From Gymnopus androsaceus JB14 (taxonomy: Eukaryota; Basidiomycota; Agaricomycetes; Agaricales; Omphalotaceae): 64,000 nt of DNA. Below the pieces are notes generated by a model. The model was not told where the DNA came from, did no database searches, and worked only from the letters and a program-made list of their open reading frames with translations. Position 1 is the first letter of the stretch; each line of letters opens with the position of its first letter. The position numbers were made by a program, and so were the translations under genes. This document shows positions 1 through 64,000 of this stretch, piece after piece. Location of the stretch: the NCBI GenBank assembly GCA_009733575.1, contig ML769442.1, positions 124,001-188,000 of the forward strand, given 5' to 3'.

Positions 1-68
1 CAAATGAAAATTGATTTGTGGCCATACAGATACAGAGATACTAATCCTATGACAAATAGGCATGATGT

Positions 69-3000
69 CTATGAGGGAGCAAGACACCTATCAGAAGCGT
101 ACTTTCCATCATTACCCCACCACTGGAAAGAAAAAACAGTTAGAGCTGAAGGCAAACACAAAACTCGCAAGATAAAACTCACTTGTGGGAACTATTGAAT
201 AAGGAAGGACGTTAGAGATGATGCGAGTAAGTTAGTATGGCTGGGACTCACAGGAACAGCAGGACCTGCGGCACCAAAAAGTGCTAGGTTAAGAATGAAT
301 GATATGACCTGGGTTCCACCGTCAAGGGCACCAGCAACAATGTAGTTGTCTATAGGTGAAGGGATGAATTAGTAAGAAGTCCCACTTGATCTTTTCCCCA
401 AAGAATTACATTTGGTGAAAGCACGAGGATACTTGTTACGGATCCAGTACTGAGAAATAACACCAAGCGCCATAGCTGTGTTCACTTGAGTGTTAAGCCC
501 GACTACACAAAATATTTAGTATATCATGAACAAGCTGAATGATCAATAATTCGTACCACTGAGGTAACATGAGTACTGGAGAACAATACTTGTATTGAAG
601 TTCTTGAGGAGGATGCTGCGGGGCCACTTGCGATGCAGCGCATATTGAATGATGGGAGGGACAGTACCAATAGCAAGAGCAATTGGGATCATGAAGTAGG
701 TTTTGCCTGGACTGAACATCTCCCGTCCAAGAGCTCCCCAAGCAATAGCATTCGTGTTGAAACTCTGCGCATGCTGACCTGACCATAGACGGGTACCAGC
801 AATGGCAAGTAAAGCCGCTCTCTGTTGACTTACGATAGAAAGCTCCATCACATAGTTTAAGAGAGCACCCTGGGAAGCAGTTGTAGGCAATGCTACACGA
901 AATGCAATCAAAGACTTACGACAATACAACCCATGACTTGGACAAGGAAATTGACCTTGGGAGGGATCTTGAGGTACTGTCCAAGCTTCAAGTCTCCGAG
1001 AAGTGCAATGCCTTGTACTGTAGGCTGACTTCCGTATCTGGTAGACACGCAACTCAAGATAACGGGATTAAGAAGAGTCACTTCAACTTACAAAGCAGCA
1101 TACATGGTGGCTATGGGGTCTCCCGGAGCCATCTAAAAGGACAGGTGTGATCAGAGAGAGAATGGGTTAATGAGCTCATGGGTCAGGTACATAGGATCCA
1201 ATCATTGAGTAAAAGCCATCAAGTTGAGTGCTATACTGCTGGTAACCAAGGATGGCGGAAGTTGTGCAGTATGCAATGGTAAAGACACTTGAGAGGAGCA
1301 GAATCTATGAATACGTGGGTCTCAGTTATGTATGCACCCAGTCAATGATGGGTACTTACAATGGTAAGCTGCCACCAGGTGAAGTTGGATTTCCCTGTGT
1401 AATTTGTAGCCTGGGCCATGCCATAGGCAATGGCAAGCAACGAAAGAAACCAATATTTGGGAACTTTCTCGTATCTAACCCCAACCTATCAGATATTGTG
1501 AAGGAATAATAAATGTCATACTTACCGTTTCATCGCAGTGTAGTGCTCGTCATGAGTAACAGTTAGCGTCTTGTTCCATGGGTTCAGCATGCGGAAAAAT
1601 GGAAGCAACTCATTCCAGTAGAAACAAAGGACATGCGAAACAGTAGCACTGGGCGTGAGGAACCGAACAAATAGCGGGGCAAGGTGGAACAGAAATGGAG
1701 AGAAAGCGAGTATGGCACGGGTGGGGCGTCGGGGGAGGCCACGAACCGAGGTAAAGGGTGGAATGGAAGCAGATCAACAAATCAGTCAAGACTATTGAAA
1801 TCAACAAAGGGAAGCACTCACCCCATGGCAAGGTTAGCAATTATGAAGTACAAGGCATTCGTGGCCGCAAAATAAGCCGGCTAATAGATGTATTGAATAG
1901 TTGTGATATCGCAGATATAATTGAAAAACTTACCCCAACTTCAGCATACTTGATGGGGTCGAACTTGTTGTCAGTCAAAATGGCGGTTTGATTGTACTGC
2001 TCGGTAATATTAGTGCATGGTATGAATCTAAACAAAGAGATGATCTACTTGGTTGCCTTTTAAGGAGAAGTTGAGTCAGCGAATGATGACCATGAAAGGA
2101 GATAGAACAAACCATTGATATCAAAGATAGCTTGAGACATGAAAGGGAACTAAAAATAGCTTAGAAACAGCTGAAGTAAGACGGTACATGAATGCCTACA
2201 TTGAGACCGTGCCAGATATTTCCATAGTAGACAGCACACCTAAAAATATGTTAAATGCCAATGACTAGAGCAACTTGAGAGCAACTGAGACAGTACATAC
2301 ATCAACATGTAGGTAAAAAAAATACCAATATCTTGGTTTAGCTGGGTCCAGAGGGGAGTGTACAGACAGGATGAGCCAATGATATTCCAGTCAAAGCAAA
2401 CGGCAAGAAGCTGTTACTGTCGTTGAGCAGAATACATCAAAAATTAGGAAAATTACACCTACACCCATGCCTTCGTTGTTGTTGGCTCCTCCAAAAACGT
2501 TACGTATGACGGAGGAATTATGATCGACGAGACAGAAAATGCTGACTCCGGTAAGGACAGGGAAAATCCACTGAGGGATAATCTCGTAGCAGAAAATGCC
2601 TGCAAATAGAGTCCAGAAGATCTTCGTACGTTTGCTTCCTAGGCCACCGTCAAAGTGAAGACTGAAAACGTCGATTAAGTCCAGGCCAGAAGCATAGCCG
2701 ATGGGCACCTACGCCTGAAAGATACTAGCAGGGGTAATGACTGTGGGCCAGAAACAGACCGACGGGTAAACAAGTGCCTCTTGCAAAAGGCCAGCAAACG
2801 AATATCCGATAAGTTGCGAGCCCAAAAGGGTAAATATTGCGATACCCGGATTCAACTGATTATCGCTACAGGAAGGTGGTTTTATTATCCAGTGTAAGTA
2901 TGTACCAGCCTGTCTTGAACTTACTAGTAGAGGGACTGCACGGAAATAACTTGAATAGCAGTTGCCGAAGAGCTAGCAGTATAAGCCATGATCAGAGCGG

Positions 3001-3710
3001 CACCTAAATGCAATCAAGTCAATCTTCGGAATGAAATCCAGGTAGTAATTACCATGCTCCTTGATGTTGAAAGGCCCATGGTTAATGTATCGGAAGAGAC
3101 CATGAGACGGAAGACACTTCTCCCAAGCTTTACCAAAGAAGTAAATCACGATCAAAAGGAAGCTTTCAGAGACCAAAAGTGTTTGGGGCTTGAAGTAATA
3201 AAGTTGTGCAAGCACACCTGAAAGAAAGAAATGTTAAAAGCCAGGGGTCAAAGTAAATCACATACTCCCGAATCCTGAAAATCCAAGACCCAAGAATAAC
3301 ATGCGGAAAGTGACTACAGGCAGCTCGTAGTCGTCACTGTAATAACATTATTATAGATCTTGGGCAATGCGCTTGGCAATACGAGTACGTACCGAATACT
3401 TAGAACCTTGATTGAAACATCATGGGCATCCTTGACAAGATACTCGCTGTCCTTAGCTGCACCGGACGCCAAACGAGTCTAGAGAAAAAGAAAAAAGTGT
3501 AAGGAGGACGAGGCAAGTCGAGAGACTACGCATGGAGATAACCTCAAGTTCTTCCGCCTGCTTTAATCGCAGCTCTTCTAATCCGTCTTCCGAGTAAGTG
3601 ACCGCGTCGAGGTAGTCAGGCTTTTCCTCAGAGGAGGCGTAGACTTTTTTCTCAATGTCGTCGGTGAATTCACTGTCCTGACGGGCAGGAATGGGTTGAG
3701 TGCTTTCCAT
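69..3710 (-). CDS. OPT-family oligopeptide transporter (multi-exon)
   Basis: Proton-coupled oligopeptide transporter of the OPT family, a multi-pass membrane protein that imports small peptides (some members move metal chelates or glutathione). The start is the ATG at 3710-3708, giving an acidic cytosolic N-terminus beginning MESTQPIPAR. Family signatures follow in order on the minus strand: the GPFNIKEH motif near 3080-3060, QWIFPVLTGVSIF near 2570, FGGANNNEG near 2490, LKIPPK near 980-960, and the C-terminal WWGND with a late Cys ending at the TAG at 69-71. Introns are numerous. The last coding part splices as PAVP, FPQ, WWGND, with FPQ apparently on a 9-nt exon (about 199-207). The NPG of the classic NPGPFN motif reads NHG here. 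Exon borders in the middle were not all resolved. Family assignment is firm; substrate is unknown. Confidence 0.88.
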
Positions 3711-5638
3711 TCTTGAATCGGGTAAAGCGACAAGAGAGGGAGTAAAGCAATAGAAGCAAGAATCCCAAGGCAGATCAGCTCGACCGGATAAGCCTCTTGT
3801 ACTATTTTTCTTTGGCCCACGCACTATAATTACGTCTATAACTTCCAACACCTCATGCAGGATCATTAAAAAGACTGGTAAGATAAGAGAGGCGTTGAAT
3901 AGACCTCTGGCGATTGGCTTCGGAAGCGACATACAGAGGCCCGAGAGAAGTTGGACTGAGAACTTTGTCCGCTTCGATCTCGATTTCAGTACAATGCTGT
4001 TGGTCCAAACGACAGCCAATCGAGGCACAACCCAGAAGTTCGTGAGATATAGCCTTATATAGTAATCACCAGGTAATCAGACTCCTAATTTTATTACCTG
4101 CATGTGTCGCGCAAGGTGCTCCTAATAGAAGCAAAAAAAAAATCATATGTACTTGGCATACCGGATAACTAACCGATAAGTGTAGAGCGAGAGAATTGTA
4201 TCCGAACCTTGACAGCTAATTAGGTATTTGTAGCATGCTTTTCGAAAAACGCTCATTACTGATCGTGACAGAACAACATCATCTCTCAAAGCAGAGAGAA
4301 TACAATCGACCGTGCCACAGTGGAGCTTTGAAGTAAAAGCTTGTTTGGTTGTAAACAAGATCACTAACAAGCGTTTTACGAAAAGTATGCTACAAATACC
4401 TAATTAGCTGGAAGCTACCAAAGCTTTATACGTTATCCAAGGGCACGGAGAGTTCAAGACCGGCGGGATTCAATTTGAGGATCCTTGATCCTAGTGACGG
4501 TGAGTCTTGAATTTGGGATCGTTGTAGCAAGCCCGAGCCGGGAAAAGGAAGGGACGAAATGGCTGGGTGAATGGTGGGGATGGTCAATCGGCGTATATGT
4601 TCGATGCACTGGTACGGGTTGTTCAAGCGGTAATCCAGATACAGATCCATCAATTGACTAGTACCAACGGGATCTAGCTGTCGAGAATAGCATGATAAAA
4701 TTTACATAATCTAAGTAAGATAATCCAAGAGGAGATCACAACGACTCTCCGGTTTCTGAATCAACCATCTATCCCTCGCTCGGCAGTCGCAAAGAACCCC
4801 GCAGGACCAAATCCTAAACGACCTTGCATCGAAAGAACCGCAGGAACGGCCATATAAACACGACATTCATGCACTCGTATAGAAAATGCGAAGCGAAGGA
4901 CATCTCCGAGACAGTCGATGATATTCGGCATTTCTCTTCTTTCATGCACCATGCAAGCACCAAGTCGGAAGGTTTGGTTGCTGCTGCAACCTGCTGTATG
5001 ATGTATTCTTTCATCATAAAAGAGCGGAGTGTGACCTACGTTATGTTTCAGTGAATTGTGTATAGTATCACACTGTAAGTATATGCGGTTATGCTATATA
5101 AGTTATGGTCAATACAGGTCCCTTTTTAAGGCCTTACAGTACAGTTGTGTGATGGCTTGGGGCACCTGTAAAAGCCGTATATGGTAAGCCATTCTGGGAG
5201 CTACAGCGGGTCAATGTCAGGAGATACTAAATAAATCATCAATTTGACAACCCACTGAGTGCCCCAAACATCCCCCAGTCCAGAATCCGTTTCAAAGCCA
5301 TGCTATATACAGGTGTATCGTCCTGCCATATGTAATGATTACCGCTGCCCAGCCATAATGCATAAAGATCGATATAACTCGCTTTGACCGAACCGATTTC
5401 GGCCGATTTAGTTAGACTTGATTTCTATTGTACAATTGCGTGGGTCTAGACTATAACCGAGGAACCAAACCAAACAATGTAAGAGTATCTAGAACGGTGA
5501 ACCAAGACACAATGAAAAATAGCAACATTGAAAGATTAAAATGAGGTCCAACGTAACAGAGTCGTTATCATACAGGTAGATGGCTATCTAGAAATTGAAC
5601 GTTAAAAGGAAAAATTCTGCGTATTGAATGCAACCAAT
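3711..5638. other. Intergenic region between the OPT and acyl-CoA synthetase genes
   Basis: Holds the promoter side of the OPT gene and the 3' side of the acyl-CoA synthetase gene. The only structure I can support is the inverted-repeat element at 4214-4409. Short ORFs here show no domain or coding character. Confidence 0.6.
4214..4409. mobile_element. Foldback/MITE-like element with 39-bp terminal inverted repeats
   Basis: Positions 4214-4252 and 4371-4409 are inverted copies of each other over 39 bases with two mismatches; the outer ends read AGCTAATTAGGTATTTG. Weaker pairing continues inward for about 20 bases (ATTACTGATC against GATCACTAAC). The element is 196 bp and has no coding capacity. 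I found no clear target-site duplication, so the superfamily is undetermined. Confidence 0.65.
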
Positions 5639-8057
5639 CTACTGCTCCTTGTAAATTTGCTATAAAGGCCAATCAGTCGAAGCGCAAAGAAAAGAAACAG
5701 AAAACCAAACCCACCGCAATCTCCTTCTCAAACTCCTTCGCAACCTTGTTTCGCTGGATCTTCTGCGCCGCCGTTACCATCCCATTCTCTGGAGTCCATT
5801 CTTCGGGAGTGAGGATGACAGCTTGAAGGATCTCCATCGGCTTGAACCCGTTCTTCTTTCCGACCGAGTTGCACTCCTTCAGTACAAGTTCAACGACTTT
5901 GGGGTCATGGCAGAGGTCTGGGAGAGATTTCGACGAGTCGATGTCTAAAATGACGGATGTCAGTTGACACGGAACGGAAGCAACACAGAAGCGGAAGAAA
6001 GAATGCTTACCTGTGCTTTTCAGCGCGTGTCGTAGATTGACTTCGTGAGGGATGATGATAGCCATAGGCTGTTTTGCATCAGCCGTCGCATGTACACATA
6101 TGTTGCCGACGTAATTGCAGGCTTTGTAGGTCGATTCGAGTCGTTCGAGAGCAATGTACTGCAAAGAAAAGTAGTGAGATAAAGCAAGAAAATGCTACGC
6201 AACGCGTACCTCGCCACCTTGAAGCTTAATCAAATTCTTCACTCTGGGAACATCAAAGTGGGAAGTCAGAAAACGAAGCGCTGGGAATGAAAAAGAGCTC
6301 ACCGGTCAATCAAAGTCAAAGTCCCATCATCATTCCACTGTCCGACATCACCAGTCCTCAACCAACCATCCTTGGTGAAGATAGTCTCATCATTGTTCAG
6401 ATCCGGTCGCTTGTAGTACCCCTTGGTCACCGAAGGACCTCGGATGCAAACTTCACCTTGCGGAGGCTTATTGGTCGAGAGATACCCAGCATCTTTCACA
6501 TCCAAGAACTTGATCTCGACAGAAGGTACCGGGAGACCAACGCTGCTATAACGCATCATCTCCGGCGGGAGAATCGCACACATACCGCAAGACTCCGTCA
6601 TTCCGTAACCTAGATGTAGGAACACCAATGAGACCGAAGGGGGGGAAAAGATTGAATGGACGAAGACGCACCTTGAAGAATCATCACCAAAGCTGTATCC
6701 AAAAACTTTTGCGTTTCGTGGCTGAGTGCTGCACCACCAGACAGCGTGATCCGCATCCTGCCTCCGGTCGCAGCTCGCACGCTCTTCAATACGACGTTGT
6801 CTGCTACCTGACCCAAGACGGGAACGTTGTTCTGCTTCAACGACATGGCACTGTTGAATACACTTTTTCGTACAGTTCCTCCGGAGTTGACTTTTGAGAT
6901 TATACCCTTCCGGATGGTCTCCCAAACTGCAGGAACACCGACCATGATGCTAGGCTGGAAGGCAGCGAGGTCGCCCTTACATTTGCGCACCGAGGCATCG
7001 GTGAGAGTCTTCACTCGGCCATACCCAGTGGTCATTCCGACGAAGATCATGATGAGCTCAACGATGTACTCGAGAACATGAGCGAGAGGGAGGTAGGCGA
7101 GGTAGGTATCATCGTATGTGAGATGGTGACCGAGAAGCATGTAAACGGCACCAATAGACGCCACGAGGTTGGAATGAGTAATACAAACACCTTTGGGAGG
7201 ACCTGTGCTTCCACTGGTGTACATGATACACGCCATCGTCTCGGGCTTGGGCAGACGAGCTTTGAGAGGCTCTGTGGGTTTCGACCTGCCCAAAGCGCGC
7301 AGCTCGTCGATAGAAAAGACCTGTATGGATTCGCGAACTGCGTTGATATCGCTCACGAGAGTCTTGGGAGGCTCGCCGTCATATACGACGAATTTGATTG
7401 AGGGAGTCTTAGCAAGGACTTTGTAGAGTGTTGGTAGCAACTCTGCATTAGTGAAGAGACCAACACACTCTGGTTCGTTGAGAGAATGAGTAAGCCCAGC
7501 CTCTCCAAGGGTGTCATAAGCGGTAGCTATGGTCGTAGAAATAGAGCCACAAGCATTCGCCATCAACTGCCAATTGGGACTGGAAGAAATATGAGCAGGA
7601 GACGCCGAGAAAAACAACTGAGACAGACCTTGTTTGGGCGAAGATATTGAAGACATCATCTGCAGCAACGCCAATCTCTACTAAGCCCCTCGCAATTTCT
7701 GAGATGGCTTCGTTGAGCTCGATAAAGTTGATGTATTTGTAATCGCTGAGCTCGAAGTATTTCCACTTCTTCTTCTCTGTCACTTCCTTCCCATCGACAA
7801 CCTTCTTCACCTCTTTCTCTTCTTCGTGGATATCTACAACGTCTCTCCAGCCAAGAGCGTTTCTTGTCCCATGTGTGCGTGTTGCGTATTGGAGCACGTC
7901 ATAGACGGTTTCGATACCTTCGAAATGGCTGAGTTACGAGTTTGTCTGAGGATATTGCTATTCGGCGAATGGGACCTTCGCCGGAGCCCGCTGCAGGCCC
8001 AATTTCGACAGATCCTTTACCAAAATATCCTGGTTTCGAAGTATGAACGGTGGGCAT
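5639..8057 (-). CDS. Long-chain acyl-CoA synthetase, Faa1/Faa4-like (apparent frameshift near 5' end)
   Basis: ATP-dependent fatty-acid:CoA ligase that activates long-chain fatty acids. The start at 8057 sits in an ideal Kozak context (GCCACCATG). Seen in order: WRDVVDIHEEEKEVKKVVDG, the AMP-binding P-loop YTSGSTGPPKGV, LAYLPLAHVLE, ATGGRMRITLSGGAALS, YGMTES, GWLRTGD, then the L-motif region leading into GEYIALERLES, and EEWTPENGMVTAAQK near the C-terminus. A last intron (about 5648-5714) gives a C-terminus ending KEIAEQ. Between the start and position 7897 the frame changes by one base: homology runs straight through if one T of the TTT at 7923-7925 is dropped (QP-FEGIETVYD). No intron of suitable length repairs it, so this is a pseudogenising indel or a sequence error. 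All later exons look sound. Confidence 0.9.
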
Positions 8058-8265
8058 GGTGGCGGTAGAGGTTCAGGCTTCGGAATGACGCACGCGTTGC
8101 CGTTACTTTGGGGTATTAGACGGCCGGCAGAGAGCGCCTAATCTGGCGCCGAAGCACCTCGGTCGAGTCCAGACTTCTGTACCCTCGTTAATCCTCTACG
8201 TATGTTCTCCGATATTCTATCTTGTCCACTGGTACTTATGAAAAGATGATTTCGACAGTACTAAT

Positions 8266-8660
8266 ATGCCTCCCGTTGTTTGCGATATTATTGCTGTCCT
8301 CTACTCACGGGCCGAAGCGGACTAGGACGTTCCCGGAGTCAACACTAAAGAGACCAAGAAGGTCCATGCCCAGGGCTCCGGTACAGACTGGAGGCTCAAG
8401 CAGCCTGCTCCTTCTGACATTCTACAGCAGTCGAACATAATTTCGGCAACCATCAAGATTGGTCACGGTAAGTCGAGCTTCATATTATGGTGCAAACATA
8501 AGGAAGCTCTGTCGAAGATTTCACCAACATCTTCGCCGCTATCCCTATCTCGGTACTGCCAGTAGACAAAACAAGGGAGCCTATCTTCACATGCCGCGTT
8601 GGTGGCGTGAGGCTATCCGTCGTCAGAGCGCTAGCAGTCCTCAATTGTACTGACGCTTGA
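8266..8660 (+). pseudogene. Unrecognised degenerate coding-like stretch
   Basis: From an ATG at 8266 a frame of high-complexity amino-acid sequence runs to a GTAAGT at about 8466, interrupted once by a TAG (8323-8325). A second coding-like stretch (containing NIFAAIPISVLP) occupies about 8514-8656 and ends in TGA. It lies head to head with the acyl-CoA synthetase gene. I do not recognise the product. It could be a decayed gene or chance; confidence is low. Confidence 0.2.
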
Positions 8661-8710
8661 CAGCTTAGAAGATAAGTGCCGTGAGTATGTGCGAGTCCTC
8701 AATCAGGCTT

Positions 8711-8847
8711 CTACTGCTGAATGACCTGGACACACCTACTACGTCTCTCAATACTCTGCTTGATAGAGCTTCCAACCAGATCTCTACTGCTGAATGGCCT
8801 GGATACGCTTATAGCGGCCTATTACGTCTCCTAGTACTCTGCTTGAT
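8711..8847 (+). repeat. Imperfect two-copy tandem repeat
   Basis: Units at 8711-8763 and 8784-8847 both start CTACTGCTGAATG, continue with CCTGGA and a TACGTCTC core, and end TACTCTGCTTGAT. The second unit carries a small insertion. No function is apparent. Confidence 0.55.
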
Positions 8848-11800
8848 ATCTCACATTGCATAACATAGCACATGGCCTTCAGCCTCTGAAGAGCAAATAC
8901 ATCTTTCGTCCCGTTCGAGTTAAGTACTGCCAGATAGGGTGTTATTGTTGATTCCCTAGACATGACGATGACATAATTATAGAGGACTCATGCCAACAGC
9001 CAAACAAAGCTCAGTATGTCTATGTTGGTGGTGAGAGTGAGTTGAGTGTTGATTGACTGAGCAGTGGGTTATTCGGTGAGCGTGTTACCATTCATAACTC
9101 ACCAAAAAATAGTGTCGATTCCGAGTCCACTTGTGATGCAATTTCCCCTCGCCACGACGCCTACTCGTAGAGGCTCAGGCTTGCGTAGGAATCTACCTGA
9201 TTTTCGAGGTTCAAACCAAGTCGATCTCCTTAATTCAAGAGCTTGCGAGCATTTTTCCTTGTTTTAAATTCCACTTTTACAAGATCTGATAACTAAGTCC
9301 TCAATTCAAGTTTACTCACACTCGCCGCGCTAACCTACGCTCAGACTGCGAAAATTCCAATTTGTTTTCAGTTCCCGAACTCATGTTCGACCCCCTTAAT
9401 TTTGACTACAGCCTAGATCAAGCCTAGAAAACCTTCGACCGCAAAAACACTGAACAACTAAATTTGTGGCGTGCAATGCGCCTACAACGTTTTTTCGTTT
9501 GAACTCATGAAGCGATAATCATCGCTCGGAACTCGAACTTCTTGGAGGTGCAATTGGAATGATCCGGACCAGGCCACTCTCAGGGCTCAGATTTACCTTC
9601 AGCTAGTCCTTGGGAGACGCCGAAGATACAGCAAAGTAGATTCGAGCTCATCTCGCTCTTGCTAGGATTAAAAGCTCTGCCGCCGGTTTGGGACTATTTA
9701 CATCTGTAAATCTATATATCCCTTCTTCATCATCTCGAAGCTCGAGCTCATGCAGATCCTGACCTGCGTTGCGTTAGCATCCGAGCTCGTCTTCGCTGTC
9801 CCTCACCTTGGGCCTCACAGAAAATCGAATCTTTCGCATATCTCCGACTCCCGACGCGGTGGCTCTCCACACAGACCAAAAGGCCCGTACAAACTCAAAA
9901 ATTCTAAATAATAAATGTCTGGGTTTCCAGCATACAGGCTACCCAAGATTCGTCTAAATGCCACAGACTCGGAGCCGCACTCCTGCCCTAGGGCTCAGTT
10001 AAACCTGTCTTCCCTGTCTAGCATCGTTTTGCTGCATTTGGCAAGGCAACAAGACTTATCAAACCAAGATCTCTTCAGTTTTGCTTGATATATCCCCGAA
10101 ATCCTAAATTGGACCTTTCTTGGTAAGTTGACGCCCGTGCTCATCGATGATCTCCGTGGAACAAAGCTCGTCTTATCGATGGAAGGAAAGTGTTAATTTT
10201 CACATTAGTTTAGAATCATATTAAGGGCGTGCTTTCATGAAGTTTTGAGATCAGGGCTGATCTCGAAGGAAATACTGTAGTAAGCGTATGACTCGCAGCA
10301 CCGCGAAAGAGGTGTCAATGCAAAACAAACTGTTACTTGCCTACAGCGATCATAACAGCGATGATACGCTTTATATTCTCCGAGTGGCTGATGTCAGAAA
10401 GCAAGTTTCGACTAAGCATCACAAGCTCATTCAACTCTTCACTGCCGCGCTATAGTATACTAACGGTAAAAACTGACTGCTCACTATCGGGTGACCATCG
10501 AGCATGTCATTCCAGCTCCATCAAAAATGTGATTTTTTTTCGTTACTTTCTTCCAGAAACCTTCTATCAGCACTGGAACTAAACGACGATGACTCGAGGC
10601 TTACCTCGAGGCGTAAGGAGATTGTTCCGAGTCTACTATCAATCGGTCTCTTGGTTTTCCTTTTTTTCCTTCCTGAGATATCCGTAACTCTGCGGGTTTA
10701 AACATGCGGAAGTCCGTCCATTCCATCGTCGTTGGTCTATGTACTTTCACTCCGCAGGTGAAATAATATATATTCTCAAGTATAGGCCTCGAATGAGAGG
10801 TTCCAATTGAAGGGTACGAAGTAGACGATTGTGGCGCTCTGGTTAATGGATATTGCACCGATGGTAGCTCCTATAATAAGAGCTCTGACAAACCTAAAAA
10901 TTCGGTGACAATCCGGGGCCAGCCTCACAAGCAAAACACGCCGCATTCAAGTTGAGTGGGACCGCTATGCTACTACTGTTCAACAGCGCCGCTAATTCGT
11001 GAATTGGAGAGTTCAACATATTGATTACTTGGCAGGAGAACAAGATCCGTATTATTTGCCTTTAGCCTAAATCTTGGGTGTCGAGATTGTGAAAAGTATC
11101 ACAGGCACCTCAGGCGCGAAATTCTTGTTTTAATCCAAGCCATACAAAGCTAGCTCATTTTCGACTCGGTCATAGTAGACATATCGCCGTACATATCGCA
11201 AATACTCAAGTAGGCGACGTCGACGCAAGTGCTGGACCGAAGATCGTTCCAGACCTGGAGGAGCTACTAAGATGCGCTACTTGAGTCTGAAGGGCGAGTG
11301 ACTGTTTGGGAATGACAGTTGTTCGGTAGCCTGTCCTTGGGCGTCATAACAATGCTTTGAGCATTATTAATTAATTACATTCCAAGTTGCCCGAGAATTT
11401 GACAACCATCCCCGCAGCTGTTTTTTTGATGCCTACTGAGGGTATATGTGCTGCCGTGGACATGTGACTTTCTAGTGCGAGCGTGAACGTCAGTGACTGA
11501 TAGCCAACGAGTCATGTCGTTTAACGGCCTCGTAGGAAAGAGTCCAAATGGGCCTCTCGAAAGCCACTTACACGCTGCATCCAGTTCCTTCGATTTACAA
11601 CACGGAGAGGACCACGTCGAGACTCGATAGAGATTTAGGAAATGAATAAGAGGTCTACAGCTATACTAGTGATAAGTATATCTCGTCGTTTCGTTTGCAG
11701 TGATTATCAAAGGTTGCAGGGGTTGGATTATTTGAGTATAGTAAAACTTGAGAGCTTGAAGCTTGAGGCCTTCAGCGAGGATCGAGTAGCATGTTTTGGC

Positions 11801-14115
11801 GCAAGTTGGTTCGTTATCCTCGTCTGAATCTCAAGCATCTGCATGGGCATCAAGCTCCTACAGCACATATCAACGCTATAGTGAAAGTTTTGAAAAAGCA
11901 GACTGTTCAACGCTGTTGAAACTTGAGAATCCTGTGAGAAGACTCGAAAGCGCTGGCGCATCAGCGCATCAATCAGATCTGGGGGACCAACAAGTCCTTT
12001 TCGGGTGTTACATTGACAAAAGGTCGACTGCTCAGTATTCACTACTGTTCCCTCGAGATCCAGATCTCGCGCCGCCCCATATGCATCCAGTCCTCCCCGC
12101 TGTTATTCCATGGAATAATTTGAAAGATGTGGTCCCGTCTCTCTCAAGAATGTACAGCGGGAGCCGAAAGGCTGAGCACTGAAGCAGATGGCAAGCTTGA
12201 ACTATTTGATTCTGAAGGCGGATTCATGTGTGATACTCGCCTCGAGGCAGGTAGGGCAAAGGGTTCTCGAATCTTTTTCGTATGTTCGAATCACAGGCGC
12301 TTCGATAAAGAACTCTGAATCTTGTGAGTACGTAGTGTGTATTGCAAGTTGTTAACGTTGGCGACAAGCGAGTGCAGGGTGAGGGTTAGACAGGGATAAT
12401 TGATTCGGGCTGGCGCGCGCGTAGGTACGCGCCGTAGGGCAAAGGGGATTTGTTTTCATACAATATGCTGAATTGGTGTTGAATCCTTCTGATTTTGCGT
12501 ATGTTCGATGTATTCCCGTTGAATTGTAGCTTGCTTCTGTTATACAATGAGTAAAAATAAGTAGGGTGCAGTTTCCTTGGAATTTAAGCTTTCATGCTTT
12601 GAAGAGTTCCTAGAGTCTTGAGACCTGGAGTGAAATCTTGGCGGTAAAGGAGGTTGGAGTCGTGTAAAACAAAGTATTTGACGCGTCCTTGTAAGTGGAG
12701 GGAGATTATACGCGTCGAGGAATCAATTAAACCTTGTATATGCTACATATTACCATGTCGCAAGACCCTGCAAGACGCGAGAAGACGCGCAGCGCCGGGG
12801 CCAAATTCCCGGAGGTTAGTTCTGGACCCAGTGCACTTGAATTAAGTGGATACTGGTACGACGTCAGTCAGTCAAGCTTCGGTTTGAATTGGTAGCACAT
12901 AGAGACATTCATTAGATCTTACAATACATACCGCTTTCCCTCCTATGAGGAGATCACAGGAACTTTGATGCTTCGAATTACTTCCCCACACGCATCCTCA
13001 TATATATTGGATGTCCCTACCTCGAGGCTGGAGACTTGGAGTTGTTCTCGAGTTAAGCGATCGGAGGAGGAGTAGAAATTGTGTGGAATAGGAGTAAAGA
13101 TGTTCTTTGTGTCGTTCGAAGCTGTTGTACAGTGTGGATGACTTGCCTCGAGTTCTCTTTCTTTCTCCTGTCAGGACCTAGTGGAAACGTGTAGAGGAAT
13201 CTGGAATCCGCACTGGTATCCGACGCGTCGATAGTAGCTTGTTCGAATTTAGAAACAACGAGACAGAGGCGAGGATGTAGAATATCATAGCAAGCTAAAA
13301 GAAACGTTCAAGGTACTAGCGTCGAATCCGACAGCTCAGTGCACTAAGATATACAACGTCGGAGTTTATGACGCTTCGGATGTTACTGGTTGGACAAAGG
13401 CTGATTTCGAGGATTGCAGGAATGACTCTAGGGCTTTTTCCGAGCAAGGACCGACGTTGTTGATGGAGCGATGCTCTGGTGTGGACCAATGGACCGTTTT
13501 CCCCATTAGAGGTACTTACACGTGTTGGGAGACAACTCCTGCCAGCGACCTGACAAAAAGATTGTGGAAATTACCGTGGAGAAGCATTGAATGTTTGAAT
13601 GTTTGAATTATTTGGATCGCCTGGTAGCAGCGCTACACAAGGAAGACTTACTGATATCAGACGATGAATGGGGATCCGGAAGGGCTGGACCAATTGGATC
13701 TAAGCATTGGCATAAATGCGGAATGTTCGGAACGAAAATATATCCCAAGTCAGATAGGCCCGCACAAGCGAAATCTTCAAGTTCTAAAGAAACTTTGGAG
13801 GTTGGAAGATGCGAATATTGACCAGGACATTGGCGAAATGATACATGCTGCACTGTGTATGTTTTTGAAGAAGCGAAAAGCCGGAAAAAGAGAAGGAGAA
13901 GCCTCTAACCGTGTGACTAGTCGAGGTCGGAGAGTAGAAATTTGTTATTGAAGAGGCAACGTGCCTTCAGATTAGTTACCGTGGGATTTATTTCTACAAA
14001 CGACTCATATCAGAGAAAGGCTTTTCAGGGCTTTCATCTGAACACTCACTCAGCCTTTTTATCGTTCTTGCTCCAATCACGACTGCAGCTCATTTTCAGT
14101 GCTTTCAGCTCTTTC

Positions 14116-17100
14116 ATGCCCTCCATCCTTAACCTCAAGTTCAAAGTCTGTGCTGCTTGGCTGACAGCCTCGCCAACGACCAGCTCATCAATTTTTTCTT
14201 TTCTTTTTTTATAGGGTAACAAATCGTTTGTTGCGTTCAGCAACCTCAGTGATGTCGATTCTTTAACCAGTACCTGGAAGGCAAGCTAGATTCTTATTTA
14301 TTTACTAAATATTAATTAGTATTTTTTACAGGTCTGTACCAAGGTCGCAAGTTACCTCGAGCAAGGTCAAAGGCTCGAGAACCTGAGTTGGAGGCTATGG
14401 CATCTCCAGAACCTCATGGTCGACACCGACAACGCCAGGTCCAAGAGAGAATTCAAAAAACTCTCCAAAAACATGAGCGACAAGTTGGATAAGGAGAAAG
14501 GACGGTGAGTCAGCTTCGCTCCTTTGAAATCCTCCGTTATTCACGCGTTTTGAGTAGAAGCATTGAAGAGCTCGAAGCACCCGACTTTAAACGCAACCAC
14601 TCGACGGATATCATTCGTCAGCGCGCGGTTGAAAAAGAGCGCAGTCGAGAGGCGAGCCAGAACGCGAGGCCCGGGACCATCAAGCGTATGCAGTTTACCT
14701 TTAGCGTCGACCAACCTTCCCCGGTCAGCGCCCAACTTGTTAAGAAACCTGATCTTAAACCTTCTCCCGAATTTAACAAACGTACTCGAGGCGCTGCTGC
14801 CAAGGCTGACGAACAGATGTCCGCCTTGGACGACAACGATAAAGAGCAATGTGTCGCAGAGCGCCCTCGCAGGGAAGACTTTTCTCTCCGTTTTCCACCC
14901 CTCTTCTCCAGTGACTTTGGCCCGGCTGCCTTGCTCTACCCAGCTCCTACTCTTACGACTCACATGAACTATGGTGAAGGGCTCAACGCCCCCAACAATA
15001 ACGACTCTGACGGTTTTAGCATTCCTCGACCTACCATCGAGCTCCCTTTGGACGAACTCCTCAACGGGGTTGACAGTCCCAGGCCCTGGTCTCCGGCCTT
15101 TTTCACTTCTTCTTCCCACAACAACAACAACGACGACAAGAGCCCGGCATCTACTGCTCCTCTCTACAGCACCACCGCTCTTGCTACCAACAACAACAAC
15201 AACAACAACAATGATTCTCCGGTATTTTATCTGCCAAACACTAACAACAACCACAACGAAGACGTGGTGATGCAGTCTGTGCCTATCACTACCGTATCCG
15301 GCAACAGCTTTGGTCCTTTCGGGAGCTTTGACACTTCCGATGCTGATGACAGCAGCGCCGACGTGGAAAGCGACGAGGAGAGTAGTGATTCAGTTGACTT
15401 GATGTCGACCACTACTCTCAGCAGCGTTCCCCCTATCCAAGAGCCGCCGAAGCAGGCCAAACCTGTTGCATCTCCCAAGTTGAAAGGCGTCAAAGCCTCT
15501 TCTTCTTTTGCAAGGTCCACGACTCCGCGCCCCAGCTTGACTGTGCGTACGACCAACAACTCCGCGTCCACTCGCATCCCCAGCGCTACCGTCACAGCTA
15601 TCAACACACCTTCGGTCAAGGCCAACGGTAGGGGCGGAGCGGCGCTGAACACTAATAATGTTCCCGGTGGGCAGAAGGCGGAATGCTCCAACTGCGGTGC
15701 GACGCATACCCCGCTGTGGAGAAGAGGGTTGAACGACGAGTTGAACTGTAATGCATGTGGGTTGTATTGCAAGCTGGTATGTTTTATGCGTTCTGCGTCG
15801 TACTGTTATTTACTGGGTCCTTTTATGCTATAGCACAAACGCCCTCGACCCAAGACAATGCGGAATGCGCATGGTGAGGGTCGAGCTCAATCGTCTACCC
15901 CGAGGAACGAATCAGTGGAAGTTATGGGTGCGTTTTCAATCGATCGTGAAAGAGAGATCGAAATTAATGAATTTTCACAGCTCAATGCTACAATTGCCAC
16001 ACAACCGCTACTCCTTTGTGGCGAAAAGACGACGAGGGAAAGACCGTATGCAACGCGTACGTCTACTCTTTCAGCTTCTTGATTATGCTTTACTGATTGT
16101 TGTATCAGGTGCGGGTTATACTACAAATTGCATGGTTCTGCGCGTCCGATTTCTATGAAATCAGATGTGATTCGCAAACGCTCTCGCCACGACGCCCGTC
16201 GTGCTACTAACGGCGGCGTCGCCGAGACTCCTTGCGCTAGTCCAGGTGTCTCCCGCCGTACATCTCCCAGCCGCGAATCCTCTCCTACTTTGGCTCCCGA
16301 TTCGTCTACGGCAGCGCCCTCGGCTTCGCAGCAGGTCTACGACTACAGCAGCAGCACTGATGAAATGGATTACACCCTCAGCAAGAGCGAGCTGATGAAT
16401 GCATTAGGGAGTTCGGAAAGCGGTAACGGAAACAACAAAGTTAACGGGGCCAACAACGCTGGTGGTTCGAGTTCTGGCTCCAGTAGTGGGAACTCGCACG
16501 TTGAGATGGGGAACAACGGTAACAATAACAACAACGCCAACATGTACAACGTTTTCAACTTCCAGTTCCCTGGCCCCTACCACCCCGACCATCTCATGCA
16601 ATACAGCTACACTCCTCTCGACGCTCTTCCTTTCCCTACTGGCGACTACGAGCCTGATCTCAGCCTCAGTCCTCGGACGAAGAAACGCCGAAGGATGTCC
16701 AGCGATTCGGCATCTGAACCTCCTTCGTCCGTGGTTTCATTTAGCTCTTTCGCAGACGGTGGATACTCGACAACCTCTCCGACCACGTCGCATTCCCAGC
16801 GTAGCTCGATTTCGGGGCTAGCGTCCGAGTTCCCGTTTAGCAACGCGTTTAATAATAATAACAACGCGAACAACAACAACAATAATAATGGGTTCAACAC
16901 CTTCCGAGGATCCGCTACGAATGCGTTTTGGCATCCACCTATGGTACAAGACAACAACCATGGTAACAACGACTCTTCACATTCGCATTCGTTCCTTCAT
17001 CCACCTATGCTTCCTCCGACTGAAGATTCCCCGATGGACTACCTTCACCCTCCGATGATGCATCATGATGACGATGCGTTGTTCTCGTCGTTTCTCCACC

Positions 17101-17273
17101 CTCCGATGAGTCTTCCCTCGGATGATTCTTCAGCTTCCTCCAACGGTTCTGGAAATTCCAACTCGAACGGGAATCAGTCAAATGGAAATGGGTCCTCGTC
17201 GGGTATGCACGGTAACAACAGCAATCATTACTACGTCGCGCAGGAGTATGGGTTGGATATGCGGATTTACTGA
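14116..17273 (+). CDS. Dual GATA zinc-finger transcription factor with AreA-like N-terminal module (940 aa)
   Basis: DNA-binding nuclear regulator. Seven exons (14116-14145, 14215-14280, 14332-14504, 14558-15776, 15834-15927, 15981-16056, 16109-17273) add to 2823 nt, exactly 941 codons. Residues 1-10 (MPSILNLKFK) lie on a 30-nt first exon. Residues about 45-110 hold the conserved fungal GATA-factor module (DUF1752-like; LENLSWRLWHLQ, APDFKRNHSTD). Finger 1 starts at Cys466 (CSNCGATHTPLWRRG, CNACGLYCKL). Finger 2 starts at Cys530 (CYNCHTTATPLWRKD, CNACGLYYKLHG), followed by the AreA-like basic tail MKSDVIRKRSR. Between and after them are poly-Asn and Ser-rich stretches and four HPPM motifs. 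The second intron begins GC rather than GT. The N-module and second finger suggest nitrogen-type regulation, but the extra finger is unlike single-finger AreA. Confidence 0.92.
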
Positions 17274-20200
17274 GCGTGAATGTTCGCGCTGGATGAGCGG
17301 CGGTGGACTTTGTGGGATGGTCCGGTCTTTCCAGTGATATCTCTATCTCTTGGAAGATAGGATTTCTCCTTGTGTCGTTCCGCATCCCGGCCCCTCGTGT
17401 TCTCGCTCAACATGCCCTATGCCCATGTTCCCATCATGTCTGCCTCCTGCACATATGCTCAAAACTCATGCTCTCGCGTTCATCTTTAACCCACCGTGAT
17501 TTTCCGCTGGTGAACGTTGCTTCTGGTTCTGTTGGTGCCGGGCCGGTTCTCGGTGTCAATCTCTTGTACTTTTGCATTTTATCTCCGTCATTCATCCTGT
17601 GCATACTAACATCTTGCAAGCACTTTCTTTTTCTTTCCTCTCTATCTCTCATCTCCCTTACCCACGTTGGCCTATTTATCATGTTTTCTTTCAAGGTTTC
17701 CATCGCTGCTTTTTCTATTGCTTCCATTCTCGTCTCTTTAATTTAGATGCCAAACCAAGACGTCGCTGCCTGTTCCGCTTCCCTGTCGCATTGCTCTCGA
17801 GGTTTTCCCAACATCATCGTCTCCTTTTTGTATGTGGACGTTATCCATGTTCGTTGAAGTACATTCGGCCAAGCATTATACTTAACCTACGCATCATCTT
17901 TTCTTTTTTGTATTCCTTTGTAGCTTAACCATTTCCATTCTCGTCTCTTTTTTTTATATATCTCTACATACAAAAATCCCTACAGTTTGTGATTGTACGT
18001 ATCTGTCTACCTACTACATACATATACCATTACTTAGCGAAGGGCTTCCGCAATGAACCCCACAATAAATATTAGTTGTTTTTTGCGTGTACTAGAATGT
18101 ACACGCCGGTGTATTTTCGGGCGTGTTTTGCAATGAGCACTATACAGTTGCACTGTGAAATCCTTCCCGTGAAGGTTCGAGAGTGTCCATACGATACGAT
18201 ACGAGAATAGAACGAATTGATTCTTTGAATTATATGCAGAACAAGCAATTAATGCAGCATCATCAGGATATTTTAGATCTGTCATCGTCATCGAGGATTT
18301 CCGATTTCAACCCAGGAAGAAGAGCCTACAATGCCGTGAGGCAATCTTTTTTTTTTGAGAAAGCAAGGACTTGAAAGCGACAGGCTAGGAGTTTGGAGAG
18401 AATGAGAATAACACTGACTTTCCACGTTCATTTACCGTCGTTTTGGTCGGTCGAGGCTTGCGAGAGTTTAGCCTGAGACTCTCACAGTGTAGTCATTTTT
18501 GTCGAGGCACAGGCAAGTGGGAGTGAGGTGTTCATGTAGAGTCGGAATAGTAGAATGAACATCGAGAATATCCGAACGTCCAAGATGGTCTATCTTACTT
18601 CAGCTACTTCAAATAGTTCAGGTTCGAAAAGAAGATCTGGGTAATCGGATTGTGTTAGCCACTGGAGGTGCTCGAGATCAGCTCGAGCTATTCTAAACAT
18701 TTCCCCTCGGCAGAATTACTTCTGTATTCGAGGTCTCCAGTCTCAGAATAACGCCCTATCGCCTTCTTCCAGCTCTCATTAAACTTTAACAACTATAAGA
18801 TGTCATCGGTAGACGATGCCTTGTAACAATAGGTCAAGACTCTCACACAGTCGGTTGTAAGCGCGAACGTCAAATGGAAGTGCTCTAAAAGAAAAGAATC
18901 ATACAAAAAGAAATACGTCGACCCCTCGGTCCTTGGATACACTCCAACATGCAAGACGTGAGACCAATCCTAAACCTCCACTGACAACGATCCTTGACAT
19001 TGACCGTCATTGAACATTCCTGCGTGCGTTGCGAGTACCAGATCTAGACAGAAAGAAAGATTAATCAGTACCAGCATCGCAAAGAAAAAGAGGGATGTAA
19101 GAAAAAAGATCATGATCAGCGATAAATCCCTTATACATTCTCGTCAAAAGCGCGGTGAAGATCACCGTCCTCTGTAGGAACAATTGTTTTATAAAATCAT
19201 CATAATATCGAGGGAGACGGACGGAGGAGGTAAAGGATACGTAGGGAGAAAAATCTGGGAAGATACCCACTCGCATTTCACGTTGCAGTGCTCGGGTATG
19301 GTGCAGCGTCGCAAATAACACCTGAACTGAAATCAGTTAGTCAATATGGAGAAAATGGCGGTCGAAGCGAAAAAAAAAAGGAACGAAAGAAAGTGTCAGA
19401 GATCTTGGTGGAAAATAAATTCTCATTGGGTAGATGGCCCTCTGAAGTAGCAAATATTTTTGGATAACATCATACGTGAACGTGAACAAGAGAAGAAGGC
19501 TGAAAACAATGACCGATAGGTAATGGGCTATTCACCTTGCAAGAAGATATAAAGTTGTCTTTACGACAGCAAGTAGGACAGAGCAGTGAGGAGCAGAGGT
19601 ACAATAGTCGTTAAGGTACCATTACGAATTGCTACAAACGCGCAATGAAGTCAGTCAATGACATTCGCGAACGCGACATGTAGCGCACCATATGCCAAGG
19701 AGGCTAACAAGAAGTAACCACTGGCTTGGAAGACGTTGACCCGAGAAAGTTGGCTTAAGCTAGACGGAATCTCTACGCGGAGCTCGCAGCGTGCTAAACT
19801 GAAGCCAGAAAGAGTGTAAGCAATACTGAACTCAAAAAAGGGAAAAGAGACGAACTGTGAGATACTCAAGAGAACGACTCATGCAAATGCAACATTGAGA
19901 GTAGCATGTCGTCAAAGAAAAAAGTGAACAAGCATGAAGCCGCCGGCAATTTCATTTAAAAGAGACGGTGGTTTAGGGCAGGTTTATATTGCGCGCTTAT
20001 CGTGCATGGCGACTCAGGAATCAGAAGTTGAAAGTTTCGACGTTTACCTTTTACCAAGCTCTGAAGCTTCAGCTGCAACCTGTTCTCTTTCCCTGAGGCC
20101 TAAATCCTGATGCTCCGTCTCTTTGGACTTCTTTTGATTCCTTCCTTAACTGCACCAACTTTTTTGGAGGTCTCCTTGTCGAAGGCAATTGTTCATGACG

Positions 20201-20816
20201 TCCAAGAGGGAAAGAAGAACAGATACTTACATCGCGCGGAATTATGTCTCTAAAAAATTCTTCAGACTCATATCTCAAAAACTGCGAATAGTATCTCTCC
20301 TCTTTCCTTCTACTACTGATCTGTTGTTCAATATAGTACGTGTCCGTACTTCCACCTCTATTACGACTATAGTCTTCGCAATGGTCAAGCTTCAAAGATA
20401 CCGAGTGTCGGTTCGCCTAAAATCCTTCTACTTTTACCTGTTCTCATCTGCTTATACGCTTTATCACTTCGAACGATTCACGATCACGCTATATGCGGCG
20501 GCTAATGCGAAACAACGCAAACTTGTCGCCACAGCGAGACAACCACGTCTTGCGACCTTCCGCGAGCTCACTTGAGCTGTGTAAGACAGAATCTAAGCTA
20601 CTCGAACAGAAACTCACGACGAGTTTTTAATCCCGGGAAGGGGACTCTTCTGCCAACTTGAGCTGATGTATTGGTCGTGCTATTCGCGATTGGCTGAGTC
20701 AATTTCTATACCCAGGCGTATCTTGAGCATCTTGAGCATTAATTGTAATCAGAAATGTATTCGCAATTGCACGTTTACATTGCGTTACATACAAGTATGT
20801 ACAATAAATTTACCAA
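17274..20816. other. Intergenic region with GATA 3' flank
   Basis: The first roughly 650 bases are a T-rich 3' flank of the GATA gene; part of it (about 17690-17930) recurs at 50220-50460. From 18.9 to 20.4 kb the minus strand has short open stretches with possible splice sites (19061-19321, 19651-19869, 20069-20395), but none shows a domain and I cannot join them into a believable gene. No RNA gene was seen. Confidence 0.45.
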
Positions 20817-23800
20817 TCAACGTGTATCATCGTCTTTGCTAGTTGCATCGACTTTGCTAGTGTCACCAGCCAATGAAGATTTGTCAACTGTGAACTGGAT
20901 GGCATCAACGGCAGGACGGGTTCGAAGATAGCTTTGTCCATAAATTTAGATCAAATAAATATCTCTTGAAGATTGGTGTACGTACTATAATCCCGTCTTC
21001 AAACCCTTCCTCCAACCATAAAAATGCATCGCAGTCTATCACAGCACCAATCAATGATTGCATTTCACACAAAATAAAATCGACACACCAACTGCTTCAC
21101 ACTTGGCTTCGCCACAAAGATGTTCAATGATTGACTCTGGCAAATAAACGGTCCACGATCAGCAGCCAAATCGACAATGCAGCGCTGAGGGATCTCCCAG
21201 ACAGTTTTGAAGATGGCCTTGACATCGTCAGGGATCTCCGGGATGCTCTGTACCGAGCCACCGTGCAAGATGAGTTGATTCTTCATCCGATCGTTCCAAA
21301 GTCCAAGGTTAACCAGCTCTTTAACAAGCCATGGACATATAACTTGAAATTCACCTGCAACTATTCGACGAGTATATAAATTCCTTGAACAACTCACTCA
21401 GACTTGACAGTGATTTCAGCAGGATTGTGACTCACGTAGTGTATGGCTCAAAGCACTCGTTGTTCCCCAAGATATGGCTCGTTGTCGCAGTAGGCATCAA
21501 CGCTACGAGGAGTGAATTCCTCAGACCTTTCTCAGCGATACGAGCTTTTAGGTCTTCCCACTTCCACAAATCACTAGGTTTCACCCCCCAGAGATCGTAC
21601 TGCAGCTGGCCCCGTTGTGCAGGACTACCCTCCCAAGTCTCGTATGGCCCAAAGCGCTCAGCAAGCTCCACGCTTGCCTCCAATGCGCCATGGTAGATTG
21701 TTTCAAATATTTGGAGATTGAGTGTTCGGGCCTCTTTGGACTCGAAAGGCATGCGGAGGCGCATAAACACATCCGCTAAACCTTGGACTCCAACTCCGAG
21801 AGGTCTGTGCCTTAGGTTCGAGTGGCGGGCAGAAGGGACAGGGTAGTAGTTCACGTCAATAATGCGGTCCAGATTTTTGGTAAGCACTTTAGTGACTGAG
21901 TGAAGTTTGGAAAAGTCGAACTGGCCGTCACGAACAAAGGATGGTAGCGCGAGGGAAGCAACACTGCAGACAGCCACTTCGTCTGGGGCCGTGTATTGGA
22001 TGATTTCAACGCAAAGGTTGCTTCCACGAATGACACCCAAGTTCTGCTGATTTGATTTGGCTAAAAGAAAAACATGAGAATAGTCACAAAAGACAAAAAA
22101 AAATCCGAAACTTACCGTTGGCGTGATCCTTGTATAGCATGAAAGGTCCTCCGGTCTCAATCTGAGCTGTGATAATAGCCAGCCATAACTTCGCGGATGG
22201 AACGAATGCGTTTCGCGCGCCCCTCACGTTCGTAACGCTCGTATAGCTCCTCAAACTGGGCTCCGTAGACCATATTGAGCCCTGGAGCTTCGCTGGGGCA
22301 GAATAGACTCCAATCTGCGCCATCCTGAACGCGCTTCATGCTACACCGATTACTGTCAATCCACAACGACGCATTCACGAAAGTGCCAAACTACTCACAA
22401 TAAATCTGGAATCCATAAGGAGCAGAACAGATCGCGTGCACGCATCTCTTCTTTACCATTGTTCTTGCGAAGTTCTAAAAAATCGAAGATGTCGTCGTGC
22501 CAGGGCTCAAGGAACATATTAAATGTCCCAGGTCGTTTCCCTGCGCCTTGGTCAATGTATCGTGATGCGACATCGAATGTGCGCAACATAGGCACTAAAC
22601 CTGGGGCGCGGCCGTTAGTCTCGGGAATGTAAGAGCTACGAAAGTGCACTGTAAGTAGATGTCAACATTGTTGAGAAGGTGCTGACCCTTTAGCGCGATG
22701 ATTGGAAATACTGACGGCCACTCCTGATGTGTGACGGGAGATCCGGGCGCACGTCGTTAAAGCTTCGAAGACCCCTTCTACAGAGTCATCACGCAAGCAG
22801 GTCATATAGCAAGAACAAACTTGGGGACGGGTGGTGCCGGAGTTGAAGAGGGTCGCTGATCTGTGTAAATTCATCGAATCGTTAGTGTGTATTCGGGGAA
22901 ACCAGTAGGTCGCTCACGCATGGGTGAAATATTTCTCGCTCATGAGGTTGTAAGATTCGATAACCCGCTCAATGTCATCTCCATGAATGCCAACTGCGAC
23001 TCTCATAAGAAGATGCTGTGGTCGTTCGGCCACTTTACCGTTCATACGGAGAAGGTAGGAGTGTTCTAGAGTCTTGAATCCAAAGCTTAAAATTATTTAT
23101 TAGTTCATTATGGAGATAAAGCAGGCATCTGACTTACTATTGATATTCAAAATCCCGTTCATGGACAATGGCGCGGTCGAGCTCGTCTTTGTGCTTCATG
23201 ACATTGTCGATGAAAAGATCAGATACCATTGGTGCAGCAAGACCACCAGTATTTGGTTGCACTAACCGAACATGAGAGCCAGGCAGAAAGATAAAACAAA
23301 CTACGTGCCATATGAATGTAACTCCTGCATGACTTCACTGAATCGCTCCTTGGTCTCACTGTGTAGTTTGGAGACAGCGATGCGAGCCGCAAGTGTGGCA
23401 AAGTCTGGATGTCTGGTGGTAAGACAAGCCGCTGTCTCGGCAGCCAGGTTCTGCTCTTCGAGTTAGAATAGCGCAGTGTCAGAAATGAAAGAGTAGACCT
23501 CGAGTTCGGCGGTTGTCATGCCAGGACACAAACCAGCGATTGTTTTGTTAAGGATCCTGGGGAGGTCAGTACAGCATCGAAAGGATAACGGAGTATATCA
23601 TACTCATTCGGATCAACGTAGTTGAGGTCAAGCCCATAACATGCCTGGAAAGTAGTCTTAACACAGAAACTGACACTCAATCAAGCGTCGAACCTGATTC
23701 ACAGTGTCCCTAAGCTAACGTGGCTTTAGAAATTATACTTTGAAGGAGAGCTGATAGTAATACCTTTTTAAGGTCGTAATCTTTGGCCTCCTGAATTAGT

Positions 23801-23857
23801 GCTCAGTAATGTTAGCTTCTCCGATGGAAGAGCACTCACACTAGAAAAGCGAGTCAT
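20817..23857 (-). CDS. Ribonucleoside-diphosphate reductase large-subunit-like protein, shortened at both ends
   Basis: Class Ia RNR alpha-subunit family, which reduces NDPs to dNDPs together with a beta subunit. Many short introns join into one apparently unbroken frame. Active-site residues are all present: PQVCSC (first cysteine of the redox pair), SNLCVEI (Asn, thiyl Cys, Glu), DEVAVC (second redox Cys) and LYYLRTRPA (the Tyr-Tyr pair of the radical path). Other family blocks are [53 protein letters not shown] and [19 protein letters not shown]. Two things are odd. The likely ATG at 23857 gives [20 protein letters not shown], with no KRDGR-type ATP-cone hairpin. At the other end the protein stops about 27 residues after the Tyr-Tyr motif ([11 protein letters not shown] at 20817-20819), without the usual long tail and CxxC. 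N-terminal exon borders are less certain than the core. Confidence 0.88.
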
Positions 23858-25044
23858 TACCTGTTTGAGTGAGGCTTGCAGGCAAAACTGGTCACGTACC
23901 TGTCTTTAGGGTGAGATTCTTGCACATGTAGTTCTCTCATATCCAAATTGAACTTGAAGAGAGGAGGGGGAGGGGCCTTTTCATACACGCAGCACACCTT
24001 TTATGTAGGTCAGTTACATAGGCCATAAGTACAATTGGACACATTGCTTTGGGTAACCACCAGCTCCACCCATCCTTGCGAGCGGACCCCCACGGACATT
24101 CGCTAGGTTCATCAAGATCTTTATGGGTCTAGTTGGAAAATAAGCCATGAACAATCGTTGATAGGCCTCTCCCGTTCTCCGATGACAATATTTTCAAACC
24201 CCATGGTGCTATTGGAAAGTTACAGCCTCGTTAGAAAGGGTATTGTTAACTTGAAAAGTAAATACTTCTTGTAGAATCTGGCTTGTGGAGGCGGTTTTGT
24301 GCACAATTTGGGAAGATGTCCAGAAATTGAGCAAAATATGGATGCAGCACGGATGTGAAAATAATACATTCAGCATCTGACAACGTGAACTTCGGAAAAA
24401 TTGAGTACCTAATGGGTATGCTGTATATGGCAAGGCCGTTATTCCAGATTCGTGCGATAGTTTAAGTTAACTGTTGGTGTATTGTGAGTTCAATGCCAAG
24501 ACAGACCGGGAATCATTGCAGTGCCCGAGGTGCTGTGTCATCAGACGTGGCGTAGCGCCCGAACCCTGAGAACGACGCAAACGACGCAATTTGAGTCTCC
24601 CTGAAACGCGCCTTGTGTAATCGTAAGACAAGACATACCACCAACATTCTAATTCATTTCAATCCAGGGTAGACCCAAGGTAGGCCTTTGTAGGTAGATG
24701 TTTGGAAAGTACCATTCACCACTTTCGTATCTTCCAAATGGTCCTCACGCGCCAAACGTGGAAGTTCGATCTTATTCTCTCTCGATTCTGTATCACAGGA
24801 AACAAGTTCGCCGGTTTACCGTGAACTTACCAAGAGCCAACGGATCTCGGAGTCTCCAAATTGAGAAGTACTTGGCGTTTGTTCAAAGTACTGTAATTTC
24901 ATGGTAACTTGTTTTCTATGTATGGATTGTACTGAAATTTTCTTTATTTCATCCCAGCTGCCGCCGATCTAGTTCACGAGTCTTCAAGCAGAGTCCCAAT
25001 CCACAAAAATCCGACCCCGCTCTACTTTCGTATCTCCGTCTACC
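23858..25044. promoter_or_regulatory. Divergent promoter region of the RNR-like and SAMHD1-like genes
   Basis: A 1.2-kb intergenic region lies between two divergent starts. It holds two ACGCG cores on the plus strand, at 24606-24610 and within ACGCGCCAAA at 24747-24756. The reverse complement of the latter, TTTGGCGCGT, matches the E2F/MBF-type S-phase element that controls RNR genes in other fungi. This is a motif match only. I saw no gene and no exon carrying an RNR ATP-cone here. Confidence 0.35.
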
Positions 25045-26716
25045 ATGTCTGGCATTGCAGCATATGGTCCCGAAGGCGAAACTCGCGTTTTCAACGATAA
25101 TGTCTTTGACTACATTGAGCTATCGCCACTAATGTGCGCAATCGTTGACACGTTAGTGCTCGCACCCCTCCCGTTTTCGTCGCCTGATTGACTCTTCAAT
25201 CTCTAGCCCCCAATTTCAACGTCTTCGCTACATCAAGCAGATGGGTATGGCATACTTCGTCTGGCCGGGAGCGAGCCACAACCGCTTCGAACATTGCCTC
25301 GGAACAGCACATCTCTCAGGGCTCATGGTCGAGCATCTCCAGAAGCATCAGCCAGAGCTTGGAATCACGGCTCGCGACATTTCCTGCGTCAAGATTGCGG
25401 GGTAAGTTCCCTTTTCCAGTGCTAGCGAAGGCTTAGCACTCACCATCGATTAGACTATGTCACGATCTTGGACATGGTCCGTTCAGTCATATTTGGGACA
25501 ACCAATTCATGCCTCTCGCTCAGTAAGTCATCTCGTGATGCTCTTTGTATTCAAAATGCTCATCGATAACAGACCCCACGGAGGATGGACTCACGAGCAC
25601 CAATCTGAAATCATGCTAGATGGCCTCATAGCAGAGAACAATGTACCTCTACCTCCTGCAGATGTTGCATTCGTTAAAGATCTCATTGCAGGGGAAGTGA
25701 AACACACGAAAGTACACTCACCCCCTGAGAAGTCATTCTTGTTTGAGATAGTCGCGAACAAACGTAACAGTCTTGATGTCGACAAATGGGACTATATCGC
25801 GCGCGACCTTCTCGCAACTGGTGACCGCGGTGATTGGAGTGCTCTACGTCTTGTTCAATCTGCGCGAGTGATTGATGGAGAGATTTGCTACAACCTCCGT
25901 GATGTTCACACCGTTTTCAATCTCTACCAGACGCGCTACAGGATGTACGGCATCTACAACCACAAAACTCGTGAGTATTCGAGTTACTGATTTAGGCTAC
26001 AATTGATCTGATAGCCCAGCAGGCAAGGCTCTTGAATGTATGGTGGTCGATGCTCTACTAGCAGCCGACCCATATATGCACCTCTCCCGCCGCGTTGAAG
26101 ACCCGAAGTCATACCTGCATCTTACCGATGATATTCTCTTGGAAATAGAACGATCAGATGATCCCCGTCTCAAGGAGGCCCAATCCATTCTGCGACGAAT
26201 CCGAGTGCGGGAGTTGTATAGACTGACAGACACGGTGCATCTTCCGTACGGTGCTCGCCTCAAGATCAAATCTATCTTCACTGCTGAGAATGTTGTGAAG
26301 GAGGCTCAGAACTTTGTGGAAGCTCATCCTCTCGCACAAGAGCTCTGCAATGAACACATCCTCATGGATATTACTCCTCTGCACTGGGGAATGAAGGATA
26401 AGAATCCATTTGACACTATCAAGTTCTATCGTGGCAAGGACAACATCCAAGGTATGTATATTCCTCCTCCAGGATCTTCAGCAATTTCTGAAAAAAATCT
26501 CAGAGTCTTTTCATCTTGGTCCATTGGACAAAACTCTGATTTTTCCTCAGGTTTTTGCTGAGGTCATGGTACGCGCATATGCCAAGGACAAAAAGTAGGT
26601 TTACACTGTCATGATCCAACGGTGTACTGAAAACCAGTGCGTTTAGATACGCTGAAACTGTACAAGCTGCTTTCAATGCCCTCGTTAACCGCTCACTCGC
26701 AGACCTTTTGGCTTAA
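25045..26716 (+). CDS. SAMHD1-type HD-domain dNTP triphosphohydrolase (455 aa)
   Basis: Hydrolyses dNTPs to deoxynucleosides plus triphosphate in characterised relatives. Seven exons (25045-25151, 25207-25401, 25454-25522, 25573-25970, 26023-26451, 26504-26594, 26638-26716) sum to 1368 nt with no frame break. The HD metal site is complete: His65 in GASHNRFEH, His104-Asp105 in [11 protein letters not shown], and Asp194 in [10 protein letters not shown]. Downstream blocks also follow animal SAMHD1 ([35 protein letters not shown]). There is no N-terminal SAM domain; the protein begins about 20 residues before the HD fold. It lies divergent from the RNR large-subunit-like gene and convergent with the RNR small-subunit gene. 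Family and catalytic competence are well supported by residues; the allosteric sites were not checked. Confidence 0.93.
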
Positions 26717-27659
26717 AAACATTGCAAGGAAATTTAATATCTAGTAGAATTTTGCCTCTCGTTGTACAATTGTTCATAGGAGCTGAAATATATATTTTCC
26801 TGTATCTTTCCGCTCACAATGGTACCCCCAATTGAATGATTCAGATGTCATCCCGTTCCGCAGAACAGAGCAAGAAGTACTGAAGTATACAGATCAATCT
26901 CTCAATGCATACCCTTGTCAGAGCCCAAATATTCTGCTCTGTTCCCGCGACGGTCCTGCGACTCTATGTGATATGATTTCTACCAGCCAAATTGCTGTGG
27001 AAGATTACATTCAGATTTTTGCTATTGTAACAGTATTCTCCAATCAACGAACACGACGAGTCGCGACTGCAGACAGGCTTTAGAATTAGTATGCAGAGTA
27101 TGCATTAACGAAAATCATCTTTGCTCAGCAAAAAGCCTGCTAGTGCTTTCGCCTTTATTCTGGATGCACTATGATACTTCCAATGTAAACTAAGTGACCA
27201 AATATGCACGCCATATCAGCCAAATTGCCCTTGATTGGAGTGTATCAGCCACATCTCGTAAAGTCGCTCCACGTATGTAGCAATCATTTCAAATCTCCTA
27301 TCAATTTTAGTACATAATTAATAGGTTCCATAGAATGCATCAGGAGGCTGCATTCAGGTCGATGATATGTTCAAGTAATGACAAAATGTTTTGACATATG
27401 TAGGCAAGAGATTGGTGTACATTAGAGGTTGTGAAATGGACCTTAATTTTCTGAAGCAAGCACAAACAGTACATAAACCAATCGCATCTTTCATTGAGTC
27501 ACTCGAGATAAAAGCTAGAGCCTATTCTCGATATGGTTTATCACCGATTACATAAAGGCCAAAGCGTTTGATATCGCCCTTAAACCAGGGCCATCTTGAT
27601 TCATATTCGTGTCGTCTTGTTGAGTGATCAATAAGTTTGGATGAATCACAAATCACAAA
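26717..27659. other. Convergent intergenic region
   Basis: The 3' flanks of the SAMHD1-like and RNR small-subunit genes face each other here. The stretch is AT-rich with no supported gene or repeat. Confidence 0.6.
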
Positions 27660-29028
27660 TTAAAAGTCTTCACTAAGAGTACTTGTAAGTAACAGAAATT
27701 AGTCACAGTGCCAATCCTGTAAAAGTAAGACGGCAAACCTGGAGATAGAGAAGGTAGCTTCATCTTTTTCTGCATCTTTTTCCCCAGAGAAGCCAGCGCG
27801 GGAGTACTCGCTCACTCTTCTCTCAAAAAAGTTTGTTTTTCCTTGCAGAGAAATGTTGTCCATGAAGTCAAACTGTCAATGTGAAGTGAGGAAAATTATT
27901 GAACCAGGTAGTTCATCATTTCTTACCGGATTTTGTGCATTATAGACCTTCGGGTGACCAAGTTCTCCAAGTAGTCTGTCTGCAACAAACTCGATGTATG
28001 TCTTCATCAGATCTGCATTCATTCCAATCAACGCCACAGGGAGTGCCTCTACGTGCAAGGATAATATGAGCATTGAAAGTAAGAAGCTCAAACGGAGTTG
28101 TACCTGTGAGGAATTCCTTCTCAATACTGACTGCCTCAGTGATGATATTTTTCACGATATCGGCATGAGGTCGTCGGCGAAGATGACGGAAAAGAACACA
28201 CGCAAAGTCAGTGTGTAAACCTTCGTCACGACTGATTAGCTCGTTTGAGAAGGTCAACCCGGGCATCAAGCCACGCTTTTTCATCCAGAAGATGCTTGCA
28301 AATGCGCCAGAGAAGAATATACCCTCGACCGCAGCAAAAGCAACGAGCCGTTCCGCAAAGGTAGAATGCTTGTCACTGATCCATACACGTGCCCAATCGG
28401 CCTTCCGTTTTATGCAGGGGATGCACTCGATTGCAGCAAAGAGCTTGTCGCGCTCGGCTTTGTCTTGGATGTAGGTGTCAATAAGCAAGGAGTAAGTCTC
28501 GGAGTGGATATTTTCCATCATGATCTGGAAACCATAGAAGCAACGAGCTTCAGCAGCCTGAACATCACTACTGAATCGCTCCACTAGATAGTTCATCCAA
28601 GCAATAGTCAGATTCCATCATTACTTGCTCGATGGAGGACAAATTACCGAGATTTTCGTTAACAATTCCATCGGATGCAGCGAAGAAAGCTAGGATATGC
28701 GAGAGAAAGTGTCTTTCATTAGCGGTCAGAGAGTTCCAGTGTGCGATGTCTTTGCCAAGATCTATCTCCTCGGCAGTCCAGAACGAAGCCTGTGCTGTTT
28801 AAGTGTGAGCGCAGCGAATACAGAGATGACAACGTTCAAATCAAACCACCTTTTTTGTACATATCCCATATCTTCAGTCAATGTGAGTATGACTAAAGTA
28901 CTACAAAAAATAGTAGAGACTACCTCTGGAAACTGGATAGGGAGCAGGACAAATCGACGAACAGATTCTTTAAGTAAAGGCTCGTTCTGTTCTTCACAGT
29001 GGAGGTCACCAGTAAAACGATCGGTCAT
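27660..29028 (-). CDS. Ribonucleoside-diphosphate reductase small subunit (343 aa)
   Basis: Class Ia RNR beta subunit, which houses the di-iron/tyrosyl radical used by the alpha subunit. Seven exons (29028-28924, 28871-28850, 28794-28648, 28583-28104, 28048-27927, 27872-27739, 27681-27660) sum to 1032 nt in one frame; exons 2 and 7 are only 22 nt each. Metal ligands and radical residue are present: Asp in [10 protein letters not shown], Glu, His and Tyr in MENIHSETY, Glu in VEGIFFSG, and Glu and His in RDEGLH. The last exon supplies the C-terminal TLSEDF, the acidic-Phe tail that docks the beta subunit onto alpha. The N-terminal extension before EPLLKE is only about 16 residues, shorter than in most fungi. 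It lies on the same strand as the large-subunit-like gene, with the SAMHD1-like gene between them. Confidence 0.95.
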
Positions 29029-29944
29029 GGTTTGATGTGGTTAGGGATTGAACTGATGAACTTCAAGTGGTTACGCCTTTTACAGGCGTTTGCTTTAGAC
29101 CTTGGAATGATGCTCGAATATTTACTGTTTGTTCGAGATGTTTACCATCCTAAAGAGGTAAAGTCGCGCGGGCCCCACATTGTTGTATTGAAACAAATGA
29201 GAACAAATCAAAATAAGCAAAAAAAATTCGGACATCATTCCGAGGTCTAAGGCATACCTGTAATAAATTGTCTAGATGAACTGAAAATTCTCATGAGGAA
29301 GATATAGCTCCGTCCTGCTCCGTCGCCAACCGGGCTTTCTTGATATGCACCACATTGTAGCTGGAATCAATCGAATCTCCATCTGCACATACCTCCATAA
29401 AGACAGCCAAGCATTTTCTCGAAGATGGGGCCTGGTTTGCGGGGCAGAGCTCATACTATTGCTAGGTAAACCCCTGTCAGAACGTGTGTCGTAATAATAG
29501 TACACTTGGTGGGGATGACTCCTTCCTAGCACATACCCGTATATTCCCTTATATCGTACAAGGCATGGCCTTTTGGCCAGACCATAAGGGATAGCTTCCA
29601 TATATAGAAGGTCCTCCATACTTAGAAACTTTCCTGGTAGTGTAATCACGAACTCTCGAGTACTCGGACCAAGGTTCAATGCATATGGCAAGGTTGGCCC
29701 ATCGTTTTTACCAAGTTACGTTTGATCGAGAACAAAGAAAAAGGCATTGGCGGATTTTCACTTGAGTGCACTTAGAGTGTATTAGCCACGTGTCTCAAAA
29801 CGATTTACGGGAGCTAATTCAAACTTGACCGAAAACTTTCTGAGAAATGCAATATGGATCACAAAGCATTTCACCACATATCTGTTGGGGGTCTTTTCCC
29901 CGTGGTCTTTCTATCTCATCCTGCTGTTAATTTTCCTCAGGACC
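29029..29944. other. Intergenic region between RNR small subunit and MFS genes
   Basis: Divergent promoter region. A 139-codon minus-strand ORF (29272-29691) has no recognisable domain, no splice-supported extension and no visible homology within the window, so I do not call it as a gene. Confidence 0.5.
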
Positions 29945-32171
29945 ATGTCTTCATCTGTCGCTATGAGCGAAAGCTTTGAGCAACCCGTCATGACATGGAC
30001 ATCAAACAGCGCTCCTCTTCCGATCTCGAAGCAGAGTGGCTTCAAGTCCATGCCTCGAGAAAGGATTGCGATACTGCTTATCAGGTTCTTCGCTTTCTTT
30101 CTGGAGATTTTCTGCTGGACTCACGTCCGTTCAGTCTTGGCTTATGTACATTTCTGTACGCCGTAGGTGAAGTTCCCGCGTCGCTCCTCCCAAGCTGGTA
30201 TTGATTACATCTTCCAGCGAACACCATAGCGGCCACAAGCGCGACAACCATCGCTTCCAAGCTCCATATCGACGGGTCCATCACGGCGCGTTACCCTTCT
30301 CACCTACTCGATGAGCGACTCTGAATGACAAATGTTTCAGTGGATAACGAGCTCTTACCTGCTGACGGCCACGGCATTTTCGCCCGTCATTGGGAGACTG
30401 GCAGTAAGCTCTCTGCCGCATCTTCCACCCCATGATTGACCATGTATACTCAGGCCGTGACCGGTCAAAAAGTTCTGCTCTTTGCAGAACTTTGGATCTT
30501 TATCATTGGCAATGTCATAGCAGGTTCAGCGCACAACCTCACTCAACTTGTGGGAGGACAGTTAGTCAGTGGTGTAGGGGGTATGTCGTTCGACGATAAC
30601 ACATGTGAAGAAGAACTACTGATGGTTTTCAACTACTAGGCGCTGGGCTCCTAGCACTGTCCGTCATCATCATTACAGGTGTGATCTGTCCGTCTTTATA
30701 GTCTCCTGAATCCTGATTGCGACGAAAATGTAGAGTTAACAGATGAACGCGAACGGAGCACCTACCTGAACTTGGTCAACGCGATCTTCATCATTGCTGA
30801 TGCTATCGGTCCCGTTCTTGGATCTACTTTTGCTCTCAAGGCATCCTGGCGTTGGATCTATCTTTTTAATGCACCTTGTGGAGCTTTTAGTGAGTTAATG
30901 CAAGTACTCGGCGAATTGAGTCGCTCATTTTAACAGTAACTGTCTTCTTGTACCTGAGTCTTCACTTGCCGCCTGTGCCTGCGCGGAGGTTGTCGCTCAA
31001 AAAAATAGCCGAGGATCTCGATATTCCAGGGATGTTTAGTATCACCTCATCCTTAGCACTGCTGATAATCGCATTGAATTTGGGCGGCCAAGCAAAGCCA
31101 TGGAGCTCAACAATTGTTATTGGACTGCTCGCTGGATCAGCAGCCAGTCTCATCCTATTTGTGGTCATTGAAAAGTTATGGGCTGAGAAGCCTCTCGCGC
31201 CAATGCAACTTTTCACTTCATGGGAAGGAAGGAACCTGCCATGTATGCTGATCGTGCGGACACTGCTGTTTTTCCATTTGTTTGCAATGGTTCGTGAAAC
31301 GAGATTTATCAAATGAACTACTAACCAAATGTACTTGTGTAGACTTTTTATCTTCCACTATTCCTGCATATAGTATTGAACATGTCACTTCTCGTATCTT
31401 CGCTCCTAGTCATTCCGTTCTTATCCACTGCATCCATCAGTAGTGCCATATTCAGTGCGCTATCATCACGCACAGGGATTGTGAGACCGTTCTTGCTCGG
31501 CTCACTGCTAATTCTGTTGGTTGGCCTCGCGCTTTTCACGACTTTGGATTCGACGAGTTCCTTGGCGTTGGTAATGGGATACTCTGTAGTATGCGGCTTC
31601 GGATTTGGTGCAGTATGTATCTCTTTCTCTCCACTGGCACAGTGACCGATGTCTCCTTGAAACAGGGTACTCAAATCACTATTGTTGTGGCACAGGAAGG
31701 ACAGGACGAAGTAAACCTTCCAACAGTGACAGCGTTAATGACAACGACGACTACTCTTGGAGGAGTAATTGGAGTAGCTCTCGTTGGCGCCGTCATCTCG
31801 AACACCTTGAAGAACCGACTCGGAGAATATATTTCACAGACTGTAAAGGTTCTCTCCGATTTTCATTTTATAAGATCAGCGCTGACTGGGAGAAATAGCC
31901 AAATTATGCAGACCCTGCGTCGCTGACTTCCTCTGGCGTGAGCGAGTCGCGTCTGAGTACAGAATATGCACTTGCATTTTCACGCTCTTTTCTCGTTCTA
32001 ATTGGTGCTGTGTGTCTTCAGATCCTGCTTTGCTTGTTTCTGCGAACGGTGAAATTTGAAGGAACTGCGCAGAAAATCATTGAGCCCAAGGTTGAAGGGG
32101 ATTTGGGCATGAATCCCGCCATGGATATTAGTCTTGCTCACCAAATGGAACCTAAGAGCGAGCTACAGTAA
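29945..32171 (+). CDS. MFS multidrug-type exporter (DHA2-like, 14 TM)
   Basis: Major facilitator superfamily drug:proton antiporter-like protein in the plasma or vacuolar membrane. The start ATG is at 29945. Blocks in order: a cytosolic N-terminus, TIASKLHIDGSIT joined to WITSSYLLTATAFSPVIGRL, QLVGGQLVSGVGGAGLLALS, IIADAIGPVLGSTFALKASW (motif C region), then pairs of hydrophobic helices to the C-terminal helix LVLIGAVCLQILLCLFL. About eight introns are spliced. The intron after GSIT (about 30287-30350) has no GT at its 5' end and would need a GC donor (GCGCGT). The C-terminal exons were copied to 52.19-52.65 kb. The neighbourhood (RNR-like, SAMHD1-like, DUF4243) would fit export of a small molecule; the substrate is unknown. 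Confidence 0.87.
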
Positions 32172-34007
32172 TAATAAAAGCAGTTATAGCAGCAGTATGG
32201 TGCCGTAGCTATGCACCTCGCTTCTTGGTGGTTTTGTGAATTTACAGACAACATCCACCAACAACAACACGACCAAAGTATAGCTCGTTCATTCATTCGG
32301 GCGTTAATCTTCGGTTTGGATTGAATAGAAAGTAAGATCTATCCCTCATCCTTTATCCTTGACCGGCTTTGGCTTCAGCGTAGACATATAGGAATAGTCG
32401 GAGGGCACTGATGTAGCCTAGAGGAAGTCGTTTCGAAGAATATGAAGGCTGGACACAGACGCGAGGAAAAATGCACTGGGAAGGGACGGCAATGTGTATT
32501 TATGAGATCTCCCAAATCACAGCTCTATATCGACGGATGATTATCTCTACCACGACTTGTTCAACAGCATTCCAGCGCTAGACGTGCACGGCTCTTCAAC
32601 CTATAAACTTCCACTCCTCTATTCGCCCAGACTCCGTCCTGAGTTGTCTAAGAACAGGAAACGCAGGAAGCTGAAGTTGCTGACACAGTTCATGCAGCAG
32701 AGTTGGTGTGGGTGATGAGTGAAATTAGAGTGAGAATGGCCGTGTAGATGCATATCACTTGACTATATCAAATCCCAGTTAACTTACAGAAACAAAACAG
32801 TGCTACAGCGCCGTAGGCCGCCGGTGTGACTCTCTTCGTAATGCCGAATTTTAAGGGTTGTTGAAGGGGTTGTCAACTGACATTAGGGCTGTTCAGTAGA
32901 ATAATCCATTAGAATCCCATTTCACGAACACCAAATCGGGAAAGCTGGATGTTCAACCCAAAAAAGCAGGTCAATTGCCAAGCAATTGCCAAGCCACAAT
33001 TTATCTCGGTTTTCCCCGCAACCGAGTGTCAATTGACCGATATCACCGACCATTGCAACACTGCCAACAGGGCTTCAAGTAGCTCACAGACAATTGAATT
33101 GAGCTCAATGAAGGGTTCACAATCAACGATTAACAGGCTGCGACTAAGTTGTGACTTGTGGGCAACTTGACCGTGACAATCCGGTCAACCCGGTCAATCA
33201 ATACACGGTTTTTTACAATGAACGACCGTAGGTCTCGGACTCAAGTTTCGAGGTGGTATGGTTTAGCTGAACGACCAGGTTCATTCTGCCCTACTTGCCC
33301 TCGTTTAGCCAGTGTCACGGTAGTTTCCCTCAGTGACTAGTATGTATGCTCAATAAATTTCGGTTGTTCTCGAAATCTTAGCCCACAACCATAATGACAT
33401 ATATGTCATTATTTCTTGGAACGGGTAAGTATACTACAAAAAAAGCAATGTAAAAATGAGCACTGGAGGGTCGGATCAACTTCGCCGTTGCCCAGAGGAG
33501 GAAGATTTCGAGGAAGATGGACTACTTATGCTGCGTTAGGGAAGGGGAACTGAATGGGTGCCACCGAGCGCAAAATGTACTATCATTGATTCATTGATCC
33601 GATCCGAGTTGTCCTGCGGTCTAGTCAGTCTGATATGTTGATTTAGGACAGGATGTCGGACTAAGTATGCCCATATTTAGAAAGCCCGACAGTTTGTACA
33701 TTCATAGGCAGGCCCTCACATAGATGAACCTTCCGTACCGAGTCCAACTTGGACTGTGAGTGCTCAGGCGATGCTCAACTAAAGGAGCACATGTAATATC
33801 GGTAGGCTATCTGAGTAGTTCACAGTATAAGAACTCGACTCGTCTTCGTTTGGAATCCCATTCAACTCCCTAAGTTTTTTTCCGCTGGTCGGAGAAAGCT
33901 CTTGAATCCAACTTTGCGCTGGTCGTCGACGTCGAATCCTTTCATTCAGTATCCATCTTATTCCACCTCGATCTACTATCTCGACTCTCCTTTTTCGAGC
34001 TTCCCAA
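32172..34007. other. Intergenic region
   Basis: No gene is supported. The part around 32850-33200 contains repeated GTCAA/TTGAC-type words (for example CGGTCAACCCGGTCAATC at 33181-33198) that look like the remains of a repeat, but I could not define ends. Confidence 0.4.
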
Positions 34008-35150
34008 ATGCATTTCCTTCCACTGTTTCGACAATTCCTTGTCTTCTCCAGTCTATCTGGGGCCGTCCTTGTAGTCCATGGTGTCCCCCTTGTTTCTCGG
34101 CAGGGCAGTCATGTTTTTGTAAGAGCTGCTGAGACTATTGTACGTGCTTTATTTCTTGTTGATACTGCAATACCCAATTCCTTTAACTAAACGATGGTGG
34201 TATATTCATAGCCTGCCACGGTGAGCTGGTCAGAAGGACAATTTCTCCACAAGACATTCACAGCTGCGGAGAAAGATGCTTTCAGTAAGTGTCGACTCAT
34301 TTGTTCTCAAGAAGTTAAACTAATAAGCAATTGATGTAGAAAACTCCATTACTGACATTAAACTTGATAAACCTATCGGCGCGCAAGGGTTTAACAACGA
34401 AGGGGTTTACGCCATCTCAGGCACTTATAAGGGACACACGGCAGACACTGTGGTCGTTAAATTCCTCCCTTCTGACAAAGGGGATGGCGCAATGGGATGG
34501 TCCGAAGTTGCAGCATTGACAGCAGCTGGTGACTACGTTGCCTCCGGTAAAGTTAAACATCCAAAGACTGAAAAAGAGCAACCGGCGATTGTTATGAAGA
34601 AGGCGTCTGGAGAGCCTCTGGATTCCACGGAAGTTTACAAGACAGCTAAGCCTGAGAAGCAAAAGGAAATGAGGGTGGAACTGGCTCCATTAATGTGCAA
34701 AGAGGTTGCAAAGATCGCGGCTACAAAGCATGTTTATCATCAGTAAGTCCGAGCCCTTTAAAACTAGTAACCACCTTCACTCATTGACTCTCCACCTTCA
34801 TTAATCATTATTTAAAGTGACAACAACTTCGGCAATGTCTTGGTCAAGCTTGACTCTGCGCACAAGATAACCTCTGTCGCTCTCATAGATTATGGTGGTG
34901 AATACAGTTATATTGTGAAACCTGGAACATCGGAGGAGGTACTGGTTAGTACTTTGAGCTTTCATTTTTCATTTAATGGTCAATAACGCTTTGATAACAT
35001 TTGTAGCTTCAGTATTGCAAAGAGGATTGGGCCGCCTCATATGAGGACGGGACACGCCAAGGATTTGGACCCCGCAAACCCGAGGGTTCAGGTGCTAAAA
35101 CCGGCGGTGCCAAAACCAGCGGTGCTAAACCTTCGAGCGGACATAAGTAG
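34008..35150 (+). CDS. Secreted small protein with kinase-like fold
   Basis: The ATG at 34008 starts a hydrophobic signal peptide (FLVFSSLSGAVLVVHGVPL). Five exons then encode roughly 240 further residues. Protein-kinase-like landmarks appear in the right order: a glycine-rich segment (GAQGFNNEGVYAISG), the ATP-binding Lys in TVVVKFLP, a helix-C-like Glu in WSEVAAL, a hinge-like PAIVMKK, the catalytic loop HDNNFGNVLV (split by an intron), and the metal-binding Asp in VALIDYGGE. The C-terminus is a Gly/Ala/Lys repeat (GAKTGGAKTSGAK). All splice phases agree. This is either a secreted kinase-like enzyme or a secreted pseudokinase of the small basidiomycete type. No specific family name can be given from sequence alone. 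Confidence 0.75.
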
Positions 35151-36233
35151 ATGAAATCAAGCTTATATGTGGTACTAAAGGATTATTCACATAGTATCAG
35201 AGTCATATCCGGAATAGTAGTTTCTTTGACGGAATATAATATTGAGCGAAATGTATGGTTTGGTGGCCCATGTCCTGAGTTCTGTGGAGATGACAAGTTT
35301 TTCAAGTTCGTAGCCTTACCTCGGCATAGGAATGGCCTGAATGGTAACATAGCAGTGACAATATTTCGCCGTCGTTGTATTCAGAGGGATCATGAGGCCG
35401 ACCCCGTCCATAGTCCTTGTCCATAGTCATTTTCTCCACTAAGATCACTCATCGGGCAACCAGGCGAGGCATCGAAGCACTCTAGTGCAGGAGCAGGTCG
35501 GTTTGAGTGGTGAGAGTTGAGGAAGGGATCAAAGTGAGATATCACTCGTTTGAGCGCTTGGGCTGGAAATCCGCCTATGGGCAATTGGCAGCCAATCTAA
35601 TTGCTCTAAAGATATCAGGAGATCTTCTGGACTCGTAGATTGATTATCTTCACTGTCTCGAGAATTAAAGTCAAGTCAAGATTCGTAGACGCCTATGAAA
35701 CAGGCGCTTACGAGCGGAACGTTCTTCTTTCGGACCAAGGTGCTATATTTACTAGTCACAATTCACATATCAGGATCATTGGAAATCTCGTTAGCCCGAA
35801 TGAAGAAAAATCATTCGCTTAGTTGTTCAAATCCCACTAGTGAGGTTGGATTTTTGGGTTCTCGACTTGGTGAGTCTAGTCCCTGGTCCATCTTTTTTCT
35901 GACATCGTCAATATGTTCTAAGATCATCACCAAATCTCCAGCCCCATCTTCAACACCAAAACCATGATCAAATGACTAGACTCGAACCAGTAGCTTCGGT
36001 GTTGACACCTTGATGACAGTCGATCAAAGGCGCCAGCGAAGCTAAGTGATTCCGCACATCACGTCTCTGCAGCAGGGAGTGGTTCGAGTCTATCAAATGA
36101 CCAGCAATACCTGTGTTCTTCCTACGACAATATCTCAGCTTTTCGGCAATCAGGAAAGATGCGATCCACAGTCTAGTGGATACTGTAGCGTTTATAAAGG
36201 ACAGATTTTCGGGAAATCTCCAACAAAGCTGCT
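35151..36233. other. Intergenic region, partly duplicated downstream
   Basis: No gene is supported. From about 35750 the sequence recurs, with deletions, at 50630-50800 in front of the truncated DUF4243 copy. Confidence 0.6.
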
Positions 36234-37974
36234 ATGATATCAAACGGCGTCGAAAGCTTTGAACTTTTCCCTGAGCCCTCATTGCTGGCACCGCCGAAAG
36301 CACCCCCTCGATTGCCTGGTGCCAACTCGAAAACTACCGAAGCACTCCTGGAGATTCTCAAAGACAACCATGAAAAGTGGCATATCTTTTACGATGATTT
36401 GGGACGACACAAGTAAGTATCACATCTTTCATCCGAAAGTTATTGGCTTATCCTTGGTCGTAGTCATGTCACGCATCAGATACTGGCTCTCTGGGCTTTC
36501 GGAGCTCACCAGGATCTACTTAACGGAAGCTACCACAAGAACATTTCTTTACAACGTCCGAAACCAGAGATCACCGAAGCTATCACTTCGTCCAACTTTA
36601 ATGATCATCTTGGAGACAAAACGTATGTTTAGGCAACGTTTTAGCTTATCCGCACCTTTTGAATCGTTTTCCAGGTACTATTCGGCATATCTTGCGTTTT
36701 TTGACAACGTCGTACGAGAACACAAGGGAGACCCAGGCTCTCTAATGGAACAATATATTTACTCGACCAAGGCCAATTTCGGAAGTACGTCGCAAAAGGG
36801 CGAACACCCTCAGATGGCCTGTCGCTTCCTCGAGCTCATTGTCCACCCCATCATTCACTTTGGTTATGGCATCGAATTTGGACTACCTGTAATGTTGAGT
36901 GAAGGTAAGTCGACCACGTCGCGCATAATGTATGAAGGATTTTACCAACGAGGTGTCCATCGTAGGTCTAGCCCAAACCGCTGTACATCCAGCGCAGTTC
37001 ACTCTTGCGCCACTGATCTCTGAATCGCTCTTTACTTCGGTGTTGAGTGCTCCAAACGAGAAACAGCCTGGCGCTCCCTCCGTGCACGCTTTTACCGTTG
37101 TAGCGCGCATTCTTGCCGATCCTCGATTCAAGATTCCAGGAACCACGTTCATTGAGGTTATCCCTCAGCTGTTCATGAAGCATAGCCCAGCTTTTATGGA
37201 GCATGTAAACCAGTGGACCGTGGATGTCCAGAAACTTGCCGCTGATCCAAAAGAAATCGATCGGAAGATTGAGGAATTGCAATGGATCAATACGATTTTA
37301 TATGCTGTTTCTGGGTATACGAACTTGAAGGAAGACAAGTTCAACGCTGATTTTGTCTAGTACGTCTCTAGTAAAGGTTTATCTTTCTCAAAATGCTAAT
37401 GATCTTTTTCCGCAGTATGCACCTGGTTACATCCGCTCTCTTCTTGCCCATCCTCGCCGCCCACCTCAGCCCGACATCTCAGGCTCTCCTGCTTCGAACA
37501 TACTTCACCGTTTCACTCACATGGTGGATCGCCAACGGACGACCAACCCTTGATATTTCGGCCTTCATGCGCGCCGAAAATTTTATTCATAACAACCAAT
37601 CTCATCCTACACCCTCAGGTCCTCACCCGGCTCCGCACCCCGGCGCGCTCTCATCCTCTTCCTCTATCGCCACAAACCCCAATCCATGGTTATACATGGT
37701 CCAACAGGCATCCGTGCACCCGGATGATCATCTCCCCAAAATCGTGCGATCTTTATCTCACTTTGCTCTATTGTACGGCCAACGGAAGGCAGGCGAGGCT
37801 GATTTCGCGCAGACGGAGCTCAAGGGCGCGGAGATGCTTGATGGGACGTTGTTCGTGAGGGCTGCGGCGCTGACGGCGAGGAGACTGGAGAATATTGAGG
37901 CAGATGAGCATCTTGCGTATTGGGATCGACCTGGGTTCCTTGACAGTGCTGGGGATGATGCTGCTAACAAGTGA
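36234..37974 (+). CDS. DUF4243 / questin-oxidase-like protein
   Basis: Member of the fungal questin-oxidase family (DUF4243; relatives include AflY- and GedK-type oxygenases in polyketide pathways), probably an oxygenase acting on a small molecule. The start ATG at 36234 begins MISNGVESFELFPE. Family blocks: LLEILKDNHEKWHIFYDD, HQILALWAFGAHQDLLNGSY, SSNFNDHLGD, YYSAYLAFFDNVV, VHPIIHFGYGIEFGLP, HAFTVVARILADPRF and YMHLVTSALFLPILAAHL. Introns near 36413-36463, 36622-36674, 36905-36965 and 37359-37415 splice in frame to the TGA at 37972-37974. The gene lies between the secreted kinase-like gene and the NACHT-WD40 copy A. A broken copy lacking its ends is at 51.14-52.19 kb. The substrate is unknown. 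Confidence 0.88.
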
Positions 37975-38874
37975 TGAATCGGGCACATGTATGTATCCAA
38001 GCAAATGTACTACTTATACGGTATTTTCAAGAATCTAACTGCTTTCCTACGTCGACTCCGTCTCCAATTTCCAGTGCTTTCGTGTAATCTCACTGCATAT
38101 GAGGAAAACTCAGTTGTACCTCGCGGCAAACCACTCTCACTGACGTTAACCATACAACTAACGCTTCTCGTCTTTTTCTCTTCTCCTTGTCAGGGGGCGA
38201 CATCCTTTACTGTCGACTTTGCCGACAGCGACGGAACACTAGGGCTCGATAATCTGTCGAGGATGGTCAAGCCGTTGAAACAAAACACAACTGAAGACAC
38301 AAACCTCGAAACCTAAATGCAAGCACCGGGCTCTCGCCTCTCTGAATCTGTATCTAATATGAATGAAAATATATGCTTAAAGTATGTCGACAGAGATCAT
38401 CACATTTTGACCAAGATATACATTAATTGACGAAAAATACATTCATATGAAAGACCCAAAATGCACAAAAGATATGAGAGACACTATTTAAGTGCAATGC
38501 AGGCTCTCCACCTCAACCTCGACGAGCTTTACTACCTTGACCACTACGTGAGTCTCGTTCTCGATCCTCATGAGCTAGGTCAACACTTGGCTTGCGTTTT
38601 CGATTACTGAATGACATCTATGGTCCGGAGTGACTGGATAGTCTACATCATGAAGCCAAAAAGCAGGGACATGAGATTGTGTGGTGGCGCCAGAGTCATC
38701 TGGTAGAATATTTTGAGCAGAGTCTATAAGGCGGCGATGCAATGAATATGGAGACTTCGAGCGCTGGTGGATGCATCCATCCGAGAAGAGCCAGATGTGG
38801 ATGTAGAGGAGGACGCGACAACACCTTGTCCAGAAATGAGTATGGATTCAGAAGGTAACGAATTAACTGTACAG
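37975..38874. other. Intergenic region
   Basis: 3' flank of the DUF4243 gene and the region beyond the C-terminus of NACHT-WD40 copy A. Nothing else is supported. Confidence 0.5.
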
Positions 38875-39769
38875 TCAAAGGTGGTGCCGAATTATACTCA
38901 ATAATTTAGTATGAGATTCAAACCAGATAGGTATAACGAACATACCTTTGTCTCCTTCACGCGGTACATTGTAAGCTTGACTATTAGTGTGAACGAAATC
39001 ATCGACTCCGTCACTGGAACCACCGACGAGGTACTCGCCACCTATCCCTGAAACGGAATATTCTCCATCAAAATCCTGCCCAGGGCTGTTGATGTAGTTT
39101 TCTTGGTGAAAACCTGGTTTAAGCCCGACATGGCTATTCCAGAGTTCAGAGAACTCATACTGTGACATATCATCAATATCCGATGTGCGCTCTTGTGCTA
39201 CAGTCAGTTCATTTCCCAGTACGCCTAGGACAGTATGATCTGTATCTGTCAAAGATGTGGACCTCATAGTGGAAAATTTCGGCAGAGCTGGAAGCGCAGA
39301 TGATGCGGGCTGAGTGGGAGGGATGGAGAACCAAGACTGAGCTGGAAGGATCATCGATGAGGGCTGGCATGCAAGGGCTAATGATGAAGGCAGAGGTGGA
39401 TGAGCCATTGATGAAGGTGGGGGTGGAGGAGCCACTGACGAAGGAAAATGTACCATTTTTTCCTGGATGTCAGACCAGACACTGTGCCAATGGGTCCCAT
39501 AGACAAAATGTGTGGTATCAAGTTGTACAGCATGGTTCTGAGCATCAGGGGGAATAGTGAATATTTGCTTCGGATGAGAAATTCCACACCGATATTGAGG
39601 GGGAAGCCAGGGGATAAGTTGACCTTTAGGGAGCTTGAGCCAGCCTCCAAAGTCAATGTCAAAATGGGAGAGATTAAGATGATATCTGGTCACAGGATGT
39701 TTAAGACTCCACATTCTACAATAATCTGAACCTGGAGAGTTGGCTTCCATCTGGGGTGTATGCCACTGA

Positions 39770-42370
39770 CCAAACTGAAGCTGTATGTCCTCTCAATGGC
39801 TCTCTAATGGGGCTGGACCAGTCTCTGCACTCCAGATTCTCACCGTTTCATCTGCTGATCCTGAGATAATCTGCTTCCCATCTGGGGAGTATGCCACTGA
39901 CTAAGCTGAATCTGTATATCCTCTCAGTGGCTCCCCAATGGGTAAACCTGTCTCAGCACTCCAGATTCTCACTGTTTCATCTGTTGATCCTGAAACAATC
40001 TGCTTCCCATCTGGGGAGTATGCCACTGACCGAACACCAGCTGTATGTCCTCTCAATGGCTCCCTAATGGGCAGACCTGTCTCTGCACTCCAGATTCTCA
40101 CTGTTTTGTCTGTTGATCCTGAAATAATCTGCTTCCCATCTGGGGAGTATGTCACTGACCAAACTGAATCTGTATGTCCTCTCAATGGCTCCCCAATGGA
40201 CAAACCTGTCTCGGCACTCCATATTCTCAATGTTTCATCTGTTGATCCTGAGATAATCTGCTTCCCATCTGGGGAGTATGCCACTGACTGAACTCCAGCT
40301 GTATGTCCTCTCAATGGCTCCCTAATGGACAGACCTGTCTCTGCACTCCAGATTCGCACTGTTTCATCTGTTGATCCTGAAATAATCTGCTTCCCATCTG
40401 GGGAGTATGCCACTGACCAAACTGAATCTGTATGTCCTCTCAATGGCTCCCCAATGGGCAGACCTGTCTCCGCACTCCAGATTTTCACTGTTTTGTCTGT
40501 TGATCCTGAAAGAATCTGCTTCCCATCAGGGGAGTATGCCACTGACTGAACTTCAGCTGTATGTCCTCTCAATGGCTCCCCATAGGCTGAACCTATCTCT
40601 GCACTCCAAATTCTCACTGATTTGTCTGTTGACCCTGAAACGATCTGCTTCCCATCTAGAGAGTATGCCACTGGCCGGACTGAAGCTGTATGTCCTCTCA
40701 ATGGCTCCTCAACGGGCATACCTGTCTCTGCACTCCAGATCTTCACTGTTTTATCCAATGATCCTGAAACAATCTGCTTCCCATCTGGGGAGTATGCCAC
40801 TGACCAAACACCAGCTGTATGTCCTCTCAATGGCTCCCCAATGGGCAGACCTGTCTCTGAGCTCCAGATTCTCACTGTTTGGTCATATGATCCTGAAACA
40901 ATCTGCTTCCCATCTGGGGAGTATGTCACTGACCAAACATCAGCTGTATGTCCTCTCAATGGTTCCCCAATGGGCAGACCTGTCTCTGCACTCCAGATTC
41001 TCACTGTTCTGTCCCATGATCCTGAAACAATCTGCTCCCCATCTGTGGAGTATGCCACTGAAAAAACTGAATCTGTATGTCCTCTCAATGGCTCCCCAAT
41101 GGGCAGACCTGTCTCTGCACTCCAGATTCTCACTGTTTTATCCCATGCTCCTGAAACAATCTGCTTCCTATCTGGGGAGTATGCCACTGACCAAACACCA
41201 GCTGTATGCCCTGTCAATGGCTCCCCAATGGGAAGACCTGTCTCTGCACTCCAGATACTCACTGTTTCATCCACTGATCCTGAAACAATCTGGTTCCCAT
41301 CTGGGGAGTATGCCACTGACCGAACTCCAGTTGTATGTCCTCTCAATGGCTCCCCAATGGCCAGACCTGTCTCTGCACTCCATATTCTCACTGTTTCATT
41401 CTCTGATCCTGAAACAATCTGGTTCCCATTTGGGAGTATACCACTGACCAAACTGAATCTGTATGTCCTCTCAATGGCTCCCCAATTGGCAGACCTGTCT
41501 CTGCACTCCATATTCTCACTGTTTCATCCTCTGATCCTGAAACAATCTGCTTCCCATCTGGGGAGTATGCCACTGGACCAAACTTCAGCTGTATGTCCTC
41601 TCAATGGCTCCCCAATGGCCAGACCTGTCTCTATGCCTCCAGATTCTCACTGTTCTGTTCCCATGATCCTGAAACAATCTGCTCCCCATCTGGGGGAGTA
41701 TGCCACTGAAAAAACTGAATCTGTATGTCCTCTCAATGGCCCCTCAATGGCCAGACCTGTCTCTGCACTCCATATTCTCACTGTTTTGTCTGTAGATCCT
41801 GAAACAATATGCTTCCCCCCTGGGGAGTATGCCACTGACTGAACTTCAGCTGTATGTCCTCTCAATGGCTCCCCAATGGCTCCCAATGGCAGACCTGTCT
41901 CTGCACTCCAGATTCTCACTGTTTTGTCTGTTGACCCTGAAATGATGTGCTTCCCATCTGGGGAGTATGCACTGACAGACTAAATCTGTATGTCCTTTCA
42001 ATGGCTCCCCAATGGCAAGACCTGTCTCTGCATTCCAGATTCTCACTGTTTCTGTCTGTTGATCCTGAAACAATCTGCTTCCCATCTGGGGAGTATGCTA
42101 CTGACCATAACTGAAGCCATATGTCTCTCTCAATAGCTCCCCAATGGGCAGACCTGTCTCTGCACTCCAGATTCTCACTGTTTTGTCTGCTGATCCTGAA
42201 ACAATCTGTTTCCCATCTGGGGAGTATGACTACTGACAAAACTCGAAGTTTGTATGTCCTCTTAATGGCTCCCCAATGGGCAGACCTGTCTCTGCACTCC
42301 AGATTCTCACTGTTTTGTCCCATGATCCTGAAACAATCTGCTCCCCATCTGGGGAATATGCCACACAGGA
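39770..42370 (-). repeat. WD40 repeat array of copy A, about 20 near-identical 129-bp units
   Basis: Each 43-residue unit follows the pattern [43 protein letters not shown]. Units are nearly identical at DNA level, and variation concentrates in a few residues after GHT (DSV, AGV, AEV, ASV) and after SGS. Such internally homogenised arrays are known from HET-D/HET-E-type incompatibility genes, where repeats are exchanged by unequal recombination. Confidence 0.9.
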
Positions 42371-42767
42371 TACACATGCTCCTACATGGATTTGATTGAT
42401 TTCCTCCCTCCAGAATTGATTCCAACCCCTATCATTTACTTTATTTCTCAAGTTTTTGCTTATATAACCTGCCAGTAATGTTTTTTCTGGGAGCATGGCC
42501 AATGCACTCACATATAAATGTGGAGTGCTGTGACTAATTGGAAGAAAGAATGCTGATATGAACTTTGAAATATCCTTACTTCCTATTCTAATGTCCATGA
42601 TCTATATTTGTGTTTTAGTAGATATTCCCCTTTGCAAATCATTTCTGTACCTTTGTTGTCTTTGCCAAATAGTCCATGGTAGTTCTTATCTGTGAAGTTT
42701 CATTCTAACAACTCAAGCATTCCATCCAGTATACAATGTTTGGGCTTTGAATGAAGCTGGTTATATC

Positions 42768-43502
42768 TAGTGTTTCTCATGGGTCAACCCATGAGTTTCC
42801 AGACACCTAACCGCACCCACACCCACATGGGTAAATACCCATACCCACACCCGTAACCGCCAGAATTCACAAACCGCGGTAATACCACGGTAACCCACGG
42901 TCAACCACACAAGCGAAAGATTTAAAATGGTACAAACTACACTATCAAATGTCAAACTTTGTACTACTATAATTCAACTCGGGGTGCCTGTATTGATATC
43001 CAAATCCTCAGGCCTCCAATCCATTCTGACTATATAATATGACAAAAGTCATAATATATAGTACTTTAAAGCTTTTATACAACTCTTGCACAGTTGTAGT
43101 TGTGGATTGGTCGAAAATGGATAGCGTAAAGTGAGCAGTAGATATAAATAATGTAAAATCGAAGGTTGAGAGGGCATCACATAGAGTTTATGGAGTCTGC
43201 ATTGATGTCGAGAAGGTAATTCGTTGGTTGAGACCCTGCTCAAAAAATAATGCGAAGATTGGGCAGCATGGGCGAAAGGAACAGAAAGGCCATTCCCACG
43301 ATGGAGGTGCCTGCAATACACATCCATAATTATGTCAAGCCCGGAGCACGGAAAAGTCGGACCGTATAGAACCGCAAACCCAGTAAACCCGCGGTTTGGG
43401 TAGCGGTTCTAGTGGGTTTAGCATCCCAAGTGACCGCACCCATACCCACCAGGTACCCACATGAAATACCATGGGTTGACCCACTACCCATGAGAAACAC
43501 TA
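42768..43502. mobile_element. Non-autonomous hAT-like DNA transposon (735 bp, 8-bp target duplication)
   Basis: Terminal inverted repeats of 17 bp (TAGTGTTTCTCATGGGT) are flanked by an exact 8-bp duplication GTTATATC at 42760-42767 and 43503-43510. Eight-base duplications and TAGTG-type ends are hAT hallmarks. Subterminal regions are rich in ACCCAC/ACCCGC words. There is no transposase ORF. The homologous place in copy B (about 56470-56480, GCTATATCAGTC) lacks the insert, giving an empty-site control. The element interrupts the NACHT-WD40 reading frame. Confidence 0.9.
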
Positions 43503-45327
43503 GTTATATCACCCAGCACTGAGAATTTTCCCCCATTACACATGCATGATATACCCAGCTTTCACAGGAGTATCTTAATTCTTCTGATATGTATTTTTGA
43601 ACTCGCTCTTTCATATCTGGGTTGGTGACATCCTCATTCGCAATGTAAGAAGACTCAAGGTGACAAATATTGAACTTCAGTTGCTGCTCCATATGTTTTA
43701 AGCACATGGATGTTATGAGTTCATGCTGCTGTTCCACATTGACAGTGAATTGGCAAGGACTTTTTTGCAAACTCCTTTTTGACCACTCTGTCAAACAAAG
43801 ATTCCTGGAATGAAAGATGATAGTGGAGTTTGTTCTCTGAATCAGTGTAGAGTACTGCACTCAAGGATTCCACAATATCCCTAGCATCACTGTTGGTGAA
43901 CTTGATCAATGCATCCATGCTCAAAGGCTTCTGTAACACACAAATTGTGCCAATCACATTCATGTAAGAGGATAACTGATTTGTGGGGTCTTCAATACTC
44001 TCAGTGAGTACTGTATCATATAAGCTGTAAAGTACATCATAGGAATTCTTTCCAGATTTGAATCCCCTTTCAGTATTTTGCAGGATCTGGAAATTTTGGT
44101 CTGGCCTTTGGGCAAGGAATTTACATACAACATCAGCCAGTATGAATAGTGAATTTATGTAAGGTAGCAATGACAAAATTTCAACCTCAGAAAGAGTCTT
44201 TGCCAGCTTTGGATTTTCATTCCTGTAATCTTTGATAAATGTTTTAATATCATCCTCAGTTTTATTATCCTGAGACAGATCCATTCTTCTAAATAGGCCA
44301 GTCTCCTCAGGCAGATACTCAATTCCTATCTTAGGATTTGGCCGGCTTGTAATCACAAATCTCATCCATCCATGTTTCCTGCACAGATTCTGCAGTTTTT
44401 TCAAAAACAGTACACGGTTATGCTCATGACCCCATTCATCTAGACCATCAATGATAATTGCAATTTTCTTAGCAGTGGGCATCTTTCCCTCTTCTTTCAA
44501 TGCCTGTAAGGGATCCAATAACAGGTTATCAAATTGGGTGCTCAGGCCCCCTCCAATATCTAGGTTGGAATCTGAAGCTAGCTTTGCCCCAAATGCAGGG
44601 AATGCACAGGCCAGATGGTACACCAGTGTGGGCACTAATACTGATACATCCTTATCCCTGCTTTCTCGGATACAGTAAAAGCTCATTGCCATTTTAAGAT
44701 CAGTCAGCCCTGAATGCTGCTTTTTGATGAGCATTTGTGCTAAGGAACCAGCAATAGAACTCTTTCCAGTTCCAGCCCTTCCATGAATGAGAACAATGCT
44801 GTTGGAAAGCATGCTCAAAATGATATTGTTCAGAAAGTAAACTCGTGTGCCTTTCAAGCATTGCTTATGCCCAGGGTGAAGGTCTGGCTTCAGCTTGAAT
44901 CTGAGATCATGTTCTACTGTACGTTAGCTATTGCATTGGTAGCTCTTTGTGATTCTTACCAAGAGATGGAGCATGAATTTCTAAAGAGTTGTCATGATCA
45001 GGTTATCCTTCTGAATGCGAGATACAATAGTATTTACCATATTGATTGTTTATGAACTGTGAGTTTTGTATGGTGAAATCGTGAGATCTTTCGAACATGA
45101 TGGTTGAGGTGAAAGGGACGATTGTCACATTGTCACAATTCTCATGCTACTAAATCACGCTAATTCTAAGTATGTACTTGTGACCTTTTTTTCCGAGATC
45201 TCTCCGAATCGGGATGTGGGGAGTTGGCTTGAGCTAATCCTCCTTAGTTTCCACAACGTTCCCAGGTTTGAATGTTACTTCAAATTTGTATCAAAATTGC
45301 TCAAGCGCCGGAGATGCATCTCAAATT

Positions 45328-46159
45328 CATCAGCAAAACCTGTATTTTGCTGGAGCAGTTCAGAGCATTGAATTGATGCTCTGGAGTGCTCTGGAGTGCT
45401 CTGACTGCTCTGGCCGCTCTGAAGCTGTAGGTGCTGATGGAATTGATTGCCAGCTGTCACAGAATGTCTGGCAAGTAACGTAAAAGGAAGGCATTGCAAC
45501 ATGTTACAACACCTTCCTTTTATATCCTATAACTGACAACTGGCAATATATATGTGGGAAACTGCCAGAATGTTGTATAAAAGGCACCGCTGTTCAACTC
45601 TAAGCTGAACATTGAACTTGTACTTTTTTTCTTACTTCCTTCCAGTGTCACAACTTGGTCCACATATATTTCCTCTCTTGGTAAGTTCTTATCTATTTTC
45701 AGCATCAATTGACTAATATTTAGTAATGTCCAAAGGTTGTGGAGGCAGAAGCAGACTTAGAGAGTGAGAGATGGGGGAAACAGAAATTGTGAATCATTGA
45801 CTAGCCACTTAGTAGTAGTAGTAGTAGTACTTATGTTGACGGCGCACGCGCTCATACAATAAATGATGCATATGAACTCGCTATTATTATTGCCTGGTTA
45901 CCATGTGAAATTTCTCAATTAAAATTAAATGGGGCTCAAAAGTTTGTTGTGTTGAATGATGGGTGGTCTCCAGAGAGCGCCAGAGCACTCCAGAGCACTC
46001 TGGAGAACATAAATGTTTTGCTGATACGGTCTTCTTTTGCCTGACTCAGAGCACTCTAGAGCACTCTGGAGCTACTATCCTTGCTCTGGCTGCTCCAGAA
46101 GCTCTGGGAGCTCTGCAGAGCTCTGGAGCACTCTGGAGTACATACAGGTTTTGCTGATG
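45328..46159. mobile_element. TIR element with CTCTGGAG-type repeats, absent from copy B
   Basis: Ends are inverted copies (CATCAGCAAAACCTGTAT at 45328-45345 and its complement at 46142-46159). Both arms carry many overlapping CAGAGCACTCTGGAG palindromic words. The equivalent place beside copy B (about 58350) has no such sequence. Inside is a 198-bp LTR-like segment (45455-45652) that starts TGTCACA, ends TGTCACA and holds TATAAAAG at 45575, so the element may be composite. No transposase ORF; superfamily undetermined. Confidence 0.6.
45806..45829. repeat. AGT trinucleotide microsatellite
   Basis: About six to seven consecutive AGT/TAG units inside the TIR element. It is simple-sequence DNA with no coding role. 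Confidence 0.8.
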
Positions 46160-46905
46160 TTAGAGAGCTCTTTCATTCAATATTCACACTTGCTGAAGTT
46201 CGAACAACCCGAGTTTGGTGGTGGTTCTAACACTCGCTTTGGTTGGCGTTGGTGAGCCACGGTCACTTCCGCTGTGTTATTTTCCTTCTTAGGTTCCCAA
46301 GCTCAAGCCCTCATATCCAATGCGAGAATGTGCACTGTCTCCGAGTTGTTGTTGTCGATCCTCGATTTCGATGGCAGTAGCAAGGTTGCACGCAATGTTC
46401 ACTCATCTGAAGAACTAAGGTAGGTAAGGTAGGTCAAAAGTTCCTGCTATACCATTGTAAAATCTTTTTCTATCTCCATTAGGACCGTACAGTATGAATC
46501 GAAGTATGCGATCAATCTTTGCCGACAAGTCAACATAACATCAGCATCATCGACAAGTTTGCAGCGGCCCACTGTCAATGAAGCAGGAAGCGAGTTATTC
46601 TACGAATTTTACGTGCTAGTAGTATTAATCATCTCCTGCCCTCTCAGCGGCGACATTTTGTGTTAAAGGGAAGGTTCGCCGAGTTCTCGATGGGTAGGAT
46701 CAGTGTCATTGTTGGAGTGTTGAAGGTTTGTGTTCATATTTTTTTTTTGTAACGCGTGTTTATTCATTTTTTTTCATGGTGCTCCCTCATTTCATAGTTT
46801 GTATATATATCCATTCGTTGAGTCCTTTCCGTATCCAGCCATATACATTGCATACAGGAACATTGGCCTTCTTCCGAGTCCTTCATGTCTGAAGGTTATA
46901 TTCTT

Positions 46906-48389
46906 TTACAGCGCTTTTCATTGGTCTGCGGAATACAAAAATAAAATAAAATTGAGCACCTACCTCGGCATCAGCGGCTTTCCTTCTCCCATAATGTAAA
47001 ATGCCCTTCTTCTGTAGGGTCCTTACCTGCCTTTGAGGCAAAGTCAATAAATGGATATCAGAAAGGGGATCTGGAAAGCTTCGGCACTGGGGAGATGTTC
47101 AAGCGCTTTACAACGGACTCGTTTACAGCGGACTCAAAAGGTCTAAACTTGACCAACACTATGATCCAGGGGCACTGAGCGACAGGCCCTTCTTTAAGCT
47201 TGGCGCCGTCCTACAATCCTAGTCCCACAGTCTCATATCCCGAGCGTGTTTTGAGGGCTCAATTCCATTTCATTGCCTCAGATGATGTGAGCTGGCAAAT
47301 CTCCCAGTGTCAACCTTGAATGACAGCATTGTTGTGACTCGTCAAAGCTTCCGGGAGTATGGTTGCGGCTCGTCCTCCAGTCAGCGGTCACGCCCCACAT
47401 AAGAAATCATCCAGCTCAATTAGCAGTCTCAGTCTTCCAGTCCCTCCTTGTCGCTCCTACACCTCCCCGTTTGGTCCTCGACCATGGCATCAGAATTCAC
47501 CAAATATTCCGACTTTAACTTGAAATTCAACTTCGTGTTTTAACTTCAACTTTAATTCACATGTTCAACTCAAACTTTCAACTTTTTTTCCAACTTCAAC
47601 TTTCAACTTTGTTACTTTGGATTTAACTTCAGGGTAATAATACTACTACTTGTGGCCATGCATATATTAAACATACAACAAATTGTTTAACTGGTAACCT
47701 ATCAAGAGGAGCATGGCACAATCTGATTGTACCATTTTGAGTACTTTGTAAGTACAAGACTGAAATCATACAAAGTGTCACATTCCATAATAAGTATTTT
47801 GGAGATCTAGGTGGATTTTGGGTCTTTTCAGAGGTCAAAGCTGCCAGAAATTACTATATAATGTCATTTAACCATGCATCAAGTGGGCACTTATAAATCT
47901 TATGCCTTTTACAAAGTGCTCAAAATGGTACAGGACTTACTTCCCAGGTCCCACAGAAGTCAAACTTGTTGGGACATAGATGCATTTTATGATCTCATAG
48001 TTGGAATGCCTTTGACTTGCACTAGAACAGCATACATAAAGTTAAAGTTGGCATACACAAAGTTGAACTTGATGAACTGAATGTATTCAATTGCCATCAA
48101 AACAGAGCAGTCAAAAGTCGGAATATTTGGTGAATTCTGATGCTATACTCGACCATGCTTCACGCCCATCAGTATCGTCCCAACTCCCAGAATACTTACT
48201 TGTATACAAGCATCCAATGAGAATGACTCATTGCATCGAACAAGAACTTTACTGTTTACGCGCGACGAAATTTACGTCGGATGACATTCAGTATGGGAGA
48301 AGGAATGAGCTGTAGTGCCGCTGATGCCGAGGTAGGCACTCAATTTTATTTTATTTTTGTATTCCGCAGACCAATGAAAAGCGCTGTAA
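46906..48389. mobile_element. Long-TIR (Mutator-like?) non-autonomous element, with inner inverted repeat
   Basis: The ends match as inverted repeats over about 85-90 bp, starting TTACAGCGCTTTTCATTGG, at 46906-46992 and 48298-48389. Imperfect 9-bp flanks TATATTCTT and TATACATTT may be a decayed target duplication. A further inverted pair containing CATCAGAATTCACCAAATAT lies at about 47484-47510 and 48120-48150, around an AACTT-rich core. Long TIRs plus 9-bp duplication suggest a Mutator-like origin. There is no transposase ORF. The equivalent place near copy B (about 59230) is empty. Confidence 0.65.
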
Positions 48390-48959
48390 TATACATTTAT
48401 TGTGTATGCACTTACGAACCTAATCCTCTTTTTCATTGATTTCTCGCATGTACTCCTTCCAGAGTTCTCCGCTGCCTCGCTGACTACCCAAATTGTTGTG
48501 CATATTCCGTACTACGAACCTACTTCTCTTTTTCATTGATGTCTCGCGTCTGCTCCTTCTACCCAAACTATCGCCAACGTGCTGGGAGACCAGGTGCTCG
48601 ACCAAATTTCGCTTCTTGCCGTTTTCCCTTTTAGGATTTTTTGACCTCCTCGTTACCAAAAGTTGGGAAGCTCATACTGCATAGAGCGCAACTGGAATAA
48701 GTAGATCTAGTTTATTCGATTGTTATTGCGGCTTTAAGATCTGCAGCCTCTTGAACAGTCTCGAGTATTTTTGATTCTTGGGATCTGTTCAAGATGAAAT
48801 CTGGGCTCCGCCTCAACTCCATTGGTAGGTTGAAAGTTCTGTCTCGATTGACCATGAGGTCTGTCGTGCACTTCATCAGGCTTTAAAGTTGAACCCTAGT
48901 TTGGGTTCTTGGGATGTGCCAGCCATTGCACGCGCTGCCTAGACGTGGCGTTTTTTCTC

Positions 48960-49895
48960 ATCGTCAACGTCGAGCTTTACATCTCGCACTCTGGAATTCG
49001 AAGGCAGGAAGTTGAAGAAGAACGATATGGCTTTATGAGCTCCCAGTGTGACAAAAGCCAAGGAGCAGACTCAGACGGCAAAGGTGTGTTTTTATATCTG
49101 AAGTTTACAGGCATAGATTAATCGATTATTTCTTATGTAGCTCACCGATGGCCAATCGATCCTCCTCCAATTGTGCAGTTACTGGTTGTAGACAAGAAAA
49201 CAGTTGTGGATTATAGCAGCGAGTTCTCCGAGTCCTATGACCGTGAAGGTGGCAATTCGACAACAGCAACATCTAATAGTATAGCTTCAACAGCTGCAGC
49301 CCCATCGTACATGCAGTCATATCTCTAGAACTTGTATTACTTTATGTTTGCGGATGACGATGCAGAGTTGCATTGGTTCAAGGTATGTCTGATTACCCTT
49401 TCTAATTATTCTACCTAACTCACCGGACTTTTCTTCTTTTCCTTCTTCACTCCTCGCTTCTTCCCTCCCTTTGGAACTATAGGATAATCGAACCTGATGT
49501 ACTACTGGCTCCGTAGTCTCCGACGATGAAGGTCCCGCCTTCCATAGGAACGATGATCGAGCCTAGTACAGGCTCTGCGTCTGCGTCTACGTTGAGGAGT
49601 GCTACTTGGAATGCCTCATCCAGGCATGATGAACATAGGGAATAGGAATAGTAATTCGGCAAGTGACGGATGCGGTGCTAGCATCCTTTTCCTCAGCCGC
49701 CATCACCTCCACCTCCGTCGTATTTTGTTTGACCGACTCCTGCTCCCCGGGCCCGTCCTTCCTTATTTCCCAAGTCAGGCTCATCAGGCCCGGCCTCCTC
49801 CGCATTCTGCACAGTATCAGTCTGCACCTGCGTCTCCGCCACCAACCCGTAATACGCATATGCCGCTTCGTCAGATTCCTTCTCTAGCCCCGCCA
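48960..49895 (+). pseudogene. Truncated, internally deleted velvet-gene copy
   Basis: A decayed copy of the velvet gene at 59993-64000. Upstream sequence through GGAATTCGAAGGCAGGAAG matches 59955-59973, but most of exon 1 is gone. Positions 49060-49385 match the end of exon 2, the intron and exon 3 of the parent (60270-60645), with an in-frame TAG in the former QNPYYF region. After the next exon start (49482) sequence jumps from the equivalent of 60740 to about 62265 and then follows the parent's Pro-rich tail to about 62790 with further indels. Intron sequence is kept, so this is not a retrocopy. At about 49895 it switches abruptly to GATA-gene sequence. Confidence 0.88.
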
Positions 49896-49897
49896 CC

Positions 49898-50465
49898 AAC
49901 TCGTTTTCAACTTCCAGTTCCCTGGTCCTTACCGTCCCCACTATCTCATACAATACAGTTACACTTCTCTTGATGTTCTTCCTTCCCTTCTGGTGACTAT
50001 AAACCTGATCTCAGCTTCACTCCTCGGACGGAAAACGCCGCAGGATGTCCAGCGATTCGGCATCTGAATCTCCCTCGTCGATGGTTTCATTCAACTCATT
50101 CGCAGACGCTGGATAATCTAGAGCTCTCCAATATCGCATTGCCAATGCAGCGCGAGCGCCGAGCTGTTTAGCATCGCATCTATTACGATGACAACGCTTC
50201 CAATAGGCCTATCTATCATATTTCTTACAAGGTTTCCATCGCTGCTTTTTTTATCGCTTCCATTCTCGTCTCTTTAATTTAGATGCCTAACCAAAACGTT
50301 GCTGCCTGTTCCGTTTCCTTCCCTGCCACATTGCGCTCGAGGTTTTCTAATGTCATCACTTCTTGTGTGTGGACGTTAATTGTGTTCGTTTACCGAGGTG
50401 CTTTCGGCCATACTTACCAAACGAAACGATGATGCATTTCTTTTTTGTATCCTTTGTAGCCTTAC
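49898..50465 (+). pseudogene. Fragment of the GATA gene: last-exon piece plus 3' flank
   Basis: Positions 49903-50115 match the last exon of the GATA gene (about 16548-16770) with frame-breaking indels; for example AGGATGTCCAGCGATTCGGC is shared. After a gap, 50220-50460 matches the 3' flank (17690-17930), including TCTCGTCTCTTTAATTTAGA. Orientation is as in the parent. It is directly fused to the velvet fragment. Confidence 0.88.
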
Positions 50466-50629
50466 CGAATGTTTTATTAGAGATGATGAGGAAATAATGA
50501 GTGCTCGAATCTTGAGGCTGTTTACTCTTGACTGCTCGACGCTCGTTGAGCGTAACGTTTTTCTCAACTCGTCTACTTTCATCTCCCTCGAACCAACGTG
50601 CTATGCTGACTATGTTCCAACCTCCGTCC

Positions 50630-52188
50630 TCCGAGTCACAATTCACCTATCAGGATCATCGGAAGTCTCGCTAGTGGGTTCTCGACTTGGTGAGTCGCTT
50701 CTGGTCCCTGGTCCATTGTCTTTTTCCGACATCACGGACATACCAAAATCTCCAGCGCCATATTCAACACCAGCCATGATGAACTGACCAGCAATGCTTC
50801 TACACCAATATCTCACGGAAATCAGGGGGAAAAAATCCATGCCACGACCATCACGCCAGAAGTACAAAAAAATCCGCTCAAATGAAAAACGGACTGATTA
50901 AGAACCTTTTAGACAAAAAATCGCTCATTAGTGAATTTTTGAGTGAAAATTGATTATTCAGCTCAACCGAAATGGAATTTCCAACTGAAAGATAATCATT
51001 CAGTCAAGAAATTCCATTTCGGTTGAGCTGAATGATTAATTTTCACTCAAAAATTCACTAATGAGCGATATTTTGACCGAAAAGCTCTTAATCAGTCTAT
51101 TTTTCTCTCGAGCAGATTTTTTTGTACTTCCGGTGTGCATGATACTGACGACAACACAAGTGAGTATTCATCTGCAAGTTATTGGTCATCCTTGGTTGTA
51201 GTCATTCCGCACATCACATACTAGCTCGCTGGGCTCTTGGAGCTCATCAGGATCTACTTCATGGAAGTTACCACGAGAACACTCATTTACAGCGCCTGAA
51301 ACCAGAGATCACAGAAGCTATCGCTTCGTCCAACTTCAATGACCATCTTGGAGACAAAACGTGAGTTTAAGCGAAGTTTTACCTTGTCCGCATCCTGTGA
51401 ATCGTTTTCCAGGAAGTATTCCGCCTATCTTGAGTTTTTTGACAATGTGGTACGAAAGCACAAGGGATCCTAATGGAACAATATATTTACTCGACCAAGG
51501 CCAATTTTGGAAGTACATCACGAAAGGGTAAGCACCCTCAAATGACTTGTCCTCGAGATAGCTTTACACCCCATGATTCACTTTGGTTACGGTGTCGAAT
51601 TTTGACTACCTGTAATGTTGAGCGAAGGTAAGTCGACCCGGTCGCGTGTAAGAAAAAATTTACCCACTCGAGGTGTCAATTATAGGTCTAGCCCGAAGCG
51701 CTGTCCATCCAGTGCACTTCGCGCCACTGATCCCTGAATCGCTCTTTACTTCGGTGTTGAGTGCTCCAAACGAGACACAACCTGGCGGTCCCTCCGTGCA
51801 TGCTTTTACCGTTATAGCGCGCATTCTTGCCGATCCTCAATTCAAGATTCCAGGAACCACCTTCTTCGAGATTATCCCCTCAACTCTTCATGAAGCATGG
51901 CGCAGCTTTCAGGGAGCATGTAAACCAGTGGAACGTGGATCTCAAGAAACTTGCCACTGATCCAAAAGAAATCGATCGGAAGATTGAGGAGTTGCAGTGG
52001 ATCAATTTTGCATGCTGTTTCTGGGTATACGAACTCTCTGGTAAAGGTTGATCTCTCTCAGGATGCTAACGATCTTTTTCCGTAGTATGCACCTGGTTAC
52101 ATCCGCCCTCTTCTTACCCATCCTCGCTGCCCATCTCTGCCCGACATCCCAGGCTCTCCTGCTTCGAGCATACTTTACCGTTTCACTT
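50630..52188 (+). pseudogene. Truncated copy of the DUF4243 gene and its upstream region
   Basis: Matches 35750-37510 in order: upstream region (50630-50800), end of exon 1 with its donor (51142-51162), exon 2 (HHILARWALGAHQDLLHGSY), exon 3 and later exons to ILAAHLCPTSQALLLRAYF. Frameshifts and deletions break it (for example near 51470, 51550 and 52010). A 278-bp palindromic element lies inside. The 3' part of the parent (everything after TYFTVSLT) is missing; at about 52188-52196 the sequence switches to the MFS gene. Confidence 0.9.
50856..51133. mobile_element. Fully palindromic foldback MITE (278 bp)
   Basis: Nearly the whole element pairs with itself: ends read CC(A/G)GAAGTACAAAAAAATC, and inner arms share ATTCCATTTCGGTTGAGCTG and CACTCAAAAATTCACTAATG in inverted order around a loop near 50990. 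It is inserted in the exon 1 region of the broken DUF4243 copy and is absent from the parent gene. No clear target duplication was seen. Confidence 0.85.
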
Positions 52189-52189
52189 T

Positions 52190-52655
52190 CGCGTAGCACA
52201 GTGATCGATGTCTCTTTGAAACAGGGTACTCAAATCGCTATTGTTGTAGCACAGGAAGGACAGGATGAAGTAAACCTTCCAACAGTGACAGCTTTAATGA
52301 CAACGACGACCACTCTTGGAGGAGTAATTGGAGTAGCTCTCGTTGGCGCCGTCATCTCAAACACCCTGAAGAACCGACTCAGAGAATATATTTCATAGAC
52401 TGTAAAGCTCCTCTCCAATTTTAATTTTATATGATCAGCGCTAACTGGGAGAAATAGCCAAATTATGCAGACCCTGCATCACTGACTTCCTCTGGCGTGA
52501 GCGAGTCATATCGGAGTACAGAATATGCACTTGCATTTTCATGGTCTTTTCTCGTTCTAATTGGTGTTGTGTGTCTTCAGATCCTGCTTTGCATGTTTCT
52601 GCGACTGGTGAAATTTAAAGGAAATATGCAGAAAATCATTGAGTAAATGCAGAAT
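52190..52655 (+). pseudogene. 3' fragment of the MFS exporter gene
   Basis: Matches 31640-32075 of the MFS gene at high identity, starting inside its intron (CACAGTGATCGATGTCTC) and continuing through GTQIAIVVAQEGQDEVNLP to the last helix. CAG has become TAG at 52396-52398, and a shift/stop ends the tail near 52645. Because the piece begins in intron sequence, it was copied as genomic DNA. Confidence 0.92.
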
Positions 52656-52765
52656 AGGATCAGAATAAGATATTTAACATGGTAAGGACTGTAAGGCAAG
52701 AAAATAATAATGTAATGAAGTTTGGAAGTACTAATCACTGATGAAGTCAAAGTCCAGTCATTATA

Positions 52766-55700
52766 CTATATAGTGCAAGCATGGTGTTTAGTGTTCAAGC
52801 CAACTTCAATGAAATTTACAAATACTTGAGGATCATAGCAAGACATTGAAAAAGACACCAAGTCCATTGGTCTGTGTTCAGTTTCTAATGACACAATGTC
52901 AATGATTTGTGTGCAAGCCTGCTTATATAATGGTGTTGCAGCATATTTGAAATAACAGCCAGTGGCACCATGGCAAATTTTATTATGATCACTAAATAAT
53001 TTGTTAGGGCTCAGTGCATACTGAAGGTAAAGAAAAAGATACCATTTTTTCTTGGATGTCAGACCAGACACTGTGCCAATGGGTCCCATGGACAAAATGT
53101 GTTGTATCTAATTTGTGCAACATGGTTCTGAGCATCAAGGGGAATAGTTAATATTTGCTCTGGATGAGCAAATCCATACCAATATTGATGGGGAAGCCAG
53201 AGAATAAGCTGTCCTCTAGGGAACTTAGTCCAACCTCCATTATCAATGTGAAGATGGGAGAGATTAACATGATATCTGATCACAGGATGTTTGAAACTCG
53301 ACACTCTACAATCAGATGATCTGGAAGCAATCTCCTTCCTATCTGGGGAGTATGTCACTGAAAAAACTGAATCTGTATGGCCTCTCAATAGCTCCCCGAT
53401 GGGAAGACCTGTATCTGCACTCCAAATTCTCATTGTTTGGTCTCTTGATCCTGAAACAATCTGCTCCCCATCTGGGGAGTATGCCACTGATGAAACAGAA
53501 TCTGTATGTCCTCTCAATGGTTCCCCACTGGGAAGACCTGTCTCTGCACTCCAGATTCTCACTGATTTGTCAACTGATCCTGAAACAATCTGCTTCCCAT
53601 CCGGGGAGTATGCCACTGACAGAACTGAATCTATATGTCCTCTTGATGGCTCCCAATGGGAAGACCTGTCTCTGCGCTCCAGATTCTCACTGTTTCGTCA
53701 CTGGATCCTGAAACGATCTGCTTCCCATCTGGGGAGTATGCCACTGATGAAACTGAATCTATATGTCCTCTCAATAGGCTCCCTGATGGGAAGACCTGTC
53801 TCTGCACTCCAGATTCTCACTGATTTGTCAACTGATCCTGAAACAATCTGCTTCCCATCTGGGGAGTATGCCACTGACAAGACTGAATCTGTATGCCCTC
53901 TCAATGGCTTCCCAATAGGCTGACCTGTTTTTGCACTCCAGATTCTCAGCTGTTTTGTCATCTGATGCCTGAAACAATTTGCTTCCCATATGGGGAGTAT
54001 GCCACTGAGAAAACAGAATTTGTATGTCCTCTCAATGGCTCCCCAATGGGAAGACCTGTCTCTGCACTCCAGATTCGAACCATTTTGTCCGCTGATCCTG
54101 AAACAATCTGCTTCCCATCTGGGGAGTATGCCACTGATGAAACTAAATCTGTATGTCCTCTCAATGGCTTCCCGATGGGGAGACCTGTCTCTGCACTCAA
54201 GATTCTCGCTGTTTTGTCTCTTGATCCTGAGACAATCTGCTTCCCATCTGGGGAGAATGCAGCTGACAAAACTGAATCTGTGTGTCCTCTCAATGGCTCC
54301 CTCGATGAGAAGACCTGTCTCTATACTCCAGATTCTCATTGTTTTGTCTCTTGACCCTGAAACAATCTGCTTTCCATCCGGGGAGTATGCCAATGATGAA
54401 ACTGAATCTGTATGTCCTCTCAATGGTTCCCCAATGGGAAGACCTGTCTCTGCACTCCAGATTCTCACTGTTTTGTCTCTTGATCCTGAAACAATCTGCT
54501 TTCTATCTGGAGAGTATGCCACTGATGAAACTGAATTTGTATGTCCTTTCAATGGCTCCCCAATGGAAAGACCTGTCTCTGCACTCCAAATTCTCACTGT
54601 TTTGTCAGCTGATCCTGAAACAATCTGCTTCCCATCTGGGGAGTATGCCACTGATGAAACTAAATCTGTATGTCCTCTCAATGGCTTCCCAATGGGAAGA
54701 CCTGTCTCTGCACTCCAAATTCTCACTGTTTTGTCTCTTGATCCTGAAACAATTTGCTTCCAATCTGGGGAGTATGCCACTGATGAAACTAAATCTGTGT
54801 GTCCTCTCAATGGCTTCCCAATGGAAATACCTGTATCTGCACTCCAAATTCTCATTGTTTTGTCAGCTGATCCTGAAACAATCTGCTTCCCATCTGGGGA
54901 GTATGCCACTGATGAAACTGAATCTGTATGTCCTCTCAATGGCTCTGCCATGAGAAGACCTGTCTCTGTACTCCAGATTCTTACTGTCTTGTCCATTGAT
55001 CCTGAAGCAATCTGTTTCCCATCTGGGGAGTATGCTACTGACAGAACGGAATCTGTATGTCCTCCCAATGGCTCTCCAATGGGAAGACCTGTCTCTGCAC
55101 TCCAGATTTTCACTGTTTCTCCTGTTGATCCTGAAACAATCTGCTTCCCATCTGGGGGAGTATGCTACTGATGAAACTGAATCTGTATGTCCTCTCAATG
55201 GCTTTCCGATGGGAACACCTGTCTCTGCACTCCAGATTCTTACTGATTTGTCTCTTGATCCTGAAACAATCTGCTTCCCATCTGGGGAGTATCCAACTGA
55301 CCAAACTGAGGCTCTATGTCCTCTTCAATGGCTCCCCAATGGGAAGACCTGTCTCTGCACTCCAAATTCTTACTGTTTTGTCTCTTGATCCTGAAAGCAT
55401 CTGCTTCCCATCTGGAGAGTAGGCCACTGACAAAACTAAATCTATATGTCCTCTCAATGGCTTCCCAATGGGAAGACCTGTCTCTGCACTCCAGATTCTT
55501 ATTGTTTTGTCTATTGATCCTGAAACAATCTGCTTCCCATCTGGGGAGTATGCCACTGACCAAACTGAATCTGTATGTCCTCTCAATGGCTCCCCAATGG
55601 CCAGACCTGTCTCTGCACTCCAGATTCTCACTGATTTGTCAGCTGATCCTGAAACTAATCTGCTTCCTGTTTGGGGAGCATGCCACTGACAAAACTGAGC

Positions 55701-57946
55701 TGTATGTCCTCTCAGTAGCTCCCCAATGGGAAGACCTGTCTCTGCACTCCAGATTCTTCACTGTCTTTTCTGTTGATCCTGAAACAATCTGCTTCCCATC
55801 TGGGGAGTATGCTACTGATGAAACTGAATCTGTATGTCCTCTCAATGGCTCCCCAATGCGAAGACCTGTCTCTGCACTCCAGATTCTCACTGATTTGTCA
55901 ACTGATCCTGAAACAATACGCTTCCATCTGGGGAATATGCCACTGACAGAACTGAATCTGCATGTCCTCTCAATGGCTCCCCAATGGGAAGACCTGTCTC
56001 TGCACTCCAGATTCTCACTCTTTTGTCTGTTGACCCCGAAATAATCTGCTTCCCATCTGGGGAGTATGCCACACAATATACACATGCCCCTACATTGATT
56101 TGATTTATTTCTTCCCTCCAGAATTGATTCCACACTCCGTGTTTTACTTTCACTGTATCCCTTAAGTTTTTGCCAGTACAACCTGCCAGCCATGTTTTCT
56201 CTGGGAGCATGGCCAATGCACTTACATATAAATGAGGAGTGCTGCTGACTGATTGGAAGAAAGCATGCTGATATGAACTTTGAAATATCCTTACTTCCTA
56301 TCCCAATTTCCAAGATCTGTATTTTTGTTTCAGTGGATATTCCGGTTTGGTATTTGTTCACATACCTTTGTTATGTTTGCCAGATAGTCCATACTAGTTT
56401 TTATCTGTGAAGTTTCATTCAAACAACTCAGGCATTCCATCCAATATACAATATTTGTGCTTCCCATGAAGCTGGCTATATCAGTCCAGCACTGAGAACT
56501 TTCCGCCATTGCACATGCATGATATACCCAGCTTTCACATGAGTATCTCAATTCTTCTGATATATATTTTTGAATTCGCTCCTTCATTTCTGGGTTGGTG
56601 ACATCCTCATTTGCAATGTAGGAAGACTCCAGATGGCAAATATTGAACCTCAATTGCTGCTCCATATGTTTTAAACACATAGATGCTATATATTCATGCT
56701 GCTGTTCCACAATTGATATTTAACTGGTAAGAACCTTTTTGCAGACTCCTCTTTGGCCACTCTCTATCCAGTACAAATTCCTGGAATGAAAGATGATGGT
56801 GGACTTTGTTCTCTGAATCAGTGTAGAACACTGCACTCAAGGATTCTACAATGTCCCTAGCATCACTATTGGTGAACTTGATCAATGCATGCCATGCTTA
56901 AAGGTTTCTGTAACATACAAATTGTACCAATCACATTCATGTAAGAGCATAGCTGATTTGCAGGATCTTCAATACTCTCAGTGAGTACTGTATCATATAA
57001 GCTGTAAAGTACATCATAGGACTTCTTTCCAGATTTGAATCCCCTTTCAGTATTTTGCAGGATCTTGAAATTCTGGTCTGGCCTTTGGGCAAGGAATTTA
57101 CATACAACATCAGCCAATATGAAAAGTGAGTTTATGTAAGGTAGCAATGACAAAATTTCAACCTCAGAAAGAGTCTTTGCCAGCTTTGGATGTTCATTCC
57201 TGTAATCTTTGATAAATGTTTTAATATCATCCTCAGTTTTATTATCCTGAGACAAATCCATTCTCAAAAATAGGCCAGTGTGTTCAGGTAGAAACTCAAT
57301 TCCTATCTCAGGATTAGGCCGGCTTGTAATTACAAATCTCATCCATCCATGTTCTCTGCACAGATTCTGCAGTTTTTTCAAAAACAGGACACGGTTATCC
57401 TCATGGCCCCATTCATCTAGACCATCAACAATAATTGCAATCTTTTCAGCAGGGGGTGTCCTTTGTTCTTCCTTTAATGCCTGCAAGGGATCCAATAACA
57501 GGTTATCAAATTGGGTGCTCAAGCCCCCTCCAATATCTAGTTTGGAATCTGATGCCAACTTTTCCCCAAATGCAGGGAATGCACAGGCCAGATGGTACAC
57601 CAATGTAGGCACCAATACTGATACATCCTTATCCCTGCTTTCTCGGATGCAGTAAAAACTCATTGCCATTTCAGTATCAGATAGGCCTGGATGCTGCTTT
57701 TTGATGAGTATCTGTGCCAATGAACCAGCAATCGAACTCTTTCCAGTTCCAGCCCTTCCATGAATGAGAACAATGCTGTTGGAAAGCATGCTCTGAATGA
57801 CACTATTCAAAAATTCAACTCGTGTGCCTTTTAAGCATTGTTTATGCCCAGGGCGAAGGTCTGGCTTCAGTTTGAACCTGAGATCATGTTCTACTGTATA
57901 TTAGCTAATGCATGATTTGCATCGATGGCTCTTTGTGATTCTTACC
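52766..57946 (-). pseudogene. NACHT-WD40 NLR-like gene, copy B (frameshifted)
   Basis: Paralogue of copy A in the same orientation. The NACHT exon starts at 57893 (EHDLRFKLKPDLRPGHK); Walker A HGRAGTGKSS, Walker B IAIIVDGLDEWG. A 1-base insertion near 56888 (GCATGCCATGC against GCATCCATGC in copy A) breaks the frame after QKPLSM, and a second shift near 56715 follows. Then come the helical linker (CHLESSYIANEDVTNPEMK, YWMECLSCLNETSQIKTSM), about 21 WD40 units, and a C-terminal segment (GGWTKFPRGQLILWLPHQY) to about 53060. Several WD40 units carry their own shifts. It lacks the hAT insert of copy A. A functional spliced isoform cannot be excluded, but the number of breaks argues against one. 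Confidence 0.83.
53330..56075 (-). repeat. WD40 repeat array of copy B, about 21 near-identical 129-bp units
   Basis: Same 43-residue unit as copy A, with [19 protein letters not shown] typical here instead of the DSVWSVA/AGV forms more common in copy A. Units within the array resemble each other more than units of copy A, a sign of homogenisation within each array after duplication. Confidence 0.88.
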
Positions 57947-59992
57947 AAGAGATGGAGCATGAATGTCTAAAGAGTTGTCATGATCAGGCTATCCTTCAGA
58001 ATTTGAGGTATCATGGTATTTACCATATTGATTGTGTATGAAATACGGTGACTCATTGTGTATGAACTGTGATTCTTGTACAGTGAAATTGTGAGATCCT
58101 TGGAACATGGATGGTGGTTGAGGTGAAAGAGACGATTGTCACATTGTCACCATTATCATGCCACTAATCACGCTAATCATAGATATGTACTTGTGACCTT
58201 TATTAACTGATTTCTCCGAATCCCGGGCCGTCTCTACGGATCGCGTTGTGGAAGTTGGCTTGAGCTGGTACTCCTTAGTAGGAGCTCGAGAACTTCCCAG
58301 GTTTGAACGTTACTTCACATTTGTATCAAAATTGCGCTAGCGCCGTGGATGCTGCTCAGTTGCAGAGCTCTTCATATAGCATTTACACCATATGGACCTG
58401 GAGACTTGTCGAAGTTGAAACGACGGTTTGGTTGTAATTCTAGCGCTCAACGTGGTAGGGTTGGCTTCGGTGAGTCGTGGTCATTTCCGCTGTTGGTTTT
58501 CCTTCTTGTGAGGTTCCCCAGCTCAAGCCCTCATTTCCAGTGCGAGATTGTGCAATGTCTCCGAGTCGTTGACGATCCTCGATTTCGATGACAGAAGCAA
58601 GGACGCAATTCATTCATCGGAGTCAGGACTGAAGTAGGTCGAAAGTTCCCCCCTTCCTTTCAGCTCGAATCCAAATACTTATCTCCACGCGTCAAAAAAT
58701 CAGAACACAACCTTCAATCGCCATCGCCCGTTTATACGACGTCGAATGTTTATTCTACTCTGCTAGGAGAATTTATTACAAACATTCTATCCTTGGTCGA
58801 CGAACTAGCATAACATCAACCTGATCATCGACGTTTAAATGATCTATTTAAGCTGGCTGTATGATATATTCGGGCAGAGAACAAGTGTTCAGCCACCCGC
58901 TCTCAATGAAGCAGGAAGCAAGTTATTTTCGAATCTTACGCGCCAGTAGTATTAATTATCTCCTGGCCTCTCAGCGGTGGCATTTCGTGTTAAAGCGAAG
59001 TTTCGCCGAGTTCTCGATGGATAGAATCGTTTCATCGTTGATCGTTGAATGTTTGTGTTCAAGTTTTTGTGATGTGAAGTTCTTTCATCAGTTCATTCAT
59101 TTTTATTTTTCAAGCCGCTCCCTCATTTCCTAGTTCTCATAGATCTATTCGTTGAGTCCTTTCCGTTACCAACTCTATACATTGCATACATTAACCTTGG
59201 TCTTCTTCCGAGTTCTTCGTGTCTGAAAATTATACATACGTATATTGTCTATGTCCTTACGAACCTAATCCTCTTTTTCATTGATGTCTTCTGCTGCTGC
59301 TGCTGCCTCGCTCACTACCCCAATTGTTCCGTGCGCCAACGTGCTGGTAGTCCAGGTTGAACTATATGTGTCGAACCTAATCTCTTTTATTGTTTAATGC
59401 TTCTCCTACCGCCAACATGCTGGGAAGCCAGGTGCTCGACCAAATTTCGGTGCTTGCCGTTTTCCCGGTGTTCTGTGATCTTTTGACCTCCTTGTTACAA
59501 TAAGTATCAAAAGTCGGGAAACACATACTGCATGCGGAGAGCGCGGTTGAGATAGATCTAGTTCATTCGAATGTTCTTGCGGCTTTAAGATCTGCTGGTT
59601 TCTCATACCTCTTATAACCCCCTGAACCACCCCCTGAACCACCAGTCTCGGCCAGGACGATAGTTCAAGATGGAGTCTGGACTCAACTCCATTAGCAAGT
59701 TGAAAGTTTGATTTGAAGTATTCTGTGGCTGATTGCCCATGATGTCTGTCGCGTAGCACCTGAGCCTCAGTGCTCATTGGCTCAAGCAGATAAAGAAAGT
59801 TAGTCCCCATCTGTCGTTCCTCAAAGTTGCCCGCACCAAGAACCGGAGTTTCGGTTCTCGGGGCGCGCTAGCCAATCGGCATGCCAGCCGTCTGGACGTG
59901 AGTGTGAGAAACGTTTTTTCCCATCGACGACAGGTTTGCACTCCGCACTACTCTGGAATTCGAAGGCAGGAAGTTGAAGAACGACTTGGAGG
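57947..59992. other. Region between NACHT copy B and the velvet gene
   Basis: Divergent intergenic region of the duplicated unit, matching 45.0-48.96 kb minus the two inserted elements found there. It should hold the promoters of both genes. No other gene is supported. Confidence 0.6.
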
Positions 59993-62900
59993 ATGGCTTC
60001 GACATCGTCGCCGGCGGCGTCTGCAGTTGGGGTTATACCAAACGCCCCACCGGTGCCATATCCGTTCGATAGTTATCGGGATAGATTGTAGGTTGCCTTT
60101 TTATTTTTACTGGGAATTTATCCGGGTCCTTGTTCTTGGGTCGAGTGACGACCATGGTTTCCATTTGTTTCGCTGGCTGACGATTATTTCTTACTTTGTA
60201 TGATCAATCTACACCGATTATGCGTCGGGATTACAGAGAATATGAGCTTACAGTTAGGCAAGAGCCAAAGCAGGCTCGTATGTGCGGAGTAGGCGGTAAA
60301 GGTGTGTTTCTATATCTGTAGTTTGCCAGCGTAAATTAATCAATTCTTCCTTATGTAGCTGACCGACGTCCAATCGACCCTCCTCCAATTGTACAGCTAC
60401 GGGTTGTAGACCCACTCAAGAAGCCAAATGCGGATCGTAGCGGTAGTCCAGCGACTATGCCCCCTGGTTCTCCGACGCCCAGTGTAGCGACGACTGACCG
60501 TGATGGTAATTCGACACCAACACCTAATACGGCTTCAACAGCTGCAGCTGCATCGTACGCGCAGTCGTACCTCCAAAACCCGTATTACTTTATGTTCGCT
60601 TGTCTTGCTAAGCCGGATGACGATGCAGAGTTACACTGGCTCAAGGTGGATCTGATTACCATCTAATGATACTAACCTATGCTAACTTTCTTCCTAGGAC
60701 AATCGAACCCGGTGTACCACTGGCTCCGTGGTTTCCTCTCTCTACCACCTCAAGGACCCGCAGTCCAATAACGAAGACGCTGGTTTCTTCGTCTTTCCTG
60801 ATCTTAGTGTTCGGACTGAAGGCAGTTACAGACTCAAGCTGAGTTTGTATGAGGTTGTTGGGTATGTTTTTGTTCTGTAGTTCTCATTAATTACTTACGT
60901 CGCGTTTTAGGAGCAATGTCCGTCATTGCAAGTCCATCTTCTCCGCTCCGTTTTATGTTTATACTGCGAAAAAATTTCCTGGCATGGAGGGTTGGTTCTT
61001 CGTTTCGCGGTGCTACTTCATCTAACTTTTCATTTCAGAGTCTACGCCTCTCTCCTGCTCCCTTGCCGACCAAGGCATAAAAATACGTATCCGCAAGGAT
61101 ATCCGTGTGCGAAAACGTCCCATTGCTGCACTGCTCGCAGATCCTTCGCGTCCTGTCCAAGGCAACAACGCAACTGACACCAACACCCACCAGACTACGT
61201 TTGACGCCCAGTCTCCATTTGGTGGTGGTCCACCCAATGCGCTGATGCCTATGCAACCTCCTGCGGGGTACCAACAGAATCCTGGTTACTATCCTCATCC
61301 CCAACAGCCACAGTATAACCACACCTACGCTTCGTTTCCTGTGCCTCCTCAACAATTTCAATACCATCCCCTTGCACCTCCACCAGGAAGTTTACCAGCT
61401 AGTGGACCACTGCAGCCATTGCCTCCAGAGGCTCAGCCTGGCTGGGCTCAACAACCTGCAGGCGAACCAAGTCGGGATCGGGAAATGAGGAGTCCGAGTC
61501 GGAGCAGGAGTGGGAGTGTTGAGCGCGAGGGTGAACGGGGAGGACGAGATCGTGCTGCAAGTGTGACTGACGACGGCGATAATGAGCGGATGGATGTCGA
61601 TGTCGATAATGCTGATCCTCACCGTGACGAAATCGAAACCCTTGGAGGTGAGGATAGTGATAACGAGAATCATCGACCGACATCTTCCTCGTCAAAAGCA
61701 CCTTCTAAATCATTCACTCAATCTGCTCGACGGTCTACCTTGCCTGCAGCTCGGAACACTGCCTCTGCACGAAGACGGAGCGGTACTACTGTATCGGATA
61801 ATACCTTTGGGAAGGTTCCTGAAACGGATAGGGAAACTCGTAGCAAGAAGGGAGCAAACAAGAATTCTCCGAAACCGAAACCTAAGGCTACGTCCTCGTC
61901 CAGTGCCTCCTCTTCTCGTCGAGACAATCGAGAACCCAAACGTGCGAGGACGGAGAGCTATCAGTTTCAACATCAACCTATCGCACCTGCGCCTTGGGCA
62001 CCTTCTACTCATCCTTCTTTGACGCCTTCCTCTGCTTCCAACGCAAATTCGCTCCCTCCCGGTGTCCCAGTACCTATTATTGACCCCTCTCTTAACGGCG
62101 AAAGCATCGGTGGCTTACCTCCCGGAGTGAGAATACCACCCCCGCCTGGCGCAATCATTGCTCCTGGGGCGCCTGCTAATATAGCTGGTGCCAGCGCAAG
62201 CGATCCGAGTAACGCTGGGAATGGAGGTGGAAATAGTACGAATGGAACTACTACGCCTACGCCTACGACGATGAAGATCCCGCCTCCCCCAGGAGCAACC
62301 ATCGAGCCTAGTGCAGGCTCTGCGTCTGCATCGGGGAGTACTACCTCGAACGGTTCAAATGCCTCAGCGAGTAAGATGACTAATGGGACTGCGATGGACA
62401 TGGGAAATGGTAATTCGGCGACAGATGCGTCTGTTCAGAATTCTGCTTCGGCGTCTGGGTACCAGCATCAGCCTACGTCCTATGATCAGCATTCACAGCA
62501 TTCACAACCGCAATTACCTCCACCTCCGTCGTATTCTGTTCAATCGACTCATCCTCCTCACCCGTACCCCGTCCCTCCTCATGTTCCAAGTCAGGCTCAT
62601 TTGGCAGGGTCAACATCTGTAGCTCCTCCACCTCCGCATCCTTCACAGTATCCTTCACATCCACAACAGCATCAGCCTCCGCCACCCCCACCTCACTACG
62701 GTGCTTATCATCAGCCACCGATGCCTCCCCACCCGCAATACGCATATGCTGCTCCGCCGCAGATGATGCCTTCTCTAGCACCGCCTCCTGCTACACCCCA
62801 GGGATACGCAGCGTATCCTGCTCCGGCTTCGGCTGCTCCGCCCGCTGGAAATAATTGGGGTGTCCAGCCGCCGAATCCCAATCCGCAGATGCTCGAACAA

Positions 62901-64000
62901 TACCCTCCTCACCAACAGCAGATGCAAATGCAGATGCACATGGGTCAAATGCAAATGCAGCAGCCTCAGTATCATCCTGGTCAGCAGCAGCCGCAGTATG
63001 GGTATCAGCAGGTGAGGTATGATTATGGTCAGGCTCAGCACCAGCCTCAAGCTCAGTCCCAATCCCAACATCATCTTCAGCCTCCTCAGATGTACGCTTC
63101 ATACACGCCTATACCTGCTCCGCCATATGGGTATTATGATCCCTCCTCTGGGCAGCAACCACAACAACAAAATCCTGTACAGGCGTCTTCCTCTGGACAA
63201 GCGTTTACAGTTGCTACGTCTTCTCCTAATACGATCGGCGCTGCTCCCGTACCAGGACCTTTAACTGGGCCTGGTCAAGCCCCACATGCGCAACAATCCC
63301 AGCCGACTACGCCATCGGCTGGGAATGCGAATGTGAGTCATAACAATGGTGGGGCTGTAGCTGTAGCGGGTGGATATATGGACTACAGTTCAGCTTATGC
63401 GCTTCCGCCGAGAGCTGGGAGTCCCCGTGGAATGTATTATCGTGATCAACATGTACCTCAACAGCAGCAATACGGATATCCAGCTCATCCTGGGCCTCCG
63501 CTGGCACATCCTCCACCGCCTCCCCATACCCATGCCCATGCCCACGTTCAAATGCAGCTTCAGCATCCTCAGCATCATCCGCCGTATCCTGCTCCGTATG
63601 GAGTTGGAGTTGGGGGTTATATGGTCTACGGAAATAACAACGGCAGTAATAATGGGTCGATGCCTACCACACCAGGGACATATTCGTCGACGAATAGTAA
63701 TAATGGTGAGATTTGGGGAGCAGCTGCGGGATCTGGATCATCTGGAGCTCCTGCGTCGTGGGATGCTACGTCGGCGTCGTCTGCTGCTGCTGCTGCTGCT
63801 GCATCTACGGCTACTGCTGGCTATCCTCCGGCTCCGAAACAACAACAGCAACCTCATCTCGCTGTTGGTGCGCTGGGAAGTCCCGGAGACCGAATTCAAC
63901 TCGCTCCATTGAGGGGACAACAGCCTGTTCAACCAGTTGATGATAGTCCTACCATGTACCCGTCGGTCATTCAGCTGAGGAGCAGTAGTCGATCGTCAGG
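59993..64000 (+). CDS. Velvet-domain regulator (VosA/VelB-like), runs off the right edge
   Basis: Fungal velvet transcription factor, an NF-kB-like DNA-binding regulator of development and secondary metabolism. The ATG at 59993 begins MASTSSPAASAVGVIPNAPP. Exons 59993-60087, 60237-60301, 60359-60645, 60698-60861, about 60911-60988 and about 61039 onward splice in frame. Velvet blocks: YELTVRQEPKQARMCGVGGK, RRPIDPPPIVQLRVVDP, a roughly 60-residue Ser/Thr/Pro insert, YYFMFACLAKPDDDAELHWL, TTGSVVSSLYHLKD, AGFFVFPDLSVRTEGSYRL, HCKSIFSAPFYVYTAKKFPG and DQGIKIRIRKDIRVRKRP. After about residue 245 comes a low-complexity tail of more than 950 residues rich in Pro, Gln, His and Ser, with Arg/Ser- and Lys-rich patches. 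The tail is still open at 64000, so the gene is partial. Confidence 0.92.

Follow-up and report, generated by a model that had tools for sequence, protein, structure and literature searches.

Class I ribonucleotide reductase (RNR) is generally regarded as a housekeeping enzyme. As described in the accessible part of PMC5704485, the C-terminal cysteine pair of the class I enzyme passes electrons to the active site, and in the split class II enzyme NrdJa+NrdJb the terminal cysteine domain is carried by a separate chain. According to the accessible portion of PMC11188397, the Cns1–Cns4 cordycepin/pentostatin cluster of Cordyceps militaris comprises an oxidoreductase, the phosphate-removing enzyme Cns2 and an outpumping protein, and yields nucleosides. 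A search of the open-access literature on RNR clusters, RNR together with SAMHD1, RNR self-resistance, and tail-less or duplicated large subunits (R1), judged by title or the start of the abstract, gave no published description of a cluster of the kind proposed below.

The window, that is, the whole analysed stretch of 64,000 nucleotides (on contig C60), comes from the 83.3-Mb genome of Gymnopus androsaceus JB14. The initial annotation placed here three adjacent genes, R1-like, SAMHD1-like and RNR small subunit (R2), and all three indeed occur within about 8 kb (Table 1). Their extent had to be revised, as the next gene, encoding a putative MFS exporter, is part of the copied unit: contig C23 carries all four genes again as a block, with DNA identity of 85–92% to the C60 copy and in unrelated surroundings. 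The two copies are not alleles of one locus, since matches outside the block are limited to 116 bases and an MFS fragment (50 kb of C23 read), and R2 is inverted. They represent one duplication and hence do not provide independent evidence for a four-gene unit. No PKS, NRPS, P450 or other enzyme beyond the four genes was seen in the copied block, whose gaps went without a family-level search. NLR-like genes (NACHT with WD40 repeats) are situated near the block in the window, outside the copied unit.

Table 1. Positions of the block and its genes in the window.
Feature	Position	Strand	Remarks
Duplicated block	20571..32253	.	match to contig C23 (~178.9-191.9 kb; R2 inverted there)
R1 paralog (RNR large subunit) lacking the C-terminal CxxC tail	20835..23647	-	12 modelled exons
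SAMHD1-like HD gene (predicted dNTPase)	25045..26695	+	7 modelled exons, 446 aa modelled, no frameshift; very C-terminus unfixed
RNR small subunit (R2)	27663..28989	-	7 modelled exons including a short last one
Putative MFS exporter gene	30041..32114	+	modelled on P0243: 11 exons, reaching 32084; modelled on P0241: end at 32114; no frameshift in either
Extra partial MFS copy (3' end of the same gene)	52186..52643	+	80.6% aa in best piece

Separate RNR genes, a point that the initial annotation had left for checking, do exist: canonical R1 (at C7) and R2 were found elsewhere in the genome, and the block does not hold the only ones. The expected number of chance placements of R2 and HD loci at most 9 kb from one given R1 is about 6e-7 (an after-the-fact estimate from six R2 and two close HD places in 83.27 Mb). 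Given this number and the second block on C23, chance clustering is rejected.

Purifying selection acts on all four block genes, since dN/dS between the C60 and C23 copies is 0.06–0.18 (R1 0.056, R2 0.104, HD 0.113, MFS 0.184); the synonymous distance is 0.17–0.30, and a very recent break would be invisible to dN/dS. These values bear on the possibility that the genes are decaying leftovers, duplicated paralogs losing function and linked by accident. Apparent frameshifts occur in both block copies (one in R1 of C60, near 22207; one in HD and three in R2 of C23) and in R2 of a third locus, C144, and may be read in this way, as may seven other canonical-type R1 copies (C775, C146, C27, C493, C377, C313, C164). 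The latter are clearly decayed, all seven score higher with the canonical than with the short query, and they were rejected as further clusters. However, decay is at odds with dN/dS this low over such a synonymous distance and with retention of the short R1 clade in three genera. Moreover, a one-base slip of the same kind in a canonical-type R2, C3a, hints at assembly error as the source of such slips. Decay appears very improbable. The accessible part of PMC8480192 gives the sequencing platforms of its new genomes (Illumina and PacBio) and does not state the method used for JB14.

The initial annotation assigned both halves of a class Ia RNR to the locus. This holds for R2, whereas R1 is not a complete alpha subunit, as its redox tail is absent and the gene has an apparent frameshift. 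In P0121, the database protein of the window R1, the Pfam domains ATP-cone, Ribonuc_red_lgN and Ribonuc_red_lgC all score above the cut-off. The ATP-cone does so in P0122 as well; the first exon(s) at C60 and C23 are unfixed, the exon search having given differing low scores. The short R1s of C60, C23, C144, Rhodocollybia (R. butyracea) and Lentinula (L. aciculospora) form one group (support 100/100, n = 5; trees were built from 36 and 31 chosen rows), inside which two subgroups cut across genera. The CxxC motif is situated at most 10 residues from the end in 59 of 60 canonical-type R1s (the first 60 of P0125–P0240 longer than 830 aa), compared with none of the four annotated short R1s even within 40 residues. 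For Rhodocollybia and Lentinula the absence of the tail is taken from annotated proteins, not from DNA. At C60, C23 and C144 there is no sign of an overlooked C-terminal exon with the redox tail: an ungapped motif scan over some 3 kb of downstream DNA, which would miss an intron-split motif, yielded best scores of 11–14, against 100 at the control C7.

The thiyl cysteine, the two partner cysteines and the active-site Asn and Glu are all kept in the C60, C23, C144 and Lentinula R1s; the Rhodocollybia protein model is missing the stretch with one partner cysteine. The Tyr-Tyr radical-transfer pair is kept in all five short R1 rows. The substitutions K243R, G246S, A263P, G264E, G290A and N291G are present in 5/5 short R1s, whereas at each of these positions 57–60 of the 60 canonical-type R1s share one other residue. 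Further, residues 214–303 hold 23 of the 53 fixed differences between short and canonical R1s, with 6.4 expected. In this alignment the predicted specificity loops of the short R1 clade are altered. A viral origin of R1 was considered and rejected: P0122 matched nine viral contigs at 45–63% (best segments), below the ~65% to fungal R1, although a scan for close relatives is weak evidence.

The R2 exons span 28989..27739, with the short last exon at 27672..27663; the frame is open, and the very N-terminus lies outside the model. The 1h0n R2 chain can be aligned with 305 of the 308 modelled residues. The metal-ligand and tyrosine regions are conserved and the C-terminus reads ..SEDF; we take these features to be the metal ligands, the radical Tyr and the Phe-ending docking peptide. 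Retention of this peptide is consistent with a regulatory or heteromeric role of the short R1 within the housekeeping RNR: the short R1 would borrow the canonical R1 tail in mixed oligomers and alter the effector response, the cluster being a stress-induced RNR set; yeast Rnr3 and Rnr4, specialised RNR paralogs, offer a comparison. But then the changed substrate and effector loops require another reason, and the HD gene and the exporter are left unexplained. We regard this explanation as quite unlikely.

The SAMHD1-like gene was initially described as an HD dNTP triphosphohydrolase with a complete metal site, and this was borne out: the motifs H, HD and D, presumably the metal site, are all present, and the best solved relatives of the protein are 9mr6 and SAMHD1 chains (E ~1e-96). 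The HD domain scores above the Pfam cut-off, HD_assoc_2 is just below it, and the SAM domain is absent. On its HD metal site and catalytic-core homology the protein qualifies as a SAMHD1-like dNTPase, the activity being predicted. Three near-invariant positions are changed (L48M, H249Y, K250G) in both the C60 and C23 proteins; the canonical HD set comprised 46 rows (P0008–P0060 less 7 entries, P0061–P0120 left out). The short HD proteins (relatives of 444–456 aa) make up a separate group among SAMHD1-like proteins. A viral origin was rejected here as well, as the query P0003, a Mycena relative, matched no viral contig, again in a close-relative scan that is weak evidence.

RNR and the HD enzyme are opposites within one pathway, and the block could be a module controlling the dNTP pool. 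At some special stage of life (spore germination, starvation, DNA damage) dNTPs would then be increased by the extra RNR and decreased by the HD enzyme, a substrate cycle resembling the balance that RNR and SAMHD1 keep in housekeeping metabolism, and the MFS gene would be incidental. Conservation of R2 and of the R1 core, and the wide occurrence of SAMHD1-like proteins in the Agaricomycetes among the matches listed, agree with that. However, the genome also has housekeeping genes for R1 and R2 and a further SAMHD1-like gene (C17, modelled with two apparent frameshifts), the altered loops and the loss of the redox tail would be strange in an enzyme that simply supplies dNTPs, and the MFS gene, which was copied as part of the block, is under purifying selection. 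Hence we consider such a module rather unlikely. SAMHD1 depletes dNTPs as a defence in animals, and the HD enzyme might likewise starve viruses or transposons, the private RNR refilling the pool afterwards. The NLR-like NACHT/WD40 genes of the window would suit this role, but they are not in the copied block and no feature is specific to defence; the chances of this explanation seem very slight.

The C23 twin of the window MFS protein, P0241, scores above the cut-off for both TRI12 (PF06609), the trichothecene-efflux family, and MFS_1 (PF07690), which makes export a putative function. An efflux pump together with altered R1 loops may also suggest a self-resistance set: an altered duplicate RNR tolerating an RNR inhibitor that is made or met by the fungus, accompanied by an enzyme that hydrolyses a toxic nucleotide analogue. 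SAMHD1 does act on nucleotide analogues. Against this, no inhibitor biosynthesis genes were noticed in the copied block, the surroundings of the two copies are unrelated, and a resistant target would not be expected to lose its redox tail. This set is in our opinion highly unlikely.

The third locus, C144, has a short-type R1, R2 and another MFS gene adjoining. In its longest aligned pieces the latter is only 19–24% identical to the block MFS, and by a rough count about 0.02 MFS neighbours would be expected there by chance. A weak R1 match was seen on C1. HD and the block-type MFS are linked to RNR in this genome only, the one whose neighbourhoods were read, and HD stands beside R1/R2 at two places, both from one duplication. 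In all three comparable species (Cylindrobasidium torrendii, Mycena crocata and M. vitilis) the contigs with the close HD relatives differ in length from those with the listed canonical R1, and none of the 120 R1 matches listed is a short R1 of these species. None of the 120 MFS matches listed, of 204, falls on a contig with the length of those from Rhodocollybia, Lentinula, Cylindrobasidium or Mycena. Thus, the contig comparison leans against conservation of the HD neighbour in relatives.

Three meanings were offered initially: a dNTP-pool module, starvation of DNA parasites, and a pathway to a modified deoxynucleoside. We favour the last one because R1 has no tail, a putative exporter gene belongs to the block and selection is purifying, and this interpretation is supported in part. 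The block may be a small specialised-metabolism cluster: a divergent RNR would produce a (deoxy)nucleotide, from which the HD enzyme would release the nucleoside for export by the MFS protein; we hold this with somewhat less than even confidence. The partnership of R1 with its own R2, the substrate, the product, the direction of flux and the export are what we infer. The cluster would have arisen from duplicated nucleotide-metabolism genes. Its own R2 would supply the tyrosyl radical to the tail-less R1, and together they would make a (deoxy)nucleotide, possibly a non-standard one in view of the altered specificity loops. Electrons would come not from the tail of this R1 but, for example, from a housekeeping R1 tail within a mixed dimer, or else no external reductant would be needed. 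Housekeeping kinases would phosphorylate the product, the SAMHD1-like enzyme would remove the triphosphate in one step, and the resulting free nucleoside would leave through the MFS protein.

A wider and more doubtful proposal is that in Gymnopus, Rhodocollybia and Lentinula relatives a class I R1 was recruited out of DNA precursor supply, lost its tail and changed its loops, its radical reaction giving a non-canonical (deoxy)nucleotide that a SAMHD1-type enzyme turns into an exported nucleoside. Eukaryotic R1 paralogs that are under selection and have no tail are a natural experiment, the outcome being either electrons supplied in trans or different chemistry. If a secreted nucleoside is made, RNR would join the enzymes that build natural products of the nucleoside type, and SAMHD1-type enzymes would gain a biosynthetic role.

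Compared with class Ia R1 (human RRM1, yeast Rnr1), the short R1 has the same domain order, thiyl cysteine, partner cysteine pair, active-site N/E and YY pair, and shares about 65% identity with canonical R1 from fungi. It differs in the missing C-terminal CxxC tail, in loop 1, loop 2 and near-substrate positions that are (nearly) invariant in the 60 canonical-type R1s, and in 11–12 modelled introns versus 8 in the C7 gene. The HD protein resembles SAMHD1 and fungal SAMHD1-like dNTPases in the HD motif and catalytic core by sequence, at the E-value given above; its membership in the short group, the three substitutions and the absence of a SAM domain set it apart. NrdJa+NrdJb is a class II, B12-dependent bacterial enzyme, and no separate tail protein is known from the block. 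The Cns1–Cns4 cluster, as far as it is described in the accessible portion of PMC11188397, is likewise a small fungal cluster with an oxidoreductase, a phosphate-removing enzyme and an exporter; however, no RNR subunit is named there, and Cns1 and Cns2 are other enzymes. The block MFS shares both Pfam families, as seen in its C23 twin, with TRI12-type exporters of fungal toxin clusters, but is only about 43% identical over the full length to the closest relatives outside this genome among the matches listed, with one match at 48% over 70%. As for the Cordyceps proteins, Cns2 has an HD-type fold, and Cns4 is an ABC pump, not an MFS protein.

The clustering of genes for a ribonucleotide reductase (RNR) large subunit (R1), a SAMHD1-like dNTPase (HD) and an RNR small subunit (R2), proposed in the initial annotation, is real: all three genes could be modelled, and their Pfam families score over the cut-off. 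An MFS transporter gene is the fourth member of the block. The models were built by six-frame reading and a custom spliced aligner; the genome comprises 934 contigs (83.27 Mb). The R1 model from the window, which spans positions 124001-188000 of contig C60, coincides with the JB14 protein P0121 at 725 of 726 aligned residues.

Genes of the block in the window, of its second copy (contig C23) and of the third RNR pair (contig C144)
Gene	Location	Strand	Remarks
Window R1-like	23647..20835	-	12 exons; Pfam family over cut-off, via database protein P0121
Window HD	25045..26695	+	7 exons; Pfam family over cut-off
Window R2	28989..27663	-	C-terminal end ..SEDF; Pfam family over cut-off
Window MFS	about 30041..32114	+	C23 twin P0241 over cut-off for MFS_1 and TRI12
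C23 R1	about 179.3-182.1 kb	-	
C23 HD	184.6-186.3 kb	+	
C23 R2	187.1-188.5 kb	+	
C23 MFS	189.7-191.8 kb	+	
C144 R2	about 152.8-154.1 kb	-	
C144 R1	157.0-159.9 kb	+	

The clustering is not due to chance. The DNA identity between C60 and C23 is 85.6% for a piece of R1, 92.4% for HD, 84.8% for R2, which is inverted, and 87.5% for MFS, while in the 50 kb of C23 that were compared the matches are confined to window positions 20571..32253, apart from an MFS fragment at 52203..52639 and a hit at 35977..36092. Hence the whole block was duplicated together into unrelated surroundings, with an inversion of R2 in one copy. The fragment (52186-52643, plus strand), about 20 kb downstream of the block MFS gene, comes from the 3'-end of that gene and is a remnant of another copying event. 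Two features of C23 are absent from the window block: a GFO/IDH/MocA-type oxidoreductase-like ORF (by eye; 178150-178833, plus strand) adjoining R1, and dUTPase-like ORFs (by eye; 196148-196856, minus strand) about 4.4 kb past MFS.

All four genes are under purifying selection, the Nei-Gojobori dN/dS between the copies being 0.056 for R1 (dS 0.295, 742 codons), 0.104 for R2 (dS 0.262, 305 codons), 0.113 for HD (dS 0.170, 445 codons) and 0.184 for MFS (dS 0.222, 472 codons); these values are averaged since the copying, and a very recent break would stay invisible. Single genes may be decaying, if the apparent one-base slips in C60 R1 (one), C23 HD (one), C23 R2 (three) and C144 R2 (one) are real. 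However, a slip of this kind occurs once in a canonical-type R2 on contig C3 (C3a), which hints at assembly error.

The RNR pair on C144 is older than the block copies; its R1 has 77% protein identity to that of C60. The search of the genome's contigs found no HD match on C144. Some 1 kb past the end of R1 begins an MFS gene, by eye of the DHA2 subfamily (tblastn E values 6e-13 to 1e-16), with 19–24% identity to the C60-type MFS in the longest aligned pieces. The chance expectation of such a neighbour is about 0.02, given 293 first-look MFS candidates, but as this genome count is rough, the association is suggestive only.

Housekeeping RNR genes are present apart from the block. The canonical R1 on C7 aligns through residue 888 of the 888-residue canonical query, and C165 and C3 carry further R2 genes, those on C3 (335.8-339.0 kb) forming a divergent pair (less than 1 kb between the modelled parts, C3a with an apparent frameshift). 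C17 carries another SAMHD1-like gene, in which the model built on a distant query shows two apparent frameshifts; weaker HD matches are on C383 and C490. Seven scattered, partly fragmentary canonical-type R1 copies (C775, C146, C27, C493, C377, C313, C164; loci L036-L043) are decayed, each with frameshifts or stops.

In the database, the window R1 is most closely related to four short proteins (752–781 aa), two from G. androsaceus and one each from Rhodocollybia butyracea and Lentinula aciculospora. Canonical R1s possess a long linker and terminate in ..CSLENK.ACVMCSG (three of three inspected). A CxxC is found among the final 10 residues of 59 of the 60 canonical-type R1s, but the final 40 residues of the four short ones contain none; for Rhodocollybia and Lentinula the absence is read from annotated proteins. 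An ungapped scan of the DNA downstream of the short R1s for the tail motif scored at best 11–14 at C60, C23 and C144, the control C7 scoring 100. In class I RNR, the C-terminal Cys pair passes electrons to the active site, according to PMC5704485. The class Ia label of the initial annotation needs correcting, as this R1 lacks the redox tail.

The short R1s retain the thiyl Cys, its partner Cys, Asn, Glu and the YY pair, except that the Rhodocollybia model lacks the stretch bearing one Cys. There are 53 columns that are at least 95% conserved among the 60 canonical-type R1s and deviate in each of the six short rows (a gap was scored as deviating in 7 of 53). Of these, 23 fall within residues 214–303 of the short R1 P0122, compared to 6.4 expected (hypergeometric p 2e-9, range picked post hoc). 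They include K243R, G246S, A263P, G264E, G290A and N291G (human numbering, that is, P0122 position minus 3, from the alignment), which occur in five of five short rows, at positions that we take to be the specificity loops and substrate site. In the midpoint-rooted tree all five short R1s form one group (100/100), with subgroups {C144, Lentinula} and {C60, C23, Rhodocollybia} spanning genera; therefore the tail loss is most simply old and would have persisted through two or more genus-level splits, barring gene transfer between genera. Such retention argues for function over decay of the short R1.

The R2s of C60, C23 and C144 keep the Phe-ending tail and, by alignment (for C60 also against chain 1h0n), the regions that presumably contain the metal ligands and radical Tyr. 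The HD protein has an intact HD motif and clusters with Cylindrobasidium, four Mycena proteins and one further relative (100/100), separate from the tree's remaining 28 rows of fungal SAMHD1-like proteins; three of the four Mycena species carry the other type too. At near-invariant positions, both block copies have L48M (L in 45/46 canonical), H249Y (H in 46/46) and K250G (K in 45/46). HD and R1 lie on contigs of different length in all three comparable species (Cylindrobasidium, M. crocata, M. vitilis), and none of the MFS relatives among the 120 of 204 matches listed is on a contig as long as those concerned in Rhodocollybia, Lentinula, Cylindrobasidium or Mycena; therefore the complete unit of four genes is known from a single genome.

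Outside the copied block, about 4 kb past MFS, the window has a Questin oxidase-like gene (PF14027; 36238-37974, plus strand), of a family employed in fungal secondary metabolism. Two similar NACHT-type genes (39901-44923 and 53059-57900, minus strand), each followed by WD40-like repeats, have by eye an NLR-like architecture; Pfam confirms NACHT for the former, the other features being read by eye.

The best single reading, held tentatively and at slightly less than even confidence, is that the block may encode a specialised nucleoside pathway. The gene set, block copying, selection and residues are observed features. Beyond these, the tail-less R1 with R2 would produce a (deoxy)nucleotide, a housekeeping kinase would phosphorylate this product up to the triphosphate, which the HD enzyme would cleave into nucleoside and triphosphate, and MFS would export the nucleoside. 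PMC5704485 provides precedents for electron supply without an own tail: direct reduction of the RNR active site by DTT, class II RNR where the tail of one subunit hands electrons to the site of another, and a split enzyme. In design, the cordycepin cluster is the closest known counterpart: according to PMC11188397, cordycepin is made by Cns1/Cns2, and the outpumping of pentostatin is governed by Cns4.
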